From: a virus
Reading direction: 5' to 3' (one strand)
Length of the DNA: 29,342 nt
Virus record (IMG/VR): IMGVR_UViG_3300027734_000242
Span: 1-29,342 of that record
Shown: positions 1 to 29,342 of the stretch, one piece after another
Layout of the letters: each line of letters begins with the position of its first letter
How positions within the stretch are numbered: position 1 is the stretch's first letter
Program-made: the position numbers and the translations under genes
The notes under the pieces: generated by a model
Databases searched by the model: none
Told to the model about the DNA's origin: nothing
The model's input: only the letters and a program-made list of their open reading frames with translations

Positions 1-2670
1 GTTGGCGGGCAAGCATATTTTACAAATACATCTTTAAGTATCATTGCATCAGGTCAGGCAAACGTACAAGGGTCTATATTCGCTTTAGGTTCTAATACTG
101 GTCTTACAGTTGCAAACACAGCAAATATTGGCGGTAATTTAAATGTTACTGGTCCAACATCATTAGGCAATACACTCAGCATTGTTGGCAATGGTATATT
201 TTCTAGTAATTTAATTGTTCGAAATGCTATAACATCAAACACCTTACAAGCAAATGTAAGCATAAACACAGCAACCATATCTGTAACTGGTACTGGATTT
301 GTAGATGTTTTACAGGCCAACACCAGAGTTAATACGGTAACATTAACTGTAACCGGCACTGGATTCGTTGATGTACTTCAAGCAAATACCAGGGTCAATA
401 CAGGAACTATATCTGTAACTGGTACTGGATTCGTTGATGTACTTCAAGCCAATACAAGAGTTAACACATCAGTATTAAGTGTTGTAAATACTGGATTTAT
501 GGATGTTTTACAGGCAAATACCAGGGTCAATACAGGAACCATATCTGTAACCGGCACTGGACTTGTTGATGTACTTCAAGCCAATACAAGAGTTAATACG
601 GTAACACTAACTGTAACTGGTACTGGATTTGTGGACGTTTTACAGGCCAATACAAGAGTTAATACATCAATATTAACGGTTGCAAATACTGCATTTGTGG
701 ACGTTTTACAGGCCAATACAAGAGTTAACACATCAATATTAAGTGTTGTAAATACTGGATTTATGGATGTTACTCAGGCTAATACCAGAGTTAACACAGC
801 GACAATATCGGTGACTGGTACCGGATTTATGAATGTCATTCAGGCCAATACAAGAGTTAACACAGCAACATTAACTGTTACCGGTAATACATTTGTAGAC
901 GTACTTCAAGCAAACACTACTGTAAACACACACTCAATAACAACAACGGGTAACGTATCTTTTACTGGAAATATTGCAGTAAATACTAACAAATTTATTG
1001 TTACAGCTGCTACAGGTAACACCTATACCGCAGGAAATCTTTTTGTAACTGATGCAACCACATTAAATAGTACATTAAATGTTGGTGGCGCAACTACATT
1101 AAGTGGCACATTAGGAGTTGCGGGTAATTTTGCAATAAACACAAATAAATTTACTGTATCTAGTGCTGGTGATACGGTAATTAATAGTACAACACAATCG
1201 ACAACAAAAGATACCGGTGCTTTAATTGTAGACGGCGGCGCCGGTATTGAAAAGGATGTTTTTGTTGGTGGAAAAATAGTAGCAACAGGCGATATACAAA
1301 CTGGTGGTAATCTTATTATCACCGGCACAACAGTTTATGCATCAAATGTATTAACAATAGGAACAGCATTAGCAGCATCAGTTAATGGTTCTTTTGGTTT
1401 GTATAGGCCAACAGGCGGCGGTTCAAATGCTGAAATTCGTTGGGTAGAAAGTCAGAAAAATTGGCAAATTTCAAATACCACTACTGGAAATTTTTCTAGA
1501 ATAATAAGTGATGAAATTTTAACGCAAGGGTTAACAGACGCAAACATAGCTACATTAAGAGTCAACACTAGATTATTTGCAAATACTGGAATTAATGTTG
1601 GTGATACTCCAATTGTTAATTCTACTGGTTATTGGGTCGGCAGTAGTAGTGGTTTAATTGGACCGCAAGGCTCACAAGGTTTTCAAGGTGCTCAAGGATT
1701 CCAGGGTGCTCAAGGTGCTCAAGGATTCCAGGGTGCTCAAGGTGCTCAAGGATTCCAGGGTGCTCAAGGTGCCCAAGGATTCCAGGGTAATCAAGGATTT
1801 CAAGGTTTCAATGGATCAAATGGTAATCAAGGATTCCAGGGTGCTCAAGGATTTCAGGGTGCTACAGGATTTCAAGGATTTCAAGGTTTCAATGGATCAA
1901 ATGGTAATCAAGGATTTCAGGGTGCTACAGGATTTCAAGGATTTCAAGGTTTCAATGGATCAAATGGTAATCAAGGATTCCAGGGTGCTCAAGGTAATCA
2001 AGGTAATCAAGGATTCCAGGGTGCTCAAGGTAATCAAGGTAATCAAGGATTCCAGGGTGCTCAAGGTCAAGGTAATCAAGGTAATCAAGGATTTCAGGGT
2101 GCTCAAGGTCAAGGTAATCAAGGTAATCAAGGATTCCAGGGTGCTCAAGGTGCTCAAGGGCGACAAGGTGCTCAAGGTGCTCAAGGATTCCAGGGTGCTC
2201 AAGGATTCCAGGGTGCTCAAGGTAATCAAGGTCTAACAGGACCATCGACAGTAATAAATGCGGCAGAACAGACCTCGTCTGGGACTTTTTATCCTGTTTT
2301 TGTTGTATCAACCGGATCAAATCAAACTGCATATGCGAGATCAACATCAATAGCGTTTTCCTTCAATCCTGGAACAGGAGATTTGACTGTACCAGGTAAC
2401 ATAACTGCTTATTCTGATAGACGATTAAAATCAAACATTAGAAATTTAGAACACTCTTTAGACAAAATAATAAATATGCAGGGAGTTTCATTTAATGATA
2501 CCAATGGTCGATCAAGTATTGGTTTAATTGCTCAAGATGTACTAAAAGTTTTACCTGAAGTTGTAATAAAAGGTGATGAATATTATACGATATCATATGC
2601 TAATATTGTAGCAATCTTAATTGAAGCAATCAAAGAACTTAAAAGAGAAATTGATGAATTAAAAAAATAA
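1..2670 (+). CDS. Tail fibre with collagen-like shaft and C-terminal S74 chaperone (5' partial)
   Basis: The reading frame is open from base 1, so the start lies outside the window; 889 codons are visible. In order: a beta-rich N-terminal part, a 22-residue repeat block (bases 238-963), a stretch with 'NVGGATTLSGTLGVAG' style fibre repeats, a collagen-like Gly-X-Y shaft (1660-2247), and a C-terminal peptidase S74 domain. The S74 signature is SDRRLKSNI, with the presumed catalytic Ser at codon 2413 and Lys at codon 2428, five residues apart as in endosialidase chaperones, followed by GLIAQDVL and a terminal coiled coil (IKELKREIDELKK). In that family the domain drives trimerisation and then cleaves itself off before the Ser. 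The protein is therefore most likely a trimeric distal tail fibre that contacts the host. A 2OG oxygenase-like gene and a glycosyltransferase-methyltransferase follow at once. Confidence 0.9.
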   Translation, partial: VGGQAYFTNTSLSIIASGQANVQGSIFALGSNTGLTVANTANIGGNLNVTGPTSLGNTLSIVGNGIFSSNLIVRNAITSNTLQANVSINTATISVTGTGFVDVLQANTRVNTVTLTVTGTGFVDVLQANTRVNTGTISVTGTGFVDVLQANTRVNTSVLSVVNTGFMDVLQANTRVNTGTISVTGTGLVDVLQANTRVNTVTLTVTGTGFVDVLQANTRVNTSILTVANTAFVDVLQANTRVNTSILSVVNTGFMDVTQANTRVNTATISVTGTGFMNVIQANTRVNTATLTVTGNTFVDVLQANTTVNTHSITTTGNVSFTGNIAVNTNKFIVTAATGNTYTAGNLFVTDATTLNSTLNVGGATTLSGTLGVAGNFAINTNKFTVSSAGDTVINSTTQSTTKDTGALIVDGGAGIEKDVFVGGKIVATGDIQTGGNLIITGTTVYASNVLTIGTALAASVNGSFGLYRPTGGGSNAEIRWVESQKNWQISNTTTGNFSRIISDEILTQGLTDANIATLRVNTRLFANTGINVGDTPIVNSTGYWVGSSSGLIGPQGSQGFQGAQGFQGAQGAQGFQGAQGAQGFQGAQGAQGFQGNQGFQGFNGSNGNQGFQGAQGFQGATGFQGFQGFNGSNGNQGFQGATGFQGFQGFNGSNGNQGFQGAQGNQGNQGFQGAQGNQGNQGFQGAQGQGNQGNQGFQGAQGQGNQGNQGFQGAQGAQGRQGAQGAQGFQGAQGFQGAQGNQGLTGPSTVINAAEQTSSGTFYPVFVVSTGSNQTAYARSTSIAFSFNPGTGDLTVPGNITAYSDRRLKSNIRNLEHSLDKIINMQGVSFNDTNGRSSIGLIAQDVLKVLPEVVIKGDEYYTISYANIVAILIEAIKELKREIDELKK
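238..963 (+). repeat. Eleven tandem 66-bp repeats (22-aa fibre repeat)
   Basis: The codon for the conserved Asp (once Asn) of the repeat recurs exactly every 66 bases at 304, 370, 436, 502, 568, 634, 700, 766, 832 and 898, with a diverged first unit from 238. The peptide unit is about LQANTRVNTxTxSVTGTG plus FVDV. Units vary at synonymous sites (ttacaggcc versus cttcaagcc), so the array is not an assembly stutter of one unit. It lies inside the fibre gene and probably sets shaft length. Confidence 0.92.
1660..2247 (+). repeat. Collagen-like Gly-X-Y repeat region of the fibre
   Basis: Sixty-four Gly-X-Y triplets, mostly GFQ, GAQ and GNQ with some GFN and GSN, form the shaft. Gln fills nearly every Y position. 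Only two prolines occur, in the first (GPQ) and last (GPS) triplets. The triplet register is broken twice by a Gly-Gln doublet within GAQGQGNQ. The nucleotide sequence is a mosaic of short direct repeats such as ggattccagggtgctcaa, prone to length change by recombination. Confidence 0.93.
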
Positions 2671-2685
2671 TCTTGAGGATTTATT

Positions 2686-3234
2686 ATGAGAAAAAGAATG
2701 TTTATTGTTGATGACTTTTATAGTGATCCAGATGATGTAAGAAAATTTGCATTATCCATTGAGTATAAAAAAGATTTAAAATATTATAAAGGTCTTCGGT
2801 CTATTGAACCTTATAGACCTAATGGTATAAAAGAAATATTTGAACTAATCATGTCTGAAAAAATTTATAATTTTGAAGAACATGTTTATAATGGATGTTT
2901 TCAAATTTGTACTGCTGAAGATCCACAAGTGTATCATTATGATCATCAAAATTGGGCAGCAATGATATATCTTACGCCCAATGCGCCATTAGAGTCTGGT
3001 ACAAGATTACATAGATCAAAAATAAATGGAACAAGAGATGCAAGAGAAACATATATTGATAATGCATTTGCAGGCGGGTTTTTAGATAGCACTAAATTTG
3101 AGATAACAGATTCCGCAGCGAATATATACAATAGATTGGTTATCATGGATGCTCGTTGTATACATTCTGCTGGTCCTTATTTTGGCCAAAATATGCAAGA
3201 CGGGAGACTCACACATTTATTTTTTTTTGATTAA
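2686..3234 (+). CDS. 2-oxoglutarate/Fe(II) oxygenase-like protein
   Basis: 182 aa, with TGAGGA upstream of the ATG as ribosome binding site. The C-terminal half reads like a double-stranded beta-helix dioxygenase. A candidate HxD is at H84-Y85-D86 (YHYDHQNWAAMIYLT), a distal His at 160 (DARCIHSAGPYF), and Arg174 in GRLTHLFFF would bind the 2-oxoglutarate carboxylate. The family resembles phage and bacterial prolyl-4-hydroxylase-like proteins (DUF6445-like). It lies 15 bases after a collagen-like fibre gene and 2 bases before a glycosyltransferase, so protein or glycan hydroxylation is plausible. The substrate is inference; the fibre shaft has almost no proline to hydroxylate. Confidence 0.72.
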   Translation: MRKRMFIVDDFYSDPDDVRKFALSIEYKKDLKYYKGLRSIEPYRPNGIKEIFELIMSEKIYNFEEHVYNGCFQICTAEDPQVYHYDHQNWAAMIYLTPNAPLESGTRLHRSKINGTRDARETYIDNAFAGGFLDSTKFEITDSAANIYNRLVIMDARCIHSAGPYFGQNMQDGRLTHLFFFD

Positions 3235-3236
3235 TT

Positions 3237-4508
3237 ATGAAATATTTAAAATTTAGTATTATTACACCGACACACAATCCTAAAAATGTACCATACTTAA
3301 TTGAACTATACGATTCAATTTGCTCTCAGACACACAATAATTGGGAATGGATTTTATATCTCAATAATAAAATAACTGCTGATGATTTACCGGAAAATAT
3401 TAAATCTGACATTAGAGTAATTGTTCACAAATCTGATATTGAAAGTATTAGTATTGGTGCAATAAAAAGAAGAGCATTTTTCTTAGGCGAAGGTGATATT
3501 TTAGTCGAAGTTGATCATGATGATATGATTACGCCAGATTGCTTAGAAGAATTAAATAAAGCATATCAAGATGAAAGTGTTGGCTTTGTTTATAGTGATT
3601 GTGCAATGTTTCATATGAAAGATTCTTTTATTCCTTTTGACAAAGCATATGGTTGGACACATAGAAAATTCAAGTGGAAAGAAAAAGAATTGACTGTTAT
3701 GGATTCTTTTGAACCAACTAGTCATAGTTTATCATATATTTGGTATGCGCCCGATCATGTTAGATCATGGAGAACATCTGTTTATCATTCTATTGGTGGA
3801 CACAATAAAGATTTAGTTGTGTGTGATGATCATGAATTGTGTATAAGAACATATTTAAAAACTAAAATGTTTTATATACCAAAAGTTTTATATATCTATA
3901 GAATTACAGGAAATAATACATCTATAGATGTGATGAATGAGCAAATTCAAATAAAAACAAGAGAATTACACAATCAATATGCACAAAAATTAGCGGAGAG
4001 GGATGCAGATTTAAAAGGATTAATGAAAGTGGATATTGGTGGTGGTTTAAATCCTTATCCTAACTACTATTCAATTGATCTAAGAAAAGATGCAGATTGT
4101 ATATATGATTTAAATAATGGAATACCTTTACCCGATAATTCTGTTGGTGTTTTAAATGCTTCTCATATTATAGAACACTTGCATGATAAAACAAAAATTA
4201 TGGCAGAAATTCATCGAGTATTAGCACCGGGTGGTTGGGCATTTATTGAAGTACCAAGTACAGACGGCAGAGGAGCATTTCAAGATCCAACTCATGTTAG
4301 TTATTGGAATGAAAATTGTTTTCTTTATTATACAAATTCCTATCTGGCAAATTTTATTGATAATAAAACAATTAGATTTCAGGAATATAGAAGAGAAACA
4401 TATTTTCCAAATGATTGGATGAAATCATTGAATGTGTGTGTAACTTCCGCTTGGCTAGTTGCCATTAAAGATGAAATGAAAAGATTGCCAGGTATACTAA
4501 ATATATAA
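3237..4508 (+). CDS. Fused family 2 glycosyltransferase and SAM methyltransferase
   Basis: 423 aa in two domains. Residues about 4-225 are a GT-A fold glycosyltransferase 2: FSIITPTHNP at the N-terminus, the metal/nucleotide site EVDHDDMI (D93-D96), and DDHELCIR near residue 197. Residues about 262-415 are a class I methyltransferase: motif I VDIGGGLNPYPNYYSID (265-281), HIIEHL (310-315) and LAPGGWAFIEVPS (329-341). The fusion suggests that a sugar is added and then methylated, or that the two act on the same glycan. It starts 2 bases after the oxygenase stop, so the pair is probably co-translated. Targets could be phage fibre protein or host surface glycan; nothing in the sequence decides. 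Confidence 0.85.
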   Translation: MKYLKFSIITPTHNPKNVPYLIELYDSICSQTHNNWEWILYLNNKITADDLPENIKSDIRVIVHKSDIESISIGAIKRRAFFLGEGDILVEVDHDDMITPDCLEELNKAYQDESVGFVYSDCAMFHMKDSFIPFDKAYGWTHRKFKWKEKELTVMDSFEPTSHSLSYIWYAPDHVRSWRTSVYHSIGGHNKDLVVCDDHELCIRTYLKTKMFYIPKVLYIYRITGNNTSIDVMNEQIQIKTRELHNQYAQKLAERDADLKGLMKVDIGGGLNPYPNYYSIDLRKDADCIYDLNNGIPLPDNSVGVLNASHIIEHLHDKTKIMAEIHRVLAPGGWAFIEVPSTDGRGAFQDPTHVSYWNENCFLYYTNSYLANFIDNKTIRFQEYRRETYFPNDWMKSLNVCVTSAWLVAIKDEMKRLPGILNI

Positions 4509-4511
4509 ATA
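4504..4511 (+). promoter_or_regulatory. T4-type late promoter TATAAATA
   Basis: An exact TATAAATA overlaps the stop codon of the glycosyltransferase-methyltransferase gene, 30 bases before the ATG at 4534. An AAGGA ribosome binding site lies between. This is the consensus recognised by the gp55 late sigma factor in T4-like phages and would start the virion block 4534-10978. Confidence 0.65.
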
Positions 4512-4533
4512 AATTATAAGTAAAGGAAATAAA

Positions 4534-4866
4534 ATGGCAGCCGCATACGTTAATCTTTACATGGAACAAGGTACCACGTTTTCGACTACGATAACGATAG
4601 ATGACGTTTACGGTAACGCATACAATCTATATGGTTATAGCGCCAATAGTCAAATAAGAAAATCATATTATTCTACTAATGCTACTGCTACTTTTTCAAC
4701 ATCAATTGATAATGGGTTATCGACAATAACTCTGTCTCTGACTAACATTCAAACTGCCAATATTTCACCTGGTAGATATGTTTATGATACAAAAATAAGT
4801 GCTAATAATGTAACGACTCGAATATTGGAAGGTGTCGTTGATGTTTCTCCATCTGTAACAAAATAA
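4534..4866 (+). CDS. Small virion structural protein, beta-sandwich type
   Basis: 110 aa, start supported by AAGGAAATAAAATG. The sequence (AAAYVNLYMEQGTTFSTTI, then ANISPGRYVYDTKIS, then ILEGVVDVSPSVTK) resembles small structural proteins found beside tail fibres in T4-like phages of aquatic bacteria, with a pattern like the BppU-type N-terminal beta-sandwich. No catalytic motif is seen. It opens a run of structural genes behind a late promoter. A baseplate or fibre connector role is inference. Confidence 0.6.
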   Translation: MAAAYVNLYMEQGTTFSTTITIDDVYGNAYNLYGYSANSQIRKSYYSTNATATFSTSIDNGLSTITLSLTNIQTANISPGRYVYDTKISANNVTTRILEGVVDVSPSVTK

Positions 4867-4875
4867 GAATAATAT

Positions 4876-5184
4876 ATGTCACAAACAATAGGTAAAGTTA
4901 ACGTAGTAGTAGGCAATGCAGTAAATGCAACTGTTAGTGGAGATAGTAATCCAAGAGCAGTTGCTATTAATTACGGTGGAAATCCAACACCAACTGGTGT
5001 AGATCCAGGTACATATGGAAGTTCTAATTTTATTCCAGTCATTAAAGTCGATAAGTTTGGAAGAATAACATCTGTCATTAATGTTAATGCAGTTGGATCT
5101 GGTGGTGGAGGTGGTGGAGGTAATTTGGATTTTGGCACATTTTTATCTCCTGCAGGATTTGTTTTGGATTTAGGTACGATTTAA
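4876..5184 (+). CDS. Small fibre-associated protein with Gly-rich tail
   Basis: 102 aa. The central motif IPVIKVDKFGRITSVINVN matches IPVITLDGFGRVTSSGNV in the downstream 832-aa fibre (near base 7290), a motif common in phage fibres. A run of seven glycines follows, then a short hydrophobic end (GFVLDLGTI). No exact function is recognised. It may be a connector or a detached fibre segment. Only a weak ribosome binding site (taagaataat) precedes the ATG. Confidence 0.55.
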   Translation: MSQTIGKVNVVVGNAVNATVSGDSNPRAVAINYGGNPTPTGVDPGTYGSSNFIPVIKVDKFGRITSVINVNAVGSGGGGGGGNLDFGTFLSPAGFVLDLGTI

Positions 5185-5198
5185 TTACAATTCACCTC

Positions 5199-5206
5199 TA
5201 TAAAAA
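5199..5206 (+). promoter_or_regulatory. Possible weak late promoter TATAAAAA
   Basis: TATAAAAA differs from TATAAATA at one base and lies 22 bases before the fibre ATG at 5221, in a 36-base gap. An AGGA ribosome binding site follows it. The low information content makes this tentative. Confidence 0.3.
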
Positions 5207-5220
5207 ATACAGGACAATAA

Positions 5221-7719
5221 ATGGCATTACAGATTAGACGAGGGTTGAATCAGGATAGAAAGTCTTTTATTCCTGAAATTGGAGAATTAATTTATACTAC
5301 GGATACGGATTTAATTTACGTTGGAGATGGTGTAACTCCGGGCGGTATATTAGTTTCGGGTCAAGAATCTGTTGTAAGAAACTTTTCGTCTATTAATGCA
5401 AATTCTTTCATAGTTCGAGCAAATGACATAAATCAAACTATGTCGTTTTTGCCAGCGAACGGTGTAACGATAAGAGCTAATTCTAATACAAATACAATAA
5501 CAATTGGGTTTGATGGTACATCTATATTATATGAAACCGCAGCAAACATTACATTAATTAATGCAAATATAGCATATTTAAATGCAATAAATAGTGTACA
5601 GAATACGACCATAAATACACTAAGTATTTTTGCCCAGGCAGCATTCAATGAAGCCAACACGGCACAATTTAATGCGGTATACACTCAAAGTATCAACAGT
5701 TATCAAAATACATTAATTTCCAGCGTCACTGCAAATACAACAGCACTTCAAGGTGGTCTTAACACAGCTAATGTTAATATAACATATATTCAAGGTGTTG
5801 ATTTAACACAAAATACAAATATTACTAATGTTGATGTGAAAGCTCAAGCCGCTTTTGATAAAGCAAATACAGCATCTTCACCACAAGCAGCATTTGATAA
5901 AGCAAATACAGCATCTTCGAATACAATAGCGCTTCAAGGTGGTCTTAATACAGCTAATGCTAATATATCATACATTCTAGGTGTCGATTCTTCACAGAAT
6001 ACAAGCATTACTAATTTACAAGGTGGACTTAATACTGCTAATGCTAATATAGCTTATATTTTAGGTGTTGATCTAACACAAAATACAAATATTACTAATG
6101 TTGATACAAAAACACAATCTGCTTTTGATAAAGCAAATTCAGCAAACGTACTGGCACAATCAGCATTTGATAAAGCAAATACAGCATCTTCAAATACAAT
6201 AACACTTCAAGGTGGTCTTAATACAGCTAATGCCAATATAGCATATATTTACGGCGTTAATGATTCACAAAATACCACAATTGGTACAAAATTTAATTCT
6301 TCTGGTGGAACAATATCTGGTTCTGTCATAATTCAACAAAACTTAACTGTACAAGGTAACGTATCCTATACAGGAAATGTAACGTCAATTACTGTTACAG
6401 GCAATACTGGTCAATTCTTTGGTTATGCAGCAAATGGATTTAATGCTTTATATGCTGGAATTCCAGTTGGTTATCTAATTGAACCACACATAGTTACTCA
6501 ATTTACAAGTAACTTCGATGGTTATTCTGGTCTTAATATGCAAAATATTAATTCTGGACCAAATGCTTCATTTGATTTATTCTTAACCGCTGACAATGGA
6601 ACCGCTTTAGACGGATACGTCGATTTAGGCATTGCTAGTAGTACATATAATTATCCTGGTTATTCTTTAATCGGCAAAAACGACGGTTATCTATTCACTT
6701 CTGGTAATACAACCACGGGTGGTGGTAACATGATTATCGGCACAGGTTTAAATCATGATATTATTTTTGCAACAGGTGGTTTAGAAACACAAAACGCAGT
6801 AATGCGAATTAGTGGTGTTGCTGGTTCCAATGTTATAACAATAACATCAAATATTAAAAGTACATCGACATCATCTGGTGCATTACAAATAAAGGGCGGT
6901 CTTGGTGTAACGGGTAATGTATACGCTGCAAATTTATATTCTGGTGGTTCTTTGGTATTAACTTCAGAGCCAATAGGTACGTTAGCTTCCAGTAATACAA
7001 TTTATTTACAAGGTGGTTTAAATACTGCTAATGCTAATATAGCATACATTCTAGGTGTTGATTTAACGCAGAATACTAGTATCACTAATATTGATACAAA
7101 AGCACAATCAGCATTCGATAAAGCAAATTCAGCAAACGTATTAGCACAATCTGTATATGATTATGCAAATACTTTTAGTATAACAGCAAATACTGGACAA
7201 TTGACTGCTAATGTATCCACTGGAAAAGTTGCACTGGGTCTAGCAAATGTAAATAGTAATATAGGAACATTTGGTGGTGCAACATCAATTCCAGTAATAA
7301 CATTAGATGGTTTCGGTAGAGTCACTTCTTCAGGAAATGTTACAGTTAACATACCACAATCATCTACAATTACAGTTTTAGATGATATATCAAATAGATT
7401 TGATGGTATCGAAAGAACTTTTGGTCTATATAGTGATGGTAGTGTTGCAAATGTTACGGCACCAGAACAGTTATTAGTTCAAGTTGGCGGAATCGTATTA
7501 CCACCTTTTATAAATACGTATGACGTAGTTTTTGGATCAGGATTCATTTCTTTTACTAAAGGATATAATATTGCAAATGTTACTAATGTTACATACATTA
7601 CATTTGCATCGGCACCACAAATCAACATGGATTGTGTGATGCGAGTGATTGGTCAAAATCAAATTCCTCAGATAAAAAAATACCCCCTAAGTCCAATATC
7701 AATAATGATTGGTTATTAA
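5221..7719 (+). CDS. Tail fibre, 832 aa, with hyaluronidase/Mtd-like N-terminal motif
   Basis: The start follows AGGACAATAAATG. The N-terminus (LQIRRG, GELIYTTDTDLIYVGDG, TPGG) is the short module seen at the front of many phage fibres and tropism determinants. Residues about 110-350 and 600-650 carry recurring segments AQSAFDKANT, LQGGLNTANANIAYI and GVDLTQNTNITN, typical of a trimeric coiled-coil or beta shaft. A globular insert lies between (about 350-590), with GALQIKGGLGVTGNVY near its end. The C-terminus (from about 720) has DDISNRFDGIERTFGLYSDG and resembles a conserved distal domain of aquatic T4-like phages. A paralogous shorter fibre lies at 25749. It is probably a structural fibre; no enzyme motif is seen. 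Confidence 0.82.
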   Translation: MALQIRRGLNQDRKSFIPEIGELIYTTDTDLIYVGDGVTPGGILVSGQESVVRNFSSINANSFIVRANDINQTMSFLPANGVTIRANSNTNTITIGFDGTSILYETAANITLINANIAYLNAINSVQNTTINTLSIFAQAAFNEANTAQFNAVYTQSINSYQNTLISSVTANTTALQGGLNTANVNITYIQGVDLTQNTNITNVDVKAQAAFDKANTASSPQAAFDKANTASSNTIALQGGLNTANANISYILGVDSSQNTSITNLQGGLNTANANIAYILGVDLTQNTNITNVDTKTQSAFDKANSANVLAQSAFDKANTASSNTITLQGGLNTANANIAYIYGVNDSQNTTIGTKFNSSGGTISGSVIIQQNLTVQGNVSYTGNVTSITVTGNTGQFFGYAANGFNALYAGIPVGYLIEPHIVTQFTSNFDGYSGLNMQNINSGPNASFDLFLTADNGTALDGYVDLGIASSTYNYPGYSLIGKNDGYLFTSGNTTTGGGNMIIGTGLNHDIIFATGGLETQNAVMRISGVAGSNVITITSNIKSTSTSSGALQIKGGLGVTGNVYAANLYSGGSLVLTSEPIGTLASSNTIYLQGGLNTANANIAYILGVDLTQNTSITNIDTKAQSAFDKANSANVLAQSVYDYANTFSITANTGQLTANVSTGKVALGLANVNSNIGTFGGATSIPVITLDGFGRVTSSGNVTVNIPQSSTITVLDDISNRFDGIERTFGLYSDGSVANVTAPEQLLVQVGGIVLPPFINTYDVVFGSGFISFTKGYNIANVTNVTYITFASAPQINMDCVMRVIGQNQIPQIKKYPLSPISIMIGY
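5830..7160 (+). repeat. Interspersed fibre repeats (AFDKANTA / LQGGLNTANANI)
   Basis: Within the 832-aa fibre, near-identical blocks such as gataaagcaaatacagcatc and caaggtggtcttaatacagc recur around 5850, 5890, 5935, 6020, 6120-6230 and 7010-7130. Related blocks occur in the fibre gene at 25749 (26010-26230). These can support recombination within and between fibre genes. Confidence 0.8.
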
Positions 7720-7732
7720 TCGGAGATAAAAT

Positions 7733-10700
7733 ATGGCACGCAGAGTATTATACGAAAACAGTACAAACCCGAATTATTCTTTTAATCCGGTAACTAAAAC
7801 ACTTATTATTCCGCATTATTATCCCGCGGAAAGATTTGTGTTGATTACGAATATCACCGCTGGTAATAAAGTAATTTATAATTTCTCTGATACTGTATTA
7901 ACTGCCACGATTACTCCAGGATCTCCAAGTTCTACGCAAACAACAATTGTTTTCGCATATAATACAGGATCAATGTCAGCAACCGATAAACTTTCGATAT
8001 TGGTTGATGAAGTTAACGAGTATATTACACCATCAGAAACATTGGTTGATCCTGTTGGCAAACTACGCACATCTACTCCGCAATCTCTAATCGATACTGA
8101 CTTTGAATACGGTTTACAGCCTACCAAGTGGGAAACTTTAAATCTACTTAATAATCGTGCCACATATTACTCCGATGCAAAACAACCATTAGTGGTTTCA
8201 GATATTACAACAACAGCAGGATCAAAAACTGGTGTTATAACATTCACACATTTGTTGGGATCAGGAACAATTTCTAATACCGGTTCATCAATAACTGGCA
8301 GTTCAACAACATTCTTAAATCAAATTATTCCGGGTTATGCGTTATACAATTCATCGAATGTTTTTGTTGGCTTAGTTTCAACTGTTGCAAATAACACATC
8401 GTTACAATTACAAGCAAACGCAAACGTAACACTTTCAGGTGCAACATTTTATTATGCACCAACACAAATACCTGAGGCAGGAACTCCTATTCAGATTCAA
8501 GATTCGTTCAATGATTATTTTAACGGTCTATACATTGCAGATTCTAGAACAAATGCAAACGTATCGTATACAGGAACTTCTGTTGCAAATGCAACTGAAT
8601 CTATTTTCAACTCTGCGATTACTCAAGTGTTTTCTGGTGGATACTATACCGGCGCAAAATATAATATATCTTCGATAACATATTCGGGTAATTTAGTAAC
8701 ATTTACAACAACTGAACCACATGGATTAAATATTGGTTCTGATATTTACTGTTACGGTTTAACAGCATCATCTAATGCTCCAAATGGAAATTGGACAGTT
8801 GTAACAGTAACATCACAAACAGTTTTCGCTGTGAGAGTAACATCAATACCAACAGGATCAATTACAGTTAGTGGTATAACAAATGCTGGTGTATACGCAA
8901 GACCATATGGTATTACCGCACACAGGCCATTCGACGGCGGAACATCATTATCATGTGGTACTGGAGCACAAGGAAATGCATTAATTCGTCAGACAAGACG
9001 TTACTTCCGTTATCAATCAGGTAAAGGAATTCAATGGTCTACAGGTACAATTTTACGTCCAAATATTATTGTTGACCAAATCGCATCTTCTACTTACACA
9101 ATTACAGTAACAACAAAAACTGCACACAATTTGTTTCCAGGTGTTGTTGTCACAATTGGTGGTGCGACAGATTCAGCATATAATGGAACATTTACAGTTC
9201 TTGATACTCCTACAAATTATACATTCACAGTTTTAGCTGCAACATTACCAGCATCGACACAAGCATCAGGCAATTTCATATTAAGTGTTACAAATTGGAA
9301 CGGTGCAACTGCAAGAATAGGATTGTTTACTGCAACAAACGGAATGTTTTTTGAATATGATGGGCAAACATTATATGCTGTGCGTAGAAGTTCGACAACA
9401 CAATTGTCAGGATATGTAAACGTCACAAATGGTTCATCTACAGTTACAGGTGCAACAGTTAATGGTGTATCGACACTATTTTCAAGACAATTAATACCTG
9501 GTCAATTCATTGCAATTCGAGGTCTTCCTTATCGTATTATGAGTATTGCTAGTGATACATCGATGCAGATTTCTCCTCCATATCGTGGTATTACACTTTC
9601 CGGTAAGAGTGTTGCAGTTGTTTCAGAATTAATCGAAACAAGAATTCCACAGTCTTCGTGGAATCTTGATAGAATGGACGGCACAGGTCCTAGTGGATAC
9701 AATTTAGATTTGTCAAAAATTCAGATGTTCTATATTGATTATTCTTGGTATGGTGCAGGTGCAGCCAGATTCGGTTTCAAAGACCAACACGGACAAGTTA
9801 TCTATTGCCACAGATTCATTCATAATAATCAGTTAACAGAAGCGTTCTTGCGTTCCGGTAACTTGCCTGCAAGATATGAAGTTAATACATATGTACCAGA
9901 AACACAATTAACTTCTTCTGATACTGGTTTAGATTTTATTAATGTGGTCAGTACAACTGGATTTCCAAATACAGGAACTTTATTAATCCGAGATCCTGCT
10001 AACTATGAACATGTTAATTATACAGGTAAAACCTCTACAACATTTACTGGATTAACAAGAGGTAAAGCTGGTAATACAGATCCAGGATTTATTTGCACTT
10101 CTAATACAGGCAACACCTTCATTACAACAACATCGCCAGTTGCGAATTTACAAATTAATCAAAGAATTACATCAAATGTTATTCCTACAGGTACATTCAT
10201 TACTTCGATTATTACAGGCTCGCCAAGTAATACAATTCGTTTAAGTCGTGCTGCCACGGCAACGGCAACTGTAACTATGAACGTGGATCCGATGGGTTCG
10301 ACAACATCAACACATACATATTCTGCAACCGCACCAATTACAATCGCATTAGCAGCACCAGAATTTGTACCTACAATATCGCATTGGGGTTCTTCAGTTA
10401 TTATGGATGGCCGTTACGATGATGATAAGTCGTTTGTGTTCTCAACACCATCAACATCATCATTGACAATTGCTCCTGGTGTAACAAATGCAGTTTTATC
10501 TTTACGTCTTGCACCATCAGTTGATTCTGGTGTTGTAGGACTACTCGGACAACGTGAAGTTATTAATACTATGCAGTTAACGCTTCGTCAAATGGACGTT
10601 TTCACCAATGGTAACTTTTTGGTTAGATTGGTGTTGAATGGCATTGTTGATCCCGGTGATACTTGGCAAACTGCTGGTGCGCCAAGTCTTTCACAAGTGT

Positions 10701-10978
10701 GTTATCATCCAACAGGGCGATCAGTTCGTGGTGGAGATTTAATTTATGCGTTCTTCGTTAATAACGGTGGTTCTGGTACTGTATACTCTGCAACACAACA
10801 GGACTTAAACCTTGTTCGAGACTTAGGTAATTCTATAAATGGTGGCGGAACAACAAACTCGGCAGGATCACAAGTATTCCCTGATGGTCCTGACGTTGTT
10901 ACAATTGTTGTCACTAGTTTGAATGCGGCCGCACAACAGATTTTCTCAAGACTTTCTTGGACTGAGGCACAGGCGTAA
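7733..10978 (+). CDS. Large virion structural protein, 1081 aa
   Basis: A GGAG ribosome binding site precedes the ATG. The protein begins ARRVLYENSTNPNYSFNPV and has landmarks RTSTPQSLIDTDFEYGLQ (near 120-140), a central repeated beta segment (SITYSGNLVTFTTTEPHGLN and a second 'TVTTKTAHNLFPG' copy), and a conserved distal block FYIDYSWYGAGAARFGFKDQ. I recognise the style as a large conserved structural protein of T4-like phages of aquatic bacteria, probably baseplate or fibre-base associated, at the map position where T4 has genes 9-12. No T4 gene number can be assigned. The 'PHGLN/AHNLF' segments look like an internally duplicated beta domain. Confidence 0.75.
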   Translation: MARRVLYENSTNPNYSFNPVTKTLIIPHYYPAERFVLITNITAGNKVIYNFSDTVLTATITPGSPSSTQTTIVFAYNTGSMSATDKLSILVDEVNEYITPSETLVDPVGKLRTSTPQSLIDTDFEYGLQPTKWETLNLLNNRATYYSDAKQPLVVSDITTTAGSKTGVITFTHLLGSGTISNTGSSITGSSTTFLNQIIPGYALYNSSNVFVGLVSTVANNTSLQLQANANVTLSGATFYYAPTQIPEAGTPIQIQDSFNDYFNGLYIADSRTNANVSYTGTSVANATESIFNSAITQVFSGGYYTGAKYNISSITYSGNLVTFTTTEPHGLNIGSDIYCYGLTASSNAPNGNWTVVTVTSQTVFAVRVTSIPTGSITVSGITNAGVYARPYGITAHRPFDGGTSLSCGTGAQGNALIRQTRRYFRYQSGKGIQWSTGTILRPNIIVDQIASSTYTITVTTKTAHNLFPGVVVTIGGATDSAYNGTFTVLDTPTNYTFTVLAATLPASTQASGNFILSVTNWNGATARIGLFTATNGMFFEYDGQTLYAVRRSSTTQLSGYVNVTNGSSTVTGATVNGVSTLFSRQLIPGQFIAIRGLPYRIMSIASDTSMQISPPYRGITLSGKSVAVVSELIETRIPQSSWNLDRMDGTGPSGYNLDLSKIQMFYIDYSWYGAGAARFGFKDQHGQVIYCHRFIHNNQLTEAFLRSGNLPARYEVNTYVPETQLTSSDTGLDFINVVSTTGFPNTGTLLIRDPANYEHVNYTGKTSTTFTGLTRGKAGNTDPGFICTSNTGNTFITTTSPVANLQINQRITSNVIPTGTFITSIITGSPSNTIRLSRAATATATVTMNVDPMGSTTSTHTYSATAPITIALAAPEFVPTISHWGSSVIMDGRYDDDKSFVFSTPSTSSLTIAPGVTNAVLSLRLAPSVDSGVVGLLGQREVINTMQLTLRQMDVFTNGNFLVRLVLNGIVDPGDTWQTAGAPSLSQVCYHPTGRSVRGGDLIYAFFVNNGGSGTVYSATQQDLNLVRDLGNSINGGGTTNSAGSQVFPDGPDVVTIVVTSLNAAAQQIFSRLSWTEAQA

Positions 10979-10986
10979 TATAAAAA

Positions 10987-11313
10987 ATGATCACACCAAT
11001 CGTAACTGATGCGGTAGTAATAGGCAGTTCCAAAAATCCAGGACAATTTAATTTAAATGGTGATGGAACTGTCTCAAATATACTCAATGTAAATACATTA
11101 GCCGTAAATGGAAAAGTTGGTATCAATAGTGCGAATGGTACAATAAATTATGGTGTCGCTGGTCAAGTATTAACTTCAAGTGGCGCAAATGCTGCTCCCA
11201 TTTGGTCTAATATTACTGGAGGAACTGGAGGAAGTTCTACTGGTGCAGCTACTAGTTCAAGTGGAGTTTCAACAGGCAAAACAATCGCAATGGCAATTGT
11301 GTTTGGAGGATAA
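10987..11313 (+). CDS. Small fibre-module protein 'MITPIVTDA', copy A
   Basis: 108 aa. The first 70 residues (MITPIVTDAVVIGSSKNPGQ, then NVNTLAVNGKVGINSANGTI, then GQVLTSSGANAAPIW) are closely matched by the 129-aa protein at 19520. The C-terminus is a Ser/Gly/Thr-rich linker ending in a hydrophobic IAMAIVFGG. Its phrasing is typical of collar or fibre segments ('YGxxGQVLTSxGANxxPxW'). It opens fibre module A. The exact role is unknown; a connector between fibre shaft and tip proteins is inferred from context. Confidence 0.65.
   Translation: MITPIVTDAVVIGSSKNPGQFNLNGDGTVSNILNVNTLAVNGKVGINSANGTINYGVAGQVLTSSGANAAPIWSNITGGTGGSSTGAATSSSGVSTGKTIAMAIVFGG
11105..11139 (+). repeat. 35-bp exact direct repeat, left copy
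   Basis: These 35 bases, inside the copy A small fibre gene, recur without mismatch at 19638-19672 inside its paralogue, 8533 bases downstream in the same orientation. Flanking bases diverge but remain similar. Confidence 0.92.
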
Positions 11314-11316
11314 TTA

Positions 11317-11682
11317 ATGGCCGCACCAAATATTGTTAACGTAGCAACAATTACAGCTAAGTCTGTTGGAAGAGCCGTAACAACAAGTTTTGCTACTATA
11401 CTAACTAATTTAGCAGGTTCTGGTAAAGTATTGAAAATTAATTCATTTATTATATCTAATATTACAACTTCTACTAGTGCAGATATTTCTGCTCGGGTTT
11501 ATAAATCTGGAGTAACAACAGCATATTATATTGCTTTTACGATCACAGTTCCTGGTAGTTCTACGCTTGTATTAATTTCTAAAGATACAAGCATATACTT
11601 AGAGGAGGGTGATTACATTGAATTTTTATCTAGTAGCAATAGTACATTAAGTGGTTTTTGTAGTTATGAGGAGATAAGTTAA
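11317..11682 (+). CDS. Small beta-rich virion protein, copy A
   Basis: 121 aa, strong GGAGGA ribosome binding site. The sequence alternates beta strands, with GSGKVLKINSFIISNIT, then VPGSSTLVLISKDTSIYLEE and GDYIEFLSS. The paralogue at 19920 has IKLNSIIVSGTSSS, IPPKATLVVLSKDTGVYLGT and a similar end. The family looks like small jelly-roll proteins found next to phage fibres. No enzyme motif is visible. The stop overlaps the start of the next gene (TAATG). Confidence 0.62.
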   Translation: MAAPNIVNVATITAKSVGRAVTTSFATILTNLAGSGKVLKINSFIISNITTSTSADISARVYKSGVTTAYYIAFTITVPGSSTLVLISKDTSIYLEEGDYIEFLSSSNSTLSGFCSYEEIS

Positions 11683-12260
11683 TGTCTGGCAGTACGTTTA
11701 TTGAAAACAATAGTATGATAGGCTTAGACAGGACTAGTAATAAAGTAACAGACAAAGTTTTTAGTACAGAAACGTCACGAATAGTTAAAGGAAAAACTTT
11801 AACTGTTCCCGGTGCTCCAACACCGTATTATGTTCCCGGTGCCCTCGGTTTTCCTAATACTTTTTTTAGAGAAAGTTCTATTGGTACAACAGGTTATTAT
11901 TATCTGTACTATAGTCCTCCAATTAGTAATGGAGGAAGTCCAATAACCTCATATAATTATCAAATATTACATTATAGAGATTCATCAGTATTACTTTCTG
12001 GATCTTTTGGTGTTAATAACTACTATTTTTTTAGCCTTGATGTTGGATATTCATTGATTGCTACTATAACTGCAACAAATGCAATTGGAACTGGTCCAGC
12101 ATTTATAACCAACCCAATTTGTGGTGTAGGCGGTCAATATTTGCCAGGCACAGGTATATATTGTAGTGGTTGCAATACTCAATATATACAGAATAATGGA
12201 AACTGTGATTATTATGTGTATAATGTTTATGCCGATGGTTTTTGTTGCTCCGCCCCTTAA
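11682..12260 (+). CDS. Fibre tip-like protein with fibronectin III-like domain and Cys-rich end
   Basis: 192 aa, start overlaps the previous stop and is preceded by GAGGAG. An N-terminal motif NNSMIGLD matches the starts of three other tip proteins here (17945, 20273, 21343). Residues about 70-145 fit a fibronectin type III strand pattern (PPISNGGSPITSYNYQI, then YSLIATITATNAIGTGPAFI). The last 50 residues hold six cysteines (PIC, YCSGC, GNC, FCC), suggesting disulfides or a metal site in a receptor-binding tip. It holds the tip-1 position of module A, right before the enzyme cassette. Function is inferred from context. Confidence 0.6.
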   Translation: MSGSTFIENNSMIGLDRTSNKVTDKVFSTETSRIVKGKTLTVPGAPTPYYVPGALGFPNTFFRESSIGTTGYYYLYYSPPISNGGSPITSYNYQILHYRDSSVLLSGSFGVNNYYFFSLDVGYSLIATITATNAIGTGPAFITNPICGVGGQYLPGTGIYCSGCNTQYIQNNGNCDYYVYNVYADGFCCSAP

Positions 12261-12275
12261 TAGCGAAGAATATAA

Positions 12276-13745
12276 ATGAAATATTATACACACCCATATC
12301 TATTAGCAAATTATCCTAAAATGGTTGAATTTAGGCGCGCCATCAAACTAAATGTATTTACTAAAAAAGATTTATATTCGGTAGACAGAATGGGCATTAT
12401 AGGTAATGATCCAAACATTATAGTTATCCAACCTGTATTAAACTATGATTCTTCGCGCAAATATGATTTTGATATCCTAATAGAAAGCAGAGCAAAAGAA
12501 TTAATTGAATTAAGCAATACAAGAAACATACCAATTTATTTAATGTGGAGTGGTGGAATAGATAGCACTAGTGTCTATTGCGCTATAAAAAAACATTTAA
12601 CAGATAATAAAAAATTAGTTATATTATGTAATAAAAATTCAATTAAAGAATATCCTGAATTATATAACGAAATGATATCAGAACATGAAATTATTGACCT
12701 GGGTATTGTCGAATTTGGATTAACTATTAACAAATTGGCAAACATCGACAGTATATTTGTTACGGGTGAACTAGGTGATCAACTTTTTATGTCTAGACCT
12801 CCTAGAAAAAAAAGTAGTTTAACATCAATTGATTGGATCAACGATCCTTGGGAAGCAGTACTGGACCCAAATGCATCACAATATCATAGTGTTGTTGATG
12901 AATATGTTAAAAATTTTCCCATTCCAATTATTACAGCAAGAGATTTTGGCAGAAGTATAAAATTTAACTTAGAATATCAGCGCGCTCAACTTAGAATGAG
13001 TTTATTTTATAAAAATTTAGTATTAAATAAAAATTTATTTCATTTTTATGATACTATAGATTTTAATTATTATTCTTTAAGTTTATCTTTAGATGAATTG
13101 GGTATTGATTATAGGACTCATACAATCAAGTTACCTCTTAAACAATTAATTTTGGACTATACTGTTGACCAACACTATTATGAAAATAAACCTAAAGTTA
13201 AAAGAATTATGGCATTAAATCCAATTCAAATAACAAATACTATAGATGAAAATTGGAATAAATCATTAATTACCTTATCGTACACACCAAACTCAAATAA
13301 TGAATATATAGTAGATCAACCAGCAATCTATCACTATCAAGATGCATCTAAAAGTCAAGAGTTGGACTTTAATACAGGAATAGTTGATTGGAAAATGTAT
13401 CGTTTTGATGAAAGAAAATATATAAATTTTACAACAGAAGAAATAATAAAAGAGAATAATTATATTGTTGTCTGTGGTTTTGCGGAGAATAAACCAAAAA
13501 CATTAGAAAACTTTTTTATAATTGCCGGAACATTTTCTGAGTATAATATAAAGTCTGATAATATTAGTATATTGGTTTTACAGAAATTATTTTTATCCAA
13601 AACAGTAAAATTAATTGGCAACCACTTTCAAGGAGAATATGATCAAGTTATTAAAAAAGAATTTGAACAACAAATTAGTATAATAGATTGCAATGAATAT
13701 GAAGTGATTGATCCGAAAAATTATAATTTTACAAATTGGAGGTAA
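12276..13745 (+). CDS. Asparagine synthetase-like PP-loop ATP pyrophosphatase
   Basis: 489 aa. The signature PP-loop is MWSGGIDSTSV (SGGIDST at 92-98), which binds ATP pyrophosphate in adenylating amidotransferases, and GELGDQLF (164-171) matches the GDELF region of AsnB-type synthetases. The N-terminal class II glutaminase domain of true AsnB (Cys2) is absent; the first 80 residues are unrelated. A class I glutamine amidotransferase is encoded in the same cassette (16931) and could supply ammonia. The last 110 residues are unrecognised. It could activate a carboxylate for amide formation; the substrate is unknown. First gene of the cassette; the upstream sequence has only a weak ribosome binding site (gcgaagaa). 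Confidence 0.75.
   Translation: MKYYTHPYLLANYPKMVEFRRAIKLNVFTKKDLYSVDRMGIIGNDPNIIVIQPVLNYDSSRKYDFDILIESRAKELIELSNTRNIPIYLMWSGGIDSTSVYCAIKKHLTDNKKLVILCNKNSIKEYPELYNEMISEHEIIDLGIVEFGLTINKLANIDSIFVTGELGDQLFMSRPPRKKSSLTSIDWINDPWEAVLDPNASQYHSVVDEYVKNFPIPIITARDFGRSIKFNLEYQRAQLRMSLFYKNLVLNKNLFHFYDTIDFNYYSLSLSLDELGIDYRTHTIKLPLKQLILDYTVDQHYYENKPKVKRIMALNPIQITNTIDENWNKSLITLSYTPNSNNEYIVDQPAIYHYQDASKSQELDFNTGIVDWKMYRFDERKYINFTTEEIIKENNYIVVCGFAENKPKTLENFFIIAGTFSEYNIKSDNISILVLQKLFLSKTVKLIGNHFQGEYDQVIKKEFEQQISIIDCNEYEVIDPKNYNFTNWR
13738..13742 (+). promoter_or_regulatory. Ribosome binding site GGAGG that fixes the start of the binding-protein gene
   Basis: GGAGG lies inside the last codons of the PP-loop gene, 5 bases before ATG 13748. 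It favours that ATG over the in-frame TTG at 13736, since the TTG codon overlaps the GGAGG site itself. Confidence 0.75.
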
Positions 13746-13747
13746 CG

Positions 13748-14701
13748 ATGTTTAAAAAATTATTACTATTATTGACAATATTTTGTACTCAAGCATATGC
13801 TTGGGAACCAACTAAATCAATTAATGTTATGATTGGTTTTGCTCCAGGATCAGGAAATGAAATTAGTTTTCGTGGAGTCAGTAGTATATTAGAAAAAAAT
13901 AATCCAAAAGTTAAATTTATTATTGAAAATAAACCTGGTGCAGATGGTTTAATTGCAATAAATGACTTTATGAAAAAACCTGCTGATGGTTATCATGTTT
14001 ATATTCCAAGTCATCAAGGTATATGGCTAACAGGTGAATTTTTCTATAAAAATCTTGTAAATTTTACAGTAAACGATTTTGAATACGTGGTTACTATTGC
14101 AAAAAGTCCACTAGCCGTTATTGCGTATGGTGAAAGTTCAGTTAATACTGTTCCTGATTTACTACAAAGAATTAAAACTACAAATAAACCTATAACATTT
14201 GCTGCTGGTAGTGGTTCACATAGACTTGCTTTTGAATATATGAAAAGCAAAGTTGAAATGAGTGATTTGGTTAAAACTGTAGGTTATAAAGGACCAGCAC
14301 AAGCAGCACAAGATGTTGCTGGCGGTCATGTAGAATTTGGTATTATACCAATTGCGGTAGCAGCACCATTGCTTTCAAGTGGAAAAATTAAAATCTTAGG
14401 TTTATGTAGTGAAAAAACTTTATCTAATATTGATGCACCACTAATGAATAAATGGATTCCAGGCATGAATGTTTATGCTGCTTGGGGCATTGTATTACCT
14501 AAAGACACACCGTCAGAAATAGTCAACTGGTATGTTGACAACTTTGCAAATGTAATAAGATCATCTGAAAGTAAAAAGTTTTTTGATCAAAACTATATGT
14601 TTACTGATGAACGCGAACTGGCACCGATTGGATTTAAAAATAATATAGTAAAATTAAGAGAACAATGGATTCCAATTTTGCAAAATTTAAAGATTGAATA
14701 A
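13748..14701 (+). CDS. Tripartite tricarboxylate transporter (TctC/Bug)-type periplasmic binding protein
   Basis: 317 aa from the ATG chosen by the GGAGG site. Residues 1-18 form a clear Sec signal peptide (FKKLLLLLTIF, cleavage after AYA). The mature part follows the Bug/TctC pattern: W-E-P-T-K-S-I-N-V start, GFAPGSGNE (30-38), IENKPGADGLIAINDF, KPADGYHV, TFAAGSGS, GYKGPAQAAQDVAGGHVEFG, LGLCSEK, and WGIVLPKDTPSEIV. The fold binds carboxylates or related small molecules in the periplasm and feeds TctAB membrane proteins. No TctA or TctB is encoded here, so it would need host partners or act as a sensor or scavenger. At the position usually 'GGxTD' it has GSGNE, so ligand preference may differ. 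This is unusual cargo for a T4-like phage. Confidence 0.88.
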   Translation: MFKKLLLLLTIFCTQAYAWEPTKSINVMIGFAPGSGNEISFRGVSSILEKNNPKVKFIIENKPGADGLIAINDFMKKPADGYHVYIPSHQGIWLTGEFFYKNLVNFTVNDFEYVVTIAKSPLAVIAYGESSVNTVPDLLQRIKTTNKPITFAAGSGSHRLAFEYMKSKVEMSDLVKTVGYKGPAQAAQDVAGGHVEFGIIPIAVAAPLLSSGKIKILGLCSEKTLSNIDAPLMNKWIPGMNVYAAWGIVLPKDTPSEIVNWYVDNFANVIRSSESKKFFDQNYMFTDERELAPIGFKNNIVKLREQWIPILQNLKIE

Positions 14702-14704
14702 CGC

Positions 14705-14860
14705 ATGTTCATTAAATTTATCAAGACTATATACAATAAAATCAAACAATTTTGGCATTGGTCAAATAATTTTGAAGATGATTATTCTTTTGCACTAAGG
14801 ATGGAACGTGAATATGAAAGTATGCGATTACACAGAAAGCAATCAAGAGTTACTAAATAA
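14705..14860 (+). CDS. Small basic protein, 51 aa, unknown
   Basis: An open frame begins 3 bases after the binding-protein stop: MFIKFIKTIYNKIKQFWHWS followed by an acidic then strongly basic tail ending SRVTK. The N-terminus could form a basic amphipathic helix. It fills the only gap in the cassette and overlaps the next gene by 47 bases in another frame. No good ribosome binding site is visible, and I do not recognise the family. It is reported because the gap would otherwise be empty in a compact genome. Confidence 0.42.
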   Translation: MFIKFIKTIYNKIKQFWHWSNNFEDDYSFALRMEREYESMRLHRKQSRVTK

Positions 14861-15368
14861 TTATTTTTCAAATCATTGGACATCCCGTGGAGTAGCGGGT
14901 ATTTCATCACCAAAAACTATAGCAACTTTAATTAAAGAAGACGAATGGTTGTTGGATGTAGGTTGTGGAACTAATCCATTTAAACGGTTACTTAAAAATG
15001 TTATAGGCATAGATCCTGCATTTAACGAAGCAGATTATAAATGCACTATAGAAGAATATGAACCCGATAGACTATTTGATGTTGCCACGTGTTTAGGTAG
15101 TATAAATTTTGGTACCGAAGATATCATCGAAAGACAAATTGATAAGGTTGTTAGTTGTTTGAAACCACAATCTAGAATATATTGGAGATTAAATCCTGGA
15201 AGATTTGATCACAATAGTACAGAATGTTTAAAAGTTCCTTTTTATCCATGGACATTTGAACAGTTAAATGTATATGCAAATAAACATAATTTTATTCAAG
15301 TCGCTCAGGCTATGGACGAACACGTTGTGAGGCCAAGATTATATGCAGAATGGTATAGAACTTCCTAA
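14814..15368 (+). CDS. Class I SAM-dependent methyltransferase
   Basis: 184 aa from ATG 14814; a GTG at 14808 would add two residues. AAGGATGGA lies upstream. Motif I is LLDVGCGTNPF (about 46-56), followed by NVIGIDPAF (motif II acidic region), LFDVATCLGSINFG (motif IV region) and YWRLNPGRFDH. It resembles small standalone methyltransferases that act on sugars or small molecules. Its 3' end overlaps the sulfotransferase-like gene by 26 bases, so the two are probably translationally coupled. The substrate is unknown. Confidence 0.75.
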   Translation: MKVCDYTESNQELLNNYFSNHWTSRGVAGISSPKTIATLIKEDEWLLDVGCGTNPFKRLLKNVIGIDPAFNEADYKCTIEEYEPDRLFDVATCLGSINFGTEDIIERQIDKVVSCLKPQSRIYWRLNPGRFDHNSTECLKVPFYPWTFEQLNVYANKHNFIQVAQAMDEHVVRPRLYAEWYRTS

Positions 15369-15960
15369 AAGAATATTTTTCACAGGCGCACCAGGTAGCC
15401 GTTGGAGTGGTATAGCACAAACTATCGAGAATCTTAGCGGATTCAATACTAGTGATCGTAATGATAACAGAGTGCATTACAGAAAAGGTATTGGTAGAGG
15501 AGGCAATATTGGTAAAATGCATGGACACAATGGATCATATTTTGGCCACGAAATGGAATTTGAGGCCATATTAGATGCAGATTACTTAGATCAAGCATGG
15601 AGTAATTTGAGTGGTACACGGATAATAAAAAGTCATGAATGGGCTTATAAAATAGAAGAAATAAAAAATAAGTTTCCTGATGATTGGATTATGTTAGTTT
15701 ATAGACCAGACATGGTTAGTTATTCTTGGTGGCATGAACTCGGTGGATTTAAAATTTCATATCCCAAATATACTTGGTATAAAGATAGTCCTACTATGTT
15801 AGGTGAGATAATTAAAATCAATTCACATATATTAGAGTCTGCTTATAAATACAATTTGACATGGAATTATTTAACAGAAGATTGGATTCAAGATAATTTT
15901 GGTCAGACTACAGAAATAATAACCAAAAGTTCAGACGTTCTAGTTACAATATTAAAATAA
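15343..15960 (+). CDS. Sulfotransferase-like protein
   Basis: 205 aa. The N-terminal IFFTGAPGSRWSGIAQ (residues 11-26) is a P-loop-like 5'-phosphosulfate binding loop, and MLVYRPDMVSYSWWHELGGF fits the 3'-phosphate motif with Arg and Ser. PAPS-dependent sulfotransferases share this arrangement, and related short versions occur in aquatic T4-like phages. It would transfer sulfate from PAPS to a glycan or small molecule. A P-loop kinase of another type is the alternative. Starts inside the methyltransferase gene. Confidence 0.65.
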   Translation: MQNGIELPKRIFFTGAPGSRWSGIAQTIENLSGFNTSDRNDNRVHYRKGIGRGGNIGKMHGHNGSYFGHEMEFEAILDADYLDQAWSNLSGTRIIKSHEWAYKIEEIKNKFPDDWIMLVYRPDMVSYSWWHELGGFKISYPKYTWYKDSPTMLGEIIKINSHILESAYKYNLTWNYLTEDWIQDNFGQTTEIITKSSDVLVTILK

Positions 15961-15963
15961 ATA
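15956..15963 (+). promoter_or_regulatory. Possible late promoter AATAAATA
   Basis: AATAAATA, one base from TATAAATA, overlaps the sulfotransferase-like stop and precedes ATG 15978, with AAAGAGAAATA as ribosome binding region. In such AT-rich DNA it may be chance. Confidence 0.35.
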
Positions 15964-15977
15964 TTCAAAGAGAAATA

Positions 15978-16178
15978 ATGATTTCATCATTTTTAGTTGA
16001 TAAAAAAACGTATTACAGTAGACTGCAAATTTGTACATCATGTGATAAATTTGAAAAAGTTTTGCATAGATGTTCTGAGTGTGGTTGTATTATGCCATTG
16101 AAGGCTAAAATTGCAAATTCTACTTGTCCATTAAATAAATGGCAACAAGTAGATAACAGTTTAATAAAAGATCAATAA
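15978..16178 (+). CDS. Small Cys-rich zinc-ribbon-like protein
   Basis: 66 aa with a Cys pattern of CTSC, then CSECGC, then TCP ending in NKW. The spacing and the C-terminal 'K..IANSTCPLNKW' match a small DUF6171-like family frequent in phages and proposed to bind zinc. Function is unknown. It sits between the sulfotransferase-like and ferritin-like genes and could be an accessory or regulatory protein. Confidence 0.65.
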   Translation: MISSFLVDKKTYYSRLQICTSCDKFEKVLHRCSECGCIMPLKAKIANSTCPLNKWQQVDNSLIKDQ

Positions 16179-16188
16179 GGAATAGACA

Positions 16189-16965
16189 ATGAAATATGAT
16201 ATGGTAGATATAGAAAAAATGGCAGAAGACAATGATTCTGTAAATCATCAAATTAAACAATTTGTTGACAAAATAGAATCTGATAACGAAACTTTATTTG
16301 CAGTTTCAGAAAAACAAGTTAAAAACTTTTATATGACACATTCAAATACAGATTTGGTAAAGCATTTTACCAGTCGTATGGTTAATGAGCGTATGAATAT
16401 GGTAGAGTTGGCCAAACAAATTGCTAATTCTGATGCGGGTATGGATCCAAAAGAATTACAATTATTAAGTAAACAAGCATTGGATGAGGCTAATCATTTT
16501 AGAATGGTAAAAGATGTTGTTGAACATTTAAATGGTGGTCCAATCAACATTAAAGAGTTTGTTGAATATGATTCGGCAAATAATTCTAGTTCTAAAGGCG
16601 CTAAACTTATCCAAAAATATAATTGTGACAATGACGAAATGGCAATGGCATTATATCAGTTTATTTGCGAAGGTCGTGCAGCACGAAATTGGTTTATGAT
16701 GTCAACTTGTGTTACAGATCCATTTATTGCAAATACTTACGCAAGAATTGCACGAGATGAAAAATTTCACTCAAAAATTGGTAGACGTAAATTAATGCAA
16801 CTTTGTGATACTCCAGAAAAACAAGAACGTGCAATGAAAATTGCTAATGCAATGCGTATTGATCTATATGAAATTAATTGCAGTGGATCAGGAGAGATGG
16901 AAGGCACTCGTGAATTAATCGAAAAAGCATATGGTAAAGCAGAGCAGTTTGAAAATAGCAATTAG
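16189..16965 (+). CDS. Ferritin-like di-iron protein
   Basis: 257 aa, start supported by AAGGAATAGACAATG. The helical core holds a full di-iron ligand set: Glu67 (VNERMNM), E100-x-x-H103 (DEANHFRM), Glu161 (CEGRAARNW) and E191-x-x-H194 (RDEKFHSKIG). The E, ExxH, E, ExxH order and roughly 30-residue spacing match oxygen-activating carboxylate-bridged enzymes (PaaA, aldehyde deformylating oxygenase, ribonucleotide reductase R2 relatives) and rubrerythrin. Length and lack of a rubredoxin tail favour an oxidase or oxygenase. It is not a phage NrdB: the sequence is too short and lacks the radical-tyrosine context. Its 3' end overlaps the amidotransferase gene, so they are probably translated together. 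Confidence 0.75.
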   Translation: MKYDMVDIEKMAEDNDSVNHQIKQFVDKIESDNETLFAVSEKQVKNFYMTHSNTDLVKHFTSRMVNERMNMVELAKQIANSDAGMDPKELQLLSKQALDEANHFRMVKDVVEHLNGGPINIKEFVEYDSANNSSSKGAKLIQKYNCDNDEMAMALYQFICEGRAARNWFMMSTCVTDPFIANTYARIARDEKFHSKIGRRKLMQLCDTPEKQERAMKIANAMRIDLYEINCSGSGEMEGTRELIEKAYGKAEQFENSN

Positions 16966-17488
16966 TCAGCGAGAAGAAACTATTGGAAAATTTAATTATG
17001 ATTGCTTGTCACAAAATTGGTATAGATTTTTAAATAAACATCAGATTATTCCTATACCTAACGTGGATGATAACAAAGAATATGATTTTGATGTTTTAAT
17101 TTTAAGTGGTGGCAACTGTAGTTTATCTAGGTTTCACACAGAATTAAAGTTATATAATCATGCTGTGGATAAAAATTTGCCTATAATTGGTATTTGTCAT
17201 GGTGCTTTTTTTATCGCAGAAATAAATGGTTCAATATGTGCAGATGTTAAAGGACATAAAGATACAGAACACACGATTAATATGGAAGATAAAGAATTTA
17301 TAGTAAATAGTTCACATAATAGCAAAATTACAAAACTTGGTAAAAATTTTAATATTATAGCTACAGACAAAGAATACAATATAGAAGCATTTAAACACGA
17401 TAAAAAATCAATTTGGGGTATGTTGTGGCATCCAGAGAATATGAAAAATGCTGTATTACCTTCAGAACTACACTCATTACTGATGTAA
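16931..17488 (+). CDS. Class I glutamine amidotransferase (peptidase C26-like)
   Basis: 185 aa from ATG 16931; a TTG at 16949 giving KIAISQRE is a plausible alternative because the family starts near that point. Nucleophile elbow GICHGAF carries Cys89, and WHPE supplies His167 and Glu169, completing the triad. LILSGGN (56-62) is the usual oxyanion-side strand. This domain releases ammonia from glutamine for a partner synthetase, or hydrolyses gamma-glutamyl amides. The PP-loop protein at 12276 lacks a glutaminase, so the two may form a split amidating enzyme. Overlaps the ferritin-like gene by 35 bases. Confidence 0.85.
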   Translation: MVKQSSLKIAISQREETIGKFNYDCLSQNWYRFLNKHQIIPIPNVDDNKEYDFDVLILSGGNCSLSRFHTELKLYNHAVDKNLPIIGICHGAFFIAEINGSICADVKGHKDTEHTINMEDKEFIVNSSHNSKITKLGKNFNIIATDKEYNIEAFKHDKKSIWGMLWHPENMKNAVLPSELHSLLM

Positions 17489-17497
17489 GGATACAAA

Positions 17498-17944
17498 ATG
17501 CCGGAAGAAATTAGTTTATCAGAATTGGAGATTCAGTTTCCATATGATCCTGAGACAGATACAATCAATCAAAAACTACCAGATCCAATAGTTCTTACTG
17601 GAGATGTGATTGAAATTACCGAATGGAATGTTTTTTCTGTTAGATCAAAAATATTAGGATATAAAACCTTACATTTTGTAGGCAAAATTAATGTAAATAA
17701 TCAAATAATGGACTATTACAGTGGTCCAGTAAAAACATACGATCCAAAAAATGATTGGTGGATACAAGATGAACAATTTGTTTGTCCAGGGTGTAAGAGA
17801 ATATATTATAGACTTGTGGGTTTACGAAATATACATTCTATGATTAATAAAAATATTATGCCTAACATGGATAATCTTGATATTACACTTGAAGAAAATT
17901 TTTATGTTTATAAAAAAACGGAAGATTCACCGGTATATCTATAA
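17498..17944 (+). CDS. Unknown protein with CPGC motif, 148 aa
   Basis: AAGGATACAAAATG supports the start. The sequence has SRSKI-like and beta-rich segments, then DDWWIQDE-style aromatics (NDWWIQDEQFVCPGCKRIYY) with a single CPGC pair, and ends KKTEDSPVYL. Two cysteines alone could complete a metal site only in a dimer or with His29-type ligands elsewhere. I do not recognise the family. It is the last gene before the second tip protein and abuts it with no gap (TAA then ATG), so it could belong to the fibre module rather than to the enzyme cassette. Confidence 0.55.
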   Translation: MPEEISLSELEIQFPYDPETDTINQKLPDPIVLTGDVIEITEWNVFSVRSKILGYKTLHFVGKINVNNQIMDYYSGPVKTYDPKNDWWIQDEQFVCPGCKRIYYRLVGLRNIHSMINKNIMPNMDNLDITLEENFYVYKKTEDSPVYL

Positions 17945-19015
17945 ATGAGAAAAAATAATAGTTTTATAGGTAAAGAGGCAAGCGTTACGACAACAAAAGC
18001 GTCGGGTATTTCTAGTAATATCAATAAATTTAACTATACAAAAGGTGGAGTCTGGCCTTATACATTATTAAATAATGTACCTCCTTTGGTTGAATATTTG
18101 GTTGTTGGTGGAGGTGGTGGTGCAGGATCTACTGCTTCTGGTGGTGGTGGTGCAGGTGGATTTAGAACTGGATTTTATCAAATTACACCAGCAACGAGAA
18201 CGAATAGTTTTAATGTTATTGTTGGTGCCGGTGGTGCCTCCACATCAATATCTTTCGCCATGGTTGGAAACAACGGTAGAGATTCTAGATTTGCAAGTAT
18301 ACATTCAGTTGGTGGTGGCTCAGGATGGGGATATGGTTCTCTCATCTCTATACCTGTTCAGGCATTTGTTGATCATGGAGGCACCGGAGGTTCTGGTGGC
18401 GGAGGAATGCTAAATGGGCCCGGTTCCGTTTTTACCGCAATGAATGGCGGATCAGGAATTGCTGGGCAAGGGTATGATGGAGGAAAGTCAGGATTTTCCT
18501 CTACCAGCGTGTATCCGTATAGAGGCGCCGGAGGTGGTGGAGGCGGTGCCGGAGGAAAAGGAGGTGATTATATTGAACCTTACGGTAATCTGCCGAGCAG
18601 TGGAGGCCCGTATATGCCCGCTGGAGGACTTTGCGCAACATCAGATATAACAGGAGTATTAACTGAGTACGCTGGAGGTGGTGGAGGAGGAGGATATATT
18701 GGATCAGGATATAACGGATATAACGGCGGCAACCCTGGCGGCGCGGGCGCGGGTAGGGGCTCGTCTAGCGCCTACAGTGCTATAAATCAAAACGCCTCTA
18801 TTCCAAATAGAGGTAGCGGCGGTGGCGGTAGCGCCTATTACGGTGGCGGTTCTGGATCTAGCGGCGTAGTAATTTTAGCATATCCTACAGCATTCGCTGC
18901 GATAACGACAATTACAAATTTAACATATTCTGTGTCAACAACATCACGTCCTGGTTACTATGTCTACACATTTACAGCACATTCAGGAAGTAGCGGAACT
19001 ATAGCATGGTCATAA
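17945..19015 (+). CDS. Glycine-rich adhesin, tail-fibre tip (module A, tip 2)
   Basis: 356 aa. Starts RKNNSFIGKEA, matching the N-terminal motif of the other tip proteins. From about residue 52 it shows VEYLVVGGGGGAG and long Gly-rich runs (GGGGAGG, GGTGGSGGGG, GGGGGGAGGKGG) spaced by short variable loops, ending SSGVVILAYPTAF and a C-terminal YSVSTTSRPGYYVYTFTAHS. This is the architecture of glycine-rich receptor-binding proteins such as gp38-type adhesins, where Gly motifs form a polyglycine II core and loops bind host receptors. A paralogue of the C-terminal part is at 26582. The assembly chaperone gene follows at once. Base composition from 18360 on is far more GC-rich than the neighbours. 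Confidence 0.8.
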   Translation: MRKNNSFIGKEASVTTTKASGISSNINKFNYTKGGVWPYTLLNNVPPLVEYLVVGGGGGAGSTASGGGGAGGFRTGFYQITPATRTNSFNVIVGAGGASTSISFAMVGNNGRDSRFASIHSVGGGSGWGYGSLISIPVQAFVDHGGTGGSGGGGMLNGPGSVFTAMNGGSGIAGQGYDGGKSGFSSTSVYPYRGAGGGGGGAGGKGGDYIEPYGNLPSSGGPYMPAGGLCATSDITGVLTEYAGGGGGGGYIGSGYNGYNGGNPGGAGAGRGSSSAYSAINQNASIPNRGSGGGGSAYYGGGSGSSGVVILAYPTAFAAITTITNLTYSVSTTSRPGYYVYTFTAHSGSSGTIAWS

Positions 19016-19018
19016 ATA
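19011..19018 (+). promoter_or_regulatory. Possible late promoter CATAAATA
   Basis: CATAAATA overlaps the adhesin stop codon and lies 19 bases before the chaperone ATG, with AAGGAAAAATAA between. The same octamer stands at 19481 and 29332. Confidence 0.4.
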
Positions 19019-19029
19019 AGGAAAAATAA

Positions 19030-19479
19030 ATGTTGTATAGTTATAAAAAACAATATCCAGAAGAGTTGCCATTTAGAATAGAATTGCCTAACGGTTTTAC
19101 TAGAACTGATCCTTCATCATTTACTGAAGAGGAACTTCTATCTGCTGGATATGTTAAAGTGCCACCAAAACCAATATTTGATGAATCTAGGCAAAAATTA
19201 ATTTGGACAGATGAATATTGGGTAATAATCGATAAGACTGAAGAAGAAAAGATCGATCTTATACAAGAAGAGTGGAATAAAGTAAGAGAAAAAAGAAATC
19301 AATTAATAAAAGATGTTGAGTGGAGATACGACAGATATTTTAGAATAGAAAGATTGGGCGGAAATCAAATAGATGACATTAACAAATTAGATTATTATGT
19401 TCGTGCTTTGGCAGATTTACCACAAGCACAAGAAAATCCATTCAAATTAATATGGCCAAAATATGATGCGCCAGATTAA
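19030..19479 (+). CDS. Tail-fibre assembly chaperone-like protein, copy A
   Basis: 149 aa. The C-terminal half fits the phage tail assembly chaperone pattern (Phage_tail_APC-like): EEWNKVREKRNQLIKDVEW, then RIERLGGNQID, LADLPQAQENPF and IWPKY. The N-terminal half is variable. A paralogue at 22435 has the same C-terminal layout (LNQIDNIDELD, LANLPESQQDPF, IWPKYNDP). Such proteins help fold or attach the adhesin encoded next to them. Position directly after the glycine-rich tip supports that. Confidence 0.78.
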   Translation: MLYSYKKQYPEELPFRIELPNGFTRTDPSSFTEEELLSAGYVKVPPKPIFDESRQKLIWTDEYWVIIDKTEEEKIDLIQEEWNKVREKRNQLIKDVEWRYDRYFRIERLGGNQIDDINKLDYYVRALADLPQAQENPFKLIWPKYDAPD

Positions 19480-19480
19480 T

Positions 19481-19488
19481 CATAAATA
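19481..19488 (+). promoter_or_regulatory. Late promoter-like CATAAATA before module B
   Basis: CATAAATATATAA begins 2 bases after the chaperone stop and 39 bases before ATG 19520, with ATAGGAAAATTT between. The whole gap resembles the one at 22901-22935 after the second chaperone, suggesting the promoter was copied with the module. Confidence 0.5.
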
Positions 19489-19519
19489 TATAATAATTTA
19501 TAGGAAAATTTAATCTAAA

Positions 19520-19909
19520 ATGATAACACCAATCGTAACTGATGCTATAACAATAGGTAGTTTCAAAAATCCAGGTCAACTGAATTTGATTGGTGATGGA
19601 ACTGTATCAAATGTTTTAAACATTAATACATTATCAATAAATGGAAAAGTTGGTATCAATAGTGCGAATGGTGTAATAAATTATGGCAATTCTGGGCAAG
19701 TTTTAACTTCAACTGGTGCAAACTCTGTTCCAAATTGGGCAAATGCTGCTACTACATATCAATTACCTGTTGCTAGTGCGTCTACATTAGGTGGAATAAA
19801 AGTTGGATCAGGATTAAGTATGAATGTAGAAACAAGTGTACTCAGCAGTACTAGTGTGGGTGGTGTTACACTAGCAGCAGTAATTATAAATGCAATGGTC
19901 TATGGTTAA
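19520..19909 (+). CDS. Small fibre-module protein 'MITPIVTDA', copy B
   Basis: 129 aa, paralogue of 10987. The N-terminal 70 residues match almost position by position (MITPIVTDAITIG, KNPGQLNL, NGKVGINSANGVINYG, GQVLTSTGAN). After the shared part it carries YQLPVASASTLGGIKVGSGL, a widespread phage fibre motif absent from copy A, which has a Ser/Gly linker there instead. It opens module B. Confidence 0.68.
   Translation: MITPIVTDAITIGSFKNPGQLNLIGDGTVSNVLNINTLSINGKVGINSANGVINYGNSGQVLTSTGANSVPNWANAATTYQLPVASASTLGGIKVGSGLSMNVETSVLSSTSVGGVTLAAVIINAMVYG
19638..19672 (+). repeat. 35-bp exact direct repeat, right copy
   Basis: Identical to 11105-11139, same orientation. The pair brackets the end of module A and the whole enzyme cassette. 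Confidence 0.92.
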
Positions 19910-19919
19910 GGAATAAAAG

Positions 19920-20270
19920 ATGCCCAATTTAACTACTACAACTTCAATAGAACCAAAAACATTAACAATTACAGTACCAACATCTGATACTTCTACTGGT
20001 TTATCTGTTGGTGCAAATCAAGTAATTAAATTAAACAGTATTATTGTAAGTGGCACATCTAGTTCAGTAGATGTTACTGTATATGTGGTAGTCAACTCTG
20101 TGATTGGTTATCTTGCAAATGCTATAACTATTCCACCAAAAGCAACACTTGTGGTATTATCAAAAGATACTGGCGTTTATTTAGGAACAGGTAATACTTT
20201 AAACATATTTGCTGGAGGTAGTGGTTCATCAGCAACGATATCATATGAATTAATTACAACATCTGCGTAA
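19920..20270 (+). CDS. Small beta-rich virion protein, copy B
   Basis: 116 aa, AAGGAATAAAAGATG start. Paralogue of 11317: IKLNSIIVSGTSSS, IPPKATLVVLSKDTGVYLGT and a beta C-terminus. Same position in the module, between the MITPIVTDA protein and the first tip. No enzymatic motif. Confidence 0.65.
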   Translation: MPNLTTTTSIEPKTLTITVPTSDTSTGLSVGANQVIKLNSIIVSGTSSSVDVTVYVVVNSVIGYLANAITIPPKATLVVLSKDTGVYLGTGNTLNIFAGGSGSSATISYELITTSA

Positions 20271-20272
20271 TT

Positions 20273-21322
20273 ATGTTTAATAAAGCACAAAGTTCTTTTA
20301 GTGGCGGCATTGTTGGTGAATCGGGAAATAACGGATTTCAATTTGATGATTACATTGATGAATTAGCTGGAAAAAACGCGTATTCTGTATATCCCAACTA
20401 TCAGTCTTTTATTGGTTATAGACCAGGAATCTACAACTTAAAATCACAATATAATTTCAAAAGTCTTAAACATTGGGCTAAAAAACCATATCTTGTAGAT
20501 TTAGGAGAAACATCTTCTACTCAAGATACAACCGGTTGGACTGGACAAATATTCCCATATAGTTTAGTGGGTATTCACAATTACGGTGGACCAATTATTT
20601 CAGCAAATATATTAAAACCAGGTGATTTTATATTGTGGTTAACAACGTCATACTCTACAAGTTATTATCCATTTGGTTCTAGTCCGCGTATAGGACTAGA
20701 TAATAATACTTCTATGAGTTCGATTATGACTCTCACAGCATCAAGTCCACCAATGCAAGCAAATTATTTTATTGTTCCAAATGTAGCAAATACTGATCAG
20801 TATAGATATATAACTCATCCGGGCGTAACGCCTAATGCAATAACTTTTTCTATAAGATCTGCAGACCATCAAGTGGGTTTCTTTTATCTTATAATTAGGG
20901 ATCTTCCTGCAAACTTTACATTTCAGTCTTTAGTTGGACCAACTAATTTTTCGTCGGCCTCCACCGGTCGACCTGCAGGTGTTGCTACTAGTACTACTAA
21001 TTTTTCTACTTATGCTACTAGACTAAGATTTGGAATGGGGTCACAGAGAATACTTTCATCCGGGTATGATCCTGAGTTTCAAATTTATATGAATTCGGGA
21101 ATACCTCAACGATATTATGTGACAACTTATGGTCTCGCAACTAGAAGCAGTTATTTATCTGTTCATTGGGATATAATTAATCCGCAAACATATTCAAATT
21201 CATATACAGGTTCTCAACTCGATTATAATACACTGCACGAAACAAGTTTTCGTAGAGCATTTCAAAATTTTTGGTTAGATGGAACATATTATGAGTTTGA
21301 CCTTGTTTTTAACGAATATTAA
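20273..21322 (+). CDS. Putative fibre tip protein, module B tip 1
   Basis: 349 aa, start 2 bases after the previous stop with no obvious ribosome binding site, so probably coupled. N-terminal FSGGIVGESGN resembles NNSMIGLD at 11682 and VNGGIIGNS at 21343. The rest is Ser/Thr/Tyr/aromatic-rich and beta-like (ILKPGDFILWLTTSYST, HQVGFFYLIIRDLPANFTF), with a counterpart LQPNDVIYWIMTDAYV in the next gene, so the two are probably diverged paralogues. No known enzyme motif. Receptor binding is inferred from position. Confidence 0.58.
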   Translation: MFNKAQSSFSGGIVGESGNNGFQFDDYIDELAGKNAYSVYPNYQSFIGYRPGIYNLKSQYNFKSLKHWAKKPYLVDLGETSSTQDTTGWTGQIFPYSLVGIHNYGGPIISANILKPGDFILWLTTSYSTSYYPFGSSPRIGLDNNTSMSSIMTLTASSPPMQANYFIVPNVANTDQYRYITHPGVTPNAITFSIRSADHQVGFFYLIIRDLPANFTFQSLVGPTNFSSASTGRPAGVATSTTNFSTYATRLRFGMGSQRILSSGYDPEFQIYMNSGIPQRYYVTTYGLATRSSYLSVHWDIINPQTYSNSYTGSQLDYNTLHETSFRRAFQNFWLDGTYYEFDLVFNEY

Positions 21323-21328
21323 TAAATA
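21321..21328 (+). promoter_or_regulatory. Possible late promoter AATAAATA
   Basis: AATAAATA overlaps the tip-1 stop codon, 22 bases before ATG 21343. One mismatch from consensus in AT-rich DNA. Confidence 0.35.
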
Positions 21329-21342
21329 TACAAGATAATAAT

Positions 21343-22407
21343 ATGAGAGTAAACGGAGGAATAATTGGCAATTCTTTAGTGCCAAATACAATAGATAGAA
21401 GTAATCAAAGTGGTTTATTTACATTAGATAATAGTCTGCGTGGATATGGCGGTGCGTTAGGGGATTCGACTTTAAAACTGGTGGGTTTTGCAGAATTTAA
21501 TACTACTGGTGCTGGTAGTTATTTAGGTTCAAGTAGTCAAGTAGTAAATGGTTTACAACCTAATGATGTAATCTACTGGATAATGACAGATGCATATGTA
21601 GGTAGTACATCAACAACAACTGCTGCTACAAATTTAAATAATGCATACATTGGTTGGTTTGGTTATGCTGACAAATATCCCTCCTATGATGCTAGAATTT
21701 ATACTGCTGGAAAAGAGTTGGCATTTTATGATATTAGACGAAATAGCGATTCATCTAGAGCAATTCTTTCTTCAGATTTTAGTAGTGCTATATTGTCAAC
21801 ATATAGATCATATATTGTTACAGCATATAGTATTGTAACAGAGCCCGGTAATTATGCAATTTCAACAACCACAAGTGCTTTACCAAGTGGAAGTTTAACA
21901 TATTTTAAGCACACATATGCATTTGTATTTAGAAATGTTGATATTAATAGATTAACTACATATAGAGCAAATTATGGTGTAGGTAATCCATATACTCCAT
22001 ATACAAGAGTGTTGTTAGGCAATTCATTACAACTTTCAACCTCACCTTATGCAGGTTATTATCAATCGGATGATAATTTTAGAAGTCTTACTCTGCCGTC
22101 AGGTAATGATAAAGATACATTAATTGGTGTTGTAATTTCAACATATGACATAGTGAGTGAATGGCCAGATTATCTAAATTCTAAAAATAGAGGGTATTAT
22201 GATCGTAAAAATTTAGGTGGTTCGGGTTATTTTTCAATGTTAACTACTGATAAATTTACCAATACTGGTCTAACAACACACGCTTTCATTGGTACATCCT
22301 CAGATATGCAACTTACAACATATGTGCCAGGAACAGCATCAACATACTATCCAACTAATTCTAATTTGTATATAAGTGCTTATAGTGTTATGGTTCCCAG
22401 TCTCTAA
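21343..22407 (+). CDS. Putative fibre tip protein, module B tip 2
   Basis: 354 aa. N-terminal MRVNGGIIGNSLVPNTI carries the shared tip motif. The body is beta-rich with LQPNDVIYWIMTD (about 75), AYIGWFGYADKYPS and a C-terminal ISAYSVMVPSL. It is not glycine-rich, unlike the tip-2 protein of module A, so the tip seems to have been exchanged while the N-terminus and the downstream chaperone were kept. Similar in length and weakly in sequence to the preceding gene. Confidence 0.58.
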   Translation: MRVNGGIIGNSLVPNTIDRSNQSGLFTLDNSLRGYGGALGDSTLKLVGFAEFNTTGAGSYLGSSSQVVNGLQPNDVIYWIMTDAYVGSTSTTTAATNLNNAYIGWFGYADKYPSYDARIYTAGKELAFYDIRRNSDSSRAILSSDFSSAILSTYRSYIVTAYSIVTEPGNYAISTTTSALPSGSLTYFKHTYAFVFRNVDINRLTTYRANYGVGNPYTPYTRVLLGNSLQLSTSPYAGYYQSDDNFRSLTLPSGNDKDTLIGVVISTYDIVSEWPDYLNSKNRGYYDRKNLGGSGYFSMLTTDKFTNTGLTTHAFIGTSSDMQLTTYVPGTASTYYPTNSNLYISAYSVMVPSL

Positions 22408-22434
22408 TACGCATTATCATAAAGGTATATTATT

Positions 22435-22905
22435 ATGCAATTACTCAACAGAAAACTTTACTCATATAAAGGCGGTAATCCAAAAGTCTTGCCTGAACTT
22501 ATACCAACAGAAAGTGGTAATTTTTTAACAAACTCTATAAATTTATCGGATAAAGTATTAGAAGAAAATGGATATATTAGAGTTGAAGACAAACCAGAAA
22601 CAAATAATAGATTCTCTTATGTGACTTGGGAGAACGGATGGGTAATAAAAGATATACCTGATGAAGAAAAGAGTAGTATGATAGAAAGTGAATGGGAAAA
22701 AATACGAATGGAAAGAGATTTTTTCATTAGACAAAATACTTGGAGATACGAAAGAATTGCTAGAAGAGAACGATTAGGTTTAAATCAAATTGATAATATT
22801 GACGAATTAGACGTTTATATTCAAGAGTTGGCAAATTTACCCGAATCACAACAAGATCCATTTAATATTATATGGCCCAAATATAATGATCCTGAAAATA
22901 AATAA
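22435..22905 (+). CDS. Tail-fibre assembly chaperone-like protein, copy B
   Basis: 156 aa, AAAGGTATATTATTATG start. The C-terminal Phage_tail_APC-like pattern is WEKIRMERDFFIRQNTWRYE, RRERLGLNQIDNIDELD, LANLPESQQDPF, IWPKYNDP. The N-terminal half differs more from copy A than the C-terminal half, as expected if that part meets a different tip protein. Confidence 0.78.
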   Translation: MQLLNRKLYSYKGGNPKVLPELIPTESGNFLTNSINLSDKVLEENGYIRVEDKPETNNRFSYVTWENGWVIKDIPDEEKSSMIESEWEKIRMERDFFIRQNTWRYERIARRERLGLNQIDNIDELDVYIQELANLPESQQDPFNIIWPKYNDPENK

Positions 22906-22916
22906 ATATATAAATT
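22901..22916 (+). promoter_or_regulatory. Late promoter-like AATAAATATATAAATT before gp13
   Basis: Two overlapping near-matches to TATAAATA (AATAAATA at 22901 and TATAAATT at 22909) lie at the end of the chaperone gene and 20-35 bases before gp13. ATAGGAAATTTTAAAC supplies the ribosome binding site. It would start neck gene transcription. Confidence 0.5.
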
Positions 22917-22935
22917 AATATAGGAAATTTTAAAC

Positions 22936-23709
22936 ATGTCAAACCCAACTACAAGATCGCAGTTCAAAGACTACTGTCTACGCAGACTTGGGTTTCCTGT
23001 CATTGAAATAAACGTAGATGATGACCAAATTGAAGATAGAATCGATGATGCATTACAATATTGGCAAGATTATCATTTTGATGGGTTACAAAAAGTCTAT
23101 TACATTAAAGCGATAAGTCAAACAGATGTTAATAACAAATATTTAGATTTGACTCAGGCAAAAGATAGAGCTAATAATACTTTAGATATTGTTGGTGTGA
23201 CCAGGATATTTCCTGTCACAGATTCGCAAGCATCTATAAGTATGTTTGATCTACGATATCAGTTGCGCCTAAACGAATTATACGACTTCACTTCTGCATC
23301 ATATATTAATTATACTATGACGATGCAACATTTAAGGTCATTGGAGATATTGTTTTCTGGTGAAGTGCCAATTCGTTTTCAACGACATATGCAGAGATTG
23401 TATATCGATTGGGCATGGGGAAATTATGAAGCACCAGTCGGAACAGTTGTTATTGCAGAGTGTTATGCAGCCATCGATCCTGCAGCATACACAAAAGTAT
23501 GGAATGATCGTTGGTTAAAAGAATATGCAACTGCATTAATCAAAAGAACTTGGGGAAATAATATGAAAAAATTCTCAGGTCTACAATTGCCTGGTGGTGT
23601 AACACTCAATGGAGATAAAGTTTTTCAAGAGGCAACGGAAGAAATTGCAAAACTTGAAGAACAAATGCAAACTAATTATGGTGCACCGTTAGAATTTTTT
23701 ATGAATTAA
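22936..23709 (+). CDS. gp13: Neck protein gp13
   Basis: 257 aa, recognisable as T4 gp13 family: RSQFKDYCLRRLGFPVIEIN, DDDQIEDRIDDALQYWQDYH, then FDGLQKVYYIKAI, and PAAYTKVWNDRWLKEYATAL with LIKRTWGNN. gp13 and gp14 form the neck that closes the filled head and receives the tail. T4 gp13 is 309 aa; shorter forms are usual in aquatic T4-like phages. The gene order 13-14-15 is canonical. Confidence 0.93.
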   Translation: MSNPTTRSQFKDYCLRRLGFPVIEINVDDDQIEDRIDDALQYWQDYHFDGLQKVYYIKAISQTDVNNKYLDLTQAKDRANNTLDIVGVTRIFPVTDSQASISMFDLRYQLRLNELYDFTSASYINYTMTMQHLRSLEILFSGEVPIRFQRHMQRLYIDWAWGNYEAPVGTVVIAECYAAIDPAAYTKVWNDRWLKEYATALIKRTWGNNMKKFSGLQLPGGVTLNGDKVFQEATEEIAKLEEQMQTNYGAPLEFFMN

Positions 23710-23710
23710 A

Positions 23711-24880
23711 ATGGCAACTTCATCATATTTCAACAACTATGGTGCTCACTCAGAGCAAAGACTAATAGAAGATATTATTGTAGAATCTATTAAGATAATG
23801 GGATTCGACGCATTTTATCTTCCCAACGATAATGATGCAGCAAGAGATTTATTATTTGGTGAAGATCCAGTAAAAAAATTTAGAAGTGCATTTCCATTAG
23901 AATTATATCTTTCAAACTCAACTGAGTATATGGGTGAAAAAGAATTCTTTTCTAAATTTGGTCTTGAAATTAAAAACAATGTTAATGTAATTCTATCGAA
24001 ACGATCATTTTCACAAAGAGTTCCACAGAATGCTTTTACTAGACCTAGGGAAGGCGATCTGATTTATGTACCGTTTATGAATGGCACAGGTGAATTATAT
24101 GAAATTAAATTTACAAATCAAACAAAAGATTTCTTTATGTTGGGTAGAAAAGTTCCATATTTTTATGAATTAGAATTGGAGAAATTCAAGTATTCACAAG
24201 AAGTCATTGAAACCGGGGTTGATATTATTGATGAAGTCTTAACTCAATCTGCATATACAATAACATTAAAAGTAATAAAAGATTTGAAACAAGTTTACGC
24301 CTCTACTAATTGGTCTTCAGGATTATATGACAATAAAAACATAGTTATTGATCCTATAAATAATACTTTTTCAATTGAATTAGGTAATTTAAGAATAGGA
24401 GACACAATTCTATATAAAACGACATATACTTCAGATGAAGTGTCAGCAAAAATAGTTAATATAGCAACATTCGGTATTACTAATTATAATATAACAACAG
24501 ATTCTGATATTATAGGTTTGTATGTGTTAACGGAATTTACTATTTTACCTAGGAATGTGGCGAATTATGGTTATGGAACATACGAAATTAAAGAAACTGT
24601 ATATCAGTCTACGGATGGAACATACAATAATGCCACATGTGAGGCGACACTACAGAGTTGGACACCATTAACTGGAGAAATAACAATTACAAATATAAAT
24701 GGTGAATTTGCATCAAACACCTATGTGTACGGTGTAACAAGCGGTGCATATCGTTATGTTACAGACTATGATGCGATGGAAACGGCACCAAAAAATGAAA
24801 ACTTCGACAATAAATTTATCGAAGATGCTGCCAATCAGATCATCAATACGACAGAAATCAATCCTTTTGGTGATATTTAA
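23711..24880 (+). CDS. gp14: Neck protein gp14, enlarged
   Basis: 389 aa. The N-terminal part is typical gp14 (SEQRLIEDIIVESIKIMGFD, YLPNDN, GEDPVKKFRSAFPLELYLSN, EKEFFSKFGLEIKNNVNVIL) and the end NPFGDI matches the family. T4 gp14 is 256 aa, so about 130 residues are extra, mostly a beta-rich interior segment near residues 195-350 with an ETVYQSTDGTYN / ITNINGEFASNT fold. The stop overlaps the gp15 start (TAATG). Confidence 0.9.
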   Translation: MATSSYFNNYGAHSEQRLIEDIIVESIKIMGFDAFYLPNDNDAARDLLFGEDPVKKFRSAFPLELYLSNSTEYMGEKEFFSKFGLEIKNNVNVILSKRSFSQRVPQNAFTRPREGDLIYVPFMNGTGELYEIKFTNQTKDFFMLGRKVPYFYELELEKFKYSQEVIETGVDIIDEVLTQSAYTITLKVIKDLKQVYASTNWSSGLYDNKNIVIDPINNTFSIELGNLRIGDTILYKTTYTSDEVSAKIVNIATFGITNYNITTDSDIIGLYVLTEFTILPRNVANYGYGTYEIKETVYQSTDGTYNNATCEATLQSWTPLTGEITITNINGEFASNTYVYGVTSGAYRYVTDYDAMETAPKNENFDNKFIEDAANQIINTTEINPFGDI

Positions 24881-25743
24881 TGGCAAATATAACTTACAAT
24901 AGAATCATAAGGAAAATAACACTAGCATTTGGTGGTTTGTTTAATAATATCACAATGGTTCGGTATAACTTAGATGAAACCGAACAAGAAAGGTTAATAG
25001 TTCCTATAGCATATGGCACAAAAGAACTATATGTTTCTCGTTTAGAAGGCGATCCAGATTTAGATAAACAAGTCCAGATCACTTTACCAAGGTTCTCATA
25101 CATTCTAAACGATATTTCTTACGATTCTTCTAGAAAATTAAATACGAATGTTCGAACCTTTACAAGAGCAAGTACCGGAGCAGTTAGTTCACAGTATAAT
25201 CCAGTACCATATGATTTAAATTATACACTATATTTGTATGTCAGAAATATAGAAGATGGTACACAATTAATCGAACATATTTTACCGTATTTTACACCAG
25301 ATTACACTATTAAAGTTGACTTAATAGAAGAGATGGGAGTAACAAAAGAAATTCCAATTATATTAAAGAGTGTGAGCAATGATATCACTTATGAAGGAAA
25401 TAGAGAATCCGAAACACGATACGTTGTATGGACTTTAAACTTTACCGCAAAGGCATACATATATGGCAAGACTGCTGGTAATGTCGGACTGATTAGAAAT
25501 TCTATTGCAAATATTTATGACTATGATAGTGAAACTAAATTGGCAAAAATTTATGTTACTCCAACACCTACTGACGCAAATGTTGGAAATACATATGCAT
25601 ACACAACGACAACGATGGAATTCCCAAATATTGTAGAGGGGTTAAATATACCTGCAAACTTTGCCGGTGATGCATTAGTACAGGTTGGCGTAGATGATTT
25701 AAATTCATTACAAGAACGTATCACAGATTTAAATAGAGGATAG
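24880..25743 (+). CDS. gp15: Tail sheath terminator gp15
   Basis: 287 aa, close to T4 gp15 (272 aa). Landmarks: the hydrophobic start ITLAFGGLFNNITMVRYN, then ERLIVPIAYGTKELYVSRLE, LPRFSYILNDISYDSSRKLN, PYDLNYTLYLYVRNIEDG and LPYFTPDYTIKV. gp15 caps the tail tube and sheath and joins the tail to the neck. Confidence 0.93.
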   Translation: MANITYNRIIRKITLAFGGLFNNITMVRYNLDETEQERLIVPIAYGTKELYVSRLEGDPDLDKQVQITLPRFSYILNDISYDSSRKLNTNVRTFTRASTGAVSSQYNPVPYDLNYTLYLYVRNIEDGTQLIEHILPYFTPDYTIKVDLIEEMGVTKEIPIILKSVSNDITYEGNRESETRYVVWTLNFTAKAYIYGKTAGNVGLIRNSIANIYDYDSETKLAKIYVTPTPTDANVGNTYAYTTTTMEFPNIVEGLNIPANFAGDALVQVGVDDLNSLQERITDLNRG

Positions 25744-25748
25744 TTAAA

Positions 25749-26582
25749 ATGTCTAGAACATTGCAATTTAAACGGTATTCACAATCAACTGTTGCAGGTA
25801 TAACAGGTGCGGCAGGAGAACTGATAATTGATACAACAAATAATATTCTCACGGTTCACGATGGTGTTACCCGAGGCGGCTATTCTGTTGGTGTTTCCGC
25901 CAATACTGTAAATATTGTTTTTAATAAAGCAAATACGAGCAATATTATAGCGCAAGCATCGTTTGACCAAGGAAATTCAACACTTATTCTGGTGCAATCT
26001 TCATTCGATAAAGCAAACTCTGCGAATGTTCTAGCACAAGCTGCATTTGATAAAGCAAATACTCCAGGCTCGGGACAATTTGCTTTCGAAAAAGCCAACT
26101 CTGCCAATGTTTTAGCACAATCAGCATTTAATCAAGCAAATACTGCGTCTTCAAATACCATTTATTTGCAAGGTGGTTTAAATACTGCTAATTCAAATAC
26201 TGCATATCTTCAAGGTGCTCTAAACACAGCAAATACAAATATAAATGCTGCATCACAAACCGTTCCACAAAATGCACAAACTACAAATTATACTTTAGTT
26301 AATTCTGATGCAGGTAAACATTTATATTATACCCAATCAGCAAACGTAAATTTATATATTCCTTGGTCATCGAATGCATCGTTTGCAAACGGTACAACAA
26401 TTATGGTTGTATCAAGAACAACATCAAGTGCGAACGTAACTGTTACACCAAACACTGGCGTTACAATGTATCTTGCTGGCAACACAACGTCAGCATCACG
26501 CAACGTGACAACATATGGTATGGCCACACTTATTCAAGTCGCAGCAAACACATGGTTTATTAATGGTACAGGAGTTGCATAA
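25749..26582 (+). CDS. Short tail fibre, inserted between gp15 and gp16
   Basis: 277 aa, AGGATAGTTAAAATG start. The N-terminus (TLQFKRYSQ, GAAGELIIDTTNNILTVHDG, RGGYSVG) is the same module as in the 832-aa fibre at 5221. Residues 60-160 carry the AQAAFDKANT and LQGGLNTAN shaft repeats. The C-terminal 100 residues form a compact beta domain (AGKHLYYTQSANVNLYIPWS, TIMVVSRTTSSANVTVTP, WFINGTGVA) common at fibre ends. It is in effect a shortened paralogue of the big fibre with another tip. Confidence 0.8.
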   Translation: MSRTLQFKRYSQSTVAGITGAAGELIIDTTNNILTVHDGVTRGGYSVGVSANTVNIVFNKANTSNIIAQASFDQGNSTLILVQSSFDKANSANVLAQAAFDKANTPGSGQFAFEKANSANVLAQSAFNQANTASSNTIYLQGGLNTANSNTAYLQGALNTANTNINAASQTVPQNAQTTNYTLVNSDAGKHLYYTQSANVNLYIPWSSNASFANGTTIMVVSRTTSSANVTVTPNTGVTMYLAGNTTSASRNVTTYGMATLIQVAANTWFINGTGVA

Positions 26583-27208
26583 TGAGTGCAATAATGGCCA
26601 TGGCTGTTAGTAATAATGTTCCAGTATCACCTATAGCCGTAGCCGCTAATCCGCCGCCATCTATTGAAGTTTTATTAGTTGGTGGCGGGGGGTACGGCCA
26701 AGGGTTTAGCGGGTCATTTGGCCAGCCCGGCGGCGGTGGTGGCATTGTTTACAATACGGCTTTCTCTATTACCATTGGCACTACTTATTCTAGTAGTATT
26801 GGCGTAACCGGCGCAACAACCGCAACTAGCTCTACTTTTAGCACCTATACCGCTGGAGGTGGTGGTGGCAGCAGCGCTGGATTAGCAAGTTCAGGAACTG
26901 GCGCGACAACCGTATTGAATGGTCAAAATGCGGGCACTGGAAATAATTACGCAAGCTCTATTTCTGGGTCATCAGTAACTTATGCTTATTCTGGTGCCGG
27001 AACCCCTGGTAGCGGTGGTTTCGGATCAACACCAAATCCGGGAGCATCACCGCCCAGTCCTGGCCAAAATGGCGTATTAATCATTGCCTATCCCAGCACT
27101 TATGACGCAGCCGTTACTGTTACTGGAACATACACCGTAAGCACCACAGCCAGAACCGGATACCGCGTATATACGTTTACCAGCGGCTCTGGATCAATTA
27201 AGTGGTAA
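26582..27208 (+). CDS. Glycine-rich adhesin, short paralogue
   Basis: 208 aa, start overlaps the previous stop (TAATG). After a short leader it shows PPSIEVLLVGGGGYGQ, Gly-rich runs (GQPGGGGGIVY, TAGGGGGSS), then GVLIIAYPSTYDAAVTVTG and YTVSTTARTGYRVYTFTSGS. The N-terminal VEYLVVGGGG and C-terminal VVILAYP plus YTVSTT..GYRVYTFT layout equals that of the 356-aa adhesin at 17945. GC content is higher than in its neighbours. It probably tips the fibre encoded just upstream. Confidence 0.78.
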   Translation: MSAIMAMAVSNNVPVSPIAVAANPPPSIEVLLVGGGGYGQGFSGSFGQPGGGGGIVYNTAFSITIGTTYSSSIGVTGATTATSSTFSTYTAGGGGGSSAGLASSGTGATTVLNGQNAGTGNNYASSISGSSVTYAYSGAGTPGSGGFGSTPNPGASPPSPGQNGVLIIAYPSTYDAAVTVTGTYTVSTTARTGYRVYTFTSGSGSIKW

Positions 27209-27228
27209 ACCGATAACATTAAAAATGA

Positions 27229-27236
27229 TATAAATA
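27229..27236 (+). promoter_or_regulatory. TATAAATA overlapping the gp16 start codon
   Basis: An exact late-promoter octamer whose last A is the A of the gp16 ATG. A transcript starting about six bases downstream would lack that ATG, so either it serves gp17 and a shorter gp16 (Met at 27257, or 27430), or it is a chance match. Confidence 0.4.
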
Positions 27237-27672
27237 TGAACACTTTTACAAAAAACATGGAAGACATCTTTGATGTGAAACCTATTGATGAAAAAAAAAA
27301 AGTTACGCCGTAGCTGAAGTTTCTTCCAGTAAAGATATTGTACCTGCAAATATCGATGAAGATTTAAATGATGCATATCAACAATCAAAAGAAAATCTAC
27401 AAGATATTATAGATCAAGGTAAAGAAGCAATGGAAGAAATTCTAGAGATTGCAAAACAATCTCAGCATCCTCGTGCGTTCGAAGTATTTGGTGGTATACT
27501 AAAGAATGTTGTTGATGCAAATAAAGAATTGTTGGCAATGCAAAAACAAATGCGAGATATGAATAATAAAAAAGAAACAAACAATACTAATATTGATAAA
27601 GCTATATTCGTAGGTTCTACAGCAGAATTAAGTAAATTGTTAAAAGGCAATAATGAAAGACAACTATCGTGA
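27236..27672 (+). CDS. gp16: Small terminase subunit gp16, reading frame broken at an A11 run
   Basis: Frame 1 from ATG 27236 gives 25 residues (MNTFTKNMEDIFDVKPIDEK, then KKVTP) and stops at TAG 27311. The remaining frame, one base back (-1), is open from 27292 to TGA 27670: SYAVAEVSSSKDIVP, a helical region, SQHPRAFEVFGGILKNVVDA, ending KGNNERQLS. The run of eleven A at 27291-27301 lies exactly in the overlap of the two frames. Joined by a -1 shift (equal to one extra A) the product is 145 aa, near the gp16 size (T4: 164 aa). Position before gp17, with a 20-base overlap, and the acidic N-terminus support gp16, which recognises DNA and stimulates gp17. No clear ribosome binding site precedes 27236. 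Confidence 0.75.
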
Positions 27673-29320
27673 CAATCCGTTACTCAAAAGAGTTGGCGTT
27701 GATATACAGTACACGGAAGAACAGGTACAAGAGTATATAAAGTGTGCTAAAGATCCAATTTATTTTGCAAAGTATATAAAAATTATCACACTAGATGATG
27801 GTTTAGTACCATTTAAATTGTATGATTTTCAGGAAGAAATGGTCAAAATCTTTCATGAAAATAGATTTGTTATTACGAAATGCCCTCGTCAGGTTGGTAA
27901 AACTACCACAACAGTTGCATATCTACTATGGGCATCTCTGTTTCAAGACTCACAAAACATTGCAATTCTCGCCAATCGAGGACAAACGGCAAGAGATATT
28001 TTAGGTAAGTATCAACTCGCATACGAAAACTTACCGCAATGGTTACAACAAGGTGTCATCACCTGGAACAAAAGTTATGTCGAACTGGAGAACGGGTCAA
28101 AGATCGTTGCATCGTCGACCTCCTCGTCTGCGGCACGGTCAGGATCGTTTAATATCGTGTTTCTAGATGAGTTTGCATTCGTGCCAGGTAATATCGCCAA
28201 TGAGTTTTTTACGTCTGTTTACCCTGTTATTACTGCTGGTACAAAAACAAAAATCATTATTGTTTCCACTCCTAACGGTATGAATCTGTTCTATAAGATA
28301 TGGACAGATGCCGTTAACAAGAGAAACAATTATATTCCATTTGAAATTCACTGGTCTATGGTACCAGGAAGAGATGAAAAATGGAAAGAAGAAACAATAA
28401 AAAATACATCAGAACATCAGTTTAGGCAGGAGTTTGAAACTGAATTCTTAGGATCCACAAACACATTAATAACTGGAACAAAACTGCAACAATTGGTATA
28501 TCAACAACCAATTGCACAACATGATAATATTTTAATATATGAACATCCAATTAAAGGTGATGATGATAAGAAAAAAGACCATCTATACGCAATTATTGTG
28601 GATGTGTCTGAAGGCAGAAATATGGACTCATCTGTATTTTGCGTGATTGATATATCGACAACACCATACAAACAAGTTGCAGTTTATAAAAATGCTGCAA
28701 TATCGCCAATATTATTTCCAACAGTCATTTATAATGCGGCAAAGTATTACAATGATGCGTATATTTTGGTAGAAATAAATAACAACCCACAAGTGGCAGA
28801 TGTTATACATCAAGATTTAGAATACGAAAACCTTTTAAAAGTATTTACCGGAAACAAAAAACCACAACAACTTTCTTCTGGTTTTGGCAGAGGTGTACAA
28901 ATGGGTCTCAAAATGTCACCTGCCGTTAAGAGAATCGGATGTTCTAATCTAAAAACTTTAATTGAAGGCAACAAATTAGTGATACAAGATTTTGATACAA
29001 TTTCGGAATTAACAACATTTGTTGCAAATAAAACATCTTTTGCAGCAGAAGAAGGTGCAAATGATGACCTTGCAATGGCACTAGTTATTTTTGCATGGGC
29101 AACTACACAAAAATATTTTAGAGAAATTGTGAACCATGATATTAGAAAACAACTTCAATTAGAAAATATGAATCAACATGATGAAGATGTTTTACCTGCA
29201 CCAATTATAGAAACTGGTCTTGAAAGTCCTTTTGAATTAATGGGTGGAGATTTGTGGGAACTTGCAGATGGCGGACCCACTTATGATAGTTATATAAAAG
29301 ACTTTCATAAAAATCTCTAA
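27653..29320 (+). CDS. gp17: Large terminase subunit gp17 (packaging ATPase/nuclease)
   Basis: 555 aa (T4: 610), starting inside the gp16 end with AAAGGCAATA upstream. ATPase domain: adenine motif region FKLYDFQEEMV, Walker A CPRQVGKT (77-84), Walker B NIVFLDEF (167-174, D172, E173), coupling motif IIIVSTPNG (201-209). RNase H-like nuclease: Asp317 in IIVDVSEGRNMDSS, Glu374 in ILVEINNNPQ, and Asp471/472 in GANDDLAMALVIFAW. It pumps DNA into the prohead and cuts the concatemer. No intein or intron interrupts it. Confidence 0.97.
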   Translation: MKDNYRDNPLLKRVGVDIQYTEEQVQEYIKCAKDPIYFAKYIKIITLDDGLVPFKLYDFQEEMVKIFHENRFVITKCPRQVGKTTTTVAYLLWASLFQDSQNIAILANRGQTARDILGKYQLAYENLPQWLQQGVITWNKSYVELENGSKIVASSTSSSAARSGSFNIVFLDEFAFVPGNIANEFFTSVYPVITAGTKTKIIIVSTPNGMNLFYKIWTDAVNKRNNYIPFEIHWSMVPGRDEKWKEETIKNTSEHQFRQEFETEFLGSTNTLITGTKLQQLVYQQPIAQHDNILIYEHPIKGDDDKKKDHLYAIIVDVSEGRNMDSSVFCVIDISTTPYKQVAVYKNAAISPILFPTVIYNAAKYYNDAYILVEINNNPQVADVIHQDLEYENLLKVFTGNKKPQQLSSGFGRGVQMGLKMSPAVKRIGCSNLKTLIEGNKLVIQDFDTISELTTFVANKTSFAAEEGANDDLAMALVIFAWATTQKYFREIVNHDIRKQLQLENMNQHDEDVLPAPIIETGLESPFELMGGDLWELADGGPTYDSYIKDFHKNL

Positions 29321-29331
29321 ACACTCGTATT

Positions 29332-29339
29332 CATAAATA
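29332..29339 (+). promoter_or_regulatory. Late promoter-like CATAAATA at the window end
   Basis: CATAAATA, one base from the late consensus, lies 12 bases after the gp17 stop. In T4 order the next gene is 18 (tail sheath), a strongly expressed late gene. Confidence 0.5.
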
Positions 29340-29342
29340 TCA

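Follow-up and report, generated by a model that had tools for sequence, protein, structure and literature searches.

The DNA that we analyzed is the whole of IMG/VR record IMGVR_UViG_3300027734_000242, a linear stretch of 29,342 bases (the window) from an uncultivated T4-like water phage. Its right end holds T4-like genes for neck and packaging (gp13, gp14, gp15, and the small and large terminase subunits), and its left edge falls within fibre genes; the nearest named gp13 proteins, those of Caulobacter phage Cr30 and Methylophilales phage Melnitz, are only 48% identical. Upstream of gp13 lie two side-by-side copies of a five-gene module, each running from a small shaft (gene 1) through a small beta protein (gene 2), tip 1, and tip 2 to a chaperone (gene 5), and copy A is split by a 5.7-kb cassette of enzyme genes between its two tips (Table 1). 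An ORF check placed the ten module genes and the cassette where an initial annotation, made from the sequence letters, had put them.

Table 1. Positions and assignments of the module, cassette, and anchor genes in the window.
Feature	Position	Strand	Assignment and evidence
Copy A	10987-11313, 11317-11682, 11682-12260, [12276-17944], 17945-19015, 19030-19479	+	ORFs; brackets mark the cassette
Gene 1A	10987..11313	+	Putative mini fibre shaft; N-terminal anchor MITPIVTDA, C-terminal connector ..STGKTIAMAIVFGG
Gene 2A	11317..11682	+	Predicted jelly-roll adaptor, widespread family; HMM in 90 loci; AF2 pLDDT 91.5
Tip 1A	11682..12260	+	By position; ..NNSMIG.. N-terminal motif; 27 nonsynonymous vs 7 synonymous codons against L083
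PP-loop (asparagine-synthetase-like) protein (g11)	12276..13745	+	SGGIDST motif
TctC periplasmic binding protein	13748..14701	+	Signal peptide; PF03401 E 4e-28
SAM methyltransferase-like (g13)	14808..15368	+	Weak PF13489
P-loop sulfotransferase/kinase-like (g14)	15343..15960	+	By motif only; no Pfam match
DUF6171 small zinc-ribbon-like protein	15978..16178	+	PF19668 8.5e-8; phrog_13558
Putative ferritin-like diiron protein (g16)	16189..16965	+	E67, ExxH 100-103, E161, ExxH 191-194
Class I glutamine amidotransferase, GATase (g17)	16949..17488	+	PF00117 2e-15; ORF opens at ATG 16931
Protein with no family match	17498..17944	+	No match in other g16 loci
Tip 2A, glycine-rich adhesin	17945..19015	+	PF21722 6.8e-12; phrog_2295; 47 nonsynonymous vs 17 synonymous codons against L083
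Gene 5A	19030..19479	+	Putative fibre assembly chaperone; PF16778 3.8e-6; 42% aa to 5B
Spacer A	19480..19519	+	Paralogous to spacer B
Copy B	19520-19909, 19920-20270, 20273-21322, 21343-22407, 22435-22905	+	ORFs
Gene 1B	19520..19909	+	Putative mini fibre shaft; paralogue of gene 1A
Gene 2B	19920..20270	+	Predicted jelly-roll adaptor, fast-evolving; 34% to 2A
Tip 1B	20273..21322	+	28 nonsynonymous vs 6 synonymous codons against L083
Tip 2B	21343..22407	+	N-terminus MRVNGGIIG..SGLFTL; 51 nonsynonymous vs 10 synonymous codons against L083
Gene 5B	22435..22905	+	Putative fibre assembly chaperone; PF16778 3.5e-6; AF2 pLDDT 93.1
Spacer B	22906..22935	+	Precedes gp13; paralogous to spacer A
gp13, gp14, gp15, terminase small, terminase large	22936..29320	+	Constant anchor block; order kept across related loci

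Misassembly is ruled out by three independent contigs (L083, L084, and L087) that overlap the locus collinearly: L083 is 96.6% identical and collinear from 11083 to 24498, including the cassette and both copies minus the first 96 bases of gene 1A, and the other two cover the right part. The anchor block is itself interrupted at 25749-27208, between gp15 and the small terminase, by an extra pair of variable fibre-like genes, and the second protein of this pair has a C-terminal end in common with tip 2A (53% over 70 aa). In another locus (L035:10830-11543), an ORF between gp13 and gp14 looks by eye like a GIY-YIG homing endonuclease. Farther to the left in the window are a fibre with collagen-like GFQGxQG repeats, whose C-terminal domain matches long tail fibre distal subunits (499-2667), and a second enzyme pair amid fibre genes, consisting of a phrog_1644 match and a glycosyltransferase-methyltransferase fusion (2686-4508). 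A tRNA-Ser with anticodon act, called by ARAGORN at 7525-7608, falls within the reading frame of 5221-7719 and is probably spurious; an Rfam search for RNA elements gave no match, and the late-promoter motif TATAAATA, sought in the spacers, is not enriched in the window (5 occurrences vs 7 expected).

Homology between the two copies

Between the two copies, identity peaks at both ends and is lowest in the middle of the module. Comparison by blastp aligns gene 1A with 1B at 77% over 75 aa (E 1e-38), gene 5A with 5B over 148 aa (E 6e-37), and gene 2A with 2B over 119 aa (E 1.6e-9), and finds no full-length similarity between the tips of the two copies. At the DNA level, positions 10984-11211 match 19517-19744 at 82% over 228 bases without a gap, opening 3 bases 5' of both gene 1 ATGs, and positions 19219-19513 match 22639-22933 at 70%, closing about 3 bases 5' of the ATGs of gene 1B and gp13. 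Because the second match ends just before those two starts, it takes in the spacer after each chaperone, and none of 550 control pairs of upstream stretches align as well as these spacers do. Homology borders that fall at the gene 1 ATGs and at the gp13 ATG fit the tandem duplication of a single unit. Synonymous identity is 49/69 for gene 1, vs 31 expected from codon usage (reached in 0 of 100,000 simulations), and 38/57 for gene 5, vs 29.5 expected (P 0.011); for gene 2 it is 16/40 vs 18 expected, which is the level of codon-usage chance. The pairwise alignments that the initial annotation had proposed as a check come out in its favor; of the three genes that it had called clear paralogues, genes 1 and 5 are related at the DNA level and gene 2 only distantly.

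One might suppose that two unrelated fibre modules merely look alike through a gene order that is general among such modules, as indeed it is; the DNA matches with their coinciding borders, and a synonymous identity in gene 1 far beyond codon-usage chance, largely refute this idea and leave it very improbable. On these comparisons, an origin of the frame (gene 1, gene 5, and spacer) by duplication is well supported.

The history of the module middles appears less simple. In the best gene 2 tree, copies 2A and 2B are not sisters and 2B sits on a branch of length 1.48; a tree test does not reject them as a pair (AU p 0.47). The gene 5 copies are joined in their tree at a weakly supported node (60/62), and 5B is as close to a protein of another locus, L132 (42%), as it is to 5A. 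No relatives of genes 1B and 5B were found among the named phages of the collection, and none of the related loci examined holds an intermediate with a single module between the same flanks. Since the gene 2 copies are no more than distant paralogues and the tips show no relationship, the middles would have either diverged far or been replaced, as the sequences suggest; with the gene 2 pair not shown to be closest relatives and the gene 5 node weak, an exchange of the middles with other phages is conceivable. The segmental duplication claimed initially is supported by the paralogous borders and spacers, and the gene 2 and gene 5 trees qualify it. Import of the entire second module from another phage, through homologous recombination at conserved ends, would likewise account for gene 2 copies that are not sisters, for identity that is greatest at both ends and least in the middle, and for the equal closeness of 5B to L132 and 5A. 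We nevertheless consider it unlikely, as the full gene 1 N-terminus is confined to this lineage in the scans made, where it is shared at the high DNA identity given above, and the spacers are paralogous as well.

The module in other phages and the diversification of its tips

A gene 2 profile gives 113 matches across 90 loci; the loci were partly collected through a gene 2 search, so this count measures spread and not frequency. In many phage contigs the usual order is shaft, gene 2, tip, sometimes a second tip, and chaperone. The shafts of relatives end in (S/T)xGKAIAMAIVFG(G) or a similar hydrophobic stretch, a connector that gene 1A has in common with them and that is degenerate in gene 1B; since relatives' shafts with this ending precede gene 2, gene 1 is probably a mini-shaft. 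All parts of the module are thus present here (a shaft with a hydrophobic, glycine-ended connector, then gene 2, tip, and chaperone), with tip 2 and the chaperone of copy A coming only after the cassette. Relatives' tips carry an NGGxIG...SGVW-like N-terminal motif, found in 41/74 of tips 1 and 11/14 of tips 2 vs 12% of ORFs over 140 aa. Tandem modules occur at three other loci (L135, L098, and L164), and the two gene 2 copies of L135 group together with support of 100/95. The uniqueness implied by the initial annotation does not hold, as both module and tandem copies are widespread in aquatic phages and a region of fibres and auxiliary metabolic genes (AMGs) has already been described (PMC7029224). 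At one further locus (L117:3441-7989), a module with the order gene 2, tip, tip, chaperone is preceded by PP-loop genes and by genes that are radical SAM-like in sequence.

Gene 2 is predicted to form a jelly-roll sandwich. Its viral Foldseek matches include cyanophage proteins named virion structural protein, and its PDB fold matches include subunits of the Ena endospore appendages as well as turret or cement proteins of viruses (Z about 9), a likeness of fold only. Genes 5A and 5B barely pass the cut-off of PF16778 (Phage_tail_APC), at 27.1 and 27.2 bits vs 26.6; the profile matches 2KZ6 (E 1.7e-13), and gene 5 weakly matches the two-domain fold of the gp25-type fibre chaperone of Pam3 (Z 4.1, rmsd 6.9 over 126 residues).

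Against L083, the four tips are the fastest-changing genes of the locus (90-96% identical), and most of their codon changes alter the amino acid (Table 1). Identity is 99.4-100% for gene 1B, genes 2A and 2B, the two chaperones, and gp13, and 96-100% for the cassette genes, and the partial gene 1A of L083 differs by an 18-base in-frame deletion and 3 mismatches. Tip 2A passes the gathering score of PF21722 (Gly_rich_2) with 46.3 bits vs 24.3, and its changes cluster between conserved glycine runs, the same pattern as in the glycine-rich domain of Pam3 gp24 (PMC9608196). By phmmer, tip genes g10, g23, and g24 have no homologues outside this lineage, and a PDB sequence search with tip 2A, g11, and g16 gave nothing useful. 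Fast tips on a near-identical scaffold are a signature of receptor contact, which supports such contact, and presumably binding, for all four tips; the earlier reading of two sets of host-contact tips fits this pattern of diversifying tips and a conserved scaffold. It is highly unlikely that one copy is decaying: gene 2B lies on a long branch and the gene 1B connector is degenerate, but all ten genes are open, and 1B, 2B, and 5B are 99.4-100% identical in both L083 and L084.

The enzyme cassette and the region before gp13

The cassette genes lie on the same strand as the structural genes with short gaps, and are thus likely to be co-transcribed with them. Homologues of the PP-loop protein g11 occur directly upstream of the L117 fibre module (E 2e-21) and in L180; it has no named relative in the phage collection. 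TctC clears the PF03401 gathering score (99.1 bits vs 27) and is 72-73% identical in amino acids in L174-L176; we replaced its TTG start at 13736 by the ATG at 13748, given a GGAGGT at 13738-13743. A pattern scan of genome contigs for a cellular TctC source, which reaches close relatives only, found no match. DUF6171 homologues lie directly before gp13 in L054 and L079. In g16, both E..ExxH motifs are invariant in 20 relatives, as in ferritin-like diiron proteins, and Pfam matches to DUF455 and PaaA_PaaC fall below the cut-off. The GATase g17 probably starts at TTG 16949, judging by homologues, and does not reach the NCBIfam cut-off of NF045546 (gamma-glutamyl-CDP-amidate hydrolase; 87 bits vs 250).

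At least 228 relatives of g16 occur among viral contigs, and no match at E 1e-5 among 50,697 named phage records. In 39 non-redundant large-phage g16 loci, with fetched flanks of up to 8 kb, g16 is accompanied by the g17 GATase in 34, the g13 methyltransferase in 30, and the g14 P-loop protein in 27, as well as by a TctA permease (12/39, confirmed by Pfam), TctC (9/39), and g11 (4/39). Within those flanks, blastp detects neither gene 2 nor the chaperone at any of these 39 loci, and in two large viruses gene 2 lies distant from the g16 cluster. The trio of TctC, g13, and g14 recurs at 66-73% identity, in a different order, in 335-kb and 200-kb contigs. The cassette is, for the most part, a recurrent viral gene cluster, not a random set, that is found elsewhere without the module. 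That it serves carboxylate uptake together with amidation or methylation of a metabolite is a guess, and a doubtful one.

Gene 2 lies upstream of gp13 in only 3 of the 41 gp13 loci with at least 5 kb of upstream sequence, which indicates that this region is hypervariable next to a constant gp13 to gp17. At this site relatives have genes for 2OG-Fe(II) oxygenases, sulfotransferases, APS kinases, FkbM methyltransferases, glycosyltransferases, a carbamoyltransferase, a heme oxygenase, and others. The proposal that the site receives cargo is thereby borne out, in that relatives hold differing enzyme cassettes before a constant block; the single-module relatives also anticipated were not encountered with the same flanks. 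Could the placement of the cassette be functional, its enzymes modifying the tips or the host surface through glycan, sulfate, or amide chemistry? The frequency of sulfotransferase, methyltransferase, glycosyltransferase, and 2OG-oxygenase genes here in relatives, and the PP-loop homologue next to the L117 module, would favor this idea, but at all 39 loci the g16-g17 cluster lacks a gene 2 or chaperone match within the fetched 8-kb flanks, and it includes transporter parts, so we regard the idea as improbable.

Origin of the locus and known systems

We consider it probable that the locus encodes two short fibres of the same build, derived by tandem duplication of a unit reaching from gene 1 through the chaperone and its spacer. 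Each fibre, perhaps a trimer, would consist of the gene 1 mini-shaft, the gene 2 jelly-roll adaptor, and exchangeable receptor-binding tips, assembled with a dedicated chaperone, as would be consistent with chaperones fitting their own tips. The conserved gene 1 N-terminus would fix both fibres at the same site of the virion, and with this common base the two might either share an attachment site or compete for it. The middles would then have diverged or been replaced, giving two alternative tip sets, and the recurrent metabolic cluster would have come to sit between tips 1A and 2A. The locus neatly illustrates one way for aquatic T4-like phages to acquire a second set of tips, namely to duplicate an entire short-fibre unit, retain base and chaperone, and leave the tips to diverge. 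It also defines a very common, apparently unnamed fibre module, whose gene 2 may mark host-contact tips in metagenomes.

The arrangement is genuine and, for the most part, of an ordinary kind; its duplication is well resolved, and its insertion is uncommon. The module and tandem copies of it are widespread, and the hypervariable site is of a known kind. Pelagimyophages and cyanomyophages, according to the part of PMC7029224 consulted, have a hypervariable "host recognition cluster" that lies between the genes for baseplate and neck and holds several fibres and unrelated enzymes, and the window likewise has a variable fibre and enzyme region directly before conserved neck genes (such a cluster is also defined by VrlC at its other boundary); that part of the account describes neither a duplicated unit nor a g16-type cluster inside a tip pair. 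The hyperplastic region g15-g18 of cyanomyoviruses (Millard 2009, as cited in PMC2984593) similarly places host-like metabolic genes in a T4-like structural block, whereas here the insertion precedes gp13 and interrupts a fibre module. Synechococcus phage S-SKS1 (HQ633071) has gene 2, tip, tip, and a PF16778-type chaperone in the same order, but a long shaft protein of 1,727 aa precedes gene 2, and its tips are not separated by a cassette. Myocyanophage Pam3 (gp24/gp25; PMC9608196) also has a short fibre with a beta-sandwich, a glycine-rich tip, and a dedicated chaperone, though there the shaft and the TNF-like and Gly-rich domains are all encoded by one gene. Virions with more than one set of receptor-binding proteins, as the genes suggest here, are described for Ackermannviridae (PMC8432352) and DT57C (PMC4728585), whose branched or multiple fibres are, as described, of another build.

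New here is the make-up of the 5.7-kb insert, most of which is a recurrent viral cluster, so that cargo before gp13 can be of this kind. We tentatively entertain, without favoring it, the possibility that this cluster of large uncultivated phages (the diiron protein, glutamine amidotransferase, methyltransferase, P-loop protein, TctC, and often TctA) is mobile, passes from one phage to another unrelated one, and became inserted here within a duplicated receptor-binding module, which would tie new metabolic cargo to a second set of tips. TctA has been reported from SUP05 viral contigs, as a protein domain only (PMC6359870). Tandem duplicated g16 genes are present at L182:7230-8780, and likewise in L181, L183-L185, L190, and L192.

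Follow-up and report, generated by a model that had tools for sequence, protein, structure and literature searches.

Among the closest known counterparts of the locus analyzed here is the CDP-phosphoramidate (MeOPN donor) pathway of the Campylobacter jejuni capsule (Cj1415-Cj1418, Cj1421/1422); a published four-enzyme route converts glutamine, ATP, and CTP into CDP-phosphoramidate 3'-phosphate (PMC11800397). Some marine phages are already known to encode sulfotransferases (PMC10580990), and tctA has been reported on SUP05 viral contigs (PMC4164917), in both cases with no role assigned. The eight-gene cassette considered here occupies positions 12276-17944 of a 29-kb fragment, IMG/VR virus record IMGVR_UViG_3300027734_000242 (positions 1-29,342, hereafter the window). 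As a preliminary description of this DNA had stated, the set as a whole matches no named pathway, and a literature search returned no description of such a gene set.

Within the cassette, the recurring module consists of a ferritin-like protein (FER), a glutamine amidotransferase (GAT), a methyltransferase (MT), and a sulfotransferase-like protein (ST), often joined by a TctC-type binding protein. On balance, we favor a mobile phage tailoring module in which a group made or unmasked by FER and GAT is activated and then transferred to an acceptor.

Cassette layout

A gene-by-gene recheck located all eight genes at the stated positions (Table 1), and both overlaps of the preliminary description are real, spanning 26 nt between MT and ST and 35 nt between FER and GAT. 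An alternative GAT start, TTG at 16949, coincides with the consensus beginning of the family and would shrink the second overlap. For TctC, the ATG at 13748 is probably the true start rather than the TTG at 13736, because it has GGAGGT just upstream and gives a Sec-type leader. Near-identical copies of the cassette occur on two further IMG/VR contigs (L002; L095/L186), indicating that it is not an assembly accident.

Table 1. Genes of the cassette and their positions in the window
Gene	Positions	Strand	Assignment	Basis or remark
PP	12276-13745	+	PP-loop ATP-pyrophosphatase; asparagine-synthetase-like synthetase domain	Accessory
TctC	13748-14701	+	TctC-type solute-binding receptor	PF03401, 3.9e-28; Sec-type signal peptide MFKKLLLLLTIFCTQAYA
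MT	14808 (GTG) or 14814 (ATG)-15368	+	Class I SAM-dependent methyltransferase	PF13489, sub-threshold
ST	15343-15960	+	Sulfotransferase-like group-transfer enzyme	Conserved motifs, weak PF13469
Zinc ribbon	15978-16178	+	Zinc-ribbon protein, 66 aa	DUF6171 / phrog_13558; bystander
FER	16189-16965	+	Predicted ferritin-like diiron-carboxylate oxygenase; module core	Ligand set and predicted fold
GAT	16931-17488	+	Class I glutamine amidotransferase / gamma-glutamyl hydrolase; pairs with FER in the core	PF00117, NF045546
148-aa ORF	17498-17944	+		Family-less; lineage-specific

Promoter and terminator scans gave signals at chance level. The region is flanked by a 228-nt repeat whose copies are 82% identical. 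PADLOC models yielded zero matches to the eight proteins, and a known anti-phage defense system was rejected on that ground. Elsewhere in the window, the ORF at 5221-7719 carries fiber-like repeats and is no kinase.

Co-occurrence of the core genes

FER and GAT are a near-obligate pair. FER was present in 77 of 80 loci recovered with GAT as the seed, and the remaining three run off the contig end where FER would lie. Reciprocally, GAT was present in 31 of the 33 FER loci with 3 kb on both sides and in 40 of 45 nonredundant FER-seeded loci, which also contained MT (34), ST (31), 2OG oxygenases (24), TctA (14), and TctC (11). Among the FER-seeded loci, 60 contain the MT family, which accompanied ST in 16 of 17 ST-seeded loci, some ST-MT-TctC sets occurring without FER. 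The set is clustered far beyond what chance predicts, and its content is kept across many phage backbones while order and strand are shuffled. Distances between FER sequences correlate with those between their partners (Mantel r 0.45-0.73, with at most 1 of 2,000 permutations as high), which may be due in part to shared phage ancestry. The preliminary description had held that independent occurrence of these genes in relatives would indicate a chance pile-up; across phage contigs, the core genes are linked.

PP has no Pfam match, and its WSGGxDST motif is invariant in seven relatives. Clustering places PP in 8 of the 80 loci seeded with FER, and among those seeded with GAT it occurs in 20 of 80; the latter count led us to reject a GMP synthetase-like pair of GAT and PP as the module core. 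TctC is well supported as a receptor (PF03401, 99 bits against a cut-off of 27, with the leader read off the sequence) and recurs beside MT/ST and FER/GAT in relatives. The zinc ribbon matches DUF6171 (8.5e-8) and is found in no FER loci except copies of the same phage, and the 148-aa ORF, which has no family match in profile searches, has as relatives only 93%-identity copies from the same phage population and is probably outside the module. Both are confined to one phage population, and for these two a chance pile-up was accepted. The phage-borne modification pathway first proposed for the cassette is well supported for FER, GAT, MT, and ST (with TctC), which recur across many backbones; a single pathway of all eight genes is not supported, the zinc ribbon and the 148-aa ORF being limited to one population and PP to a minority of loci.

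The predicted diiron oxygenase and its partner enzymes

FER, at the center of the module, is a predicted ferritin-like diiron-carboxylate oxygenase. Its putative ligands (E67, E100xxH103, E161, and E191xxH194) are invariant in every aligned relative (alignments of 38-52 sequences), and its AlphaFold model (pLDDT 92, pTM 0.89) is a confident diiron fold, a helical bundle that holds every ligand of the E / ExxH / E / ExxH pattern. VIA-align Z scores of 13.4-15.8 were obtained against ferritin-like and heme-oxygenase-fold diiron enzymes, with CADD, an ADO, and MiaE reaching up to 15.8. Other searches returned less: the best Foldseek E value was only 9e-3, a BFVD fold search gave only ribonucleotide reductase-like and weak matches, Pfam DUF455 and PaaA_PaaC reached only 19-20 bits (curated cut-offs, 28.5 and 34.3), and the family profile had no match among PDB sequences at E up to 1. 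Of the fold searches suggested in the preliminary description, that with FER supplied a diiron fold, and that with PP gave synthetase-like Foldseek matches (carbapenam synthetase, 1.1e-4, followed by asparagine synthetase, TsnB9, and beta-lactam synthetase) from a poor model (pLDDT 53) of which only the core was used. PP has no N-terminal NTN glutaminase domain.

At least 413 FER relatives occur in IMG/VR. Among 50,697 deposited phages there are no relatives of FER, MT, or PP, just one ST match, and three weak GAT/TctC matches. In genome_contigs, FER is limited to six records at ≥38% identity plus a seventh, remote relative, and its presence in 2 of 294 genomes of the Oxalobacteraceae marks it as sporadic there. 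Chromosomes of Janthinobacterium, Massilia, and Tahibacter carry FER with ST and MT, the latter two adjoined by a conserved sulfatase-superfamily gene. These chromosomal loci are without GAT, suggesting that FER can work without it.

GAT combines a PF00117 domain (2e-15, above the cut-off) with a Cys-His-Glu triad (C89-H167-E169) that is invariant among its aligned relatives (alignments of 38-52 sequences), as expected of a class I glutamine amidotransferase. The methyltransferase assignment of MT comes from PF13489 at 5.3e-4. In ST, the motifs GxPGSxWS, KSH, and R..WW are invariant or nearly so (38 sequences), supplying both a 5'-phosphosulfate-binding-like loop (GxPGSxWS) and a 3'-phosphate-binding motif (R..WW). 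ST alone has no Pfam match, and of 21 family members 4 match PF13469 (Sulfotransfer_3) weakly, at 8.8e-4 at best; the proposed link of ST to sulfotransferases is drawn from these motifs and weak scores.

Relatives of the cassette add 2OG oxygenases, TctA (PF01970, 9.4e-88), further sulfotransferase-like proteins, and APS-kinase-like enzymes. The last are encoded in 12 of 30 phage records (above the Pfam cut-off), with FER no more than 5 kb away in 8 cases, and often adjoin ST; the window, a 29-kb fragment, has none. In some phages the enzyme is fused to an NMNAT-like nucleotidyltransferase domain, which is unrelated to the NTP_transf_3 cytidylyltransferase; one such fusion lies at 6317-7168 of locus L024. 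A search with PF01747 found no ATP sulfurylase of that family in 29 records. No PPDK_N glutamine kinase was found in the window or in 30 relatives, whose records may be fragments (the search control was positive in 13 of 14 genomes), and no NTP_transf_3 cytidylyltransferase was found in 29 records including the window. One candidate glutamine kinase, c29, was rejected as ClpB-like. Neighboring genes give scattered glycan hints only, namely, a carbamoyltransferase and an FkbM methyltransferase.

Candidate mechanisms and their known counterparts

The module probably builds a small chemical group and attaches it during infection, with a logic that may be borrowed from nucleotide-amidate and PAPS chemistry. 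Gene content, conserved active sites, and co-occurrence are demonstrated, and from them we infer a reaction order, substrates, an acceptor, and a benefit. FER and GAT would make or unmask the group, FER by oxidation and GAT by hydrolyzing an N-bond that may be gamma-glutamyl-protected or glutamine derived. The APS-kinase-like enzyme of many relatives, sometimes nucleotidyltransferase-fused, could then form a 3'-phosphonucleotide donor, by analogy to PAPS and 3'-phospho-CDP-amidate, and ST, with the further sulfotransferase-like proteins of relatives, would move the group onto its acceptor, most likely surface glycans of the infected cell or virion. MT may methylate the donor or the product, and TctC, with TctA in relatives, may deliver a carboxylate precursor. 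Counting against this reading are the GAT-less chromosomal FER loci, the absence of an APS-kinase-like gene from the window, the weak scores that tie ST to sulfotransferases, the sparse glycan hints among neighbors, and the ST-MT-TctC sets that have no FER. The ST family could transfer a group other than sulfate, both because GAT is nearest to gamma-glutamyl-CDP-amidate hydrolases and because the APS-kinase-like genes are not accompanied by the type of ATP sulfurylase tested. We advance only tentatively a stronger version, a categorically new, phage-centered pathway in which FER, together with a hydrolase of gamma-glutamyl amidates, generates a donor group containing N or P that has no precedent. 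Enzymes of the sulfotransferase fold would then link this group to the infected-cell surface or to virion or nucleic-acid polymers, and a few bacteria would have acquired the pathway from phages.

The affinities of GAT raise the alternative of a nucleoside-diphosphoramidate pathway as in the Campylobacter capsule. Here GAT would release CDP-amidate, from which the APS-kinase-like enzyme would form the 3'-phospho donor; ST would then transfer the phosphoramidate and MT would O-methylate, with N-phosphoglutamine coming from the host or a nonhomologous enzyme. GAT has as its best family NF045546 (gamma-glutamyl-CDP-amidate hydrolase), at 1.7e-24 in the window copy, and each of the 21 members tested matches it. 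The closest bacterial relatives, recovered with the same family model, sit in true CDP-amidate-type operons of glutamine kinase, GAT, and nucleotidyltransferase. TPR proteins whose C-terminal domain looks sulfotransferase-like (recognized by eye) flank one such operon. The published four-enzyme route (PMC11800397) and the APS-kinase-like genes, with their fusions and their proximity to ST, fit as well. However, the window GAT scores 87 bits against the family cut-off of 250, neither PPDK_N nor NTP_transf_3 was found, and the scheme has no place for FER, the 2OG oxygenase, or the cupin, leaving it unlikely.

True sulfation is likewise improbable. In this scheme FER and 2OG oxygenases would hydroxylate a glycan or metabolite for sulfation by ST, the PAPS coming either from the host or from the phage APS-kinase-like enzyme, and GAT would give ammonia for amidation by PP. 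The scheme would account for the motifs and PF13469 matches of the ST family, the APS kinases, and the sulfatase-superfamily gene beside bacterial ST. In that 'sulfatase', however, Thr replaces the sulfatase Cys/Ser and the FGly-motif Arg is missing, PF01747 is absent from the records searched, and the strict FER-GAT pairing is unexplained because most loci have no PP.

Some amine-degradation pathways pair an oxygenase with a GATase acting on gamma-glutamyl-protected amines. Carbon or nitrogen scavenging for phage replication, with TctC/TctA importing a carboxylate or conjugated amine, FER oxidizing the gamma-glutamyl-protected amine, and GAT removing the gamma-glutamyl group, would suit the strong TctA match, the position of TctC next to FER/GAT, and the gamma-glutamyl-GABA hydrolase among weaker GAT matches; yet the cassettes show no gamma-glutamyl ligase, the scheme leaves MT and ST unexplained, and TctC and TctA are each confined to a minority of nonredundant loci, making this quite unlikely. 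A chance pile-up of unrelated cargo in a hypervariable tail-fiber region is highly improbable: patchy or lineage-specific PP, zinc ribbon, and 148-aa ORF imply that some of these genes are passengers, and the repeat flanks the region, but for FER, GAT, MT, and ST it is refuted by reciprocal seeding, in which FER-GAT co-occurrence is almost complete, and FER, ST, and MT recur on bacterial chromosomes too.

The strongly conserved FER family of at least 413 viral stretches is linked to a GATase most closely related to enzymes that form P-N bonds, and a multi-enzyme pathway is rarely retained across unrelated phage backbones absent strong selection. The product of the module, once found, would reveal a new phage remodeling of host metabolism or surfaces and assign a function to the sulfotransferase-like and TctC/TctA genes of phages, which now count as unexplained auxiliary genes, and FER could reveal a new diiron reaction.

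Like the C. jejuni MeOPN pathway, the phage set has methyltransferases and group-transfer enzymes; the best family match of its GAT, below the cut-off, is gamma-glutamyl-CDP-amidate hydrolase, and relatives carry an APS-kinase-like enzyme. Unlike that pathway, the set is phage encoded, contains in addition a predicted diiron oxygenase, a 2OG oxygenase, a cupin, and TTT components, and is without a detected glutamine kinase and NTP_transf_3 cytidylyltransferase, for which reason straight membership in that pathway was rejected. FER shares its predicted fold and ferritin-like ligand arrangement with MiaE, aldehyde-deformylating oxygenase, PaaA/PaaC, VlmB, and CADD, whereas identity in structural alignments is ~10-17% and scores fall under Pfam cut-offs. 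PP resembles the ATP-pyrophosphatase domain of asparagine, beta-lactam, and GMP synthetases, and a class I GATase plus PP-loop logic recalls GMP synthetase, but PP has no fused glutaminase and most GAT loci have no PP. ST resembles PAPS-dependent sulfotransferases (Sulfotransfer_3) in its loop and KSH motifs and, in some members, PF13469; it differs from marine-phage sulfotransferases in that most members fall below detection and in its FER/GAT/MT context. As in SUP05 viruses, a TTT transporter gene lies on viral contigs, but here it is tied to an enzyme module.

Co-occurrence of FER and its partners

A search with the peptides of the window's own ferritin-like diiron oxygenase (FER) recovered 228 relatives in IMG/VR, and a family profile search recovered at least 413; tblastn searches of 50,697 deposited phage records, with the window FER and a central family member as queries, recovered none. 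In most of the best 80 FER loci, the class I glutamine amidotransferase (GAT), methyltransferase (MT) and sulfotransferase-like (ST) families are represented no more than a few kilobases away from FER, in differing order and strand. Removal of redundancy left 45 loci, which contain GAT in 40, MT in 34 and ST in 31 cases, the tricarboxylate transporter components TctA and TctC in 14 and 11, and a 2OG-oxygenase-like and a second sulfotransferase-like family in 24 and 19 (labels based on motifs read by eye, with no Pfam match). GAT is present in 31 of the 33 FER loci having 3 kb on both sides.

The reverse search, seeded with the GAT family alone, found FER in 77 of 80 loci, and the three loci lacking it are all cut off by a contig edge at the position expected for FER. 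Two of these contigs (L095 and L153) start within GAT or just before it; the third (L131) starts inside the gene for the PP-loop ATP-pyrophosphatase (PP) and has the order PP-GAT-TctC, as in L021, whose FER is upstream. The preliminary description had proposed a possible phage-borne modification pathway, to be refuted if relatives showed no co-occurrence; co-occurrence was seen for FER, GAT, MT and ST, with FER and GAT recovered together from either seed. Protein distances of FER and of each partner correlate, to which shared phage ancestry may contribute. Loci seeded with ST contained MT in 16, TctC in 10 and FER in 8 of 17 cases, indicating that MT and ST, with or without TctC, make up another unit that is in part independent. 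In L170-L177 and L184 these parts are arranged differently, as MT-ST-TctC with neither FER nor GAT within the stretch examined.

Composition of the cassette

All eight open reading frames of the proposed pathway are present on the plus strand, and the overlaps were borne out (26 nt for MT/ST and 35 nt for FER/GAT). As a single set they held only in part: FER, GAT, MT and ST recur, the zinc ribbon is confined, among FER loci, to that of this phage, the 148-aa frame has relatives only in copies of this phage, and PP relatives are found in a minority (8 of the 80 loci seeded with FER, 20 of the 80 seeded with GAT). Judged from sequence, TctC most likely starts at the ATG at 13748, directly after the PP stop codon and preceded by a strong ribosome site.

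Relatives also encode TctA, cupins, proteins of the 2OG-oxygenase-like kind and additional sulfotransferase-like proteins, as well as an APS-kinase-like enzyme that either stands by itself or carries a fused NMNAT-like nucleotidyltransferase domain. Of 30 whole viral records, 12 have an APS-kinase match, eight of them no more than 5 kb from FER and four at 75-80 kb (FER phages G299, G306, G313 and G316); the window has none. In G316 this distant gene has carbamoyltransferase, radical SAM and DegT-like genes in its vicinity.

The window is a linear IMG/VR record of 29,342 bases whose gene content identifies its source as a T4-like myovirus, with terminase and gp13/14/15-type neck and sheath proteins downstream of the cassette, and tail-fibre genes flanking the cassette and lying upstream. 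Two repeat copies bracket the cassette and adjoining fibre genes, and possibly provide homology for cassette exchange. The tRNA-Ser call is probably a false positive.

Features of the window and of related loci
Feature	Source	Coordinates	Remarks
228-nt direct repeat	window	10984-11211 and 19517-19744	82% identical; starts of two paralogous small genes
tRNA-Ser, anticodon act	window	7525-7608	ARAGORN; inside fibre-like ORF 5221-7719
423-aa protein	window	3237-4508	fibre region upstream of cassette; weak PHROG matches to methyltransferase and glycosyltransferase in different parts
Sulfatase-superfamily protein	L084	5073-6413	adjoins ST and MT; 61-80% identical across the three
Sulfatase-superfamily protein	L086	2272-3678	adjoins ST and MT
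Sulfatase-superfamily protein	L088	11461-13548	adjoins ST and MT
Remote FER relative (28%)	L089	7932-8645	Acidobacteria MAG; beside cytochrome c-type protein
Phage-type cassette	L083	1397-2179	MAG contig
Three TPR proteins and the glutamine-kinase/GAT/nucleotidyltransferase operon that they flank	L198	1180-10507	bacterial; sulfotransferase-like motifs at the C-termini of the TPR proteins

Enzyme families

The alignment of 38 FER relatives contains 26 invariant columns, among them six diiron ligands that are kept in all, and the ligands follow E / ExxH / E / ExxH, the ferritin-like pattern. Fold searches, as the preliminary description had advised, gave FER a confident diiron fold (pLDDT 92, pTM 0.89) and a poor model for PP, whose closest structural matches are asparagine-synthetase-type enzymes. 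FER has no sequence relative in the PDB at E up to 1. Its model matches CADD, an aldehyde-deformylating oxygenase and MiaE equally (Z 15.8), with VlmB, HrmI and BesC close behind, so fold alone cannot choose among hydroxylation, N-oxygenation and C-C cleavage. Tandem FER copies occur in 7 of the 45 loci (L005, L007, L008, L013, L015, L021 and L034), and both types keep all diiron ligands, which suggests either a heteromer or oxidation in two steps.

The GAT catalytic triad is invariant. The best NCBIfam match of the window GAT is NF045546, gamma-glutamyl-CDP-amidate hydrolase (1.7e-24), followed by GMP synthase subunit A (1e-17), and NF045546 matches all 21 GAT members examined. Among 398 Pseudomonadota genomes it had three matches, none above cut-off, all in operons with a nucleotidyltransferase and an approximately 780-aa protein read as a PPDK-like kinase, and in one case also an APS kinase. 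Beside one of these three operons (L198), TPR proteins have a C-terminal domain with sulfotransferase-like motifs, recognized by eye. ST itself has sulfotransferase-type motifs, with weak Pfam support.

Chromosomal relatives and known pathways

FER is seldom found on chromosomes (2 of 294 Oxalobacteraceae genomes). In Janthinobacterium, Massilia and Tahibacter, ST and MT are encoded with a sulfatase-superfamily enzyme in a conserved operon that accompanies FER, and GAT is absent from all three loci; a cupin and a second sulfotransferase-like protein adjoin FER in the first two. The FER tree places Janthinobacterium and Massilia within phage diversity, which suggests transfer from phages, and Tahibacter on a long branch. 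Presence on chromosomes suggests that the product is useful to a living cell. In the sulfatase-superfamily proteins of the bacterial chromosomes (L084, L086 and L088), threonine replaces the Cys/Ser nucleophile, and they are possibly phospho- rather than sulfo-hydrolases. The remote FER relative of L089 perhaps represents an ancestral cellular branch. MAG contigs labeled Nitrosopumilaceae or Rhodobacteraceae (L083, L085 and L087) bear the phage-type cassette and are probably mis-binned viral contigs or prophages.

The literature searched contained no description of the FER/GAT/MT/ST set. Phage sulfotransferases have been reported with function called unclear (PMC10580990), as has phage tctA with its role called unknown (PMC4164917). 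Phage auxiliary metabolic cassettes are already known; what is new here is a diiron family, belonging to no named family, at the core, and the cassette may constitute a new pathway.

The module is most economically read as a donor-and-transfer pathway. GAT is similar to an enzyme that releases amidate from its gamma-glutamyl carrier, 3'-phosphonucleotide donors of the kind that sulfotransferase-fold enzymes use would come from the APS-kinase-like enzymes, and MT would methylate; what FER does, which acceptor is used and what TctC/TctA contribute we infer. By the same logic, Campylobacter converts Gln, ATP and CTP to CDP-phosphoramidate 3'-phosphate (PMC11800397), with a glutamine kinase step (PMC6429109). 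That pathway decorates a surface glycan, and carbamoyltransferase and FkbM methyltransferase neighbors would fit surface chemistry, weakly favoring such an acceptor here. In the FER phages, the Campylobacter pathway's glutamine kinase was not found in the window or 30 relatives, nor a Campylobacter-type cytidylyltransferase in 29 records including the window, and, unlike the Campylobacter pathway, the phage module includes oxygenases. With two defining features not found and oxygenases added, the module is partly like the Campylobacter pathway and not a member of it.

Follow-up and report, generated by a model that had tools for sequence, protein, structure and literature searches.

The gene at positions 13748-14701 of the window, the 29,342-nt stretch of viral DNA analysed here (IMG/VR record IMGVR_UViG_3300027734_000242, positions 1 to 29,342), encodes a TctC/Bug-type solute-binding protein that, judging from its sequence, belongs to an old, deep, virus-only lineage, found so far only in phages. 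The gene stands in a conserved cassette with methyltransferase-like and sulfotransferase-like genes. Bacteria use TctC/Bug-type proteins to pick up small acids on the outer side of the inner membrane, and a transport gene in a phage is commonly interpreted as one taken from the host. The features of the window to which we refer are as follows.

12276-13745, + strand: PP-loop (SGGIDS) ATPase-like protein, directly upstream of the TctC gene with a 2-nt gap (sequence motif)
13748-14701, + strand: TctC/Bug-type solute-binding protein gene, virus-only GNE branch, with signal peptide (317 aa)
13748-13801, + strand: predicted signal peptide, residues 1-18, cleavage before W19 (inspection of the translation)
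13838-13861, + strand: ligand-loop motif FAPGSGNE, residues 31-38 (alignment; motif role from PMC5812351)
14808-15368, + strand: class I SAM-dependent methyltransferase-like protein, cassette gene MT (weak match to Pfam Methyltransf_23)
15343-15960, + strand: sulfotransferase-like P-loop protein, cassette gene ST (Sulfotransfer_3 in other members; modelled fold)
16189-16965, + strand: ferritin-like (possible di-iron) protein, optional cassette gene FER (weak match to Pfam DUF455/PaaA_PaaC)
16931-17488, + strand: class I glutamine amidotransferase / peptidase C26-type protein, optional cassette gene GAT (Pfam 9.8e-16)

The TctC reading frame runs from an ATG at 13748 to a TAA at 14699-14701, is preceded by a GGAGG ribosome-binding site at 13738-13742, and starts 2 nt past the stop of the upstream gene, which ends at 13745. 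The protein matches Pfam TctC (PF03401) over most of the domain (E 3.9e-28, 99 bits, cut-off 27), and among solved structures its sequence comes closest to Bug27 (2qpq, E 9.6e-21). An AlphaFold2 model built from 16 viral sequences (pLDDT 92) aligns to BugD and 2dvz with a target TM of about 0.90, and its top 17 PDB matches are all TctC/Bug-type chains (TM up to 0.91). By homology and modelled fold, the phage protein belongs to the TctC/Bug family as a divergent branch. On inspection the N-terminus has the form of a signal peptide (MFKKLLLLLTIFCTQAYA followed by WEPTK), and a simple rule finds a signal-like N-terminus in 70 of 79 viral relatives; periplasmic export is predicted on these grounds. 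The sequence-only reading described a full-length secreted binding protein, and the intact 317-aa frame, the Pfam match and the signal-peptide form bear this out. Comparison with the copy at locus L018 (dN 0.18, dS 1.2) indicates purifying selection on the gene. A short open reading frame of 51 aa (MFIKFIKTIYNKIKQFWHWS...) lies at 14705-14860, between TctC and the methyltransferase gene, and overlaps the start of the latter in another frame.

The ligand loop sets the phage proteins apart. The loop of characterised family members, P-F-X-A-G-G-X-X-D, is near-ubiquitous but not strictly defining, and coordinates a pair of water molecules bridging to the proximal carboxylate of the ligand (PMC5812351). 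The phage pocket loop reads GFAPGSGNE, which does not match this strict signature but retains the F and the first G. Residues G34, G36, N37 and E38 are invariant in all 79 non-redundant viral relatives, which carry G-x-G-N-E where the family norm is G-G-x-x-D; in every one the second loop glycine has become serine or alanine and the aspartate has become glutamate. The alignment indicates that both changes are fixed in the viral clade and that GNE is diagnostic of the whole viral family. The substitution of GSGNE for GGxTD had been noticed correctly from the window, and it extends to 79/79 viral relatives. The phage protein thus resembles Bug27, BugD, AdpC and TphC in its Pfam match, two-domain fold, predicted signal peptide and the glycine-rich loop that links strand 1 to helix 1, but differs in a loop of the form P-G-[SA]-G-N-E, with Glu for the near-ubiquitous Asp and Ser or Ala for the second Gly, that is found in phages only.

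In IMG/VR, where counts are redundant, motif patterns derived from the viral alignment matched 328 stretches, 301 of which encode TctC relatives. Near-identical patterns matched 27 stretches in 84,980 bacterial and archaeal genomes, none encoding a relative, and the phages in GenBank yielded no close relative, only a single match at 23.5% identity. With relaxed patterns, the best bacterial TctCs among the matches listed are about 23-31% identical to the phage protein and mostly from Betaproteobacteria. With a profile built from the viral family, held-out viral members (n=68) receive 375-508 bits, against 141 bits for the highest-scoring of 141 bacterial TctCs. At E 1e-48, a cut-off that viral members clear with a wide margin, the profile found no viral-type TctC in 300 Burkholderiales and 398 Pseudomonadota genomes. 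PHROGs and NCBIfam returned no family for the protein. The BFVD/UniProt entry A0A6J5T247, from an uncultured Caudovirales phage, is 44% identical (TM 0.92) and very probably another member of the viral family; its PBP2_Bug_TTT label is automatic annotation only. The literature searched held no study on the phage TctC family and none on A0A6J5T247.

Could the gene nevertheless point to the host? The sequence-only reading expected that a likely host origin might identify the host group, and proposed a TctC tree to find the nearest bacterial clade. In that tree (100 rows), the viral GNE sequences and the sequence from L039 form one clade with SH-aLRT support of 100, apart from 45 bacterial sequences. 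Given this deep viral branch and the low identity to bacterial relatives among the matches listed, there is no recent host capture to read, and we rejected host identification by this route, since a close bacterial relative is absent. Like phage auxiliary metabolic genes, it is a phage-borne gene of a metabolic or transport type. It differs from a recently host-derived one in that no close cellular homologue was found, by motif in the 84,980 genomes or by profile in the 300 and 398, and in that it represents an old viral lineage within a conserved cassette.

The setting is viral throughout. The TctC gene lies among the virion genes of a T4-like phage: tail-fibre-like proteins are encoded upstream, and gp13/gp14/gp15-type connector and tail proteins and a terminase downstream; the gp17-type terminase is 54% identical to cyanophage terminases. 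These genes confirm the T4-like, virion-block context recognised initially. The PP-loop ATPase-like gene also lies directly upstream of TctC in L002 and L039, and its product has no Pfam match. The observation might instead be an artefact, either of contig chimerism or of bacterial DNA misassigned to a virus, and a chimera was one of the outcomes named beforehand as refuting it. A second contig, L002, is collinear with window positions 11083-24498 (96.7% over 13,444 bp) and spans both boundaries of the TctC gene, which shows that the window is not chimeric here; hundreds of viral relatives in the same cassette likewise leave an artefact with a negligible probability. Elsewhere in the window, the tail-fibre-like protein at 1-2670 carries a long collagen-like GxQG repeat and a C-terminus that resembles an intramolecular chaperone domain, and ARAGORN calls a tRNA-Ser (anticodon act) at 7525-7608, within a structural gene, which is probably spurious. 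In another TctC-bearing contig, of 99 kb, a single TAG interrupts the terminase frame (G012:C1:22221-23513, L391), which could reflect recoding, an insertion or an error.

TctC is not a lone gene but part of a conserved multi-gene cassette, overlooked at first, in which the genes at 14808-15368 and 15343-15960 follow it directly. When open reading frames were clustered around 97 loci picked by TctC alone, MT and ST emerged as its two constant companions; in 96 viral TctC loci searched by profile, MT is present in 90 and ST in 84. Reciprocal searches of IMG/VR, which returned 362 MT and 320 ST relatives, confirm the linkage. Within the best 80 of the 362 MT relatives, TctC lies within 4 kb in 48 of 53 full-flank loci, and within the best 80 of the 320 ST relatives it does so in 50 of 53. 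The latter 80 loci also have a 2OG-oxygenase-like gene (78/80) and an APS-kinase-like gene (39/80), the second often fused to a nucleotidyltransferase-like domain. FER and GAT are optional: the window has both, and GAT is present in the same locus in 35 of 35 FER cases. Gene order and strand vary among loci. MT, ST and the 2OG-oxygenase occur at 0 of 80 bacterial TctC loci. Other genes adjoin the cassette in some phages. A DNA/RNA non-specific endonuclease with a signal-like N-terminus (Pfam 3.6e-38; L062:2902-3747 and relatives, 16 loci) is encoded upstream, at times with MT alone between it and TctC, and a DnaK-type chaperone gene lies directly downstream of TctC in one phage subgroup (L021:6913-8784, with relatives in L051-L057).

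Putative functions of the MT, ST, oxygenase, ferritin-like and amidotransferase genes come from weak family matches. MT begins with GTG, with an in-frame ATG at 14814, and overlaps ST by 26 nt. Sulfotransfer_3 matches 8 of 13 ST members (best 4.8e-5), the ST of the window being without a match. The ST model has its nearest folds in the tyrosylprotein sulfotransferases (TPST1: VIA Z 9.9, rmsd 2.9, 153 residues), compared with 8.4 for nucleotide kinases, and its best Foldseek E is 0.025; we tentatively regard ST as a sulfotransferase. The 2OG-oxygenase call reflects an HxD...H...R pattern and a weak match, and the best NCBIfam model for GAT, gamma-glutamyl-CDP-amidate hydrolase, scores below cut-off. 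A profile search returned no solved relative for MT, the 2OG-oxygenase or FER.

What might a phage do with such a set? The leading idea is carboxylate uptake: the protein would capture an organic anion that a host TctA/B-type permease would then import, probably for the benefit of the neighbouring enzymes, a proposal we hold at a little under an even chance. TctC would be exported through Sec during infection and would close around the anion, most likely a carboxylate, using the modified GNE loop. It would then hand the anion to a host TctA/TctB-type permease, in the manner supposed for orphan Bugs of bacteria; some few large phages supply a TctA themselves. The imported compound would probably be a substrate or precursor for cytoplasmic tailoring enzymes of the phage encoded alongside. 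These would include MT and ST, in many relatives the 2OG-oxygenase and an APS-kinase-like protein as a possible source of PAPS, and, for the window, the ferritin-like protein and the amidotransferase. We infer the ligand class, the use of a host permease and the metabolic link between binding protein and enzymes.

The model has a parallel in the orphan Bugs of Bordetella and Rhodopseudomonas (e.g., AdpC), which occur without TctA or TctB and often beside possible substrate-using enzymes (PMC5812351). The phage TctC is likewise encoded without TctA and TctB and adjoins enzymes, but its neighbours (MT, ST, oxygenase and the APS-kinase-like protein) are of phage type and absent beside 80 bacterial TctC genes.

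A permease is missing from most carriers. A search of the window contig returned no TctA, and no TctB-like reading frame was noticed, consistent with the initial statement that both are missing; a complete tripartite transporter is not encoded here. Across contigs that may be incomplete, TctA occurs in 1 of 41 searched and TctB in 0 of 40, which counts against the uptake model. Transport as a general theme is nonetheless supported by phages that carry TctA and a porin, and the extra TctC copies, 44 in 31 contigs, also speak for an uptake function. On G708, a contig of 340 kb, TctA is present at full length (441 aa, Pfam 4e-50). Four viral contigs of large phages, G708 among them, carry a full TctA gene; they are 80-100% identical in it and unlike anything in GenBank phages (full-length genes at L402:1474-2799, L407:5953-7278 and L408:5962-7287; L402 lies on the 340-kb contig IMGVR_UViG_3300042473_001265). 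The closest published case found is a SUP05 viral contig with a hit to a tctA domain (PMC4164917). Three distinct TctA phages each have a porin nearby (the one checked matches Pfam Porin_4) and, directly behind TctA, a secreted protein of 267-273 aa with a PPGGGTE motif. If functional, a phage-encoded TctA with a nearby porin would put most of a nutrient-uptake route in one phage. The PPGGGTE protein is at most a candidate TctC; we do not claim that identity for the 273-aa form, which has no Pfam or PDB family and for which hhalign was not significant. A PP-loop ATPase gene lies next to or near the viral TctA, and homology with the one in the window is not claimed, the match being confined to the SGG motif region.

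The cassette is mobile. Between the window and the 335-kb phage G001, terminases are 32% identical while TctC, MT and ST are about 71/71/70% identical, which indicates that the cassette crosses phage lineages. Between G714 and G708, in contrast, terminases are 90% identical and TctCs 41%. Over 62 non-redundant loci, the Spearman correlation of divergence is 0.08 for TctC-MT and 0.20 for TctC-ST, as against 0.68 for MT-ST. TctC alleles are therefore also exchanged independently. That the cassette arises from simple synteny among close phage relatives is disfavoured by these clashing identities and by the variation in order and strand. Tight co-divergence of receptor and enzymes was not found over the 62 loci, and tight pairing of substrate and enzymes is to that extent unsupported.

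Independent exchange of TctC alleles fits a simpler explanation, namely that the protein widens carboxylate uptake for energy and carbon and that its neighbours are unrelated passengers at a favoured insertion site. Orphan Bug proteins commonly work without a local TctA/B (PMC5812351), and extra TctC lineages occur within the same genomes (44 copies in 31 contigs, several lineages). We consider plain nutrient help unlikely, however: MT, ST and TctC find each other reciprocally at rates of roughly 90% or higher in full-flank loci (best 80), and they stay together despite changing order and strand.

The enzymes might instead methylate, hydroxylate and sulfate a surface or virion glycan, with TctC gathering a precursor or holding an exported intermediate, the purpose being exclusion of other phages or masking of a receptor. 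A family 2 glycosyltransferase-methyltransferase fusion at 3237-4508, in the virion block of the window, is in keeping with such remodelling, as are the signal-like non-specific nuclease near some cassettes and the resemblance of the ST fold to tyrosylprotein sulfotransferases. Yet a glycosyltransferase was not noticed as a regular cassette member, and glycan assembly has no known role for a binding protein; we judge remodelling, and with it either purpose, decidedly unlikely.

Another reading is small-molecule signalling, in which a sulfated or methylated product would leave the cell and be sensed by TctC, for example via a host two-component sensor, tuning infection. There is precedent in Bordetella, where citrate-bound BctC signals through the BctDE two-component system (PMC5812351), and the cassette does place what look like tailoring enzymes beside a receptor-like protein of the periplasm. 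A receptor should diverge with the enzymes that make its signal, however, and TctC follows MT not at all and ST barely, which speaks against a receptor and a signal locked in strict co-evolution. Nor was a gene for a sensor or for export identified among the regular members of the cassette, and signalling seems to us very improbable.

To return to uptake in service of the enzymes, a bolder variant would make the cassette a small-molecule module of the phages' own, swapped between T4-like and jumbo phages. It would combine a virus-only receptor with enzymes of methylation, hydroxylation and sulfation, sometimes with TctA and a porin, capturing, modifying and possibly exchanging a metabolite or signal; we rate this as unlikely. 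At a more general level, the old virus-only lineage, the invariant loop and the mobile but conserved cassette in hundreds of contigs suggest sustained selection for handling a specific periplasmic small molecule. A phage-only family nearly always beside the same enzyme genes points to an undescribed manipulation of small molecules in infected cells, and the single proteins and defined gene set make the role of phage periplasmic binding proteins directly testable.

Viral TctC-like genes extend beyond the GNE branch. A second lineage, with the motif SSGPGSGSD, is encoded by reading frames starting at L074:8232, L096:9107, L347:2317, L362:6838, L367:5388 and L372:6020, several of them a short way downstream of the cassette described above, and more viral TctC lineages are present in L010, L113-L115, L119, L284 and L338.
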